NCBI GenBank assembly: GCA_026874595.1
Contig: CM049306.1
Location: 43,090,019 to 43,154,018, forward strand
Direction: 5' to 3'
DNA length: 64,000 nucleotides
DNA from: Sipunculus nudus
Taxonomy: Eukaryota; Annelida; Sipuncula; Golfingiida; Sipunculidae
Shown: positions 1 through 64,000 of the stretch, one piece after another
Numbering within the stretch: position 1 is the first letter of the stretch
Layout: every line of letters starts with the position of its first letter
Position numbers and translations under genes: made by a program
The notes under the pieces: model-generated
The model's input: the letters and a program-made list of their open reading frames with translations, nothing else
Told to the model about the DNA's origin: nothing
Database searches by the model: none

Positions 1-116
1 GAGCGCATCCTTGTGCTAAAGACTTTGCCTAGGAGTCTTAGTGCAGACGGCGGTCAGAACTGGATGAATCTGCAACCTTGCGGTCACAAGTCCTATCCAT
101 TACACCGCCACGCTCC
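1..116 (-). mobile_element. tRNA-derived SINE fragment (truncated by window edge)
   Basis: Read on the minus strand from 116, the sequence has a tRNA-like head: an A-box-like stretch (TGTAATGGATAGGAC) and a B-box-like stretch (GGTTGCAGATTCATCC) about 30 bases apart, followed by a body resembling the SINE at 2205-2496 (GACCGCCGTCT versus GACCACCATCT). The internal Pol III promoter layout is what marks it as a SINE. The 3' part lies outside the window. Confidence 0.55.
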
Positions 117-1850
117 AAATCACCAAAGACCATAAACGGAATCTAAATCATTCAGTAGTACACTTGCATCTCCCTGTTAATTGGGGTTTCAACACTTGGT
201 GCAAAGTGACCTAAAAACCTTAACCTGTTATATGTCAGATATTTGACTCTGAGTTACTAATATGTCACAGAATTTGATTGGTGAATTTACTGGATTTGAA
301 TCTGATACAAAAAAATATGTCACCATATGAAATTGAGATCAGCACCAGCAATAAATCAAATGGACTAACAAGGCTGTTGGATAAATGGACATACATCTAA
401 TATGTAAGATAAATACCCTGGTATATTTTTTTTATGGCATACATAGGTGGGGCACTAAAATATTATTTAATAACCATATTTCAGCAAATGAATTTGCAAA
501 GGAGAAATCATAAGGGATCTTTTTAGCATTAGCATCAGCGAACAAGAGAGATTATATTTTTTTTAAATATCTTGGGAAACTTTGTCATAATTAGTTTTTT
601 TTTATTTTGTAAATATATATTGGGTACCTTTTAAAGTATAGCATTATCTTTATTCATAGCTTCATTTTCTTCTGAAAATAACATTTTCTCCTATATTTTT
701 TATAAGAATGTAAAATGGAATAAATCATAGAAGAAATCATGTATAAAAAGGAAATGGCAATCCTAACTTTGCTGTTATTATACAAATTTGGCTAATCACA
801 TGTCCATAAAATAGCCTCATTTAGGATAATTGTCTTCCTGAGTCCATCAGAAAGACAGTAACAAACCAATATTTACCTGCTGATGAATCTGAGTAATGAT
901 ACCAGGTGTGCAATGTCTGGGCCAACGATTTATTTACACATACCAGCCTTGCTAGCAACTGCAAATGTCAAGATGGGCCTTTTTAGGTCTTTGTTCTTTC
1001 TTTATTAATACACTGTGTATACACCAACATGTTGACAATATATTTCCTGAATAAAAAGACACTTGTGGTTTTGTCAAATTGATCTCCACCTGTTACCCTA
1101 GGTGTAGATGTTTTATAAAGAATAAAATTATTAAAATCTTGAAGTACTTGAATGCCCCCTCCTGTTTTAAAATAGAAACCATGTAAAATTTCTTCTTTTT
1201 GTGTAATCAATATCTCAGTACTGGCTGATGTGGTGTTTACCTTAATAAATATTGCCCACACCTGTGTAATTAGAGCCTGATACTGCTGCCATTTTGAGCC
1301 ACTGACAGACAAGTGAAGATCAAGCTGAGCTGAGTTTATCATGAAACGCCATCTTTATTTCATTAGGCTGAAGTGAGCTGATTTTGGGCAACCCAGTTTG
1401 GCTTGAGAAAAAATTTTATATCTTTTGCAATTGAAAATGCCCAAAACAAATGTTCAGGTTTTGTTATTTTTTGTTTCTTGTCACTGAAAGGAAACGCTCT
1501 AATTTTTTGAGTAGGAAAGTGTTGGCTTGATATATAACCATGTAAAACTATACTTGATATTTAAACAAACTGGTAAAATGTAAAATGGATGTAATATGTC
1601 ACACATTATATAGATAACTTGTCTAAATAATGCTGAGTTGAGCCACTAAACTCGGCTTACTACTAAAGTCAGACGTCTTTTTGTACAAGCCAGCCGCATT
1701 TGTGTGGCAAGTATGGCTCCGGGTTCTGTGTGCAATGCATTATTAAAATAAGTACCATTTTAACGGTACACTGATGCTATAGGAATCCTTATACTCTGAA
1801 GTAAATTAAGTTGGATATAGCCAAAAACTAATACAACATTTTATTGGCGG
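117..1850. other. AT-rich intergenic DNA, nothing recognised
   Basis: No splice-flanked coding stretch, RNA gene or clear repeat boundary was recognised. The longest open frame, 983-1342 on the minus strand, has no recognisable domain and ordinary AT-rich composition, and I treat it as chance. Confidence 0.5.
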
Positions 1851-1852
1851 TT

Positions 1853-2035
1853 TGAAAGTTGAGTGGTAAAATGCCAGGCACTCTCAGCTGGTGACCCTGG
1901 TTTGATCAGGCTTTGAGTCAGTTGTAGAAGGCAATCCTAGGTTGGTGGGTTCTCTGGGTTCTCCAGTTCCTTCCATCTCTACAGGCTATAAGGAATGCCA
2001 ACATCCAAGCTAAGGAGAGTGCCTTGCATTAGTTA
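1853..2035 (+). mobile_element. possible tRNA-like SINE
   Basis: A stretch near 1861-1915 resembles a tRNA-like Pol III promoter (GAGTGGTAAAATGCC as A box, GGTTTGATCAGGC as a weak B box). It is followed by a body with GGGTTCTCCAGTTCCTTCC. No target duplication was identified, so this is a tentative SINE call based on promoter spacing alone. Confidence 0.35.
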
Positions 2036-2056
2036 TTATAACTCAGTGGCAGATCC

Positions 2057-2076
2057 GGGGGGGGGGGGGGGGGGGT
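2057..2076. repeat. poly-G tract
   Basis: An uninterrupted run of about 19-20 G. Similar G/C homopolymers occur at about 26796, 27130, 31003, 44317 and 57484. Confidence 0.9.
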
Positions 2077-2204
2077 AAAGGAGGTCCTGACCCCAAATGT
2101 CTAAGCATGTTGGATTCTAGTATACTTCTAGGTCCTCAAAACAAAATTATCTAGTGTTGACTACAGTGATAATATCTAGGCACGTTGGAAGGTAGGTAAA
2201 GTCT

Positions 2205-2496
2205 GTTGGGCTTTTACACCTGAGCCTAATGGCTCATCAAGCCACAGCTTATCCCTGTTTCAGTAGCGTGAAGCGACTTAGGAGTTAAATTCCTCCTGGA
2301 TGGGATGCTAGTCCATCCCAGGTTACCTTCCCAGTATTACTGGTACCCATTACTACTGCTGGGTAGACAGAGGCACATAGCAGTCTGGACCTTGCCCAAG
2401 CGTCTTGGCAAGATGGTGGTCTGACCAGGATTCGATATTCTATCTCACGACCTCTCGATAATGAGCCCGGCACCTTAACCATTACACCACCACCCC
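2205..2496 (-). mobile_element. tRNA-derived SINE
   Basis: On the minus strand the element starts near 2496 with GGTGTAATGGTTAAGGTGCC (A-box region) and has ATATCGAATCC as a B box about 40 bases later, so the head is tRNA-like. The body follows (CCAAGACGCTTGGGCAAGG, then GGATGGACTAGCATCCCATCC, which is itself a short hairpin) and runs to a tail near GTAAAAGCCCAACAG. Length about 290 bp suits a SINE. It shares its head with the fragment at 1-116. Confidence 0.65.
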
Positions 2497-2499
2497 AAC

Positions 2500-2970
2500 A
2501 TTATTAAATGAATTAAATAACTGGTATAGTTATTAGCTAGGTTGAAGCATGTTGGTTACATTTCTGCAGCTCTCATATTGCTGTCTGTCAACACACACTG
2601 ATACTACACTCTGTTCCATCAACCTGTGCCCATCTGTTTTTTAAGGGATAATTTTCTCAAAAGTCTATAAACTTCTGTTATGAAATGGCTTAGAAAGTTA
2701 CAATTAATCTTTAATATCTGGTTTTACAGGGTTGGGTCTTGCTACCGTTTTTTCCTAGAAGAGTGCTAAAACTAGGTTTCACAAGAATTTCCAATCAGAG
2801 AACTGTATTACATATTCCTTTATCATAGAACAAACCTCGACTAACCCTCTAAAATGAAGATTAATCAACTATATATACAATGTGCTGAGAGTTTGATCTC
2901 ATAAGAGTCTGTAACAGTGCATAAAGCTGTACATACCAAGCTACATGAAATAGAGAACAAGCATACTCAA
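2500..2970. other. intergenic DNA, nothing recognised
   Basis: AT-rich sequence with no supported coding, RNA or repeat feature. Confidence 0.5.
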
Positions 2971-2975
2971 ACAAA

Positions 2976-3357
2976 TAAATTCATGGAATTTATGTCCTCT
3001 GCATCTGCCTCTGGTTGAGCCTTCTCAATAAGTTTTAGTTTTTATTTTCCCCTGAAGATGTCTCTACATGTCATAGTGCCTGTGTTTTAGTTTTCATTAT
3101 CCCCTGAAGATGTCTCCACATGTCATAAATTTGGTTGTGAATTCGGAACAAAAGAAAATTTTTGTTTCGTTTCGGCGCTAGTGATTACAAATTTTCAGAT
3201 AGACACTCCAAAACTGATCCCAACCAATGTATGCACCAGAGCAATCACAACCCCAAATTTGAATGAAATCAGATAATATTAAGGGAAGTTATTGCATGAA
3301 ACAAAAACCTCACAGACAAAGGGACAGACAGACAGACATACAAACCCAAAACAATGT
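2976..3357 (+). repeat. dispersed repeat R1, copy 1
   Basis: About 380 bp that is repeated in the same orientation at 53888-54270 inside NOC3L intron 3. Shared landmarks in order: GGAATTTATGTCC, a local duplication of CCCCTGAAGATGTCTCCACA, TTTTTGTTTCGTTTCGG, CAGACACTCCAAAAC, GAAATCAGATAATATT, and a terminal GACAGACAGACA tract. Neither copy contains a credible ORF, so it is probably a non-autonomous element. The family type is unknown. Confidence 0.75.
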
Positions 3358-3396
3358 CCACTTTTCCGCGGAAGCGGGTTACAAAAAAGTAGGATC

Positions 3397-3472
3397 ACCC
3401 TGTATGGGAATGGAACTAATGACCTTCCGATTGCGGGTCTTCTGTACTACAACTTAGCTACATGAAGTGTTT
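3397..3472 (-). repeat. tRNA-like fragment
   Basis: The minus strand reads TAGCTAAGTTGTAGTAC (A-box-like) and, about 32 bases on, GTTCCATTCCC (B-box-like). It does not fold into a convincing full cloverleaf by eye, so it is more likely a SINE head or tRNA-like relic than a functional tRNA. Confidence 0.3.
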
Positions 3473-3479
3473 AGCAGGA

Positions 3480-3915
3480 ATCTTTAAATAAACTTTGCTG
3501 CCACATGATGATTCTCTATGTAAACTGACTGCTATATAGTAATACCAGCTTAATAACTTTCATTAGAATAGTTTTGGTCAGGATTAGACTGACCCTTCTC
3601 CAGCTCTGCCTGTTTCATCTACATAACATGTTGAGTATGTACATATAGTATGCCTGTCACAAGTGATCATTCAAGTGTAATTTGAGCATTGGCCTTTGGT
3701 GAAAGCTTTGGAATAGGATAATACCACTTGTATAATGGTTGCTTTAAATTATGTCCTTAGTAATATCAAGTACCTGTGGCCTGTGCTCAGTACCAACCCT
3801 CCACTCCACTGCTTGAGCAAATAATGTATCCATTTATTAGCAAATATTGCAATGGAGCTTAATCATATTGTATGTATGGTATGTAAAATGTATAGTTGCA
3901 CCTATGTATGATGTC
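3480..3915. other. intergenic DNA, nothing recognised
   Basis: No supported feature. Confidence 0.5.

Positions 3916-3972
<57 letters not shown>
3916..3972. repeat. (AT)n microsatellite
   Basis: Roughly 57 bp of alternating A and T. The Tyr-Ile open frames across it on both strands are products of the dinucleotide repeat. Confidence 0.95.
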
Positions 3973-3975
<3 letters not shown>

Positions 3976-4326
3976 GGAACATGGGGCCCTATTGGGTCCC
4001 ATTGCAGAGGATGAGTATTTTGCCAGGTATTGTGTAGCCAGACCTGCAACTGAAGGTTATGAACTCCATAGACTGGATAAGGTACCGACGTCTTGTGTTT
4101 GATACGGCCAGCAATGGCCAGTGGTGTGATGTTGTGCGACAGACCTGCGATGTGACATTGCTGCCAGGAATTCAGTTGTGTGCAAGTTGAAGGGCCTAAT
4201 TGGTGTGCATTCTGTAAGTTAGTGCATATGACTGATGCTGATAGCAAAACTGGCCCACTGTCATGGACTGTTTCTGTGGAAGTACTAGGACATACAAAAA
4301 AATATACAGTGCAAGACAATTTTAAT

Positions 4327-4328
<2 letters not shown>
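3973..4328. other. non-repetitive segment between two TA arrays
   Basis: About 355 bp of mixed-composition DNA bracketed by TA microsatellites. Frames here are open only because the neighbouring TA arrays lack stops. It might be the remains of an unrecognised element, but no termini or domain can be seen. Confidence 0.4.
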
Positions 4329-4378
<50 letters not shown>

Positions 4379-4440
4379 GAGAGATAGAGAAACAGAGAGA
4401 AAAACGGGGAGAGAGAGAAAAAAAGAGAGATAAAGAAGGG
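4329..4440. repeat. (TA)n then GA-rich microsatellite
   Basis: About 47 bp of alternating TA followed by about 65 bp of GAGAGA/AAAGAGAG purine-rich low-complexity DNA. Confidence 0.95.
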
Positions 4441-5678
4441 TGAGTAAGAATGTAAAATGGAATGGAAAGCATTGATCATCTCAAAAGTGCAGTGTACTTT
4501 ATCAAGAGAAACATCTGTTGTATTTTTTAAATGAACCTGTTTTTTCATTACTACCTCTGTGATTCTAGTCTTACAAACCACTGTTATTCATGTATTATAT
4601 CTAGTCAGAAATTCTGGTTATTACCTGTATCATATTCCCATTTTTTTTAAATGAGGGAGAAAATACCACAAATGCAACTAAATAGCATTAGTATAACAGC
4701 ATTGGAAAATATTAATATAAAAGTGAAAGTTCCGCATAAACAACGACCACCTTATTCAATGTGCTAATAGGGGCACACCATTTGTCAACAGCTCTCATAC
4801 AGAGCAGGAAAAACACTTTCAGAAAATTATACTGAAGCATATATCTGCCCACCCATGAATATTATTATATATATTATTTTGCATTACAAATATATCCACA
4901 AAGGACTTATTTTGTTTTGTGGCTTTTTTTCCCAGTAGGGTCAGGGATAACAATACTTTGAAATATTCAACTTTCCAAAAGAAAGGCATTATCTAGTTTT
5001 TGCCATTCTGCAGGAAAATTTGTCTTTCTGTAAACAATATACACTGATCCCACCAATGCCTTCCGATCCTTCGGAACAGACTTTGTGGATTCTCAATTTA
5101 CATCTGAATTGACCTTGTTTTGGGTCATATATCAGCCACAAATACTGATTCAAGGGATTGTGACTGAATGTACTAATATACATGTATCTTTGTCAAGCAC
5201 ATTCAGGGCTCAACATACTGGTCAGGTTACATCTAAAATTTATTTGCCCTACAAAATCAAGTGATCATAGCCCCTAACACAAAATGAGTGTTCCACAAAT
5301 ATTTGCTACAATAAACAAGTACAGTGCTTGTTTGTTAATAACATTTCTCTTTTAGTGTTTGCACAGATAAATATACTGGTAATCTATGAAAGAGGTATTA
5401 CAATTTGATTCCATTTCTTCATGAGAGAAAATGGCAAGTGAAGATTATTTAAAATTCAGGCATTTGTTAAAAGTTTATTTGGACCCTCCTGCCAATCCAG
5501 CAAGTAGGAGATCTATCACTTGTTTTTCTGGAACTTTTACTTGCTAGTGGTTAAACCATTACTATAAATATTAGGCCAAGAAAAAAAGGTTATTTGTTTC
5601 TGATAACATTATAAATTTTTAATATCAAATGATAAAAAAATAAATATTAATATTTAAACAGAAAAGAACAAGTTTAAA
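4441..5678. other. AT-rich intergenic DNA, nothing recognised
   Basis: No supported coding or repeat feature. Confidence 0.5.
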
Positions 5679-6536
5679 CTAGAATACAGGTAGTCCACAA
5701 GCGACTTAGTGTATCCGCCGAAATCAGAGTAGAACTGGTGAAGTGAGGCATGGATTGAGTGGCAAGGGGAAATAGTGAGATGTGTTACATATTAGAAAAG
5801 ATGTCTGCCACGTAAACATGACTGTAAGGGGCACCACCTGTTATTTGAAAGAGAAATCTATGCAAGATGTAAACATATGCAAAATTCAAGGTAGATAAGT
5901 CTAACCACTGCCAAGATATGAGTGATTTTATAAAACCAACAGCAGACAAACAGATGGATGCTGTGCAAAACTGGTTGCAGATGGCGCTATGTGAGATCTA
6001 AAAACATGCAAAATATCAAGAAGATACCTCACACCAGTCCAGAGATATTAGCATGGATGTCTGCAGCATGAACATGAATGTAGGTGGTGCCACCTGTCAT
6101 AACATCAAAAATCCTATCCAGGATGCAGAAGCGTGCCCAATTTCAGGTGAATTAGTCAAACCACTGCAGAGATATGAGTGATTTTTTATCAAAGGCAGAC
6201 AAACAGATGGACGCTATGAGAAAATGGTTGCAGGTGACGGCACCAGTTTTGTGTATGATAAAGAGCTATATGAGATCTATACACATGCAAAATTTCATGA
6301 ACATACGACAAACCAGTCCGGAGATATTAGCATGGATGTCTGCAGCGTGAACCTGAATGTAGGTGGCGCCACCTGTCATAAAATCAAGAAAGCTATCCAG
6401 GATGTATATGCATGCAAAATTTATGGTGAATAAGTCCAAACACTGCAGAGATATAAGTGATTTTAACTCAAGGCAGACGAAAACAGATGGACACTGCGCA
6501 AAAATGGTTGCAGGTGGTGCCACCAGTTAATTGTAT
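5679..6536 (-). mobile_element. Helentron-like non-autonomous element (HINE), copy A
   Basis: The 3' end lies at the left: on the minus strand it finishes with a degenerate hairpin (AAGTCGCTTGTGGACTACC) then TATTCTAG, followed by host T. The adjacent GTATCCGCCGAAATCAGAG matches the other two copies. The body is two to three units of a core repeat carrying GGTGGCGCCACC, TGTATGATAAAGAGCTAT and GATATTAGCATGGATGTCTG. The 5' terminus seen in copies B and C is missing, so this copy appears 5'-truncated near 6536. Confidence 0.7.
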
Positions 6537-8063
6537 GATATATATTATCATTTTGTATGATAAGATGCATAAACCTTCATTTCTATAATATATTATTAAT
6601 TTATGGCATTTCTGCGGGAGAAACTGTCAATTTGTTTACGCCCATATGGGATCATTTCTAAAGCCCTCGGAAGATGGCGACAACATGAAAGTTCTAAAAC
6701 TTTTTAGAATTTACAGAGCCACAAAGACTGGTACTTGTTCAGAATTGGGCCTACATTTCTCATGTGGCTAAAGATGTTTTACAATGTACCAACATCCATC
6801 CCTCTTATATATACAATTTATCCTTTCTTTACAGGATTCAACATGCTCGTATCCATCCTGATTGCTCCCTCAGATTGTTGACACATCTTGGCTTATGTGC
6901 ACATACTGTGAAAGTGGTTATTTGGCGTGACTGAATTTTTCCATTTTACAGAATTAGGGCAGTTCGAATTTTGGCATAAATCAATATGTGTGGGAAGGTA
7001 TTTTCAATTTGTATCAAATTATCAAAATATTTGAACGATTACATAAAAGACAGATTTGTGACCAACCCACCTTCCACCTAACAAGCTTTCGGGGTTAATA
7101 TGTACATGCTACCTGGCTATGGGCTAGTGAGTACCATGATTGCACAGGGTAAACAATACGTAATTTCTCAGACTAATAACATTTGATGATGCTATGGTAC
7201 TGCACCCAGACACGCTGTTTGACATATGTTTAAATTGGAGAATTGCTCAGCAACTGTGATTATTAACTAGAAACAGCCTGCTACGTGTGAACAACACACA
7301 GAGCTGACCACAATCATGGCTGGCTCTCAGTTGAACTTCAAAGACATTAGGAGGGTGGTTCTAAAGGTCTAAAAAGACTATTTGTTTCACATTTGCTTCT
7401 ACAAATCACTATTAACTGGAGGGGTTTTCAGCTGAGATATCACTTGCTATGAAATCTTATAAAGCAACATCACAACATCCTGGCTGAGGAAGCATCGACT
7501 CAAGCAACCCCGTGAGGAGGGATTCCTAGGCTCACGTGACTGTGTGTGAGGCAAGAATTCTGCAGTCTTCCAGGTGGCGAACCACTGCATTGATCAGCTA
7601 GTGACATCACAACCTGCCAAGTGCCACCGGGGTGAAAACCAAAATTACAATGAAAACACTATACTTTAGTGTGTACAAAAATAAATTTTGTTTATAAAAA
7701 GTGTTGTTCAATTTCTCAGTGCCCAATTAACATTAACAATCTATATGACACATCATTGTCTATTTAATTTGCCAATACCCCTTACTTGTATCTAACAGTA
7801 ACAATAAATTTGTCAGCACCTGACGGTACAAAAAGTAAACTACACAGACATGTCTTGGGTGTTCGAAATAACGCAGGTTCTTAATTAAGCGCAAATCAGA
7901 CTCCTGTGAAAAGTGCGAAAATATAAACTCTGCTAACAAAACCACTTCCACAGTATCCTGCCTATGTCATTTACATCTGTTTCTTGCGCCCTCCGGGCAT
8001 TTGTATGTACATACATCATGGCTATCCCATATATATTTGATGTATTTCAAGGATTAGGGTTTA
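6537..8063. other. intergenic DNA, nothing recognised
   Basis: No supported coding, RNA or repeat feature. Confidence 0.5.
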
Positions 8064-8100
8064 CAAACAAGTGACCCATGGGTCATGAGGCTCAGCTGAC
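8064..8100. repeat. left-end motif CCATGGGTCA..GCTCAGCTGA, copy 1
   Basis: The stretch CCCATGGGTCATGAGGCTC followed by AGCTGAC recurs, slightly varied, at 30226-30262, 39407-39438 and 42721-42754. In two of those cases a partner ending in CAGCTGAG or a decayed form lies 1-1.4 kb downstream. It looks like the terminus of a repeat family. Confidence 0.55.
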
Positions 8101-8247
8101 TGGGAAGAGATTCACAAAAGGAAATTTTATCATCAGAATGGTAGATACCCATTCAACTGAAGCATCAAACAGATTAACCAACAGGCCAAGATTTAGTCTG
8201 TATTTATATATCTGAAAAATAGAGAAAAAATGTGTAAACTTTAAAAA

Positions 8248-9580
8248 CTAGAATACGGGTAGCCGACAAGTGACTACGTGTATCTGCCAAAATCAGAGTG
8301 AAGTGAGGCATGGATTGAGTGGCAAGGGGAAACAGAGTGAGGTATGTTGCATATTAGCATGGATGTCTGCAGCCTAAATGTGTATGTAGGTTGTGCAACC
8401 TACCACAAATCCAGAAAGCTGTCCAAGTTGTATACATATGCAAAATTTTAGGCAGAAAAGTCAAACCACTACATGGATATGAGTGATTTTAGCCCACGGC
8501 AGACAAACAGACAGACGCTGTGCAAAAATGGTTGCAGTTTTGTGTATGATAAAGACCTATGTGAGATCTAAACACAAGCACAATTTTGGCCCAATCGGTC
8601 AAATGGTTCCTGAGATATTAGTTTGGATGTGTGCAGCGTTAACTAGAATGTAGGTGGCACCACCTGTCATAAAATCAAGAAAGCTATCCAGGATGTATAA
8701 ACCTGCAAAATTTTAGGCAGTTATGTCAAACCACTACAGAGAAATGAGTGATTTTAGGCCACGGCAGACCAACAGACAGACGCTGTGCAAAATGTGCAAA
8801 AATGGTTGCAGGTGGCCCCTCCAGTTTTGTATATGATAAAGACCTATGTGAGATCTATACACATGCAAAATTTTGGCCCAATCGGTCAAACGGTTCCCGA
8901 GATATGAGCTTGGATGTCATCAGCGTGAACGTGAATGTAGGTGGTGCCACCTGTCATAAAATCAAGAAAGCTATCCAGGATGTATAAAACTGCAAAATTT
9001 TAGGCAGATATGTCAAACCACTGCCGAGATATGAGTGACATTATTGCACGGCAGACAAACAGACATACGCTGTGCAAAAATGGTTGCAGGTGGCGCCACC
9101 AGTTTAGCTTATGATAAAGAGCTATGTTAGATCTATATACATGCAAAATTTTGGCCCGAACGGTCAAACGGTTCCCAAAATATGAGCTTGGATGTCATCA
9201 GCGTGAATGAGAATGTAGGTGGCGCCACCTGTCATAAAATCAAGTAAGGTATCCAGGATGTATACGCATGCCGAATTTCAGGTGAATTAGTCAATTCACT
9301 GCAGAGATATGAGTGATTTTAACCAAAGGCAGATGAACAGATGGACACTGTGCAAACATGGTTACAGGTGGCGCCACTATTTTTTGTGTATGTTATAGAG
9401 CTATCCAAGGGCTACATTAGTATAAATTTTATTTCCTGATCAGTCAAACAGTTCCCGAGATATGAGCTTGGAAATCTGATAAAATCAAGTCCCAGAAGAG
9501 CTCTCTGGAAACGAACTCGGCAACGGCGGAGGAACCCGGTCAAAAACATAGTTTCCACAAAACTTTGTTTTGGCTGGTAC
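8248..9580 (-). mobile_element. Helentron-like non-autonomous element (HINE), copy B
   Basis: A nearly full-length copy on the minus strand. The 3' end at 8248 has the hairpin region (TAGTCACTTGTCGGCTACC) and ends CTAG followed by host T. The 5' end near 9580 reads GTACCAGCCAAAACAAAG, matching the 5' end of copy C (GTATCCGCCAAAACAGAG). The inside is four or five tandem core units of about 290 bp with GGTGGCGCCACC, CCCAATCGGTCAAACGGTTC and GAGATATGAGCTTGGATGTC. The layout (5' terminus, minisatellite core, subterminal inverted repeat, 3' hairpin, CTAG end) is that of HINE/pearl-type elements. No Rep/helicase ORF is present. Confidence 0.75.
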
Positions 9581-11640
9581 AAAAATACAGGTGGCTCCAC
9601 CAGTCTGCTGAAATTAATAAAAACACTTACAAACATCAATATCCATGCAAAGAATCATGGTGATCTCCCCATTAGTTGTTCAGATACTTCAGCTTTTGTA
9701 TCAAATTGTCCATTATTCTGAGGGATACTTCGGAGTCCTATAGCTTGAAGGATATGGGTAACAGAGACCTAATTTTAAGTTTCCACAGGCACTTTTCATG
9801 GGCCTTCTTGCATGACAAGAATGAAGATTCTAGGTCCAGTTGTTGCGATTTGTACCCTGTTGACAGATAACCACATCTTTAAAGGTCTCAAAAAAAGAGA
9901 AAAAAAATCGTAAAAATTTGAAAAAAAATAGAGGTGGCGCACCCAGTCTGCAGAAACTGATGGAACAGGTCATGATCAATATGTATGCCGAAAATCATGA
10001 CCATCAGTGTTGTAGTTATTGAGATACTGCAGTTTTTGTATCAAATTTTCCATTATTCTGGGGGGTTATTTGGAGCCATACAGCTTAAAGAATATGGGTA
10101 ACAGAGACCTAATTTCAGGTGTCCATGTAGACTTATCATGGGTCTCCCTGTGTGTCAACAATGAAGATTCTAGGTCCAGTCCTTATGATTTGTACCCTGT
10201 TGACAGATAACTACATCCTGAAAGGTCTCGAAAATAGAGAAAAAAAATTGTGAAAATTTGAAAAAATACAGGTGGCACCACCAGTCTGCAGGTACTGATG
10301 AAACACCTCTTGATCAATATGTATGCCAAAAATCATGACCATCAGTGTTGTAGTTATTGAGATGTTGCAGTTTGTTTTTATCAAATTTTCCATTATTCTG
10401 GGGGGTTATTGGGAGCCCCCCATAGCTCAAAGGATATGGGTAACAGAGACCTTATTTCAAGTTTCCATGCAGACTTTTTATGGACCTCTCAGTGTGTCAA
10501 GAATGAAGATTCTAGGTCCAGTCTTTATGATTTGTGCCCTGTTAACAGCTGTTCACATTTTTAAATTCGTAAAAAATCTAAAAATTCAGGTGGCGCCACC
10601 AGTCTGCAGGAAGTGATGGAACATCTCATGATCAATACGTATGCCAAAAATTTGTAAAAAATCGAAAAATACAGGTGGCGCCACCAGTCTGCAGGAAGTG
10701 ATGGAACATCTCATGATCAACATGTATGCCAAAAATCATGATATTGAAGTTTTTGTATGACATTTTTGACTTTTCTGGGGGGTACTTTGGGGCCCCATAG
10801 CTCGAAGGATATGGGTAACAGAGATCTAATTTCTGGTTTCCACAGAGACTTTTAATAGGTTTCTCAGTGTGTCGAGAATGAAGATTCTAGGTCCAGCGGT
10901 TACGATTTGTGCCACCTTAACAGATGACAGCATCTTTAAACGTCTCAAAAATAGAGGAAAAAATTGTAAAAAAATCGAAAAATACAGGTGGCGCCACCAG
11001 TCTGCAGGAACTTATGGAACATCTCATGTATGCCAAAAATCATGACCATCAGTGTTGTAGTTATTGAGATATTGAAGTTTTTGTATGAAATTTTTTACTA
11101 TTCTGGGGGGTACTTTGGGGCCCCATAGCTCGAAGGATATGGGTAACAGAGACCTAATTTCTGGTTTCCAAGGAGATTTTTCATGGGCCTCTCAGTGTAT
11201 CAAGAATTAAGATTCTAGGTCTAGGCTTTACGATTTGTGCCACGTTAACAGATGTTCACATTTTTAAAGGTCTCAAAAATAGAGAAAAAAATTTGTAAAA
11301 AATCGAAAAATACAGGTGGCGCCACCAGTCTGCAGGAAGTGATGGAACATCTCATGATCAATATGTATGCCAAAAATCATGACCATCAGTCAAGTAGTTA
11401 ATGAGATATTGAAGTTTTTGTAGGAATTTTTTTACTTTTCTGGGGGGTACTTTGGGGCCCCATAGCTCGAAGGATATGGGTAAAAGAGAACTTATTTCTG
11501 GTTTCCAAGGAGATTTTTCATGGACCTCTCAGAATCCCAAGTTACAAGGTTCTAGGTTCAGCGGTTACGATTTGTGCCTGGTTAACGGATGGACAGACGG
11601 ACAGACAGACAGAGTACACTACTGGCAGGCAGTTAACAAA
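9581..11640. repeat. tandem array of ~320-bp units
   Basis: Seven copies or part-copies, marked by GGTGGCnCCACC at about 9591, 9932, 10271, 10588, 10675, 10987 and 11316. Spacings are mostly 312-341 bp, with one internal deletion of about 235 bp. Each unit also has CAGTCTGCAGGAAGTGATGG, AAAAATCATGACCATCAGT, GGATATGGGTAACAGAGACC and GATTCTAGGTCCAG. The array starts right at the 5' end of HINE copy B and stops at a GGACAGACGGACAGACAGAC tract near 11590-11620. A single decayed unit is recognisable at about 40090-40390. Confidence 0.85.
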
Positions 11641-13459
11641 CTGCTGAGGGTTAATTTTTTAAGCTTTTGCAATGTTTATTTTAACACTGAACTACGACTT
11701 ATTCTTAAATGCACAATCCTCACTTTAGGTCATTTAGTTCCAACTGGACTTCCACACAATAGTAGTTTTAAATATCCCCACTTGGCCACTTATTCAGAAC
11801 TCATCTTGCGTGGCACAGATGGTAGCGCATAGGACTTGTTATCACACATTTGCTGAATTGAGACCTTGTGAAGAGCTTCACAATTGCATGTTATGTGTAC
11901 TGATTCATGAATTTCTCATTACAGGTTCACCACCAGAGGGAGACAAGAAACAAGAACACAATAACCATGTAGACATTAACACCAATAGTTTTTTCACTGA
12001 CTTGCTCCTAAGAATGTAGGCCCAATTCTGAACATGCTCCCAAAGATTTGACGACAATTTCTATATGAGCCAATATTAAAACACAGCTTTGTATAAGATT
12101 TTATGTTCTAATAAGACTAAAAAATATTCATAATCTCTACCAAATCTCTTCATATTTGCAGGTAAAAACTTATCTTAAGCTGTGTTTAATGTCCTGTCCA
12201 TTCAAACGAAACTCTCCAAGAATTCTCCACATCTCTGCCAATTTTCTGATTTTAGAAAATGACCTTTCTCGCATCAGGTGCATGTAAACAGCCAACTGTA
12301 CGGCCAAAAACATTATAAGATATACGTGAAAGTATTTGTTCATATTCAATGATACTCAAATTCCTTTGTTGTTTAACACTTGGGAGCGATTATCAGTATA
12401 CCATACAAATATGAGATTGTGGAACGATCGGTCAAGGCTTGTCTGCTTTTGCCAGTTTTGGCACTGAATTTAACATTTTTGGGGTCCCTGTTTTTTTAGG
12501 GTTGGTTGCATAACCGGAAAGAATTATTTTGGCCTTAATGCACGATTGTCTTCTTTTTGCAGTTCATCAACTAAATGTTGCACCAATTTTATCATTGCTA
12601 CATAGGTGCATTAAATTAGCTCATAAGATTCATGGGGCATATGTTCACACAGGGTATTATTAATGGGTGTCTAAAGCTGGTTGTATTGTGCAAGTCCCTT
12701 ATGTTGGCCATTAGCCCGAACATTCAGAATCCAATCAGGAATGTAGTCTGAACACCTGTTGGTGTGAGTTTCCTCTCTTGTTGGGCACAACCCCAAAAGA
12801 GAATCACATGCAAATTAACAGGGGGATATATGCAAATTACCTAAAAACACCTAAATATGGTGGTTCCCTCATAAATCCCAATGCCACCGCCCAAGGATAG
12901 ACCCTCCTAATAGCCTTCCCAGCATGGCTTTGCCAGGCTGTAAACAAGAGCCGATGGAGGTAGCCATTGTCTTTTTTTCTTGAGAGTAAGTGCCAATTAT
13001 TCATAGATACTGAACATTTAAGTCACAATTTATAACTCAACTGAGTCAACACAACTGTATTATGCATAATATGTAAGGGTTGTTGCATGTCCTCACGCTG
13101 AATGCCGAATATTGTGGTCTGAACTACTTCAGTCAGATCTGACCATGCTTTAGAGGGTAAACCCTCCACCTTAAGAGCTGAACAAGAAAGAACAAATAGA
13201 ATTGTTTGCTTTACAGGCCTGTAGCTAAACGGCCATAATGGGCCATATTCATACTGATCCAGTTAACAGATCAAATATACTACTACTGTAAATGTAACGT
13301 CTCTCTATGAACCATAATCCATATTAATTATCAGTAATACAATATTAACCTGCTGCCATGCCTGCTATATGTTACTTATCTAGTCTTAGTACTGGCAATA
13401 CTGCTCCAAAAATTACATATAACGGATGGCAATATCAACTGTCATGACACCAGCGATCA
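11641..13459. other. intergenic DNA, nothing recognised
   Basis: No supported coding, RNA or repeat feature. Composition is AT-rich up to the CpG-rich patch that follows. Confidence 0.5.
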
Positions 13460-13479
13460 CCCTGTGTCATTATAGTACT

Positions 13480-13930
13480 ACCCGTACAGCCAGGCGAGAG
13501 CAAGGCCATTCAGCCTGCACACCAGCAGTTGACAGCGGAGCTGGACAGATCGTAAACAAATACCTACGGCAGCGCGCAGCACAAATGCTGTCTCCGTCCT
13601 GATGGTTAAGAATAAGATTGTGCAGCCTGTTTATTTTGCCTACCTGTTTATACGCCTCGGTGTAGCCGTACGGGTTCTGCAAGTAAACAATCTCACGCCG
13701 TGCGTATGGTATGGACGGTGACAACCGCTGCCACATCCAGGCCAGCCACTTGTTGTTGTCCAAACCCAAAACGGCACTTCGCAATCCCGAGATTGGACTG
13801 GTATAGAATGTTACCCCACACAAAACTGTCAGTGGATCTCAATATAGCGCGGGGTACCAGTCTGGGAATTCAAACAGAATCGGCCCGTATCAAAGACGGC
13901 TCTAGCCAAAACGCCCATGCCGGAGAATCG
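13480..13930. promoter_or_regulatory. CpG-rich patch, possible promoter
   Basis: CpG dinucleotides are much denser here (for example GGCGAGAGC, ACGGCAGCGCGCAG, GCCGTACGGG, ATAGCGCGGGG) than in the flanks, which are almost CpG-free. Such patches often mark promoters of broadly expressed genes. It contains a possible minus-strand first exon (13644-13823). Confidence 0.4.
13644..13823 (-). CDS. possible first coding exon of an unrecognised gene
   Basis: On the minus strand an ATG at 13823 opens 60 codons ending exactly at CAG followed by a good donor (GTAGGC), phase 0. The encoded peptide has several Trp and a Tyr-rich end (EIVYLQNPYGYTEAYKQ), reads like real protein, and lies in the CpG-rich patch. 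I do not recognise the family and found no following exon to the left in frame, so it may be a genuine 5' exon with distant partners or a chance ORF. The opposite-strand frame 13700-14095 overlaps it and looks less protein-like. Confidence 0.3.
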
Positions 13931-14436
13931 CTCATATGGTGTGATAATTTTCAGACTTTTAAATGGTGGGTATCAAACTTTCCCTCACGTCTGTGTATAA
14001 CTGCGCGTATATTTCATTTCCTCTGCCAAGTTAGCATGGAGATAACCTTAATTGTATTTCATGTTTGTCAATTAGATATATTTTCATACTTTTAGGCCTA
14101 AGAAAACTTTATCATAGTTTGATTTATATTTCTGTGTGAATTTAGGCCTCTAAATTAATTTTATTAATTTACTTCTTAAACATATAATTTAATAATTACT
14201 GAAGTCTGAATAAGCCTTTGTGATTATACAAGGGATTTTTGTCAGTTTACATTTTCAAAATGCTATTATTTATAATTATGACAATTACTCAATGCAATAT
14301 AGACTAAAGCACCATGACAATAATTCGGGATAGAGGGGAAACCATCGCTGGCCAGAAAGTACCACAGTTGTGCCAATCCGAAAGATGCATGTAACCATTT
14401 ATAGTCAGTCCTCGCATCGCTGAGAAACTGACCGAT

Positions 14437-14440
<4 letters not shown>
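13931..14440. other. intergenic DNA, nothing recognised
   Basis: No supported feature. Confidence 0.5.

Positions 14441-14441
<1 letters not shown>

Positions 14442-14521
<80 letters not shown>
14442..14521. repeat. (AT)n microsatellite
   Basis: About 80 bp of uninterrupted alternating A and T. Confidence 0.95.
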
Positions 14522-14522
<1 letters not shown>

Positions 14523-15830
14523 CGTACATCTATCTCTTATCTGTGGAATTAATGATTAAAAATTAATATGTATTCATAAATAAAATAATTAAGACATCCT
14601 TACAATCGATTAAAAAAAATCTACTTAAGGTTAGAATCGATATACAATTTTTTACTCTGTGTTTAAAATTGCACTCAATAGAGCGCACACTTACGCCAAT
14701 GTAAAGCAGTCCCACTGGATCAGTCCTTTTTTATCCGGATAATCCCTTTTGATCCGGATATTTGATGTGCCTTCAAGTTTTTATTTTCTCTGGCCATGTC
14801 ACATTCACTGCCATCATATACATGCACAGAGGAAATCGCTGGTGCATATTTCTGATTGTATGATCCTGCTAATATATATATATAGACAAAACAAACACAC
14901 GTACGGGTCAATTTATAACCGTCTTGACAGAATTAGGCCTAACAACGAGAGAGACACCAAAGGAGCTAGGGTGGCATATTTCTCTTACAGACTTTTTATA
15001 CCATCAGAGTTCAGACCTACAGTCAAGAAAGAGCACTTTCCACCCTCCGCATAACCCGGACAGCTGAGATGAATACATCTGCCTAACCTGTCTGACTCTC
15101 CGAGTCTGTTCCCAAATTAACGAGAACAAGACGTCCAGACCAAGCGTCACCATCGAGACTGACCTGCATAATTTACTGCACGGAATGTGTCTGAGCTAAC
15201 AGGCAAGTCTAGCTCTGAATGCTGCTGTATATCTACTTATACTGTAGGTCTATAAGAACTAAATTTAACTAGATTTAGATGAACACTTTTAAAGGCTTGC
15301 GTTTGACACGTATGCCAAAGAAGAAGTATGAGTTTCATATATTATACAAAATGACCCAAAATATAATTTGATAAATTCCAAATAACTTGCATACAGATAG
15401 GCCTTCTAAAAAGTTTTTTATCAAAGGCATACAGATGGTTCTTAAAAGAGTCCGACTAAAATTTTGGAATTAAAATGATCTTTATCCAGATCTACACGTT
15501 TACTTAGTATGTAGCATTTAAAAAAAAATAAACTGACATCTCCAGAAGTTAAAAAATTGACATTTGAGAGGCAGGCTGCCGCTTGATCATTTGCGCATCC
15601 CACACCTGTCTTTCAGCGAATTAAAATGCTCTGCCATCGGTCCTGACATCTGGTGACAGTGTTTTGTGATAAATAAGATGGGCGAGTCCTGTAATAAAAA
15701 ACTTAAATAGTTTGGAGGGATCTGAATAATTAACATTCCAACATTAGCAGAGGTTGACACTTAACGATTAGGGCAGTATACTATAGTATATCCAGGTACA
15801 CCCTAGTTCTTATGCAGACATGCAGGTCGT
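14522..15830. other. intergenic DNA, nothing recognised
   Basis: Contains only short low-complexity stretches; no coding exon or repeat boundary could be supported. Confidence 0.5.
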
Positions 15831-15837
15831 TAGTTAA

Positions 15838-16175
15838 GCTGTGTTTCCATGTACACGTATATATGCACGAAAAAACCGCTTATATATATATGATTTTGTA
15901 ACAGTGGTGTTTCCATGTGTCCGTCAGCTTAAAATATGTAGGTGCGTATACATGGGTATTTTCACGCATGGCTAGGGTCTGCGTGACCTCGGGTATTCGG
16001 GTCAAAATGACGTCACTTCACCTACTTTTTGTGTAAGACCTACGGATCCACTGTACAAATATATATATGTCTGCCAGTTCACGCATATACGCACACATGG
16101 AAACGTATATTTGCGTGAAAAAAAACAGGTGCGTTTTCATGTGTGCGTATATGCGTGAAAAAAATTGGTATGTTT
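15838..16175. repeat. cluster of inverted GTTTCCATGT / ACATGGAAAC motifs
   Basis: Motifs GTGTTTCCATGT (about 15840 and 15908) and their complement ACACATGGAAAC (about 16094), plus several CGTATATGCGTG-like words, occur in both orientations within 340 bp. It may be a decayed inverted-repeat element; the outer limits are unclear. Confidence 0.35.
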
Positions 16176-16460
16176 CCTTCAAATATGCGTGGCAGACACA
16201 CCACCTCTACCGCTCTGTCCTAAACCACATTCTTATTGACTTATTAAATTTTAACATTATCAAGAATGATGAATTATAATAAAATAACGTTAGTAATTTG
16301 GCGTCTCATTAACGCCATATATTATATCTGTAAGGCTGAAATCGAATGACCTAATATTGTTATATAAAAGTTGCATAAATAATAACAGATCAATTATTTT
16401 TATGAAACAAAAACACTCGTTCGATGTTCCCTAGGGTCTCTGTTAATTTCTTTGCTCACA

Positions 16461-16800
16461 TAAGGCCAAAATAAAAAAAGGTATGGTTCTCAGGCACTGT
16501 TTTTCAGAAATCAATGCGGGCGGGCGATTTTTAATTTTAATTTTTTTTTTATATGTTTCGATAAAAATATCAAATGATAAGGGAAAAACCATGATAATAA
16601 AAAATTTATTTTGCTAAACAAGTAAAGCACTACATAACAAAGGAAACTGTATGATTTTAACCTCTTGAAAGAAATGTCTAAACGGCTGCAGCTCAAAATT
16701 GAGTTTCTATTGAAAATCAAAATAAAATTTTTTTATGCGGGGGTGTGAAATTGATGCGGGCGGTGCCTGAGAACCATACCTTTTATTTTTTTTGGCCTAA
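16461..16800. mobile_element. MITE family M1, copy 1
   Basis: A 340-bp element with about 35-bp imperfect terminal inverted repeats. The left end reads TAAGGCCAAAATAAAAAAAG then GTATGGTTCTCAGGCAC. The right end is the complement: GTGCCTGAGAACCATACC then TTTTATTTTTTTTGGCCTAA. Subterminal TGCGGGCGG is also inverted. The interior is AT-rich and non-coding. Two more copies occur at 19265-19536 and 59068-59371, so the boundaries are well supported. Confidence 0.8.
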
Positions 16801-19264
16801 ATGATCTGTTTTATAGATGACGGCGATGTCAATACAACAGTTGTCACGCAACTCCTCCGTTCCCCTCATCAGAAATGCCTTTTTTTATTTTGAAGGGCCT
16901 AGAACGATGTCAAGTTTGCCCTAAGGGGATCAATTTCCATATTTCCCCATGCATAAGTCCTGAAGAGAATTTGAAATTGTTTCGAGGAATGAGCCTATCG
17001 CAGCGCCGTCTATATTATCAGTAACTATATAGATACGCCATGCAGTACTTCTAGCGGTCGTTTATATTTTAGCATTGAATGCAGGGTCTATTCTATATCG
17101 TATTGGAAATGAAACCGGTCTTCAAATGAGAAATAATGCAGCTGGTTCATGTGGTAACGAATATATAAACTCTGTGTATGTCATAAATACTGTGGCAACC
17201 TTTTTGTTCGCGAGGGTTTTAAATTAGCGCTTTTTGCGAAAGAAAATTAATCGCAAAATAAGTCCTTCGTGAAAAAGACTACGTCGAAGGCAAGTGGAAA
17301 GGCAAAAAATGATATATTAAATTATTGTAGATCTTGTATGTTACCGTTGATATATTATATCGTTATAATAAATTATCAAATCTTTCAAATTATCTATATT
17401 ATTGTTATAGTGTAAAATCACGCTGTAGTATAAGCGTTAGCAGTGACCGTTTACCCTCAGGGGGAGACTCCAGTCGCTTGCCCCAGACAGGCTGACAGGT
17501 CGGGCTGTCACCCTTTTGCTTATGCGCTGTGTACTGTATGGGGTTTGCTGTTGAACCAATTGCACTGGTGTACTGGTCAACTAAAGCATATAGTTCACAG
17601 ACAAAGGAATATAGTGCGTGTGTTAGTTTGGAAAATTGAGGTCCCTTTAGTTTAAATGTCTTTTAGCCAGTCTGGTTCATTTATATATCATTAGGTAGCC
17701 AGAACTGTAGACCACACTCATGTTGGTTATGTAAGGATTACGTGTTGTAACATTTAAGCAATTAACGATCAAAGCACAACACGATGGAATCATATCCACT
17801 TACTCTACTCTTAATTTAGTTTTATTAAATATTCTATTAATGCCTACTGTTTATCATCTAGTAAGATATGGGCTAGAAAAAGTCACCGTTACGTTAGAGT
17901 TATTCTTACTTAAATTAGATATATTTTAGATAAGTTATTCGGGATTAAAGGTATGACCGGAAACACAGATTTTGCTAAACCGAGACCATAAAGCACACAA
18001 TTTAGCCTCAGGTTATGGCTGTTTCGTTTAGGTTCTCAATCTTTGGGGGACTAGCTATAAATAAACCCAGCAGACTGAGTCTAGAGGTAGGGAGAGCTAT
18101 AGATAAATTTAGCATTATAGTCAACGTTGGTACCGGCGGAGTATTTTGAACTCAGGTCTTTATATTCAGAAGGCTTCAGGACTGGCAACTTGTGAAAATG
18201 GTTATTTAATTAATACAAGATTAGTTCTACAGAACGGAGTTCTCTTTAATATTGTGGTGTGAGAGTGACTTATATGCATGTGCAAGTACTTTCCCCAATC
18301 GCACATCATATTATTGAAAATTAATTTCTGCTTGTTCGATATTCACCTGGATCTCCGTCCAACTTTACGATTTTGCCCACATATTATTCAATATATGTAA
18401 TTCCTAATATGATGGATATTGTATGATGAGATAAAAAAATGAATACTCGAGGAACAGCTAATAAGAGAAAATAACGAATAGGTTACCTTGAGAATATATG
18501 AAGGCAGCCACATTATACTGATTGACGAGGTTGAGAACAAGACGCCTCTGAAAAACTACAAAAGTTTTGATCGCGTAAATTTAATCCTGTCAATATGAAG
18601 CCAAGAATACCAGTGGTTCCGCTGACAGGAAATCTCACTGATTGCTAAAGGGTGCAAATTCTTGGAGGTATGATCCAAACGTGAATATAGGATATTGCTG
18701 ACACCAAATATATAACATATCGGGTGTTCTCTCATTAACTGCAATCGGGCAGAATATTTAACATGCACTTTAATAATAACGCTATAAAAGGTTGAATTAA
18801 ACTTACCTGGATATTCAATTTAAGTTGAAGACTCCAAGAGGCAAATGCGATAAAGCCTTCTGGATGTGGAGGTGTATTGATCCATGCAACAGCATCCAAC
18901 ATTTGAAATACATGCACGTTTATAGCATATATGTGTCATATATATATGTTTTAAATCTGAAGATGAAAATGAAAGTTTGTATTGGCTTAAGGAGTGTGAA
19001 TGGTACCTGTATGAGGAAGCGAAAATAATGTGACATAGCTATATAAATACCTAAAATAACCACAGACACTTAACATTCTTTATTTCACCTTGGGGCATAT
19101 TGTCTGTGTTATCAGTATCGTCAGACAACCTTACTTCATACAAACTAATCAAATTTCTCTTGTTGGTTTGACGATATTCAAATTTAAAATGAAAAAGTCC
19201 TCCTCACATCCTATACTACAACCTAAACATGAACAGTTATTCTGTGATATACATATAATAGATA
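16801..19264. other. AT-rich intergenic DNA, nothing recognised
   Basis: About 2.4 kb upstream of MRPL43 with no supported coding, RNA or repeat feature. Confidence 0.5.
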
Positions 19265-19536
19265 ATACCAAAAAGGTATGTTTCACAGGCACTTTCTTTT
19301 AAAAAATCAGTGCGGGCGAGTGACTTTTTTCGATAAAAATGTCATATGATCGAGGAAAAGCATGATAATAAAGAATTTGTTGCTAAACAAGTAAAAGCCC
19401 AACAAAACAAAGGAAATCTTATCAAAATTATATTATTTTCCTGAAAGATGAAAATTAAAAATGTTTCATGCGGGGGTTAAAATTGACGTAGGCGGTGCCT
19501 GTATGAGAATCATACTTTTTTTTGCCTAATACCGGC
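19265..19536. mobile_element. MITE family M1, copy 2
   Basis: A shorter, more diverged copy of the element at 16461-16800: AAAAAGGTATGTTTCACAGGC at the left, GAGAATCATACTTTTTTTTG at the right, and shared interior words (CGATAAAAATGTCATATGAT, GCTAAACAAGTAAAAG). TAATACC flanks both ends and may be a target duplication or a chance match. It lies about 240 bp before the MRPL43 start codon. Confidence 0.75.
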
Positions 19537-19542
19537 GTTATT

Positions 19543-19583
19543 AATGATGATGATGATGATGATAATAATAATAATAATAATAA
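19543..19583. repeat. (GAT)n/(AAT)n microsatellite
   Basis: Trinucleotide repeat GATGATGAT passing into AATAATAAT. Confidence 0.9.
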
Positions 19584-19777
19584 TTTATCACTAAAAATAT
19601 CACGTATGTCTTTCAGAGGGCCTTATCTACCATACAATAATGAATTTTGACCATATGCATGGTCAGTTGTACAGTCACAGGATTACCTGCACTGGACGCA
19701 TTTTATTTATTTTCACCAGAGCCCTCTGGTGGAGAGGTTTGTAAAGAGCTTGAAGGTTCAGCTTCAAGGACAGAATC

Positions 19778-19908
19778 ATGTCTGGGAATCACATTCCCAG
19801 CGCGTTTGTCAAGAATGTTTTGCAGAATGGAGTTGGAAGACATGTCTGTCAGCTACAGAGACTGACCCTGAAATTCTGCAAGAGTCAGGGTAACAGCCGC
19901 GGCTTGAG
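19778..19908 (+). CDS. MRPL43: MRPL43 exon 1
   Basis: Start codon to the donor AG/GTGAGT; 131 nt, leaving phase 2. It encodes the N-terminal signature of mL43. An overlapping longer frame at 19647-19865 is in another phase and is not the protein. Confidence 0.9.
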
Positions 19909-22900
19909 GTGAGTTGTAGTTCCTCAATGTTTCATATTCTTCTATTTTCGCCCGGTCACGTTTTTGGTATGGTTTCCACTAGCCCGATTTAATCGGACTC
20001 ATTATAATTAGGCCCTGCAATATATTGAGTCCGATAGCTATACAGTGAGAGTTTCTACAATATAACCCTCAGACTACACACCACCCAGTGCCCTTATAAC
20101 CAGTGTCAATAGGTGTTTATTAGCCCTTACCTCTTCAGAGTTGGGCCCGTCGAAACAAAATATAAAAAAATTTTAGCTGTCAATCCAAATTTGAAAATAT
20201 GTAATATTTATGTAATTGAATGATAATGTGTTAATGTATAAACCATTTTTAAATAATACAAGTAAAATTGTATGAAATATTTTTTTTAGGAAGTGCTTAT
20301 TTCCACTCCCCCAGGGAGTGGAAATAAGGGATGCTCATTTCCACTCCCCCTGGAAGTTAAATAAAGAATACTTATTTCCACATCCTATATATAATAGAAT
20401 AATTAAATGTTTGAAGGTTAAGAAAATCACTTACATCAGCACTTTAGACTGTATAGAATATAATAGAAGATGGTTAATTGTCTTACCTTTAATGTCCAAC
20501 ACTGGTGACAACGGGTGTATCTAAAACCCGGAGATCTCCGGCCGGAGATCAAAATAAACCCGGAGATCGCGATATCTTAATTAATAAGGCAGCAATAAGT
20601 ATTAAACGTTCCCCTTGACATTTCTAAATGACATCCGCATCGAATATGATACTTAATTTGCAAGTGCACAAAGTATTTATTCAGTTATCCACGGAAACCT
20701 CACCCGGAGACTACCCGGAGATTGTCCTGGCAAGATGGCGGTCTCCGGACGATCTCCGGGTCGTCTCCGGGTGAGGTTTCCGTGGATAACTGAATAAATA
20801 CTTTGTGCACTTGCAAATTAAGTATCATATTCGATGTGGATGTCATTTAGAAATGTCAAGGGGAACGTTTAATACTTATTGCTGCCTTATTAATTAAGAT
20901 ATCGCGATCTCTGGGTTTATTTTGATCTCCGGCCGGAGATCTCCGGGTTTTAGATATACCCGGTGACAACAGTACGTCTTATTATCAATCTATAACGTGT
21001 ACATGCATCATATGTTTTCCTGTAGTTCTAGTTTTCTTTTAGATAAAGTTCACTTATTTTGACACCACAGTCATGCCACTGAAATTTTTTTTGATAAAAT
21101 CAGCTAGTGGTCAGATAATTTGATGAAATTGTGAACCAGACTGTATGGTCCTGTGCAGCTGTCTAGACTTTACCTTTGCACTGGGCCAAGACCTGACAGC
21201 ACTAGTCTGGGGATATGGAGACACAGACTCTCGACTGACCCCACTGATGAGGTGCTAACCATCAACTGATAAGGACTGAGCCAGGAAACAAATGTTGTCA
21301 AAACATTTCACACTCTATTTGAGCTACTGTAAGCTTGTTCCATGCATGCCTAATATATAAATCTATAGAAATATTAAACAAACTAATTGACATAATGTAA
21401 TTATTTGCAGAAAAATAAACATTTTATTTGTCTTTAAAAATCTGGCGGGAAATTTTGATGTAATATAACTGCAAGTTTTACTCTAGAAAATCATATATAT
21501 CATATAATTTTATACTTATGTTCAATACAGTAAAAATTTCACTTTGAAATGCATTTCATTTTAAAAACTGAAACACAAATGCAAAACTATATATGCCCAA
21601 AATGACTCAATATTAAAGAGGATATGATGCACATTCGCTATTTTTTTTAACATGAAATACTTATAATATATATATAGACTTGCTTAGAATTGAAATAGAC
21701 TATAAACCATTTTGGTGACTCCTTTCCCTCAAAATACTGATAAATACACTGCACCAGCCTTTGTCATGAGGGGGAGTGGAAATAAGGCCTGCCATTTTTT
21801 TTAAACATTTTTATATCATGATTGACGTGGTAAAATGTTTTATATTCAGCTCCAGATTGCACTGTTGGTGACCTGTTATTCCATATGATGACACCTGGTA
21901 GTCAAATGTCCTCTTTTTGACCCACAACACTTAATACAGAACCATACCTGCCCTGTATTCTTGACCTTTCACATGACAAAAAAAAACCAACTTTGCTGCC
22001 TGTACATTTACTTGACTTTTAAATAGCATTTTCATCCAAGCAAAAATCCAGATTTGTAAAAAACATTTAGATGCCGCTAATTGTATTTATTCTGTAGAGG
22101 TCTGTGGTACCAGTATGTTTCTTTTATTGGCTTAAGGTATAAAAGCCACATAAATGAAATATTCTATTTTAAGAAAAGAAAAGAAACATTCACCTTCAGC
22201 ATAGATGATTAACACTTTTAAGTCAATTATGATTTTTCATTTCGAATAACAATTCTATTTCATTAACATTCATATCAGTTCAATTCATATTCATTAATTT
22301 CTCTGACATTTTAATTGAAACATTCCACAATTAGTACTTGAAAAACACCAGTCTCTTATACTTGTCTGTACAATGCTGCATCGGAGTCATTAAATGAAAA
22401 CTCACCATACATCCCTTTAACTAGATTACAGTAATCACATTATTAACCTAATCCTTTAAACTTTTGTATTACAGGGACTTCATTGAGAACCATCTTCTTG
22501 AATTTACCCACAAGAACCCAGGAATTGTTGTTTACCTCCAACCAAGGCGACATGGAGCAGCCATTTTGAGTGCAGAATACTGTAAGTGATAGCAACTACT
22601 GATAGTGATGTGGGACACAAAGTTGGACTCTAATTCACTTTTTCAAGGACTCTGACCTAATGGTTTTGGCAAGAAATTTAACAAACAAGGACAGAGAACT
22701 CTTACTTCTAAGCTTGGTTGCCAAGCTGTCTCACAAATTTTGCTCACCAATTGTTCTTGACTCACTAACTTATCTTAACACCTTATTATGCCCCACAGAA
22801 GTGGCTTAAGCCTGCTAAGGTTAACCCTCAGTAAATCTGACATACTGGGTGGGATTTAAAGAGTGACCAGAACCAACAGAAATGAATTTTCTTCTGCTGC

Positions 22901-24270
22901 GCATTCAGCAATCAGATCATACTTTCCTGCATGTGAGGTGTTAGATTGCTCATACACTGGTAGGCAATTGGCGAGAGAAGTGTTGGGTAATGCAGATATA
23001 TGCATGCAAAAGTACATATGACACCACAAATCTCAAAAGTTTGCTAAAAGTTGTAAATATAATACTTGTCTTAAAATATTCTTTCAAATTACCATTTTAT
23101 TCCTAAATGTATTGTTAGGATATGTTTGCTGTTTGAGTGATGCTTAAATCCTACCGGACAAACAAGAAATGGTTTGAAAACAGGGAGTGTGTCCATTCTT
23201 TCCCTTAATATTGTTGGTCAACTGTATCCCTAGTTTTATTTAAAATTTACCAGGGTTATTTAGTAAAATCATGTAAACAAAACAAAGGGGCACAAGTTTG
23301 CATCTACCATTTAGCGGTATAGATATGCTTTAGTGTTTGAGACACATAGTAGCAGTATGCTACCTTAAATGGCAACAGTATGTTACCCTAAGTAGTGAGC
23401 CTGTGAATGAAGCTGTCAGAGCGCCAACACCAGCATCCACACAAGTCTGGTTTCACTCCTGGATGAGAGAATTCTTATCAGATTTAACAAGTCCCATCTG
23501 ACCTTCCCTGAATTGTTGAGTGCTCTCTCCTTGTTGTTAAACCATTTTGGTCTTGGACACTGTTAGTGATAGCGCCAACTTGACATGGGTAGTCAGAGTA
23601 TTTTATTATGTTTAAATTTGTTCTGTCTAACAATATTACATTGTGTTAGGTATAAATACATAATTTTTGTGTTTCTATTTTAATAACTGTACTACTTAAA
23701 TCTTATCGATCTTGAAAAATATTGTAAAACTATATCAGTCATCTGTATATGACTTTGATTATATGAAGATCTAATTTCAAGAATTGTGCTGCAGTTGTTA
23801 CATATTACAGGTAGTATGTCATGAAGTAAATTACCTCTTATTTTATAATCATGTAACATAATTTAAATGCATTTAATAAATATAGGACTTAAAAATTTTA
23901 TATATATATTTTTGTTACAGTGAATGGCAGAAAGGAAACCCTACATGTGAACAATTACTCTAAAGACGAGATCTGCCAGTGGGTTGAACACTTGCGTAAC
24001 CGGTCTGGCAATCAGATTGTGAGGTTACGCAAATCGTGGCACACAGAAAATCCATCGGTACAGGGGGTGTGGAACCCCTTCACTTTTAGAGACCCAAGCT
24101 GGAACACTAGGACCTTCCCTGATCCAGAATTATCCACGGCAATAGAGACTGCTCCCACGGCTACACATCAGTTGTTAGAGCTGGCCAAAGCTGCCGGGAT
24201 CAAGAACATTGTGGCACAGTACGAGGAGGACAGTAGTAACAGAGATCAAAAAGTCAAGTCCACAGAGTGA
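19778..24270 (+). CDS. MRPL43: mitochondrial large ribosomal subunit protein mL43
   Basis: Three exons: 19778-19908, 22475-22581 and 23921-24270. All junctions are GT-AG and the joined frame is open for 195 codons. mL43 is a structural protein of the mitochondrial 39S subunit, made in the cytosol and imported. The N-terminal exon has the family signature SAFVKNVLQNGVGRHVCQLQ. Exon 2 begins the L51/S25/CI-B8 thioredoxin-like domain (DFIENHLLEFTHKNPGIVVY). Exon 3 completes it (VRLRKSWHTENPSVQGVW corresponds to the conserved IRIRKPFHTDNPSIQGQW of vertebrates). Length fits the family (human isoforms about 159-215 aa). The ATG at 19778 is chosen because homology begins a few residues after it. NOC3L converges from the other side 1.15 kb downstream. 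Confidence 0.93.
20296..20328. repeat. perfect 15-bp-stem hairpin
   Basis: CTTATTTCCACTCCC, loop CCA, then GGGAGTGGAAATAAG: a perfect 15-bp stem with a 3-nt loop. The same 17-bp word appears inverted at 21770-21786, suggesting it belongs to the end of the element described at 20296-21786. Confidence 0.85.
20513..20961. mobile_element. 449-bp foldback element with 9-bp target duplication
   Basis: The element is almost wholly one inverted repeat: arms of about 214 bp differ at only a handful of positions and surround a ~20-bp centre (CTGGCAAGATGGCGGTCTCC). Ends are GGGTGTATCTAAAACCCGGA and the complement of GGGTATATCTAAAACCCGGA. GGTGACAAC occurs directly at both sides (20504-20512 and 20962-20970), a clean 9-bp target-site duplication. 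Long inverted arms and 9-bp duplications are typical of Mutator-like (MULE) foldback elements. The superfamily assignment is an inference because there is no transposase. Confidence 0.8.
21787..22474. other. rest of MRPL43 intron 1, nothing recognised
   Basis: AT-rich intronic DNA ending in a pyrimidine-rich acceptor (CTTTTGTATTACAG). Confidence 0.6.
22475..22581 (+). CDS. MRPL43: MRPL43 exon 2
   Basis: 107 nt between TTACAG and a consensus donor GTAAGT. It enters in phase 2 and leaves in phase 1. It encodes the first strand and helix of the L51/S25/CI-B8 domain, ending in SAEYL once joined to exon 3. Confidence 0.92.
22582..23920. other. MRPL43 intron 2, nothing recognised
   Basis: About 1.34 kb of AT-rich intron without an identifiable element. 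It ends with TTTTTGTTACAG. Confidence 0.6.
23921..24270 (+). CDS. MRPL43: MRPL43 exon 3 (C-terminal)
   Basis: 350 nt from the acceptor to TGA at 24268-24270. It opens with NGRKETLHVNNYS and contains the most conserved part, HTENPSVQGVWNPFTF, followed by a poorly conserved tail (LLELAKAAGIKNIV) usual for this family. Confidence 0.93.
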
Positions 24271-24716
24271 CCACAAGTATGATCAAACATTATGGTGACT
24301 AGATACAATGATCCAACAGAGTGACCAGATCAGATGAATGTAAGGAAACAAGAACATCTGCATTCATAAATTCCTTAAGGGATCCTGAAGGGATTTTGAG
24401 GGGTTAATTATTAAATATCCTGTAGTTATGACAGAAATCTGATTCAAGACACTATTGAAAGTGTATTTTGTAGTGGTACACAGGTTGCTGTCCTAGAGAA
24501 GTCATCTTTGTTGGATGTGCTCGGAACCTTGCTTGTACTCTGGAGAACTTAAGGGCATCTGTTTTTGTACTTCATTAATCAGACCATGTGAATTTAATAC
24601 AAAATGATTAGAAATAAATGTCACAAGTTACTCTGATCATGGCTGGCACTATGCATCAAGAAAACAATGGGTGCAGATTGAATTATTTGTATATTGTTAT
24701 TGCGTGGAAACCCTGC

Positions 24717-24722
24717 AATAAA
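24717..24722 (+). other. MRPL43 polyadenylation signal
   Basis: Canonical AATAAA about 450 bp after the stop codon. Another AATAAA lies at about 24614. Confidence 0.55.
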
Positions 24723-24724
24723 GA

Positions 24725-25360
24725 CATTGACATTAAAGAATTATCAAGTTACTTGAAAGAAAATAAAAAATTCTGAAACTTGTAAACTTGCTGGCTTTAT
24801 CATTCTTCAAGTAATTAAGAAGGAACTGTCAACACAGGAGATTATTATATAACAGTTTATTTGCTAACTGTATGAAAAATGTCAATATACATAATGATCC
24901 TTCATGTAACATATAGTACTTCTTGCCATCTCCCAGACTAGAATCATTTATCTGGAAAACTTCTTCAAAATAGTTACCTGTAAGGCCTTACTTACATGGC
25001 CATAATGAATCATATGTACACCAAATGTTCCCAGGATAGTTTCTCTTATATACCTTTGTTTGGAAAAGGTGATGTGAGCCAGTTAATTTGGCTTGACATA
25101 GCAAATTTACAACAGGACACTACCAAAATCTGATTTTATATCAACAGCACCAGAAATTGAAGTTTCCAAGGAGAAAAAAAATATTGATATTATGTTACCA
25201 TGGGCATATATGGAAAGTGGTCCATCTTATGTCTCTTTACAAATTCTGACCTGGCTTTTACACACTGGTTTGGTATAATTAAATGTCCCTGAAGAAGGTG
25301 ACATCGATATTAACAGCAAATGTTCAGGACCAGTTTTGGTGAATGCCAAAGCTGGGCAAA
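24725..25360. other. convergent intergenic spacer, nothing recognised
   Basis: Tail-to-tail region between MRPL43 and NOC3L. No coding or repeat feature supported. Confidence 0.55.
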
Positions 25361-25366
25361 TTTATT
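25361..25366 (-). other. NOC3L polyadenylation signal
   Basis: TTTATT on the plus strand gives AATAAA on the minus strand, about 50 bp past the NOC3L stop codon. Confidence 0.55.
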
Positions 25367-25416
25367 AAAATATATCCTACTTAAATATATGTGAATCTAT
25401 TAAATTTAAATATATG

Positions 25417-25521
25417 CTAAGTGTCTGATCCTTGGTCAGCTTTTGCCCATTCTTCAGGTTTACCTACAACTGACTCTATCCATGACTGAAAGTCTCTCTG
25501 TATGAAAGAATCTCTGTGTAT
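25417..25521 (-). CDS. NOC3L: NOC3L exon 20 (C-terminal)
   Basis: Starts after TTTCTTGCAG and stops at TAG (25417-25419); 35 codons. The segment [15 protein letters not shown] lines up with the GDSFLNEDLNQLI region near the human C-terminus. The protein ends in SDT. Confidence 0.85.
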   Translation of the reverse strand: MHRDSFIQRDFQSWIESVVGKPEEWAKADQGSDT

Positions 25522-28500
25522 CTGCAAGAAAGAATAAGAGAAAGGTTTATAATACCACTTATAAAACTGTTTTAAAAGTGATTTTAAGGAGAGTTGAGGA
25601 AAGTAGGGAAACCATGTTTCTGGCAAAGAAGAAGAGTATCATAAATGAGCCACTTTCATTGAACATCTGATAGAAGGCAAGCTTGAGTTCAATATTAATG
25701 CCTTCTACAAAAGAACTGAATAAGCTTGAAGTAGGTATTATGCACAACTGAAGGTTGTCTTTTGTAATACACTGGTTTATAAGAAAGAGAGTACCAGCAG
25801 GTTATAAGCATTAAAGATAATTAAATAAACAAAAATTTCCAAAATTAATTACAAAATAAAATGGGATTGATTACCCTTGATAGGATGGGCTCGAATCAAT
25901 CAATTCAATAAGTAATCAGGTCTGAGTAGAATCGAGACAATAGAAAGTTTTGATCCCATACTCTTTGCTTTGTTAGCTTACCAAAGGAATCAAACCAAAT
26001 AAAGCCTTTGATCACCTTTTTCCTCTTTCCTGATGCTGGTTTATTAGGAATGGGTGGTTTGAATTCTTGGAAATTTGTATCAAAATCTTTGTAAAGCTCT
26101 ACTGGAGTCCTGAAAAACAAAAAAAAATTTCCAGTTAGTGGATGTCACAACTTCTCTAGACTTACAGGTTTATTAAAACATTAATATACTGTTTAATTTA
26201 CCTGCAAGAAATTGACCATAATTTAAGGGATATTAGTTTCACAATCAACACTATGACAGTGGAACCCTGCCTTGTGACCACCCCACAATTATGACCAATC
26301 CTGCAAATATGACCACTTTTCATGGTCCATGATCCATTTAGGATTTCACAAATACGACCATCCTCAAATTACAACTACTTTGGTCAGTCCCGAAGGTGGT
26401 TGTAATTGTGGGGATCAACTGTATATGCAACTGAAAAAGCAACACACAGTCTTTCTATTTGTAGCTCTGAAGGGATGAGCCCCTCCACTGAAACAGATAC
26501 TTACCATATTTGACCTAATGGGCACCCCATGGTTTTTAAATTTAAGAGTATGTGATATTCCTGAACCCTAAAGAGACCCTCCCGATACTGACTTATAATG
26601 GACTAGTCCAGTGAGATAGGAAGTATTAAACAAAAGTAAATATAAATAACATTACATACTTTAAAACCAATTTATGTACTCACACTTCACTTAAATACAC
26701 ATACAAATTTATGAAACACACACAAGGCCATATCAGTTTGCTTTCAAGTTCAATGGTGGTTCAGTTATGATTCATAACACATATGACTTTCAGCAAATCC
26801 CCCCCCCCCCCCAAGTATGACAAAAATTTCCGTTACTGAATATATGAGCATAAGCTGATTCAAAGTAAAAATCCATATGTTCAGACTTACCTCCTGGCAA
26901 GCTCCACTGGAAGACAGCCATTGCCGTGACTAGGAGCTCCATTCAGGACGTGGGATGCATACTTCCTTACAGCGGGATGGTAGTGTCTCTGAAAACAAAC
27001 AGTTTGATTGCAGTTACTCAGACTAATATTAAAACAGCACTTAACAGAATTAACTTTACCAGTAATGTAAGTTTTCTTAATAATGGGGGTACCTTTGACC
27101 AAGATTATTGTTATTAACAGACAATGAATCCCCCCCCCCCCCCACCCATTTAAGAATAGGCCCCCATCTTCAGCAGCATATACTGACACTTGGCAAGTGA
27201 CAATGGTTTCTTCCATCAACTTGAGAAATAATATTTTTCATCAAATACCGGGGCCTATATGGTGAATCACTCTTGAGAAAATGGCATTTACTTATATTAT
27301 GAAAACTAAGGTAGGTGGCGCCACCTGTGGTTGATGACAAAACTCCCATAGTTGGATGTACATGCCAAATTACAGACCAACACATTGAAAGACTCACAAG
27401 ATATGAGCAATTTTCACCTAAAGCAAATTATTGATGGACACCACACAGAAACAATTGCAGATCGCCACCAGTCTTGAATATGAAATGCAGGTATCCAAGA
27501 TCTATGGACAAGTACAATTTCAGGCCAATACTGAAAATCATTCCTGAAAAAGGGCATTAATTTACACTATAAAAAATATAAGGTAGCAGGAGCCACCTTT
27601 CTGCTTTAGGAGAAAACTCTCCAAGATGGATGTACATGCCAAATTCCAGTCCAATAAATTGAACCTCCCCTGAGATATAAGCAATTTTCACCTAAAGCAA
27701 ATATATGGATAGACGCTACACATGAATTTTTTTGCAGATGGCACCACCAGTTTTGAATATAAGATGGAGGAATCCAAGATCAATGGACATGCACAATATC
27801 AGCCAAATCTGTCCATTGGTTTTTGACTTATAATGCTCACAGTATTGTCAAGTGGCCATGACAGGGTATTAGAAGGTGCAAAAACAAGAAAGTACAGAAG
27901 GAAGCACCTCCTGTCTACCACAGAAGACAAAGCTATCAAAGATCAATTTGATTTTTGGACCAATCCGTGCATCACTTATTGAGATGTTTATGATTTTGTG
28001 TGATTTTCACCACATGCCAATATTCAAGTTCAATGTCACTCTCATGGGAAAGGTCATAACCCAAATTAAAACATACATTATCCCAAAACCCATACCTATG
28101 TGTATGCATAATATGAAAGAAATCTGTCTATTAGTTTTTTACTTATAATGCTTACAGTACTGTTAAGTGGCAATGACGGGGGTTATAAAATGGACAAAAT
28201 TCAAGAAAAGGATAATAGGTGGCCCCACCAGTTTCTAATATTTGACAACACTATCCAATATCTTTGGTTAACTTGATTTTTTGATCAATCCATGCATAAT
28301 TTCTTGAGATATTTAAGAATTTGTGTGATTTTACCCAAAATAAAACTTTTCAAGGTGAAGGTCACTCTCCTTGTAAAGGTCATTACCCCATTTTATACAG
28401 GCTTCTTCCTCTCATCCATATCTATGGTCATGTCAAGTTTAGAAATGATCCATGAAATATTTTTCGATTTAACTTGACTTGGACTTTGACTGGGATACAA

Positions 28501-31500
28501 TCATATTAATTAGGAATATAACTGATATTGTCCTCAAAAGCTATACCTTTTATTTTTTAGCTGTTTATGCAAGATTTTATGTTAATTTGAATTAAAGACC
28601 ATAATAAAAGCTGTTAAAATCTTGATACAGAAACCCTCATGCTGTTTGGAGCTGTCATCAATGAACACCTTGTGAACATAATATTGATGTACAAGGTGCC
28701 TGCTGATGATATGCGTTGGTAAGAATACAAAAGCTGCATTAGAAAAATGGAGCTTTATTAATTACCTCCTTGTGAAAGAAACATCAAGGTGCCCACTTGT
28801 TGATTTGGTAAGGATACAATAGCTGCATTTCGAATATGGAGCTGTAATCAATTAACTCCTTGTGAAAGTAATACTGAATGATGTACCATAATTAGGAGTA
28901 AGTAAGGTACATAATTAGTCAGCTACACAGATATAGAGGAAGAGACAGACATGGGCAACTGTGCCCTTCTTGTGCCATTGTACATGGCAAGAGCTTGGTA
29001 CAATGTGATTGAGTGTATACTTCATATATGGTAAACATATGTCGCCTCCTACATTAAGTTTCAGTGTTTGGTATTTTTGCTACCAAAAAATGTAACTTTG
29101 ATGTTCAGCTGGAATGTGTAACCTTTTGATTATCATTAATGTTAAAAAAATGCTATGTTACCATTCCCGTCAAACTTTGTTGAAAATGACAGTGGAAAGT
29201 TACTTTGACTCTTCTCTATGTTTTCATCAGAAAAAAATTGTATATGCTTAACAAATAACCCTTTAGAACCTGTTATGACTGCTTGGGTTGATGTTCCCCA
29301 TGGGGCTATTTACAGCTACAAAAATGAACAGGCCCGAAAGACCTGAAGGCAAAATGTTAAAGTCGGCTAAGACGGTAATGTCATACTATATATAAACCCC
29401 CACCGTTTCATGTGTTGGTGATAAATGCCACCAAATGATCGTATTTGAACTTAAAACACAATGGTCCATTAAAGTATTTATATATGATGACTACTATATG
29501 ATGATAGCGATCGCCTTTTTCTGCATTGTGGCAGCTATCTTTACAGCCATTTTGAATGTTTCAGTACGCCTTTTACCTTTAAATGTAAAACATCCACCTA
29601 GGCTCTTCTGATAACCACAACTCTCTCCCAAAACAGCATTATTATAAACAAACGTCCGTTTTTCATGGAGCTTTTATTCAGTATTTTACAAAATGCGGCC
29701 ATTATTTATTCTTTTTAATTCAAAATGTGTTAAAGATACTTTGGGGAACACACAAAAAGCACCCCTTAACACTATTTCTATATTTCTTTATACAGAGCAA
29801 GTAAAACATTACTGTGTTAAGAAAAAAACACTTTTAATATGTAATTTTCTTTCATTTAAGTGTAAGAAATTATGGACATGATTATTACATGGCTCATGTA
29901 CATGTCACTTGACACAAACATAACTCTAGAGCCTAATATATACCGAATATACCTTTGTTTTATTAATGGGGAAACACTATACCTATTCAGGTTCAATTTT
30001 GTTCAGTTTGACATTGAAAATGGCATTGAAAATGATCTTGAAAGTTAAGCAGTGTCTACAAAAGTGAAAAATTAACCTTGGCTGACCAATTTTTCGGAAA
30101 TGACAATGGAAATGACCGTGAAAATCAAAATTTAAGGTGGAATTCACCCATACTTTTTTCTTCACACTATGACTGATTGATCTAGCATGGATGCCTGCTA
30201 TTAACAAGCAATGCCCTCTTAAGTGAAACAAGGGATCCATGGGTCACGGCGCTCAGCTGAATGTGACAGATATAATTGTATCACATTTTTGTATGTAGGT
30301 CTGTAAGAGTTCATTTGGACAGATGTAAATTTTTGGTATTAATTATGTAGTTGAGCAGAATAGTAATACAGAAGTATCAGTATTTCAAATATGTACAAGA
30401 ATGTGTGTCTAAAATATTGCATTTGGAATGACCAGATGTTGTAAATTGCAGAGGAAGGAAGTGGAGATTTGCAAGTATAAAAATACACATTTAATAAATC
30501 AAAATAATTATGGAAAAGTAGAAAACTGATGTTTAGGGAAGCAGTTGTTGCTGAATGGGAGAGGAAACAGAATGTCTCAGAAAGTATCTATAGAGAAGAA
30601 ATGGTAGATTAAGCTATGAGAAGTTGCCATGTTTGATCTGAATTGAAGAATGGGGGATTGTTGCTAATAGTATCTTGTGATCTGACCATGTGTTTTCTAA
30701 TGTTGAAACTGAAGCATTTAAACAGTTAGTAAAGACAAGATCTATGGTATTTCCATGGTCATTGGTTGGTTCTCTGACTAGTTGTTGACATTTAAAGAGT
30801 TGACATAATTGTGTCAATTTGGTGATATATATTATATTAGAAATGTCAATTTTGAAATCGCCCATGATCACTATAGGCAGGTTGAGGTCAACTTGAGAGA
30901 CTAAAACTTGCAGGTCATAACCACATGCCTGTCACCTGAATAATATGTATGTAAAATGTTGTGTAAAAAACTGCGAGGGTTTTGGAGATATTTGGTAGAG
31001 AAGGGGGGGGGGGGGGGGGCGGGATAGACGGACGCTATTTTTGCTAATATTTAAAAAAATTTAACAGATTTTGATCTAATTTTTGGTATACAATTAAATT
31101 TTGATTAACTTAAGTTGTATTACTGAACAAAAGTCCCTAGGTTTAACATTTCTGATCTTAAAAGACCATATATCTTCCCTGATTTTTTTTACAAAGTCCA
31201 TTATATTTGGGCCCATAACTTTTTTAAATTATATAATACAGACTTAATTTCTGGCATGTTCATAGGAATTATATAGGGGAATATTTATCCTAAATATGAA
31301 GAAAACCAGATGAGTGGTTTTGATATTAGGCAGTCATGAAGTATGAAGGTAAGATTTTTAATAAAAAATTGAGGTTTTTCCTTAATATCTTGAAGGAACA
31401 AAGTCCAATTGACCCAATTTTCAGTATGGTAGGAGATTTTGGGGACACCTAATGGTATGCCGAATTTCAGATTCATCGGTCCAACTATTTCAAAATGTGC

Positions 31501-34500
31501 CAGTTTAACGAACGGACAAACAGCTAGACGGACGGATGGACAGCCGACGGACAAAGGACCAAGACGATGACTTATAGTCAGCTGAGCTAAAAAACAACTT
31601 TGGCTGGCCCATTAAAGTACATCAATCAAAGAAAACGGATGTGCAACCTGAATGACATTTAGGAGTATTTGTTGGGTGTGTGTATGCATGAAGCAGCCCA
31701 CCCTGAGTGCTATGAGTTCATAGAGTGCTGTGTTGTGTGTATGAACCAGCATACCATGAGTGTTGTGAGTTTGTAGAGTGCTGTGTTGTGTGTATGAACC
31801 AGCTTTCCCTGTGCTGTGAGTTTGTAGAGTGCTGTGTTGTGTGTATGAACCAGTCCACCCTAAGTGCTGTGAGTTCTTAAAGAGCTGTGTTGTGTGTATG
31901 AACCAGCTTACACTGATTGCTGTGAGTTCTTAGAGTGCTGTGTTGTGTGTATGAACCAGCTTACCCTGAGTGCTGTGAGTTCTTAGAGTGCTGTGTTGTG
32001 TGTATGAGCCAGCTTTCCCTGAGTGCTGTGAGTTTGTAGAGTGCTGAGTTGTGTATATGAACCAGCTTACCCTGAGTGCTGTGAGTTTATAGTGTTGTGT
32101 TGTGTGTATGAAGCAGCCCACCCTGAGTGCTTTGAGTTCGTAGAGTGCTGTGTTGTGTATATGAACCAGCTTACCCTAAGTGCTGTGAGTTCATAGAGTG
32201 CTGTGTTGTGTGCGTTGCAGTGTTCTGGTTCATCCAGCTCAGGCATGAAGATCCCACTTCCCTGATACTCTGTGTCAAACATGATGTCACTCTTGGGGTC
32301 AACCTGAGAACACAATTAAAATAAATAAATCCTAAATCCACGGCCTAAAGGTGGCTTTGTTTATTGAACTAGGATGAAGGTATCCATAAATAAGATTAAC
32401 ATGTTATTATTAAGTCTTCTGGTTTTCAGAATATATATTCTAGGATGTAGGAATAATCCATAATTCATAACCTTGTTTTAATAAGAACAAAAGCCTAAGA
32501 TTTTTTAAAGATTTCACCATAAAGCATTTGAGGCTCTTGTTGGATTGGAACCAGGGACCTTTCAGTCCAATGTATTGAACATAAAAGCCCCATCCTACCC
32601 TGTGAGAACACAGTATAACTATCAAGTCATGTTCAGATGAGGGAGTGGATCAACTAAATTTGTAAATTTATCATAATTCTCATATTTAAACTTAAAAACT
32701 TAATAACTCAATTCAAACACCTTATATTCAACATTTAGTTTATTATATATTAATTATCCGGAAAACTCCTTTTTCATGTTTGGATGAACTGTAAGAGGAC
32801 AGCTAAGTTTGAAAGTAAACTTTGCTAAGTTTATACATAAGGTGAGTGGAGGGAATTGGTTGTAAAATCATATTCACTGATGGAAAGACTAAAACGACCA
32901 ATGATCAATTATTAGTTTAATTTATTTTTAGTTTAATTATTAGTTTAATTTATTTTAGTACCATCTATATTACTGTGATATCTGCTGTACAGAATTTACC
33001 TAAATTATTGACCAGGTAAATTCAGTCTAACATTTACAGCACCCTGAAAAGTAAAGGTCGTTGACAGTTATTCAAGTTTTAATGCTGTTTGATGTTTTGT
33101 GATCCATCTTTCTGAAATCTCTGACAGAATAAGAATACTTTATCGGGATAATACGACATCTTTGGAAGTGCATTCATTGTTTGTGGTTGATTATGCAAAA
33201 ACATAATTGATTTAATCAATTATGAAAGAAAACAACCAATCATCAATATAATTGATTAACTGTCATCCCACTAGGTTTCATATGATGCAATTATGCCTTT
33301 TTGAAAATAATATAAATATCATTTTTAAAAGTCAGCCACTAACACATTAAGACATTTCTGTAATCAAGAACATTTGCTTAGCTTATCTGATAAATTATTA
33401 AAATCCATACAATAATAATGAAACCATAAACAATTTTAGAGTAAATACCCCATAAATACACCATAAAGCCTGATTTAATCACACTCATATAAGGTCAAAA
33501 CTTCTGAGAAATGTTGTAAAATTATCACTAATTTAATCCCAACTGTATCAAAACTTAGATGTGCCAATGTTTTTTTTATTATACTCAGTTCCACCAACCT
33601 GTGTACACTTGTTTTCCAGAGATAATATTTTTAAAATGTTATATTTTTTTAAATTTCCTATCAAGCTGCATATGGAAATCAGGAATTTCAAAATTAATCT
33701 TCAGTGTATGTCTTACAACTTTTTTTACTCTTTCAAATGATCTGACAGATCAGATGTGTCCCTGCATGAGTAGCCATCTTTGTATTGGCTGGTCATATTT
33801 TTAGAGTATTTACATGAAACCATCCAATTAGCAGCTGTCAACTGAGTTTTTTTTTTGCATGTGACCAATGACCTTAATCGCCATAAGTGGGTCTGATGTG
33901 TTGTAAAATGTGGACTACTTTTTTATTTATAATATTTGTTTCTTAAATACAGTGTGTAAGGTAAGTGTTTATTTACCTTGTTACAAGGAGTAGATGAAAT
34001 GGACTATAGTCCATCTAACCCTCAATGCAATTTTTACAACAGGTTTTATAGAACTTTCAAATCAGGAATAAACACTGATCAATTGATGTGGCCAATACTA
34101 CATATATTTAACATAAATTAGAATATAAACTGATCTATTACAAGTTAGACTTATTTATCTTATCTGGTAAATGCTTTCACACCAACTTACATGTATAAAA
34201 GATCTGACAGCACCAAGGCAGCCTACAGCTCCCTCTGTTGGCAGACATAAACACAATGTGGCCATCCTCTTCATGAAAGCAAGCAGCCTCTGGTGAGAAA
34301 TCTAGATACAACAGAAAATGATGGTGATAAAGAAATTTACATATTATATATTAAAATCAGTGCTGCCACTCAAGTTTTAATGGAAACAAATATAAATTCT
34401 CATAACAAAAACAGTATAAAATTGTCTGAGAAAAGTATGAAAAAGTAAAATGCTATGCTTAATAGCGCATTTTTTGTATTATTTTACAGCATGTGATAAT

Positions 34501-37500
34501 TCTAATCAAGCTTGGACCCTATGAAAGCATATATATTCCAGTATTCCATATATCTAGTGATTTTGTAAAACACTGGCAATGTCACAGAAAAAAATCATTT
34601 CTTATGAAATTTCACTATTGTGAAATTCTGACAAAGTATTTTTACTAGTCTCAGTTCAGGTAAACAGTCTATAATCACAACCTGAACTTAAGATGATGAT
34701 TTTAGAAAAAAAAGTATCCACTCCTGAAAAAAATTATGAATAAAGTATAAAAGAAGTCATGCCAAAAAAAAATTATGTTTCTTTTGAAAAAAAGTAGAAT
34801 GGCAGCACTGCAAAATTCATTATCTTATCACAATAGCTAGGGTGGTATACCATTTTTTCAGTATAATGATTGACCTAAGAGGTCTCACCTCTCTCTGATA
34901 TTTAAAATCAGTGTGATTATTGAGGGCTCTGACAAGAACCAATACAAAAATTATTTAAATCCTTGTTTTATATATTATAGACTAGAATAGCAAAAACCTT
35001 TATCTTTATATATCATTTTTTCAAGGGATAATAATTATGGCTTTTCTTGTAAAGGTCTCACCTGTCTTTTTCTCCTGTTAATCATCAGGTTGAGACATTC
35101 TAAAGCTATAGGAACATCTGTACTTGACACACCTGTAACATAAAAGTATTTGACATATCTTTATCATACAATGTGAATAATTGAGGCCAGTCAGCCGGTG
35201 GCATCCTGAATATATAATATTTAATCATTAATTAAAACCCTATAGTTTCACCTTTCATCCAATTGTTTTTAGTCATAACTGAATATATTTCTATATCCTT
35301 TGACAAAATGCATGAACAAGAAGATGTTCACCTAATATGGTGTTAAGGAATTCATTATTAATGGATTTCCAAATATGGGGTTTATTCAATTCATTATTCA
35401 GGCGATGGCAAAATATGGCATTTACAAATTCAATATTAAGGAGATGACCAAATAAGGAATTAAGGAATTCATTATTTAGGTGGTGCCCAAATGTGGAATT
35501 AATGAGCTCATTATTAATGTAATGATCAAATATGGCATTAATGAAATCAGCATTAAGGTGGTGACCATACAAGGCCTTAATTATCATTTTTTTTAAAATC
35601 ACAACAAGTCTATATATTACCCTTTTATTGATTTTATACTCTGATCTGACACATCAAATATCTCCTTGCATTGAAAGTTACATTTTCATAAGCTGCTTTT
35701 TCTTGAATTACATTATCAAATATTAAACTTAAGCATTATGGAAGATAGGTGATTTATTCTATATTAATTAGGTTTTTGCCTCATGGCTCTGTTAGTTTTG
35801 TCATGGGCTTAGGTCAGAGAGGCATTCACAAATCAAAATGGTGATCATAACGATGTCATCATATTAACTACATGTAATGGTGTAACAGGTAAGACTTAAG
35901 CATTTTTTTATTGAAATGGAATTTGTGTTGCACTTGCAGCTTACTTTTCTGGTTAATAAAATTCTCAAAAATATATTGAAATGGAACTTATGTTGCACTT
36001 GCAACTTACTTTTCTGGTTTACAAAATTCTCAAAAAAAATACTGAAATGGAACTAATGTTGCACTTGCAACTGACTTCCCCGGTTAGTAAAATTCTTTAA
36101 AAAAAAAAACCCAACAAATGTGAAGCAATTCAGTAATATTAGCTTGCTGTGTATATAATTTCTTCTGATTCTTCAAATAACAACCACATTGCTTTTTGGT
36201 AGAAAATCCATCCTTTATGTATTGTAAAAGAAGCAACGTCATACTACATACCCGAGTGAAGATGAAAGAGATTCTTGTAGAGGTGAGAGTAAAATCTAAG
36301 GGGGTCAATGTTGAGGACTGTTCCCTGTCCGGACAGCAAGGTGAAGACAGTCTGAACACAGTGCAGTGATTCTCTATATGTCAGCTCCTGAAAAAAAATA
36401 TGGCTGAGTTTATCTTCTATCTCTGAATATGCATTATTATGCAAGTTTAAGAACTTACCTCATATATTATTTATTTTTTCTTGCTAGAAAATACATTGAG
36501 AAGAAGAAATGGCAACTGAATGAAATATAACATAAGCGAGCCCCACCTATTTCACTTTTGAATCCCTTTAAGTATACATCTATTGTGAATGTGTTTCTTG
36601 CACAGTGATGTCATAATAAATGATAAAGTATAGTACAAATAAATGTGCATTCCTTACCTTGCTACACATCATTTCCCACTCATATTGATATGACAATAGC
36701 TTGAAAAATTCATGCTATTAACAAATAACTCTAGTGAAAGACACCTCACTTGTATATAATGTTTTCCTTTTTATCCCTGAAACACAACTAAAGACTACTA
36801 CCTCATTGATATATACTTACTGTAGATTCCACTAGTTGGTGCAAAACCAGAAACAAATCATCCAGGAAATCTACACTAATCAGGTGGGCAAACCTGTAAC
36901 GAGATCATACACTGATAAATTCCGAACACTAAAACCTCAAGTTGTTCTAGAACTATGTGGAGAGTCCCAGTTCTTAGCATACAATCTTCTAAAGTCTGAA
37001 TAAAGCTCCATTATAAGTTAGGATTTTGACCAAAATCTGCATTTATTTTATTTAATTTATTTTAAAATCTGAAAACATCATGTTTTTTTTAAGTTAATTT
37101 GTTCTCATTTAAGTAAAACAGGAAAACTTTCATGCTATGTTTTAATTATCCTATTTATAGGTCATACATCACAAGTGGAGTAAGTACCGGAGCATTACTC
37201 TCAGTGGAATGTCAAAACATGGTACACAAATATACAAATAAATCCCATTTCTGTGTTTAGATATTTATTTGATCACAGTTCTTCTGTAACTCTGTAACTA
37301 TCATTATTCCTATTACTGTAGATCCGCGTTTTGCCGCCGCACGTCGTCTAATGGCTGCACCCCATGTTCGTAAAATACCTGGAAGGCTCCTTCACTTGAG
37401 TAAAAAATTCCCAAAAACCTTACTTAATGGCCGCACCACATTCTCACCACATTCCAATGCAGGGTGGTGTATAGGAACACAACGAAAAAAGGTTGTTTCC

Positions 37501-40500
37501 TCAAACGCTATAGGCTGCAGGTAGGAACGCTGCGGTATGCTGCTGTATGCTAATATGCGGTCAGGCATAACAGTTTTGGGAAACAGTTGCAACTGTGTAT
37601 GTTGCTTGGCTTTGCTAATTAATTAATTCAATTAATTAGTTAAACAGCCTGATCTACCCAATTAGATTAGATTCAGTTTATGATGACTCATCAAAGAAGA
37701 ATCCTAGTAGGGTTCGAAATTTACGAAATTAATTTGACTCATTACTGAATGCCGGAGAATCTTGCCCCTTTAACAATTTAACTTCAGTGGGACGACGGTA
37801 CTTTCATTTAGACTTTATACATTGTCGGTCATTTTACTACAAAACAATTAAATAAACCAAAACCGCATCGGTGTTCATATAACCAGAACACCTTGTGTGG
37901 TGCTGATCATAATATATGCAAAAGAGTGTCCGAACCGTCAACCGTCAAACATGCAACATAAAATGATTAAGGAACTAGCGGGCCTTGGAGTACCTTGCAC
38001 CTTTACCCTAGCTAAATAAACTTCAATGTAATATCAAAGCCAACGGTACTCTTTGTGAAGACTTTTATTTACTTTCTATACAACGTCAGTCAATTAACAT
38101 CCATGACAAAACCTTTGAATAAACGAATCCCGTGTCAATGTTCACACTGCCTGTACGCGTACTCCCAGGGTCCTGCAGATCATAATATATGCACACTGGT
38201 GCCTGAACCGTTTACTAGCAAAACGTGCCATATTAAAAATACTGAACAAGCTGGTGAGGTTATGACCTTTGAAAGCCATCTATTGACAATGTGATGAACG
38301 AACATCTGAACGTAAACGCTGGTTTATATTGCCGAAGAACATATGGTCTTTGGTTATCTTTTGCTTTACAGTTTATTTTAAAAGAAATTATGTGTTCCAT
38401 AAATATCTTAAAATAATGTTTTACCAGTAGTGCAGCCATACTCAAATATAGGTACAACCGTTAGTCTGGTTAGAGTGCAAATTTGGCGAGTGAATATTGA
38501 TCTTCTAATCAATCATTGCGCGGAAAGTGTTGTGGTTTATAACTGACTCTGAACAGTTTGTTAATACATATAAGCCTTTTAAAATATTAATTTTACATTT
38601 TATATAATTAACAATGAATAAAAATAATATACAAATATGCGTTATCATATTTTGAATTTATGTTCTCAGTATTCACTTCCTCCTTCCTCTGCCTATTATT
38701 GCCCATTGCGCCTTGGCAGGCCGTTGAGTCTCTTGTATATGTTTGAATTTAGCCTAATGTGCGTTTTATAGCCACATTCCTTGTTGAGAAATATTAGTCA
38801 AGATTTTCAGCTGTAAGTCTTATTTTATGGCCGCGGTGGCAAAACGCAGATCTAGGGTACCAAAAGTTCAATTACTGAATCAATATCACCTGATGTAGAA
38901 TTTTTCCCATTAATAAAGAATTATAAGCAAACTTATCTTACTTTGCCAGTCCCTCTAAGACAGCAGACAAGAGAACAGAATCCTGAGCAGTCTTCAGGAT
39001 TCTGAAGTAGGTCAGGAACACAGACTCAATTATCTGAGTATTCTGTAATCAGTAAAAAAATATATATATAGAATGATGGACCTAAATATGCAAAGAATGA
39101 ATATATTTATAATGAATTATAATAAATTATTATAATATTATGCAAATTCATTTTTTTATTTTTTTCATAAAATAATCCTTTACATAAATATCACAGTCAA
39201 CAGCAAATCAAGATGCTTTATACCACTTGCCTGTCCTTTATATTCCTGTTAGCACAGGTAAATCATTTAAACTGCAATTTATACAAAATTTAAAGTCTTG
39301 CATGAAGTGTGAAAATCACTAGTGGAAAAGGGATGTGTTCAAAATTACTCTGATGTTGGACAGGAGTCAACAGAAGAACCTCTTTTCCTGCACACTATAC
39401 CAGCTAGAGGCCCATGGGTCATGATGCTCAGCTGAATATCACCAGGCTATAAAGGCTACAGCACATAAATATAGGTAACCATGACTAAATTCATGGGTCT
39501 AAAGTGAATTTCCATGTAAATGTTAAACTTTCCATGTAGTTCGAGTTTATGCCCTGTTAGTGTAAAGGGTTGGACTTTCCAAGCGTCTGAGGTACTTAAA
39601 CATGAGTTATTTGCCCTGTACCTCAGAAAATTTTGCTCACATAGAGCTACAGGTCTCTTGAGATATCTCATTATGCCCTGACTTTAATTGAATAATTAAA
39701 TTTTAACAACTATAATTTAAGCTCTGTTAAAGGATAAGACAACTGTTTCTAAAAAAAATGCAAGTAACAATGTGTAAATATTAAGAGTACAAATGGTGCA
39801 ATCATATATAGCAGTTACAGTTGTTCATGATATGTAAGTATTAAAAGTTTCTTTACAATGTAATCAGAACTCTCTGAAAGATATGTTCTTTTGTAAGAAT
39901 TTTATATATTTGTCCCATAACTGTAAAAATATACGTCATAGCAACTTCACTTCAGGTAACCTATGAGGCCCTACCAGTACGTAAAGTTTAAACTTCCTTT
40001 AAAATATAGATCTGAGCTATTCCCTGCTGAACTTTGGAACCCTGGCTGTAATCTGTAATCTTAATCAATTAAATAAAAAATGCCTAAAAATAGAAAATTT
40101 ACATGTGGCCCGACCAGTCTTCTGCAGTAAATAATTTTTCCTTATAAACAATCAGCATACCAACATTCATGACAATCCATCCAGCTGCTCCTGAGAAATC
40201 TGACCTTTTGTATGATTTGTTCCTGACACGAGTCTTAGCTCCTGAGGTGTCCAAACATGTGATTATGCTGTGAGGATGAAGTGGGAAAGTATGGGTTACA
40301 GAGACAAATTTTAGATTTCCACACAGCATTTGTCAGCAACTGGCTTTAACTTTATGATTTGTGCCTTATTAATGGACAGACAGATGGCCAAAAGACTGGA
40401 TAACCAGATGACCAGCCACACTGATTACATGGAAAGGGCAATCCCTAAAGTTCAGATGACTTAGTCAGCAGAGATGATAACATGTTAGAGTCATATGATA

Positions 40501-43500
40501 CAAAAATATGCAGTGAAACAACTCACAGTTCTCAGCTTCCTTTGCTTGTTGTCAAGGGCAGCTGCATCCTCTAGTTCTTTCTTCAAGTGACTCATCTGCT
40601 TGTTTCTCTACAGAGAGGAATAATGCTAGTAAATACAGTGATACCTCAAAATCACGACCACCATAAAGTGGGACCTCGATAAAGTAGTAACATTTACAAG
40701 GTGGATGTCTAAGCGAGGTCTGATATAAAAAGACTAAAAAAGAACTGGGACCCTAAAATTTTGGGGTGGTCATTAATCACGTTGTCATTAGGCAAGGTTT
40801 TAGTTAGTTTAGAACAGAGGTATACATCAATATTATAATGTCATAATAATTTAACTATCTGGTCATATATCAGGTAGAGACATATAATGCTTATATTTTT
40901 CTGGCCTTTTTGACAACATTTTAATATGCTACAAAAGGCAGCTTTTTGGATATTGTCCATAGACAGTCACAATATAACACTTCTATAGCATTTTTGTAAT
41001 TTTTTTTAACTTAAATTCCATACCCCATACACCTATATGCAACTTTTTATGAAAAGAATAGGCCCAAGAATGGCCACTGTTACCCTCTCATGAAGAAGGA
41101 CAAAGGTAAGCATACAGTGATCACAAGTGCACTACAAAAGTGCATAATACATCTGTTGTGTATCTGGTGACCTCTGACTTCATTAAATATGCATGAATTT
41201 TGATGATAATGTAATTCAGGTGAGAAACTCTATTGGTAAATATGCATAATGAGTTTCATGAAAATCCATAGGATTTTTAATAAGTCACCAAGGTGCCTGT
41301 AAAGTGTCGTGACCTCTGGCTTCATTCAATATGCAAGGACTTTGCTGGAAATCAAACTTATGCGAGATATTTTATTGATTAACTTTTTTGAAGAGTTTTA
41401 TCAAAATCCTTCATATTCTTCACAAGTTATTGTGGCGACACCACAAAGTAGCCTAGTGACCCATGACCTTATTAAATATGCATGGATGTTGCCTATAATA
41501 AAACTCAGGTGAGATAATCTGTTGGTAAGTAGTTTCGTGAAAATCCATCAAAGCCCAGATAAGTTATCACGGCGACACTAAAAGTTAAAGGACAGACAGC
41601 TAGACAGACAGACGGTGGATAAACCATAATACTCCTGTCATATGACGGGCGTATAAAAAAGATATGACAGTTTAACTGCCTCTGCATCTCAGATTTTATA
41701 GGCAAAAAGATAAGAATAATCCAGATGCAGAAAACTGTTCTATAGGCATCACAGATTTATCAAGATTTCACCTTTTTGCCTTAGAAATTCTGGCAGGGTT
41801 CAGAGTCATTGTGTTATATAATCAAACCCCTTTTAAAACTACCAGGCAGCATCCTAACCCCAATTCTGGATACCTTACAAGCAGCATCACATCCTGTACA
41901 ACCTACCTTTTTTTCTCTCTTTGACAACTTTTTCATCTCCCTCTTCTTCTTGATGCTCTCTGCATCTTCTCTCTCCACCTCTTTTATTTTTAAGGACAGG
42001 AACGTATTCAGGACCTAAAAAAATTAAAATAATCAATCTGAGTTTACCCGTACCAGGATAAACTAGATTACAAAAGCTATCATATATTATGTGGCTCCTT
42101 ATTGTTTTTTATTACATAATAGATGAGAGATACTGATATTTGTACTTTTTATTTTTTTCAATGTTTTTATTTACCATAAAAACTTGTGTATAAACCTCAC
42201 CTATATAGTACCTGTGTATAAACCAGCTTTAAGGGTACTATAATTAATTTTTTGTCCATGAAGTTTGTTATCCATGCCTGTTGCATCAAAATTGAATTGG
42301 AAGATATTTATGTTATATTTAATAACAGATCTTTTACAGTAAAAATAATATTTTAGGCTGCCTGAAAGACTGATGATAAATAACACTTTATATTATCCAC
42401 CAAAATTAACAAAAATTGGATGTTTCCTTGGCCCTTCAGCAAATCTAATTTTTTTCATGCTGATATATTTAATTATTCATATAATAATGGATTAACTCTG
42501 TGCAGGGGACACTATAAATAGGGAACACTAATGAACGACTGAAAAAAAGAAAAATCATGAAAATTAAACCTGCAAAAATATGGAGGCAATTATAGTATAT
42601 AAAGGCAATTTTTTTTTCTATTATTCAAGGTTGCTGATGAGGGTTGCATGATCTGGAACTAAAAAATAACAGGTGACCTGTCTGACCAATTACTAGTTTA
42701 GAGAGAGTGAGGTAAAAAATAAGTGACCCATGGCCATGATGCTCAGTTGAATAGTTAGGCTTAGAGGCTCGGGAGTTATTTAGAAACCAAAGTAGCACTT
42801 TGTTGTTAGATAGTTGGCTGTTTAGATAACTAACTGGCCAAATAAAAACTTTAAACGTTTATTACATTTACGTCTCATTGCTCTTGTATAAGATCAAATC
42901 ATTCTGTATGAATGAAACTACAGCAGCAACCTAAACACGTTTTTTGCTCCATTACCTTTGGTTGTAGGTCATATTTCAAATTCTTGGTCATCTTTGCTAT
43001 CAGTCGCACAATCTGAAAACAAACACAATACTACATTTAATGTCTAAATATATTTTACCAAATACAAAACTTTAGTAGGTGGTGTAAAATTATTAAAAAT
43101 CTTAAGACAATTATCTGTGCTTTGAGCTATCCATTTAGTTATGATGATCTTATCAAATTAAGTGATGTGCTTTTTTCATTATCAAATGCTTGTTACAGAT
43201 AAGTAAATTCCAAGCAGAATTGCTGATGCCAGAATGTACACGTATGCAGGACCTCCCTTTATATCTTTGCTGGATAAGGTTAAAATGTAATCTGGTCAAG
43301 AACTTGATTTCTTATATAACAGGAGCCCATTTGAAGAGAACTACCAAACCATGAAATCATGAATTATACTGTTCAAGTTATTACTATGGAAATGAGGCAA
43401 AACCAAGCCAGATATATGTTTTTTTTTGTGGTTTATATCAAAATATTTGGCAGGTGGACTTCAATATTGCCTTGTGCCTATCCCTTTGGGTGCAAGAGAT

Positions 43501-46500
43501 CCCCCAATTCCCTCCCTGTGAATGGTGGTTTTGTTAGTAAACTGTTGTGAGCTTTTCTGTATTAATGAGAATTTTCTCTGTTAAAGTTTATACGCCAGAA
43601 TAAGCCAACCGAAAATTTTCCCTTATTGGGCCTATTATCGCCCATCCCGCCTCGTTCCCGTGTATCTAGGTCACACTATCGTTACCCATAATCACATTTT
43701 CGAAGGCGTAAGGAAGAGGACTGGGAGGGAGCGATGTTTGTAATACAGAAAAGCTCACAACAGTTTACTAACAAAACCACCATTCACAGGGAGGGAATGG
43801 GGGGGTTTTATTACGTAAACATAATTGTGAGCTGTTTCTGTATTAATGAGAAAAGAACAGACATGCCTTGGGGAGGGAGAACCTACCTGTAACGCTGGAA
43901 CGAGGAGAATCTCAGTGCTGGGATGAACAGCAGACGGCTTCGGCGGTGGAACAGACGGAGAGGAAGAATATGGCCGCGAAAATTGCAGGACCTCACCCGA
44001 CGCGATCACAGGGCCCAGGGAGTAGAGGCCCGAAGCCTGGAGCTGAACATCCTTTAGATAGAAGCGTGTGAATGTAGATGGGGATTTCCAGTATCCCTTC
44101 TTGACCAATTGATTAGGTGAGATCCCGGAGAAATGGGGCAAGGAAGTCGAAAGAGCTCGAATGTCATGAGCCTTGATGTGAAGTTGGTCTAAGGTGGATT
44201 GAGACGCTGATTCATATGCGGATACATTAGTAGCTTTGAGCCACGCACTAATAGTGATAGGGCTAATCTCCTTATTGGAAGATGTGACTTTTGTAGAAAT
44301 AAACAACTTCTTGCGCCCCCCCCCCCCCCCCCCGTAAAGAATGAGTAGCTTTAAGATAATAACTGACACACAAACCGGGCAATTTGTAGCCCCATAACGG
44401 TACTGACGTTAGGGAGAGCCGGAACGTGCCAAGCAGACGGAGGGTCATCGAAATTTTGGTTCTTTCGATAAAAATCCGGAGGAAAATGTAGGGTGGCTGA
44501 CGGTTCAATTTGCGTGAATTTCGAATCAGCCACGAGGGCATGAAGCTCAGAACGGCGACCTGCCGAGGCAAGAGCGAGAAGGAAAACCGTTTTCCCAGAT
44601 AAATGTAGAAGATGGGCCGAACGCAACGGCTCATAAGGGGGTTTCCGGAGGTGACGTAAGACGACGTCCAGGCGCCAGGAGGACGAGACGCACAGGCATG
44701 AACCCCCTTGAGAAAGTCCGACACCAGCGGGTGATGAAGGACACGATCGTGACCCAGCGGACGTAGCACCGACAGCAGGGCGGCACGATAGCCACGCAGA
44801 GAGGTATAGGATAAATGTTTATCCTGCAGTAAGAACCCAAAAAAAATCCAAAACAGCCGCAAGCGATGGATCTAAAGGGGAGATTCCCCGGGAAGACGCC
44901 CACTCAGTGAAGAGACGCCACCGGGAGTCATAGATGCGGTCCGAAGAACGGCGACGGGGAGCTGAGGCAAGGAGAGCAGCCGGACTTGAAATGCCCTGAT
45001 CCTTGAGGTGTCCGATGAGAGCACGCATGCCCATAGAGGGCACGACCGAAATGGGCGACGCGCTCGAGGGAACGACGAGAGCGATGCGGAGCGGTAGTAG
45101 AAGCGGGGGGCGAGAGAGAAGCGAGGGCCACAGAGGAAACCAGGGAGCCGCAGGTTGAAACGGGAGGAAGAGAAGAAGGGTTGTCTGGTCCGCGCGGGAC
45201 AAGCGGAGAAGGACACGGCGATGAGATGAGGCGCTGGAAACGCAAAGAGAAACCGGTGGGACCACCCGGATAGCGGCGTGTCGGGGAGACGGTCGCGAGG
45301 GTGACGTAGACGCGTCTCGGAAGGCACAAGAACGGGGGGGGGGGACGGAAAATCTAACAGATCGAAATCCGGCCGCCCCAGGCAAGCGAAAACACTCCGA
45401 ATAACCGGGAGCGGAAGGAGCGGCAGGGACTGAGGAGACCCCGGATGGCGGGAAAGGGCCTCCGCGAGGATGTTCAACACGCCCGGAAGATGGGATGCAC
45501 GAACCGGTGCCCGGAGAGAGATGCATGGATCGAACAAAAGGTAAGTCTCCTGCATGAGCGAGGGAGACCGAGTACCGCCCTGCCTGTTGATATATGCCAC
45601 CACCGTGGTATTGTCGGTCCGGACGAGAATGTGACGTCCGATCAAGTGGGGAGACCAGTGGGAGATCGCGCGGCGGACGGCACGCAGTTCAAGGAGATTG
45701 ATATGGAGCAGACGTTCCGACAGGGACCATATCCCCGAAGCGCGAAGATCGGCAAGATGGGCCCCCCAACCGAGGAGAGACGCATCGGTATATAGGGTGC
45801 ACTCGACATCCCTGGAAAAAGGAACGCCGCGCAGGAGAAATGAAAGGTCCATCCAGGGACGAAGGGACCGCCATGTGAGGCGAAACGGGAGGATCCTAGG
45901 ACAAACCGAGGTGAAACGGAGAAGGCCGTGACCGCGCAAGATAGACTGAAGCGGACGTAGGTACAGTCGGCCAGACGGGATAAAGGACGCGGCCCAGTTG
46001 ACAGCACCGTGGAGAGAAGCCGCTGTGCGCGAGTCTACACGGCGCCGCGTGAGAAAGGAACGAATGAGTCGGCGGAGCTTGAGAGCAAAATCTCGCAGGA
46101 GCGACGCCATGCTGGACGCAAAATCGAGCGTGACACCCAGAAATTGGAGAGACTGGGTGGGAGTGAGAAGAGATTTCTCCGCATTGACCAGGAAGCCAAG
46201 GTTCCGAAGAAAGGTGAGAACTCGGGAGCGATGCGACAGTAAGAGGGAGCGATCGGCCGCATGGACCGGACAATCGTCCAGATAAGGGAGCAGAGAAATG
46301 CCCTGTGAACGGAGATAACTCGTGACCGTGTGAACCAGCATTGTAAAAATCCAGGGGGCCACGTTGATCCTGAACGGAAGGGCCCGGAATTGAAAAACGC
46401 TGTTCTGATACGCGAAGCGAAGAAACGGTTGAGACGAGGGATGGATTGGAACGTGAAAATAGGCATCCGTAAGGTCAATCTTGAACGCCCAATCCATCCG

Positions 46501-49500
46501 CCGAACAATGCGGAGCACAGCATGGATATTGAACATCCGAAACGGGGCGGACGGATGAACGAATTGAGGCGCTTCAGGTCTATGAGCGGGCGCCAATGGC
46601 CGTGCGGTTGGGGAACAAGAAAAAGGCGAGAGTAAAACCCCAAGGTGGATGGGGAAACCTCGAAAATTGCCCTTTTGTCTAACATCGATTGAATGGCCTC
46701 CTCCAAAGCGAGGCGTTTTGCCGGATCGGACTGAGGCGGAGTGAAGAACGGGTGCATGGTGACTGGAGGTGCGTGCAAAAACGTAAGACGGAACCCGAAC
46801 TTTACGGTGCTGAGAATGAAACGCTGTGAGGTGAAACCCGCCCACGCGGGAAAATGAGCTGAGACGAGCGCCAACCAGAGCGATAGAGTCATTTCTTGGT
46901 CGAACCTCGTTTGGAGGATTGACCACGAAAAGGCTGAGAACGGCTGGAAAGTCCGGAAGGACGTGAAGACGTAGCAGATGCGCGACGCGGCTGAGCAGAA
47001 GCCGCAACCGGAGGCCGAGGGCGAGGAACGCGGAAGGATGGCCGAGGCGCAAGAGAGGTCGAGCGGAGGCGGGCCTGACGATCCGAGCGCTCCAAGGCGC
47101 GGTCAAAGAGAGGCCGTAATTGGCCGCCAAACAGCAGGGAACCGGTAAAAGGCTGAGAATAAAGCTCGGTTAACTCAGCCTGAGAAGCTCCGGCTGTAAG
47201 TGCGTTAATGACTGAATGCAAGCCGTGCGACGTAACAAGATGCAATTTTCAACCAGGCGCCAAACGACCTGATTTAACTCAGCGCAAGTATGGGCAGAAG
47301 CCTGCCACATGTCGTTGAGAGTGAGCGTGTCCAGAGAAACGGCAAGCAAGCTAGTGACAGCCTTCAAGTCGTTAACCATACCAGCCAATCGGAAAACTGG
47401 ACAGAGGACGGAAATACTTACCGTCCGCAAACGGCAGTTCCAGGCCGGACTCAAGTCGCATCGGAGCAGACGGAATATCAGGGGATCAGGAAAAGGGAGC
47501 AAGCGATCGAAACAGGAAGCCAGGTACCCACGTGAATTCCAGAGGGTACCGGGGGACCAAGGTTTCTCTGAACCCGGCGGAAGCGGGGCCCCAGTAGTAG
47601 TGGAGCGAGACCCCGAGACCACCGCGTGGTGCTCACGTAAGATATCCCCCGTGTGGTCGGTAAATTCCATACACACGGCGGGCGCGGCCGAGGGTGATTG
47701 AAGGGCGGCAGGATTCAAATTAGAACTGGCCGCCGACGCCGAGGAAGTCTGAGGTTGTAACCGACGGAACTTCGGACCACAAGGGTTAGCCTCCTGTGTG
47801 GAGGTAGCCACTAGGTCCAGAAGCGCAGATTTGCGCGTACGCCAAGCCTGGCGTTGCAGCGCGATCTCTGACCACTGGTCTGGTGCCAGGGCGGGATCGG
47901 CTGACTGAGAAGTCGGGGACCCTGGAGAACCCCGGGTAGGGGGGAGCCAGAGAGACCCGCTGAGCCGGAACTACCGGAGGCTGGAAACAGGAAGCTGGGG
48001 AACGAGCAGCAGCAGGAACCATCCTGGAAGGCACAGGAACCGGAGCCGCAGGCCGCACAGCAGACGGTATCTGAAATAAAGAGCCGGCCGGCCGGGTAGT
48101 AACGGCGGTGGACGGAGGAACCGATGGCGAGGCCGGCTGCCCAGAAACGGAGGCAGGAGGGATCGACACACTTACCTGCTCCCCAGGAAGGGCCGGGCGA
48201 TCTAGCGGGACGGCTCCAGCCGGCCCCGGTGATAATGATGGAATCCGGCGAGGAGCCGGGGCGACGAGAACGGCCGGGGAGAAAGTACCGGGGGCGCCGG
48301 CGAGGGCGCCGGGCGGACTGATTCGGGTCTAGACGAATCGTCGAGATCCGACATAAGTGATGAACAAACCGGGACAATTTATGTAATATGGAATAGGCAG
48401 ATGTTCTGTCAGACTGGGAGGCTGTGGGAACGGGGGAAGATTTCCGTTTCCCTGTATGAGAAAGCAACGATTTAACTGTCAAAACCACTGGAGAGGTGAC
48501 AGGACCGGCGGGAACGGATGGTGAACGCAGCACGGCGGTGGTGCGGTCAACCAGGGTAGGCTCCCCCCCCTCCCCCCCGGAGACAACCACGGGGCCAGAC
48601 AAGGGAAGATTGGAGGGGGAACTCGCAATAACCGGGGAATGAACCCAATCCTGGAACAAGGCCCACTTGTCAGTGGACCACGTCTGGCAATGGAAACAAG
48701 GATCAGCCGGACCACGGCAGGAGTCATTGTTGGTGCGGCAACAAAAACAAGTGGGGTGGGAGTCCCATACCGGGATTATAGTGCCACAAGAGACACAATA
48801 AGTGGGGTTCTCCATGGCGGGCAAGGGAAAATAAGAATAACTTACAATCAGTTGGCAAACTCAAAACGACAAACCCAACAGTGGACGAATCTCGCAGCGC
48901 GGGATCATACGTCCATCATGGCGTACGCCAGAAGAAAATGTGATTATGGGTAACGGAAGTGTGACCTAGATACACGGGAACGAGGCGGGATGGGCGATAA
49001 TAGGCCCAATAAGGGAAAATTTTCGGTTGGCTTACTCTGGCGTATAAACTTTAACAGAGAAAATTCTCATTAATACAGAAACAGCTCACAATTATGTTTA
49101 CGTAATAAAACCAGCTCATTATGAAAAAGTTGTTCAAAGAATTAACTTTGCAAGGATATATAATCAGTGTATAATTTACCTGAAGAGAAACATCACCGGA
49201 TCGATCTTCCTTGAAGACTCGCTTCATGTAATTACAAACCATATCTGATATCTATAAGATAAAAAGAAATCATTTGTCATAATTTTATATCTTAAAGTTT
49301 TCTGCATTCTTTGTGCTGATGGCAAAAGTAATTATTCCATGAGACAATGCTTGATCATAGGATATTAGAGAACACAACTCTACATTAACTGGTTTGATCA
49401 TGTGGTTACAGAAATAAACATGGCATTAATTATGGCCATAGATCATAACTTATCATCTTGCAGTTTATGTACTCACTATTCACCTGGGCACTCTTACCAT

Positions 49501-52500
49501 TCATGAACTCAGCAACCCACCTCTGCACTCTTATTACTCATGTACTGAGCTACTCACTTGGCACTCTTACTGTTCACATAATAAGCTACTCACTTGGCAC
49601 TCTTACTGTTCATGTACTTAGCTGCTAACCTTGGCACCTTACTGTTCATGTAGTCACCTACTCATCTGGGCACTCTTACTGTTCATGTACTGAGCTGCTC
49701 ACCTGGGTACTCTTACTGTTCATACTCTGCAGATACTCACCTCAAGCATTATAGCTCTTTGTGTACTTAGCTAATCACCTGTGATTCTTACTATTCCGAT
49801 ACTGTGCTTATCACTTGGGCACTCCTACTGTTACTGTACTGAGCTACACACCTTTGCACTCTTACTGTTAATGTTCTGAGATACTCACCTTGGCACTCTT
49901 ACTGTTCATGTACTGAACTAGGACACTGATAATATTATTCCTGTAGTTGAAGTTAGGATGAGCCACCAATAGCTCTCCGAGACACCTCAAGCCTAGTTCC
50001 CTCAGCACCTACAAAACAGTATGCTTTAGTCTACTGTGACAACCATCACAATATATAAGGGCTGCTTCTAGCTAAAGTCGGGGTAGACCCCTGACTACCT
50101 ACCCCCCTTGATCCACCCCTGGCATATCTTGGTTACCACTCTTAATGCTATGTGCAGAACAGGCATAACAACATACCAAACAACAACAAAAACAACCAAA
50201 AAACTAGGACCTGGTTGTAAAATCCTGTCACAAATGGTGACTGAAGTTATATAGCAAGTTTTAATTGATTACTCAAGGAATTACTTTTTTTCAAAATTTG
50301 ATTTACCTGATAATAGTGTGACAACTGAGATACATTGTTACATTATTTAATTCTAGAGGCCACACACATTGCAAATGACAGACAGCATGTTTTGATAAAC
50401 CACACTGTTTTTATTTCAAAATTTGATGGACCTGACCGTGTTACAACAGAGATCCATGGTTACCTTTTGTAATTCCAGAGGCCATACATAATGCAAAACA
50501 GAGAGCTTGTCTTGATAAACCACACCATTTTTTTCAAAATTTCATGGACCTGACAATGGTGTGTCAACAGAGATTCATTATTACATTTTGTATTCCAGAG
50601 GCCATACAGATTTTGAAAGACAGAGAGCATGTCTTGATAAACCACACTATTAAAGTATCATGTGCAGTAATTTATGTAATTTTTCTTATTTGAATGCTAC
50701 TCTATGTTATCTTATGTTTCTGACCAAACTAAAACATTTCTCCAAGTTTACATGCCTTCTTTAAAGGTGCATACTTGATCATTTGTTTCAAAAGATGTGA
50801 CTAATAAAAACAAGACATTTTTTGGCACCGCAGGTGCCATATTATTCCCAGATATTTAATCCCCCCTTCTGGAAAAGGCCCCTATCTTCAGAAGCATATA
50901 CTGACAATTAGCAAGCCACCATGGTTTCTTCCATCTATCAACATGAGAAAGATTTTTTTCACAAAATATGGGAAAATTCAAGGTCAAAACCACTCTCACA
51001 GGAGAGATGATGATCCCAATTTAAATATACCTCATCCCATAACCAATATCTATACATATGCATAATATGAAAGAAATCTGTCTATTAGTTTTTGACTTAT
51101 TATGCTCACAGTACTTTCAAGTAGCAATGATTGGGGTTTTAAAAGGCTCAAAAAGCTTGAATAGGACAAAAGGTGGTGCCACCTGTCTTCTGCAGAAGAC
51201 AAAGCTATCCAAGATCTTCTGTCAATTTTTATTTTTGGATCAATCCATGCATCCCTTATTGAGACATTTAAGATTTTGTGTGATTTTCACCAAAAATGGA
51301 AATTTTCAAGGTCAAGGCCCCTTTCATGGGAAAGGTCCTGACCCTAATTTAAATATATGTCATCCCATAACCCATATTTCTGTATATGCATAATACAAAA
51401 GAAATATGTCGATTAGTTTTTGACTTATAATGCTCACAGTACTGTAAAGTAGCAATGATGGGGGTATTAAATGGCATTAAAACAAGAAAAGGATAATAGA
51501 TGGTGCCACCAGTTTCGAGTACATGGCAAGACTATACAAGATCTTCAGTCAACTTGATTTTTGTATCAATTAAAGCACGTTTTCTTGGGATATTTAAAGA
51601 ATTTGTTTGATTTTCCCCTAAAATGGACCTATTCAGGGTCAAGGTCACTCTCCTAATAAAGGTCATGACCCAATTTTAAATAAAAAAAAGTCCTCTCACC
51701 AATATCTATGGACATATCAAGTTTGATAAAAATCCGTGAAATATTTTTTTAGTTATCGTGCAAACAAATTATATCTGAGGAGGGGGCAGGGGGACCAACA
51801 TAAAACCAAAGTATCCCCCAACTTTGTCTGGGAAACACTGATTATGAAGAAATAAAGACCAGTCATTGATAAAATCAGTCAAAAGACAAAACACTCAACT
51901 TACAGTGGTGGCCTCTTGTGGCAAATGGGTACCATTCACCCTCTTTTTCTTCTTTTTACTTGAAGTCTTAGCTGGCTTTCCTTCAATATATACAACGAAA
52001 TATGACAATTCTGTGTAAGAATCTCACAGGTTAAATACAGTAAATGCTTGAATACGATAACTGAACAGATTGGTGGGAGCAACAGACGGTGTTCAAATTA
52101 TTGAAAGTAAAAATCTCAGTGATATCAGGAAGCTTTGCACATTGTATAAACAATATGTGTTTTATCTTACAGATGTGGCAAAAATAATTAGTTAATTTAT
52201 TTGAGTAATTTTCAGATCACCTTTGACAGCTGCTTCCAGGAACTCCAAGTAATGTCTGTAGTGTTTCAGCAAACTTTCTTCAAAAGCCCTCATCACTTTA
52301 GTCTCTTTCTTCATCTGAATAACAAAATACAGGAATAAAAACGTAAAAAATTCTTTAAATATAATGTGTTTGGGTTTATATTCTTGAGTTGGATATTTCT
52401 AAGATAAAAGATAATTCATTAGAATTATTTTTCAAGGCCTTCCAGTGACCAATACTATGAGTAACAGATTTTGTGATTTTTTTGTCATAAACGTTATTAT

Positions 52501-55500
52501 CTGATGCTTGTCTTCATTTACTAATGAATATTTGGATAGTAATTAACTAGTGCTTTCCAAATTCCTCTCCAAATTCCAAGCACAGAATAAGTTTCTGATG
52601 AGCAAATAATGTTTTAGGAACACTTTCCTGCCAAGATAGATGAGATGAATTTAGCAGTCATTGTATACATGAATGCTCAGCTGTGCTACAGATTGCCTTA
52701 TTTATCGAGGCTTCTTTTGAGTGATTTTAACCCTTTTGTGAACACCAAAAATTTAAAACCCTGGAAAATATGAAGCAATCACCAGAAAACTGTTAATTAT
52801 TGAGGGTTTTCAATACCAGAATCATGATTGCATATTTAAAAGAAAATATGCTAATACAAAAACTCTGCTGGTCTTTGTCATTTTGTCTGTGGAATATACA
52901 TCTTGTAACATTTAGTGTTTCAACATTATATAGTTTGGCATTTGACAAAATGACCATTGTGTCCTTTTGAACTAAGCTTCGGATATCATGAACTATCCAT
53001 TTTGTCTGTTTACAGTAAAACTTGTGACATTTTGTCTGTGGATATTATATCCAGTGCTATTTTTCTGTGGACATCAGGTCCTAATGAATTTTTTCTGTGG
53101 CACTGTGGTATTACATCCTGTGGATATAACATCTAACAGTAGTTTGTGTCTGGACATTATATCTTTCTGAATTGAAATGTGGACGTGTTGTTGACATTCA
53201 TCTGTGAAAAATATATACTGAACATTTTTTCTGTGGACATAATGTACTGTTGATGGACAATATGAAATATTTTGTCAGAACCAATATATGATTTGCATTT
53301 GGATAAAATGAAAATCCCATCAGTTCACCATGGCATGTTTTCAAAAGAGATGGTAAAAGGAGTAAATTATTGGGAAGATACATATGGCAAAGCCCTGATG
53401 AAAAAAACGCTGACATCATTATATGTTCTGGGAGAGCTGACTTTGATTAGATAAGTATGTATAACAAGTTGTAGCCCAACTTTTCCAGATTCTGGTTTTT
53501 AGAATTTGTTTTCCAATTACAAGGTGCGACTTCTGTTAGGGATTTTACAGTACATTTATTCAGTAATACTCAAGTGTTGAATTTTTACTTACAGACTGCT
53601 GCTTTTCCTTGTCTGTGTACACCCTTATGTGGTACTCTGGGATGATGTCCTTGAAAACCTCCAATAGTGAAACTGCAGCCAGCTTCCGAACCGTTATGAA
53701 GATATCTGGGTCATCTACATCTAGGAAACTTCTCAGTTCTTTCAGTTTAGACATCTACAGCAAAACATGCAGAAACAAATTCAGTTATGTCGCAAAGAAT
53801 GCCAGTACTGTTAATAAATATTTAATAATATTGAATCATCTGATGAACAGCGACATCAAAATTCTGTGTAATGCACTTCTGTAACAAGCAAATTTGTGGA
53901 ATTTATGTCCCTCGCTTCTTCTTCTTCTTGTCCCCCTTTTGCCATCTCATAATATTAGTTTTTATTTTGCCCTGAAAATGTCTCCACATGTCATAGTGCC
54001 CCTGTTTTAGTTTTTATTGTCCCCTGAAGATGTCTCCACATATCATAACTTGTTTTAAACTGAGAACAAAAAGGAAATTTTTGTTTTGTTTTGGAGCTGG
54101 TGATAATAATTTTTCAGACAGACACTCCAAAACCAATCCCAACCAAGGTATGCATGAGAGCAATCACTGACCAAATTTGAAAGAAATCGGATAATATTTA
54201 GGAAAGTTATGGCATGGAAACATAAACCTGAAGAACAGACAGATGGACTGACAGACAAACCTAAAACAATTATCATATACTAGTTTAATACACTGTCTGA
54301 TAAATAACTCTTTATAAGTTCTATTAGGAGCTTCCACAAAGGCTTATTTTTAGGTTTTATTCAAAGGGGGCCCTGAAATGTTTATTGAACATCTAAGATC
54401 TCTTTCTGATTCTTTTCAACCTTCATTCTTCACATAAAATATACCTCCTGACTTCTATTTCTCAACTCCCTGCATCTCCTGCATACTCTCTCCCTCACCC
54501 CTTGTGACCTGGACACTCTCCTGGGGTTTCTATAATTCCTGTGGGCAGTGCAGCTATATTCCATTTGGTTTCCTCAAGCTTCATATTAACCCACTCCTTA
54601 CCATTCTCTCTCTCACTATCAATACCACACCTTCCTCTACCCCTTATGACTTACCCGCTTCATCTGGTTTTCAATAATTCCTGTGGCCAGCCTGAGTTCA
54701 ACTATCTTCTGTTTGGTTATCTCAAGCTTCTTATAAACCCGTCCAAACCAATCCCCCCCAACCCCCCTTCTCTATGCCATTTGTAACTTACCCCCTCCTC
54801 TGGGTTTTCTTTGATGCCTGTGACCAGTATAGCTATCCTCTGTTTGGTTTCCTCTAGCTTCTCATAAGTTCCCTCTCATTCATTCTCTCTCTCCCTCTGC
54901 CAGCATCCCCACCCCCCAACCACTCTCTGTCCCTTTTAACTTACCCCCTCCTCTGGGTTTTTTCTTTGATGCCTGTGACCAGTATAGCTATCCTCTGTTT
55001 GGTTTCCTCCAGCTTCTCATAAGTTCCCTCTCAATCATTCTCTCTCTCCCTCTGCCAGCCTCCCCACCCCCCAACCACTCTCTGCCACTTTTAACTTACC
55101 CCCTCCTCAGGGTTTTCTATGATGCCCGTGGCCAGTACACCTATCTTTTGTTTAATCTCCTCCAGCTTCTGTTGCCTCTGTAGCAGCAGCTGAGCAGTGC
55201 TGAGGGCTGGCAATGGTTCAGGTTCAGCCTTGGTCTCCTCTCCATCCTGTTCTTTTTCTTCTTCTTCTTCAGCTACAAATTAAAATGTATTTGTTATAAA
55301 AAAACACTCTGACAATCATGGAAAAGTTCAGTCATGAAATAATTTCCAAGATCTATTATGTTTGTTAACAATTGTAATAAGTTTAATTTTAAAATAAAAC
55401 TATAATACTGACAGGTCAGAAAGGGTCCCACAAAAGGCCCATAGACTTCCAGTGTGGGCTGAGTGTGCTTTAAAAACTATAATAAAAGACCTGATTACAT

Positions 55501-58500
55501 GCAGAGACAGAGGGAACTGAAGCAAAACAGTATTTAAACAACTGAACCAAGATTTTAAGGCTTGAATCAGTGATAGTCATGTATGAAGGTGTAGGAACTG
55601 AGTATTGCCAAGCAACAGAGGCATAATTACATCTACCGTAAAATCTGTGAAATTTCGTACAGAAAAAAATAATTAAATTTGTGGAAGTCCCAAATTTAAC
55701 AGTCGATTTCAGCAGTTTTAAAATTATGGTCTTGACAAGTTAAGATGCCTCGTCAGCAGTGGGCGATAATAGGAGCCTCAGGTATTCCCTCGCCGATTTT
55801 GCATTCATCCGTGTGAACCATGAAGTTTCATGAATAAAAACATTATTTTCTATACTTGTGTTGTTTATTTTATATTAAATCAGTTTGGAAAAGGAATCTG
55901 AAAAGTATATTTGAAGGATTTAATCCTGTCATGAGGCTCGACACCCGTACATGCTTGCATGACATCCTGGGCTTTGCCCCGAGAGAACTTTTTCAGGTGG
56001 CTTACGCATGGAAATCCCCACTAATGGTGCACAAAAAGTTAGAGGTCTTTAGATCACTTAAAGAGTTAATCGATCCTGATTATCCAATATCAAATATCCA
56101 ACCTCCGGTAAACTTCATGAACGTCTGCCAGCGCTTTGATGTATCGTTTGATCTCTTGTGACTTGTTTGTTGGGTGATACGGAGCCCCGGTACTCGAAAC
56201 TTGAGTCGTTCTGGTGTGACATTAAAGATATTTATTTTAAATGTTTTAATGGAAATTAGCACTAATTTTCAAACTGATTAACATTGGCATTACATACACC
56301 GTAACGCCGAGTTTGCTTGAAAGAGACCAATTTGAACCTGGCTTACACACGGAAATCCCCCTTTATGGTGCACGTGAAGCTAGTGGTCTTAAGATCATTT
56401 ACGGAGTTAATCCTGATTATCTAATTTCCAACCTCCGTCAAACTTCATGGACGTCTGTCAGTTATTCACGGCGTGTCGCTCGCATCCCGGACAATTAAGC
56501 AACTCGCATTCGAGATATTTTAAGTTTTTTATTGTCGCTGAAACAAAAATCTTAGTTTTCAGTCAAATTACATTCTATATGATGTAGATATAATTCATAT
56601 TATTTATCAATAGCATGGTAATCACATCGATCGGACCGGTCGGCTTGTTCAAAACCAGATAACCGGGTGAGGTTACGTCAGTGTTACATTCACGGCAGTC
56701 CTGCTAACCTCAAATGTGGCGTAACAGACCATCGGCAGTTCGAAATTTAACATGTCATTTTAATAATTATGGTTACTGAAGAAAGACTGTGTGCGAAATT
56801 AATCGAGGTACGAAATTTCACAGATTTTACGGTAATATATTAAACAGTAAGCTGGGTCAGCATATAAATTAGTAGGATTGTCCTGTGACCTTGACCTTAG
56901 AACTTGTGATGTGGAAATCAATATGGTTCTTTCTCTATTGATAGGTTATCCACAAGTGAAAGATTTTTGATGAAACATTTACAGTGCATCCACAAACTTT
57001 TCAAAGATGTGGGTCCTTGTGACCTTGGCCTTTGACCTCAATACTCCAAAATCTACAGGGTTCTTGCTTAAGTGGTGGATCATGAATAAGTCAAGTTTGA
57101 AATCCATATGTCAATCCAAACTAGAGTTATTATCCGGAAATGAATTTTGGAAAGCTGGCTCCTGCGACCTTGATCTCAGACCTTGTGACCCAAAAAGAAG
57201 AGCAAGCTTCCCTTATTGGCAGGTGGGCTAAATGTGCAAGACAGAAAGTCAGGGATGAAAAGTTTGGCTTCAATTGCATCCACAAATTTTTTAAAGATTT
57301 GACCCCAAAATCAATAGGGTTCTTGCTTTAGTGATGAGTCATATATAAATCAGGTTTGAAATCCATATGTCCACCCAAACTGGAGTTATTATCTGGAAAA
57401 GAATTTGTGGATGGACAGACAGACAGACTGACAGGGTTATTACTATAGGACACCCTCTTATTTAAGCAGGGCCCAAATAATTACCCCCCCCCCCCTTGTG
57501 ACTGTTGGGAAACATTTGAGAGAAAAGTGTGAACATTATACATTATGGTTGTCTGATTAACCACCAGAATTCCCTCTGATGTGATAGTTAAAGTTGGATG
57601 TGTGCAAATGCACATACCAACTAGAAATACCTGTTTCCCACATATAAATATATGCTAGGATTTAATGCTTATCTAAGCTGATGTAAGCTGAAGACCAAAA
57701 TTGTAAGGCTACCTGAATTTCCTGCATTTGAGATATGATGATTATAATTTGCTGCTTGGTAATGCACCATTGCAGCAGAGGAAATGGTACAAACATACAT
57801 ATGGAATATGAATAATTTTCTATGTAAAAGACTCTCAAATTGCTGAATCTGGTGGGAGCTGGATTTTCCCTCGTATTACAGAAGTGACCATATAAGAACA
57901 TTAGAGACCTGTAAATCCACTTATAATTTTATTTAATTTGTCTGCCATAGAGAGGTGCGTGAAAAGGGATATGCTTATAAAGCAGGGATAGGCAAATAAG
58001 GTTAGCGGGCCACATGCACTCTATGAGGTACATTTGTAAGGCCCCATAATCTTCTTACAGGGCAATGTAAATTGGCGCTTAAATAGACATTCTCACATAA
58101 AGTAGCATGTATATAGAGACTATGATTAGCTTTGCTACGATGAGATGTTTTGAACAGAAATGGACAAAGTGATGGAGTATTATTTAAATGTTTATAAAAG
58201 TCTACAAAGAAATGTATATATTAAGTTATCAACAAATATTTCAAATTCTGTTATTATCTTTCTGTACCAAATAATAAAGTTGTCAAATAATACCTGTATT
58301 TCTGTGTAAAAATAAATTGCACCATTTATTAATTTTTTTGTTGTTGAATGCTGCCAACTAGAGACCTAATGGATGTTCCATGCTTCCCTGAGGTAGAAAC
58401 GTTTGCCCACCCCTGCCATGAAAGGTTTCCCTGTATAACAGATTAAAATAAGCAGACCTTGTTCCAGCTGCACCTCCTGAGGAATGATGCCCTTCTTGCT

Positions 58501-59758
58501 CTTAATGGGCAGGAGCGGTTTGACATCCTTATCATTCAGCATCTTGTTCTTCCTGGGCATCTTCTCATATGATGCTTCAGTATCTGCATCATCGTCTTCC
58601 TTTTTTCTTTTCCTTGTTCTTTTCTCATCTTCCTCCTCTCTACAACCATCATAAAAATCATCTCCACACTACCTCACAAGTAAATTATACAATTTAGTTT
58701 CTTACGAAATCTTGAGTTAGACTGGATGAGATTGAAGATAAATAACCCGCATCAGTCAGGGTATGTTAGAATTTAAAAAAAAAGAAGGGCCCTGGTAGAT
58801 AATGGGTCACTACACACTACCCTTTACACAGACATAAATTCCAATCCATTGGAATCTGCTTATATGCCAGCAGTAATAAAACCGCCTATGAAGCATGAAT
58901 GCATATAATACCATCAGACCTAGGTTATTTCCTTGACATGGTGTTAAGTGTCTGATACCGAGATATATTATTTACTGCCAAAAAAATGTAAGCATATGTC
59001 CTATGACTTCCAGACACCACTCAAATTGTATAGGAGTTATACCTTGGGCTTATAAAAAACAGGTCTGAGGCAAAAAAAAAAAACAAAGGTATGGTTCATA
59101 GGCATTTTTTTCAGAAATCAGTGAGGGAGGGCTGTTTTTTTTTTAAATATTACCTTTTTTGTATGTTTCGATAAAAATGTCATATGATCAGGGAAAACAT
59201 GGTAATAACATATTTTTTTCTAAACAGGTAAAAGCACTACATAACTAAGGAAAACTTTATTATTTTATTTTCTTGAAAGACAAAAATCAAAATAACAATT
59301 TTTTTTTGCAGGGGGTTAAATTTGACACAGACCCAGCCTGAGAACCATACTTTTTATTTTTTTTTTGCCTAAAATTGTGGAATATTGAACACTACCTGGG
59401 AGTCAACAATAAACACATTTAAGATCAGTATACAGATGAACAGTTTTATGTGTGTGGGGGTGGGATTTATACATATAAATCAAATTAACAATTACCCATC
59501 TGGTAGATCTGTCAGGAAAGAGAAATCCTTCCCAGTGCCATAAAATTCAAAGTCTTCATTGTCAAGTGGTATTTTTTCTCTGACTGTAGTAGGTTCCTCT
59601 GGTTCAATATCAGTCCTGTCTTTTATCAGTCTCAGGAGGCGACTTTTTGGTAACTTCTTCTTTAGTTTGCCCTGCTTAGCCAGTTTATTCAGTCTCTTGT
59701 TGGAGATTTTGGTCAGGCTAACTTTGGAAGTTTTCCTTTTGCCTGCACTCTTTTTCAT
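25417..59758 (-). CDS. NOC3L: nucleolar complex protein 3 homolog
   Basis: Twenty exons on the minus strand join in one open frame of 764 codons (human about 800 aa): 59496-59758, 58458-58639, 55100-55272, 53593-53754, 52221-52314, 51904-51980, 49889-50008, 49180-49251, 42956-43012, 41907-42014, 40527-40607, 38942-39042, 36821-36893, 36252-36387, 35062-35132, 34191-34289, 32175-32303, 26891-26988, 26016-26109, 25417-25521. NOC3 is a nucleolar/nuclear protein of 60S subunit biogenesis and, in yeast, of pre-replication complex assembly. Order of parts: a Lys-rich N-terminus, the Noc3 domain at about residues 180-270 ([19 protein letters not shown]), then the CBF/Mak21 region at about 465-670 ([38 protein letters not shown]). 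An upstream coding exon may be missing, because an acceptor-like TTTTTTCAG sits just before the first Met. Introns hold many mobile elements. Confidence 0.93.
25522..26015. other. NOC3L intron 19
   Basis: AT-rich, no element recognised. It contains two further GT donors for exon 19 (after 25982 and 25962); see exon 19. Confidence 0.6.
26016..26109 (-). CDS. NOC3L: NOC3L exon 19
   Basis: Acceptor TTTTTCAG/GACTCC. The frame is [20 protein letters not shown] then a basic stretch SGKRKK. I place the donor at AAAAAG/GTGATC (94 nt) because this keeps the frame into exon 20 and matches the human spacing. A longer in-frame form ends at 25962 (AGA/GTATGG) and adds 18 codons. The best-looking donor, GTAAGC after 25982, would break the frame. 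Confidence 0.7.
26262..26424. mobile_element. pogo-like MITE, copy 1
   Basis: Left end ACAGTGGAACCCTGCCTTGT then GACCACC; right end GGTGGTTGTAATTGTGGGG then ATCAACTGTAT, which is an imperfect inverted match. CAGT-starting ends with GACCACC words are typical of pogo/Tigger-type MITEs. About 160 bp, in NOC3L intron 18. A diverged relative lies at 40638-40805. Confidence 0.55.
26796..26812. repeat. poly-C tract
   Basis: Homopolymer of about 14-16 C. Confidence 0.85.
26891..26988 (-). CDS. NOC3L: NOC3L exon 18
   Basis: 98 nt between GTTTTCAG and GTAAGT. It encodes [20 protein letters not shown], the highly conserved RHYHP..Q..A.HL..GAPS block of NOC3. Confidence 0.92.
27128..28490. repeat. dispersed repeat R2, copy 1
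   Basis: Starts in a poly-C tract (27130-27143). It contains CATCTTCAGCAGCATATACTG, a perfect GGTGGCGCCACC near 27314, and several decayed ~300-bp units with TTGAGATGTTTATGATTTTG and CATAATATGAAAGAAATCTG. A second copy, missing part of the middle, lies at 50860-51790 in intron 6. The frame 27876-28148 is inside the repeat and is not a gene. Confidence 0.75.
28491..30225. other. NOC3L intron 17, middle part, nothing recognised
   Basis: AT-rich intronic DNA with no supported element boundary. Confidence 0.5.
30226..31594. mobile_element. candidate repeat bounded by CTCAGCTGA / CAGCTGAG ends
   Basis: The left end carries CCATGGGTCACGGCGCTCAG and the right end GACTTATAGTCAGCTGAGC then TAAAAAAC, so TCAGCTGA is inverted at the two ends about 1.37 kb apart. 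Just inside the right end is the tract GGACGGATGGACAGCCGACGG seen in similar repeats. A LINE endonuclease fragment and a poly-G tract (31003-31022) are embedded. Calling it one element is an inference. Confidence 0.4.
30614..30940 (-). pseudogene. non-LTR retrotransposon (LINE) endonuclease fragment
   Basis: The minus strand encodes the C-terminal part of an APE-type endonuclease. [16 protein letters not shown] holds the conserved GDF block; ELVRE-like [20 protein letters not shown] is the substrate-side helix and strand; [12 protein letters not shown] holds the catalytic SDH. The 5' part of the endonuclease and the whole reverse transcriptase are absent, so this is a dead fragment in NOC3L intron 17. 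Confidence 0.75.
31683..32174 (-). repeat. minisatellite made from NOC3L exon 17 end plus its donor site
   Basis: Read on the minus strand from the exon 17 donor, about nine further copies of a ~53-bp unit follow. Each unit repeats the last ~38 nt of the exon (the part coding [12 protein letters not shown]) and then a donor-like GTAAGCTGGTTCATACAC. Donor words in order after the native GTAAGC: GTGGGC, GTAAGC, GAAAGC, GTAAGC, GTAAGC, GTGGAC, GGAAAG, GTATGC, GTGGGC. The unit is not a multiple of three, so use of a later donor would change the frame. Confidence 0.9.
32175..32303 (-). CDS. NOC3L: NOC3L exon 17
   Basis: 129 nt, phase 0 at both ends. It contains [20 protein letters not shown], nearly identical to the human block. 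The acceptor is TTCTCAG/GTTGAC and the donor AGG/GTAAGC. The 3' end of this exon is the seed of the adjacent minisatellite. Confidence 0.95.
32304..34190. other. NOC3L intron 16
   Basis: About 1.9 kb, AT-rich. A tRNA-like stretch lies at about 32500-32610 on the minus strand (GGTCCCTGGTTCCAATCC resembles a B box) and could be a SINE remnant. A local duplication (TTTAATTTATTTTAGT) occurs at 32913-32960. Otherwise nothing is recognised. Confidence 0.5.
34191..34289 (-). CDS. NOC3L: NOC3L exon 16
   Basis: 33 codons, phase 0, acceptor CACCAG and donor GTAAGT. It encodes [20 protein letters not shown], matching the ALAFIKRLCTLALHVLP block of vertebrates. Confidence 0.92.
34290..35061. other. NOC3L intron 15, nothing recognised
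   Basis: AT-rich intronic DNA. Confidence 0.55.
35062..35132 (-). CDS. NOC3L: NOC3L exon 15
   Basis: 71 nt between GTTACAG and GTGAGA. It encodes [20 protein letters not shown], equivalent to the VEIVLQCLDVMLTKRRKQ block. Confidence 0.92.
35320..35592. repeat. minisatellite, ~43-bp units
   Basis: About six degenerate copies of a unit like ATATGGCATTAATGAATTCA followed by TTATTAAGGTGGTGACCAA, in NOC3L intron 14. A minus-strand frame stays open across it and gives a repetitive Asn/Phe/Leu peptide. That comes from the repeat and has no relation to exon 15. Confidence 0.8.
35905..36105. repeat. minisatellite, ~70-75-bp units
   Basis: Three copies of TTGAAATGGAACTTATGTTG CACTTGCAACTTAC and CTGGTTnnnAAAATTCTCAA in NOC3L intron 14. 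Not derived from a neighbouring exon. Confidence 0.85.
36252..36387 (-). CDS. NOC3L: NOC3L exon 14
   Basis: 136 nt. It carries the strongest block of the CBF/Mak21 region: [17 protein letters not shown] then [19 protein letters not shown]. Acceptor TTTTTCAG/GAGCTG, donor CGG/GTATGT. Confidence 0.95.
36388..36820. other. NOC3L intron 13, nothing recognised
   Basis: Short AT-rich intron. Confidence 0.6.
36821..36893 (-). CDS. NOC3L: NOC3L exon 13
   Basis: 73 nt. It encodes [20 protein letters not shown], matching [20 protein letters not shown]. The split Lys codon (AA/G) with exon 12 confirms the junction. Confidence 0.93.
37321..38852. mobile_element. 1.5-kb TA-flanked inverted-repeat element
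   Basis: Left end GATCCGCGTTTTGCCGCCGC, right end GCGGTGGCAAAACGCAGATC: inverted with two mismatches in 20, each flanked by TA. This suggests a Tc1/mariner-type target duplication. The interior has no transposase ORF but holds a degenerate direct duplication (about 37760-37950 and 37997-38230, both with GATCATAATATATGCA). Lies in NOC3L intron 12. A non-autonomous DNA transposon is the best reading. Confidence 0.7.
38942..39042 (-). CDS. NOC3L: NOC3L exon 12
   Basis: 101 nt from GATTACAG to AA/GTAAGA. It encodes [29 protein letters not shown] in two adjoining blocks, the start of the CBF/Mak21 region. Confidence 0.93.
39043..40526. other. NOC3L intron 11 with a decayed repeat
   Basis: Holds the motif CCATGGGTCATGATGCTCAG at 39411. 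It also holds a decayed single unit (about 40090-40390) of the 9.6-11.6 kb array family (TATGGGTTACAGAGAC; TTTATGATTTGTGCC; GACAGACAGATGG) and a possible decayed right end (GACTTAGTCAGCAGAG) at about 40459. These may bound one 1.07-kb element. Confidence 0.5.
40527..40607 (-). CDS. NOC3L: NOC3L exon 11
   Basis: 27 codons, phase 0. It encodes a charged helix ([20 protein letters not shown]), equivalent to the EKLERELREAEA coiled-coil-like linker. Confidence 0.88.
40638..40805. mobile_element. pogo-like MITE, copy 2
   Basis: Left end CAGTGATACCTCAAAATCAC GACCACC. The right end is the decayed complement (GGTGGTCATTAATCACG then TAGGCAAGGTTTTA). Same style as 26262-26424. It lies 30 bp upstream of exon 11 in intron 10. 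Confidence 0.5.
41150..41660. repeat. tandem array, three ~145-bp units
   Basis: GTGACCTCTGACTTCATTAA ATATGCATG recurs at about 41168, 41309 and 41455, with shared GGTGAGA, TTTCGTGAAAATCC and CACGGCGACACTA words. The array ends in GGACAGACAGCTAGACAGAC and GTCATATGACGGGCGTATAA. In NOC3L intron 10. Confidence 0.75.
41907..42014 (-). CDS. NOC3L: NOC3L exon 10
   Basis: 36 codons, phase 0. It encodes [20 protein letters not shown] then a Lys/Glu/Arg-rich stretch, matching MLKTFLCLRIKEVEV of vertebrates. Confidence 0.92.
42015..42955. other. NOC3L intron 9
   Basis: Mostly unremarkable AT-rich intron. The CCATGGCCATGATGCTCAGT motif at 42728 is a fourth copy of the left-end motif; no partner end was found. 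Confidence 0.5.
42956..43012 (-). CDS. NOC3L: NOC3L exon 9
   Basis: 19 codons, phase 0, TTTTCAG to GTAATG. It encodes [19 protein letters not shown], matching VIKVISGFVKGRNYEVRPE. Intron 8 upstream of it holds the DIRS-type element. Confidence 0.88.
43545..43701 (+). repeat. DIRS element left inverted terminal repeat
   Basis: About 157 bp matching the complement of 48934-49092 with only a few differences (for example GATAGTG versus GGAAGTG, and TTATT versus TTACT). It includes CCCATCCCGCCTCGTTCCCG. The near identity argues for a recent insertion. Confidence 0.9.
43741..43850. repeat. DIRS internal complementary region (ICR)
   Basis: The left half (about 43741-43805) is the complement of the element's left outer end (43501-43565), sharing AATGGTGGTTTTGTTAGTAA. 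The right half (43806-43850) is the complement of the right outer end (49066-49110), sharing TTATGTTTACGTAATAAAA. In DIRS1 such a region templates completion of the ends and circle formation. Confidence 0.9.
43755..44903 (-). pseudogene. tyrosine recombinase of the DIRS element (frame-broken)
   Basis: Catalytic landmarks are visible in three frames. The N-terminal helices include [20 protein letters not shown], then [12 protein letters not shown]. The first active-site Arg is in [12 protein letters not shown] (about 44540-44560). The HxxR box is [11 protein letters not shown] (about 44150-44175). The nucleophile Tyr is in TRFYLKDV (about 44050-44066). All four signature positions checked (R, H, R, Y) are present. 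Frame changes occur at an A-run near 44840, between about 44640 and 44690, and at the C-run 44317-44334. The last frame runs on into the ICR before a stop at 43755. Confidence 0.85.
44317..44334. repeat. poly-C tract within recombinase region
   Basis: About 18 C in a row inside the tyrosine-recombinase coding region, at a point where the reading frame changes. Confidence 0.9.
44872..46892 (-). pseudogene. reverse transcriptase / RNase H of the DIRS element (ORF2, frame-broken)
   Basis: ORF2 begins with an ATG at 46892-46890 that overlaps the ORF1 stop. The RT fingers lie in the first frame ([40 protein letters not shown]). Near 46550 the frame shifts and the palm continues ([26 protein letters not shown] with the catalytic YLDD at 46273-46284). 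Next comes RNase H, with [19 protein letters not shown] and [12 protein letters not shown], then [15 protein letters not shown]. The frame changes again before the recombinase (about 45400-45530). The layout is that of DIRS elements: no aspartic protease or integrase is seen. Confidence 0.9.
46889..48824 (-). pseudogene. Gag-like ORF1 of the DIRS element (frame-broken)
   Basis: ORF1 starts near 48824 with a Cys-rich module ([26 protein letters not shown], then DPCFHCQTW), a zinc-finger-like pattern found in DIRS ORF1 proteins. A long Pro/Ser/Arg-rich middle follows. A helical part comes next in a second frame (47170-47811; [20 protein letters not shown]). The C-terminus is in a third frame (46889-47245; [11 protein letters not shown], ending in a basic [13 protein letters not shown]). 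The stop TGA overlaps the ORF2 ATG as ATGA. Two or more indels break the frame. Confidence 0.8.
48934..49092 (-). repeat. DIRS element right inverted terminal repeat
   Basis: The complement of 43545-43701. Its outer extension (49066-49110) is the one copied into the right half of the ICR. Confidence 0.9.
49180..49251 (-). CDS. NOC3L: NOC3L exon 8
   Basis: 24 codons, phase 0. The acceptor is CTTATAG/ATATCAG rather than the downstream CAG, because only this keeps the frame. It encodes [20 protein letters not shown], matching [20 protein letters not shown]. The DIRS element begins 67 bp past its donor. Confidence 0.9.
49475..49888 (-). repeat. minisatellite made from NOC3L exon 7 end plus its donor site
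   Basis: From the exon 7 donor onward (minus strand) about eleven further ~42-bp copies of CAGTACATGAACAGTAAGAG TGCCAAG/GTGAGTAGCT follow. The first 27 nt are the exon's last codons ([10 protein letters not shown]) and the rest is the donor and start of the intron. Donor-like words still with GT after AG include GTGTGT, GTGATT, GTGAGT, GTGAGC, GTTAGC, GTGGGT and GTGAAT. Two others read AA/GTGAGT. Confidence 0.88.
49889..50008 (-). CDS. NOC3L: NOC3L exon 7
   Basis: 40 codons, phase 0, TTTTGTAG to AAG/GTGAGT. It encodes [20 protein letters not shown] then [19 protein letters not shown], matching [20 protein letters not shown]. Its end seeds the adjacent minisatellite. Confidence 0.94.
50285..50650. 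repeat. minisatellite, three ~120-bp units
   Basis: CAAAATTTGATGGACCTGAC, TTCCAGAGGCCATACA and GTCTTGATAAACCACAC recur three times in NOC3L intron 6. The frame 50460-50645 is a by-product. Confidence 0.85.
50860..51790. repeat. dispersed repeat R2, copy 2
   Basis: Shares long stretches with 27128-28490: CTTCAGAAGCATATACTGAC, CATAATATGAAAGAAATCTG, GGTGGTGCCACCTGTCTTCT and TTATTGAGACATTTAAGATT. Same orientation, NOC3L intron 6. Confidence 0.75.
51904..51980 (-). CDS. NOC3L: NOC3L exon 6
   Basis: 77 nt. It encodes a Lys-rich linker ([20 protein letters not shown]) that is poorly conserved; the frame and phases (1 in, 0 out) fit the exons on both sides. Confidence 0.85.
52221..52314 (-). CDS. 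NOC3L: NOC3L exon 5
   Basis: 94 nt from TTATTCAG to AAAG/GTGATC. It encodes [20 protein letters not shown] then [10 protein letters not shown], matching [30 protein letters not shown]. Confidence 0.92.
52865..53260. repeat. degenerate tandem repeat TTTTCTGTGGACAT
   Basis: Words such as TTTTGTCTGTGGA, TTTTTCTGTGGACAT and CTGTGGATAT recur every 35-60 bp in NOC3L intron 4. An old, weakly periodic minisatellite. Confidence 0.6.
53593..53754 (-). CDS. NOC3L: NOC3L exon 4
   Basis: 54 codons, phase 0, GCTGTAG to GTAAGT. It encodes the heart of the Noc3 domain: [39 protein letters not shown] and [11 protein letters not shown]. This exon alone identifies the gene. Confidence 0.96.
53888..54270 (+). 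repeat. dispersed repeat R1, copy 2
   Basis: Second copy of the family at 2976-3357, same strand; same internal duplication of the CCCCTGAAGATGTCTCCACA word and same GACAGACA end. In NOC3L intron 3. Confidence 0.75.
54480..55099 (-). repeat. tandem copies of NOC3L exon 3 end plus its donor site
   Basis: Past the exon 3 donor (minus strand) four more ~155-bp units follow, at about 54945-55030, 54787-54870, 54660-54745 and 54510-54600 for the exon-like parts. Each holds ~80 nt homologous to the exon's last codons and, in three of four, an intact GTAAGT. Native end: [18 protein letters not shown]. Second extra copy: [18 protein letters not shown], still open. The first extra copy has a two-A insertion and the outer copies are more decayed. 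Between the exon-like parts lies a GAGAGAGAGAATGA-rich spacer. Confidence 0.88.
55100..55272 (-). CDS. NOC3L: NOC3L exon 3
   Basis: 173 nt from AATTTGTAG to GGG/GTAAGT. It encodes an acidic run ([19 protein letters not shown]) and then [30 protein letters not shown], the start of the Noc3 domain. Its end seeds the adjacent repeats. Confidence 0.92.
55273..55635. other. NOC3L intron 2, first part, nothing recognised
   Basis: No element recognised. Confidence 0.55.
55636..56832. mobile_element. 1.2-kb TA-flanked inverted-repeat element
   Basis: Left end CCGTAAAATCTGTGAAATTT CGTAC and right end its complement GTACGAAATTTCACAGATTT TACGG: a perfect 25-bp inverted repeat, flanked by TA on both sides. 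The interior has no transposase but holds a degenerate direct duplication (about 55975-56135 and 56308-56470, both with GCTTACnCAnGGAAATCCCC and GGTGCAC). The frames 55856-56161 and 56313-56498 fall inside this duplication. Lies in NOC3L intron 2. Confidence 0.78.
56870..57440 (+). repeat. TGACCTTGACCT-type dispersed repeat
   Basis: Two to three loosely tandem units with GTGACCTTGACCTTAGA, GTGACCTTGGCCTTTGACCT, CAAAATCTACAGGGTTCTTG, GTTTGAAATCCATATGTC and GAGTTATTATC, ending in GGACAGACAGACAGACTGAC. Non-coding; the open frames across it belong to the repeat. In NOC3L intron 2. Confidence 0.7.
57484..57496. repeat. poly-C tract
   Basis: Run of about 13 C. Confidence 0.85.
57983..58415. mobile_element. 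hAT-type MITE beside NOC3L exon 2
   Basis: Left end CAGGGATAGGCAAATAAGG then GCGGGCCACATG. The right end is the complement of CAGGGGTGGGCAAACGTTTC. CAGGGGTGGGCAAAC-like ends with a following GCGGGCC are characteristic of hAT (Charlie-type) elements. 433 bp, no ORF. The flanking octamers (TTATAAAG and CATGAAAG or an offset) agree only partly, so the duplication is uncertain. Ends 42 bp from the exon 2 boundary. Confidence 0.7.
58458..58639 (-). CDS. NOC3L: NOC3L exon 2
   Basis: 182 nt from GGTTGTAG to CAAG/GTCTGC. It encodes an acidic/basic stretch, then [11 protein letters not shown] and [14 protein letters not shown], matching KYEKIPRTLQ and LLPIKDKSGIIPQT. Confidence 0.93.
59068..59371. 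mobile_element. MITE family M1, copy 3
   Basis: Ends AGGCAAAAAAAAAAAAC then GGTATGGTTCATAGGC, and GAGAACCATACTTTTTATTT TTTTTTTGCCT. It shares CGATAAAAATGTCATATGAT with the copies at 16461 and 19265. In NOC3L intron 1. Confidence 0.78.
59496..59758 (-). CDS. NOC3L: NOC3L first visible coding exon
   Basis: Met at 59758 opens a Lys-rich N-terminus ([20 protein letters not shown], a likely nucleolar signal) and ends [10 protein letters not shown] split by GG/GTAATT. The human counterpart of the end is RVSFLTRDLSS. TTTTTTCAG lies six bases before the in-frame AGGATG, so this may be an internal exon whose true start lies farther right. Human NOC3L is about 36 residues longer. Confidence 0.82.
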
Positions 59759-59764
59759 CCTTTT

Positions 59765-60185
59765 CTGAAAAAGATGAGAAAAGGAATTAATATATTTATG
59801 ATCTTTATGGAATACTTTTCAAGAAGTGACAGTGACTTGTGAGAAAAAACAACTGTATGAAAAATATGGAAATAAACAAATGAATTTATACAAAATACAT
59901 TTAGCTATAAACAATGTACAGTTTCTCTGTGGACACACACTTATGTATGCAATGCCTTATTATCTTAAAAAAATATAAGGGGGGTAATCCCAAATCTTAA
60001 GTAAACAAGGTTACAAGGCCTACAGGCCTAATGCGACCTGTGCAATGGTATTTACACCAGGTATTATGCTTAAATGCTGGACCATAACTTATCAAGTACA
60101 TGTGTAACATGTACATGAAAATGCAAGTACTATACATTTTGAACAAGAACCAATTACACAACATCACTGCTGAAATACTGGCATG
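59765..60185. other. upstream region of NOC3L, nothing recognised
   Basis: AT-rich DNA. A short 5' exon could hide here but none was identified. Confidence 0.45.
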
Positions 60186-60520
60186 GTGCACACACTGCAA
60201 AAATGATTGTAGGTGGCATCACCAGTCCAAGACGAAGCTATCAGAGATGTATACATATGCCTAATTTTAGGCTGATATACCAAACCCCTCCTGAGAAATA
60301 AGCTGAGACATACACTGCAAAAATTATTGTAGGTGGCGCCACCAGTCTTGTATATGACAAAGCTTTATGATAAGTATAAATATACCAAATTTCCAGTTAA
60401 TATATCATATCCCTCCTGAGAAATAAGCAGGCATATACACCGTTCAAAAGTCATTGTAGGTGAACGAAAAAGCCATCAAAGATGCATAGACAGGTCAAAA
60501 TATCAGGCCAATACATCAAT
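60186..60520. repeat. GGTGGCGCCACC-type tandem repeat, ~120-bp units
   Basis: Three decayed units with CTGCAAAAATnATTGTAGGTG, GGTGGCGCCACCAGTC and CCTCCTGAGAAATAAGC. Related in style to the HINE core and R2 repeats. Confidence 0.65.
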
Positions 60521-60839
60521 CTTCTGTTGAGTCAGGTGCACTAGGCTAACCTGGCTTAGGTGAGAAAGGCAGTTGCCCCGTGTGAACCAAAATGAATTGC
60601 TATCCCAGCCACTGCACTGAGTGAACTCTTGACCTGCATCTGGCTGCACTAAGTGAGCTCTTGACCTGTTGTTACGGGGTGACATAAAAAGCGGACCGAA
60701 CTCTCTCACGGCAATGATCTGACCTTTGTTTATTATGGCCCCGCTTGACAAGCTGTGCCCTATAGTGATCACCTTGTCAGTCTGTCCTTTTGCTCTTCTG
60801 TACTTCCGTCAGTGACACTTTGTTTGGTGCCCAATAACA

Positions 60840-62060
60840 AAATAACAACATACTGCAGCTTTCCCAAATTCACAGGGATGATTGGAACCTATGAGAGCTT
60901 CAGACCTATCAAATTATAGATTTGTCAAAATTCAAATATGGCTACCACAGCCCAATCACTGATTTTCTTCTGGGCGCGATAACTCAACAACAACATACCG
61001 CAGCTTTCCCAAATTCACAGGGATGATTGGTACCTTTGACGGCTCAAGACTTTTTGAATAACACACCTGTCCGGATTCCAATATGGCTGCCAGAGCCCAA
61101 TCGCTGATTTTCTTTCGCATGTGACAACTCAACAGCAACATACTGCAGCTTTCCCAAATTCACAGGGATGATTGGTACCTATAAGGGTCCCATTACTCTA
61201 TAATGGCAGACCTGTTGATTTTCTACGCACCAAAAATATCTCAACAAGAACATGCTTGATCTTTCTTAAATTCACAGGTATCATTGGTGCCTATGAGGGC
61301 TTCTGACCTATCAAATTACATATCTGTCGGAATTTCAATATGGCCACCACAGCCCAATCACTGATTTTTTTATCGCGCAATAACTCAACAACAACATACT
61401 TCAGCTTACCCAAATTCACTGGGATGATTGGTACCTATGAGGATTCTATCCCCATTAAATTACTAGTCTGTCCGAATTCCAATATGGCTGCTGGAGCAAA
61501 ATGGGTGATTTCCTTTTGCACACGATATCTCAACAAGAACATTCTTGATCTTAATCATTTACAAAGATATGATTGGTACCTATAAGGGCTCCAGACCTAT
61601 TGAATTACAGACCTGTCAGAATTCCAATATGGTCACAACAGCTCAATCGCTGATTTTCTTTCGCGTGTGATAACTCAACAACAACATACTTCAGCTTCCC
61701 TGAATTCTTAGGGATGATTGGTGCCTATGCAGACTCTATCCCTATTAAATTACAGGTATTTTGAAATTCCAATATGGCTGCCAGAGCCCAATGGCTGATT
61801 TTCTTTTATGCGCAATATCTCAACATGAACATGCTTGATCTTTCTCATTTACAGAGAGGTGACTGGTACCTATAAGGGTCCCATCTCTATCGAATGGCAG
61901 ACCTCTTGAAATTCCAATATGGCCACCAGAGCAAAATTGTTGATTTTCTTTCGCACCCGATATGTCTCAACAAGAACATGCTTGATCTTTCTCAAATTCA
62001 CAGGAATCTTTGGTGCCTATGAAGGCTTCTGACCTATTTAAATACAGACTTCCTGTTTTT
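60840..62060 (+). repeat. tandem array of ~145-bp units
   Basis: About nine units. Each has CAACAACAACATACTGCAGC, TTTCCCAAATTCACAGGGAT, GATTGGTACCTATGAGGG, GAATTCCAATATGGCTGCC and CAATCGCTGATTTTCTTTCG. Spacing of the GATGATTGG word is about 104-150 bp; one unit is shortened. Two subtypes seem to alternate in part (CAACAACAACATACTTCAGC versus CAACAAGAACATGCTTGATC). The short frames here belong to the repeat. Confidence 0.88.
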
Positions 62061-62521
62061 GTAGGTCATATTTTCCAACTATAATGTAAGTTTTTCACCC
62101 ATATATAAACTAGTCCAACACTACAAGAAATGTGGGGCCCTCTGAGAACCAAAGTCCTGCCACATCTAGGTATGTGTTAAACACCCACTTTGTTTGAAAC
62201 GTGTGTGTTTGTTGTCATAATATCCATTCAAATGGATGACTGTATTATGGATATGTATCATTTTCAATCCAAACTTTTAAATACTTGAAAGCACATGTGG
62301 GTAAACTATATTTTAAATATTATCTTGAAGTTATTACAAAAAGTTTTATCCAATATTCTTTTTTCACATATTACCCTTTATCAAACAAAATATCTTTCTT
62401 CTTGATAACAGTGATAACAGTCTAATGAAGACAACCACTATAACTTTGATCCTGTCACACCTGAAAAACATCCTGACAGCTTATTTGAACATATCCCTTT
62501 TCTCACAAATGAGTCATAATT
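62061..62521. other. intergenic DNA, nothing recognised
   Basis: Contains a word (GTATTATGGATATG) also found at 63847, and otherwise no supported feature. Confidence 0.45.
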
Positions 62522-63702
62522 GTATCCGCCAAAACAGAGTTTTGTGGATACTATGTTTTCAGCCCATCGCCGCCACTGCCGCCGCGTAGGTGTCCGGAGA
62601 ACTCCTCCGTAACCGCTGGGTGGAATTTTACGAAACCCGGGATAATGTTCAGGTCACATGTGAACTGCTGCGCCCCGATTTTTTTTACCTCTGACCTTTC
62701 CTCTGCGCTCTGCGTCCGTTTGTGCGTCTGTTTCCACACATAAACCCACATAACTCGGGAACCATTTGACCGATCAGGAAAATTTTTTTTGCACAAATGT
62801 AGCCCTTGGAGAGCTTTATAACATACACAAAAAATAGTGGCGCCATCTCCAACCATGTTTGCACAGTGTCCATCTGTTTGTCTGCCTTGGGTTAAAATCA
62901 CTCATATCTCTGCAGTGACTTGACTAATTCACCTGAAATTCGGCATGCGTATACATCCTGGATAGCTTTTCTGATTTTATGACAGGTGGCGCCACCTTCA
63001 TTCACGTTTACGCTGCAGACATCCAAGCTCATATCTCGGGAACCGTTTGACCGATCAGGAAAATTTTTTTGCACAAATGTAGCCCTTGGAAAGCTTTATA
63101 ACATACACAAAAAATAGTGGCGCCATCTCCAACCATGTTTGCACAGTGTCCATCTGTTTGTCTGCCTTGGGTTAAAATCACTCATATCTCAGCAGTGGTT
63201 TGACATATCTGGCTAAAATTTTGCAGGTTTATACATCCCCAACAGCTCTCTTGATTTTATGACAGGTGGCACCACCTGCATTCTAGTTTATACAGCAGAC
63301 ATCCAAGCTCATATCTTGGGAACCGTTTGACCAATTGGGCCAAAGTTTTGCAAGTGTATGGTTCTCACATAGCTCTTTATCATACGCAAAACTGGTGGCG
63401 TCAGCTGCAACCATTTTTGCTCAGCGTCCATCTGTTTGTCTGCCACGGGCTAAAATCACTCATATACATGTAGTGGTTTGACTTATCTGCCTTAAATTTT
63501 GCATATGTATACAACTTGGACGGCTTTCTGGATTTTGTGGTAGGGGGGGCAACCTACATACACAATTTGGCTGCAGACATCCATGCTAATATGCAACACT
63601 TCACTCTATTTCCCCATGCCACTCAATCCATGCCTCACTTCACCCGTTCCACTCTGATTTAGGCGGATACACGTAGTCGCTTGTCGACTACCCGTATCCT
63701 AG
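62522..63702 (+). mobile_element. Helentron-like non-autonomous element (HINE), copy C (complete)
   Basis: The best-preserved copy. The 5' end is GTATCCGCCAAAACAGAG. The 3' end has the inverted partner CACTCTGATTTAGGCGGATA C, then a hairpin GTAGTCG/CTTGT/CGACTAC, then CCGTATCCTAG and host T. In between are about three core units of ~290 bp with CATATCTCGGGAACCGTTTG and GACAGGTGGCGCCACC, preceded by a GC-rich block (CATCGCCGCCACTGCCGCCG). The 5' end repeated inverted just before the 3' hairpin, plus a tandem-repeat core, is the HINE/pearl layout. No Rep/helicase gene, so it is non-autonomous. Confidence 0.8.
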
Positions 63703-64000
63703 TTATTAATTGTTTTTATTGCCAGTTAATGCCAGGGTTGAGTAGACTAAGAGTGGTTCTGTTATCTAAGAAGGACAATCAAGTGGGAAATATACTTGGC
63801 CATTTAACAACATGAACTCATCCTCATGTGTAATATGCATGGATGACTGTATTATGGATATTGTTTTTAATGATAATTAAAACAACATGATTCACAGTCC
63901 TGACATTTTCCGTGTTATATGCGTGTTTGCTGTGAATGAACCCTTCTGATTTTTTTTATCAATAATTTAAGATCTAATCAATAAAGGTTAATAAAGGATG
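63703..64000. other. flanking DNA, nothing recognised
   Basis: AT-rich; no supported feature. Confidence 0.5.

Follow-up and report, generated by a model that had tools for sequence, protein, structure and literature searches.

Results

Three introns of NOC3L open with tandem arrays

The window, by which we mean the whole stretch of 64,000 nucleotides that was analyzed (G000:C1:43090019-43154018), belongs to a Sipunculus nudus genome of 1.43 Gb in total and carries NOC3L on its minus strand. Seventeen exons of the gene were traced by eye and by alignment, and the peptides of the joined exons match human NOC3L (chain 8fkv_SU) with an E value of 2.9e-106. Three of the introns open with a tandem array, the first copy of which is made of the 3' end of the preceding exon together with its donor. 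The first-pass annotation had described these arrays as seeded by the exon end and donor, and both TRF and direct reading of the letters bear this out. The exon contributes its last 38, 32 and 71 bp to arrays a, b and c, and the last exon bases lie at 32175, 49889 and 55100, respectively. In window positions, the features are as follows.

31676..32212, minus strand: array a, 53 bp x 10.2, exon share 38/53 (TRF and reading)
32175..32303, minus strand: NOC3L exon VDPKSDIM...TALR (human NOC3L alignment, start by eye); its final 38 bp serve as the first copy of array a
35330..35567, unstranded: NOC3L intron minisatellite, 39 bp, without exon sequence (TRF and reading)
35909..36106, unstranded: NOC3L intron minisatellite, 65 bp, without exon sequence (TRF and reading)
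49456..49914, minus strand: array b, 37 bp x 12.5, unit containing donor GTGAGT, exon share 32/37 (TRF and reading)
49889..50008, minus strand: NOC3L exon VLRELGLR...SAK (human NOC3L alignment and reading); its final 32 bp serve as the first copy of array b
50285..50651, unstranded: NOC3L intron minisatellite, 122 bp, without exon sequence (TRF and reading)
54770..55170, minus strand: array c, 155 bp x 2.6, unit containing donor GTAAGT, exon share 71/155 (TRF and reading)
55100..55272, minus strand: NOC3L exon AEEEEEKE...NPEEG (human NOC3L alignment and reading); its final 71 bp serve as the first copy of array c

In array a each unit joins the exon end to the donor GTAAGC, with 15 bp of intron. 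Decayed copies of array c can be followed by eye to about 54500, with GGTAAGT recurring at steps of about 155 bp. Periods of 53, 42 and 155 bp had been given for the three arrays; the first and last stand, and the second is corrected by TRF to 37 bp. The remaining minisatellites of the gene, placed earlier at 35320, 35905 and 50285, were rightly said to lack exon sequence. A genome search with array a returned a single match, which was the array itself, and arrays b and c were compared with the window only; none of the three has a second copy within the window, and a dispersed repeat was rejected on these grounds.

When the exons are joined at the exon-proximal donors, the alignment to human NOC3L runs without a gap across all three junctions (PEEG/MSKLK, SAK/ISDM and ALR/RHYHP). 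Read-through beyond these donors meets a stop after 35, 6 and 2 residues. Taken together, the gap-free junctions and the early stops suggest, at the level of sequence, a conserved protein consistent with splicing at the exon-proximal donor.

Similar arrays occur elsewhere in the genome

The genome was searched for three AGGTAAGT words at a spacing of 25-55 bp, and the reversed word was run likewise. The forward pattern gave 460+724 matches and the reversed word 340+262; these are matches and not arrays, and because one large array yields dozens of them, the totals are unusable as array counts. Among the matches listed, which lie on C1 and within the first 33.4 Mb of C2, there were 11 AGGTAAGT arrays, and reading of their 5' flanks placed an apparent exon 3' end at the start of eight of these 11:

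AGGTAAGT arrays with an apparent exon end (flank reading): L002, L004, L005, L007, L008, L009, L010, L011

The exon share of the unit is 21-55 bp in seven of the eight and only 3 bp in L002. Five of the eight exon peptides have Pfam matches at E <= 0.016 (TPR_12, PI3_PI4_kinase, PH, ABC_membrane and cNMP_binding), two of which pass the curated cut-off. The exon peptides of L005, L010 and L008 have no Pfam match, and the exon call there is that of an open frame ending at the donor. No such exon was seen at the other three of the 11 arrays (L001, L003 and L006, the last read without the 3' end of its array), and at three reversed-word arrays no exon was recognizable by eye. Since AGGTAAGT is itself a donor word, the test favors donors by design; the search demonstrates that the arrays are widespread, not that they prefer donors.

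Donors and acceptors are both affected

Splice sites of both kinds were counted in a sample of exons from three Pfam families, with kinase at 99/138, kinesin at 120/126 and SNF2 at 69/89 among the places listed. Places were dropped by hand under no fixed rule, most of them near-whole single-frame domains, small contigs or stop-rich frames, and repeats were ignored in doing so. The 180 regions chosen from 219 merged ones were selected by bases per exon, which biases the sample toward closely spaced exons. The sample as read comprised 160 of these 180 regions and six others, that is, 166 loci with 232,759 bases and 223 hits, from which a script derived positions for 195 donors and 215 acceptors. 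Arrays were counted from TRF rows with a score of at least 80 and a period of at least 15, and a strict count, read by hand, required at least 7 bp matching exon sequence.

By script, an array edge falls inside the exon at 5/195 donors and 9/215 acceptors (14/410 sites; Fisher p 0.42). By the strict count, arrays with exon sequence are present at 4/195 donors and 8/215 acceptors, or 12 of 410 sites (2.9%; 95% interval 1.7-5.1%).

Strict donor cases (hand reading): L020, L093, L118, L177
Strict acceptor cases (hand reading): L035, L063, L082, L088, L090, L095, L153, L166

Three loci were left out of the strict count: L021, where the array ends at the acceptor itself; L149, a weak case with a 71% match; and L150, where the array starts at the donor and holds 9 exon bases, with copies matching at 67%. 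L088 was added; the script had put it 8 bp into the intron, but by its reading frame the exon begins earlier and the array takes in 32 exon bases. At L166 the start of a kinesin exon is repeated in about seven units ahead of its acceptor, and at L177 a kinase exon has its final 70 bp repeated beyond its donor. Minisatellites make up 5.7% of the sampled non-exon sequence.

A lineage-wide tendency had been offered as one explanation of the NOC3L arrays, and such arrays are indeed widespread in this genome, as seen at the 12 strict sites and at eight of the 11 listed AGGTAAGT arrays. The companion proposal, a process specific to donors that would enrich arrays there, is not supported in the 410-site sample of this genome: arrays occur at acceptors no less often than at donors, and the script counts differ between the two kinds of site no more than the Fisher value above allows.

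The sample rates also permit a judgment on NOC3L itself. At the strict donor rate of 4/195 the probability of at least three donor arrays in the gene is 0.006, and comparison with the 5/195 sample donors of the script gives a Fisher p of 0.022, both values being post hoc and assuming 18 donors. Over about 36 splice sites, 1.05-1.23 arrays are expected and the probability of at least three is 0.09-0.13. For a gene that was singled out by eye, three arrays in NOC3L are thus nothing out of the ordinary. That all three lie at donors is odd after the fact, but the gene was selected for just that.

Exon-derived and intron-derived parts of the arrays behave alike

The anatomy of the arrays was examined in a set of 24, of which 16 lie at donors and eight at acceptors. 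In every one of the 24 the exon contributes less than one unit. The exon share of the unit ranges from 0.05 to 0.92 and is not distinguishable from uniform (KS p 0.52, n=24); the duplication ends therefore show no preference for the splice site. In the intronic copies, the exon-derived columns are 7.2% divergent and the intron-derived columns 6.2% (21 arrays with both, p 0.23), and the copies are therefore without sign of coding constraint. Unit length, 30-155 bp overall, is divisible by 3 in nine of the 24 arrays, and TRF match between copies is 72-97% across the arrays examined. Coding use of the units was rejected on the lack of frame preference and the equal divergence. An exon share below one unit, its even spread and the equal divergence fit a duplication across the splice site with the exon-proximal site in use.

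A possible excess of array edges at exon borders over even births

If arrays are born evenly, the exon side of a splice site should hold as many array edges as one target length at the density of the intron from 101 to 300 bp. The script found seven edges on the donor side and seven on the acceptor side in that interval, and two after donors and 10 before acceptors at 1-100 bp; the nearer interval is not significantly higher than the farther one overall (p 0.12) but is so before acceptors (p 0.027). With a 55-bp target, the exon side carries 3.6 times the edge density per bp of the 101-300 bp interval by script (p 0.0008) and 3.1 times by the strict count (p 0.0045). This is more than even births and tolerance predict, and the excess suggests that something beyond even births may act.

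The excess would follow if exon edges were mutational hot spots for tandem duplication, through chromatin, a step in GC or transcription-linked breakage, with acceptors more prone than donors. Acceptors do carry the signal, at a ratio of 4.2-4.7 (p 0.0026-0.0069, 55-bp target), and the further edges within the last 100 bp before acceptors, 10 against the two after donors, point the same way. Against this, donors alone are not significant (2.1-2.6, p 0.10-0.20, 55-bp target), and an 80-bp target lowers the overall ratio to 2.1-2.5 (p 0.013-0.043). Across all choices the ratio runs from 2.1 to 4.4 (p 0.0001-0.043), varying with target and count, and its background is 14 edges, all from the 101-300 bp interval. 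Arrays that persist longer at exon edges would also give the same picture. We regard hot spots as a serious contender that falls somewhat short of probable. Composition may play a part, as arrays in loci without an edge array have a slightly higher GC content than the introns that hold them (0.371 vs 0.341; 22 loci, p 0.054).

Discussion

The anatomy of these arrays, their occurrence at both kinds of splice site, their even breakpoints and their equal divergence are matters of observation. They are arrays of a known kind that is common in this genome, and a process specific to donors is not supported. We consider it probable, at roughly three chances in four, that they are of the mirage type, in which a chance tandem duplication across a splice site is tolerated because the exon-proximal site stays the spliced one. 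A short tandem duplication would happen to span a splice site, whether donor or acceptor. The copy adjoining the exon would retain a working site and, to judge from the sequence, would still be the one that is spliced, so that the extra copies would fall within the intron. There they may evolve free of coding constraint, and the arrays would expand or shrink like any minisatellite, with expansion presumably by slippage or unequal exchange. The richness of the genome in minisatellites would explain why donors and acceptors are both affected, at about 3% of the splice sites sampled, with NOC3L drawing three.

The first-pass annotation knew of no named class for such a pattern, and one exists in the 'mirages' of amphioxus, described for Adh3, the globins BflGb6 and BflGb9, troponin C and PGBD5 in the accessible parts of PMC3087553 and PMC3902484, the latter being the source for troponin C and PGBD5. 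As far as those parts go, the two are alike in several respects. Minisatellite-like tandem copies of an exon-intron boundary are present there and here, in NOC3L and at further loci. Both 5' and 3' boundaries are affected, here at donors only in NOC3L and at 4/195 donors and 8/215 acceptors in the genome sample. Unit lengths are 10-72 and 150-160 bp there and 30-155 bp here, and internal splice signals are often retained. Mirages are further characterized by leaving regular splicing undisturbed, a point on which the present data offer the gap-free protein alignment over the NOC3L junctions, and by length instability between haplotypes or in somatic tissue, where the present data comprise one assembly. 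The mirages differ, in the text available, in that they concern single genes, whereas the present count takes in genes sampled across a single genome (12/410), known from sequence alone. Young human gene duplicates likewise hold internal tandem repeats, or minisatellites, that span exon-intron boundaries, according to the portion of PMC2812944 at hand; these differ from one recent paralogue to another and alter the structure of the gene, whereas here exon ends seem unchanged. Intron minisatellites without an exon-intron boundary are the subject of PMC4039745 and PMC12783039, to the extent of their available text, and Gao and Lynch (2009) are cited in the accessible part of PMC3087553 as having surveyed six genomes for internal gene duplications and the creation of introns. 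In the literature searched, the coverage of which excludes most subscription papers, no count of boundary-spanning arrays across the whole genome of a comparable animal came to our notice.

Other origins or uses of the arrays can be weighed against chance duplication. A process tied to donors, be it R-loop or U1-linked breakage or slippage at GTAAGT-like words, has in its favor that 3/3 NOC3L cases are at donors and that 8/11 listed AGGTAAGT arrays are at an apparent exon end, though that word was picked as a donor. We hold it highly improbable given the greater number of acceptor than donor cases in the strict count, the failure of donors alone to rise significantly above the intron background and the even spread of breakpoints over the unit; in its donor-only form it is ruled against by the acceptor cases of the exon sample. 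It is quite unlikely that the arrays serve splicing or protein variation by providing extra sites or a repeated peptide. GT or AG sites are kept in many copies, and boundary minisatellites alter splicing in the human duplicates of PMC2812944, in the part available to us, but exon-derived parts are no better preserved than intron-derived ones, 9/24 units are divisible by 3, with no frame preference, and read-through in NOC3L meets stops.

We give very little credence to the idea that the arrays mark newly made introns. Intron gain of this kind is said to have been treated by Zhuo in 2007 as 'introns from tandem arrays'. It is a known route, reviewed with potato RdRp as a case in PMC4974935, and one that the amphioxus authors propose for mirages (PMC3087553), as the accessible sections of both papers have it. 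The two systems are alike in that the duplication carries splice signals. They differ in that the copying seen here involves one edge of an intron already present. Compared with each other, the 5' and 3' ends of the three NOC3L introns show no match, scoring 14, 16 and 16 against shuffle 95% levels of 18, 20 and 18. With donor and acceptor ends no more alike than shuffles, intron gain was rejected for these three introns. An assembly artefact deserves next to no weight. We found no supporting evidence for it, the copies differ from one another (TRF match as given above), the units derive from the local exon, and the arrays have no copies elsewhere within the scope of the comparisons made (the genome for array a, the window for all three).

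Beyond chance duplication and tolerance, we entertain, only tentatively and as something less than probable, the view that exon edges, most of all at acceptors, serve throughout the genome as a birthplace of minisatellites, where some 3% of sites stand in rows of near-identical decoys and the spliceosome still takes the exon-adjoining one. If this is true, the genome would offer a large natural series for proximal splice-site choice and for the first step of intron gain.

In the literature we found, as far as its accessible text extends, splice-site-spanning minisatellites amount to a handful of amphioxus genes and the young human duplicates. At about 3% of sampled sites, the present genome would hold many loci with a real splice site beside tandem copies of itself, and ordinary RNA data would suffice to test both the rule that the exon-proximal site is chosen and the route by which tandem duplication yields new introns. 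As many as about 18 tandem copies can stand beside a real site here, and at L002 a single exon is flanked by two arrays, of 40 bp x 17.3 at its acceptor and 62 bp x 9.6 at its donor.

Arrays at exon borders

A single exon can carry tandem arrays at both of its ends, as is seen at a locus (L002) recovered with the genome-wide donor-word array pattern in the analysed genome, G000:

G000:C1:2461200-2462700, TPR-coding exon with an array at each end

The acceptor-side array (40 bp x 17.3), to which the exon contributes 28 bp, and the donor-side array (62 bp x 9.6) differ from each other. Among introns of the kinase, kinesin and SNF2 exon sample, arrays confined to the intron were concentrated 1-100 bp upstream of acceptors, with 10 array edges (TRF score at least 80, period at least 15) in the 100 bp preceding 215 acceptors versus 2 in the 100 bp following 195 donors.

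Other repeats of the window

Window 8545-11578 and 60192-63592, long-period (85-400 bp) tandem arrays beyond the traced NOC3L exons
Window 43755-48824, minus strand, extended open frames lying within an intron of NOC3L
Window 44872-47130, minus strand, 752-aa frame in a NOC3L intron

Several of the long-period arrays include a GGTGGCGCCACC-like word within their unit. The 752-aa frame belongs to a retroelement, with similarity to RVT_1 (E 1.1e-17) and to models of RNase H.

Probable bacterial cox1-like sequences

Nine near-equal cox1 matches were found on G000 contigs C60, C61, C62, C66, C72, C74, C75 and C89 (two places on C89), and all lack stops under the bacterial code. The one compared with GTDB (L161, 577 aa) showed at most 58% identity to its records and is bacterial DNA. 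The matches may come from a symbiont not yet described, present as several strains, or from contamination.
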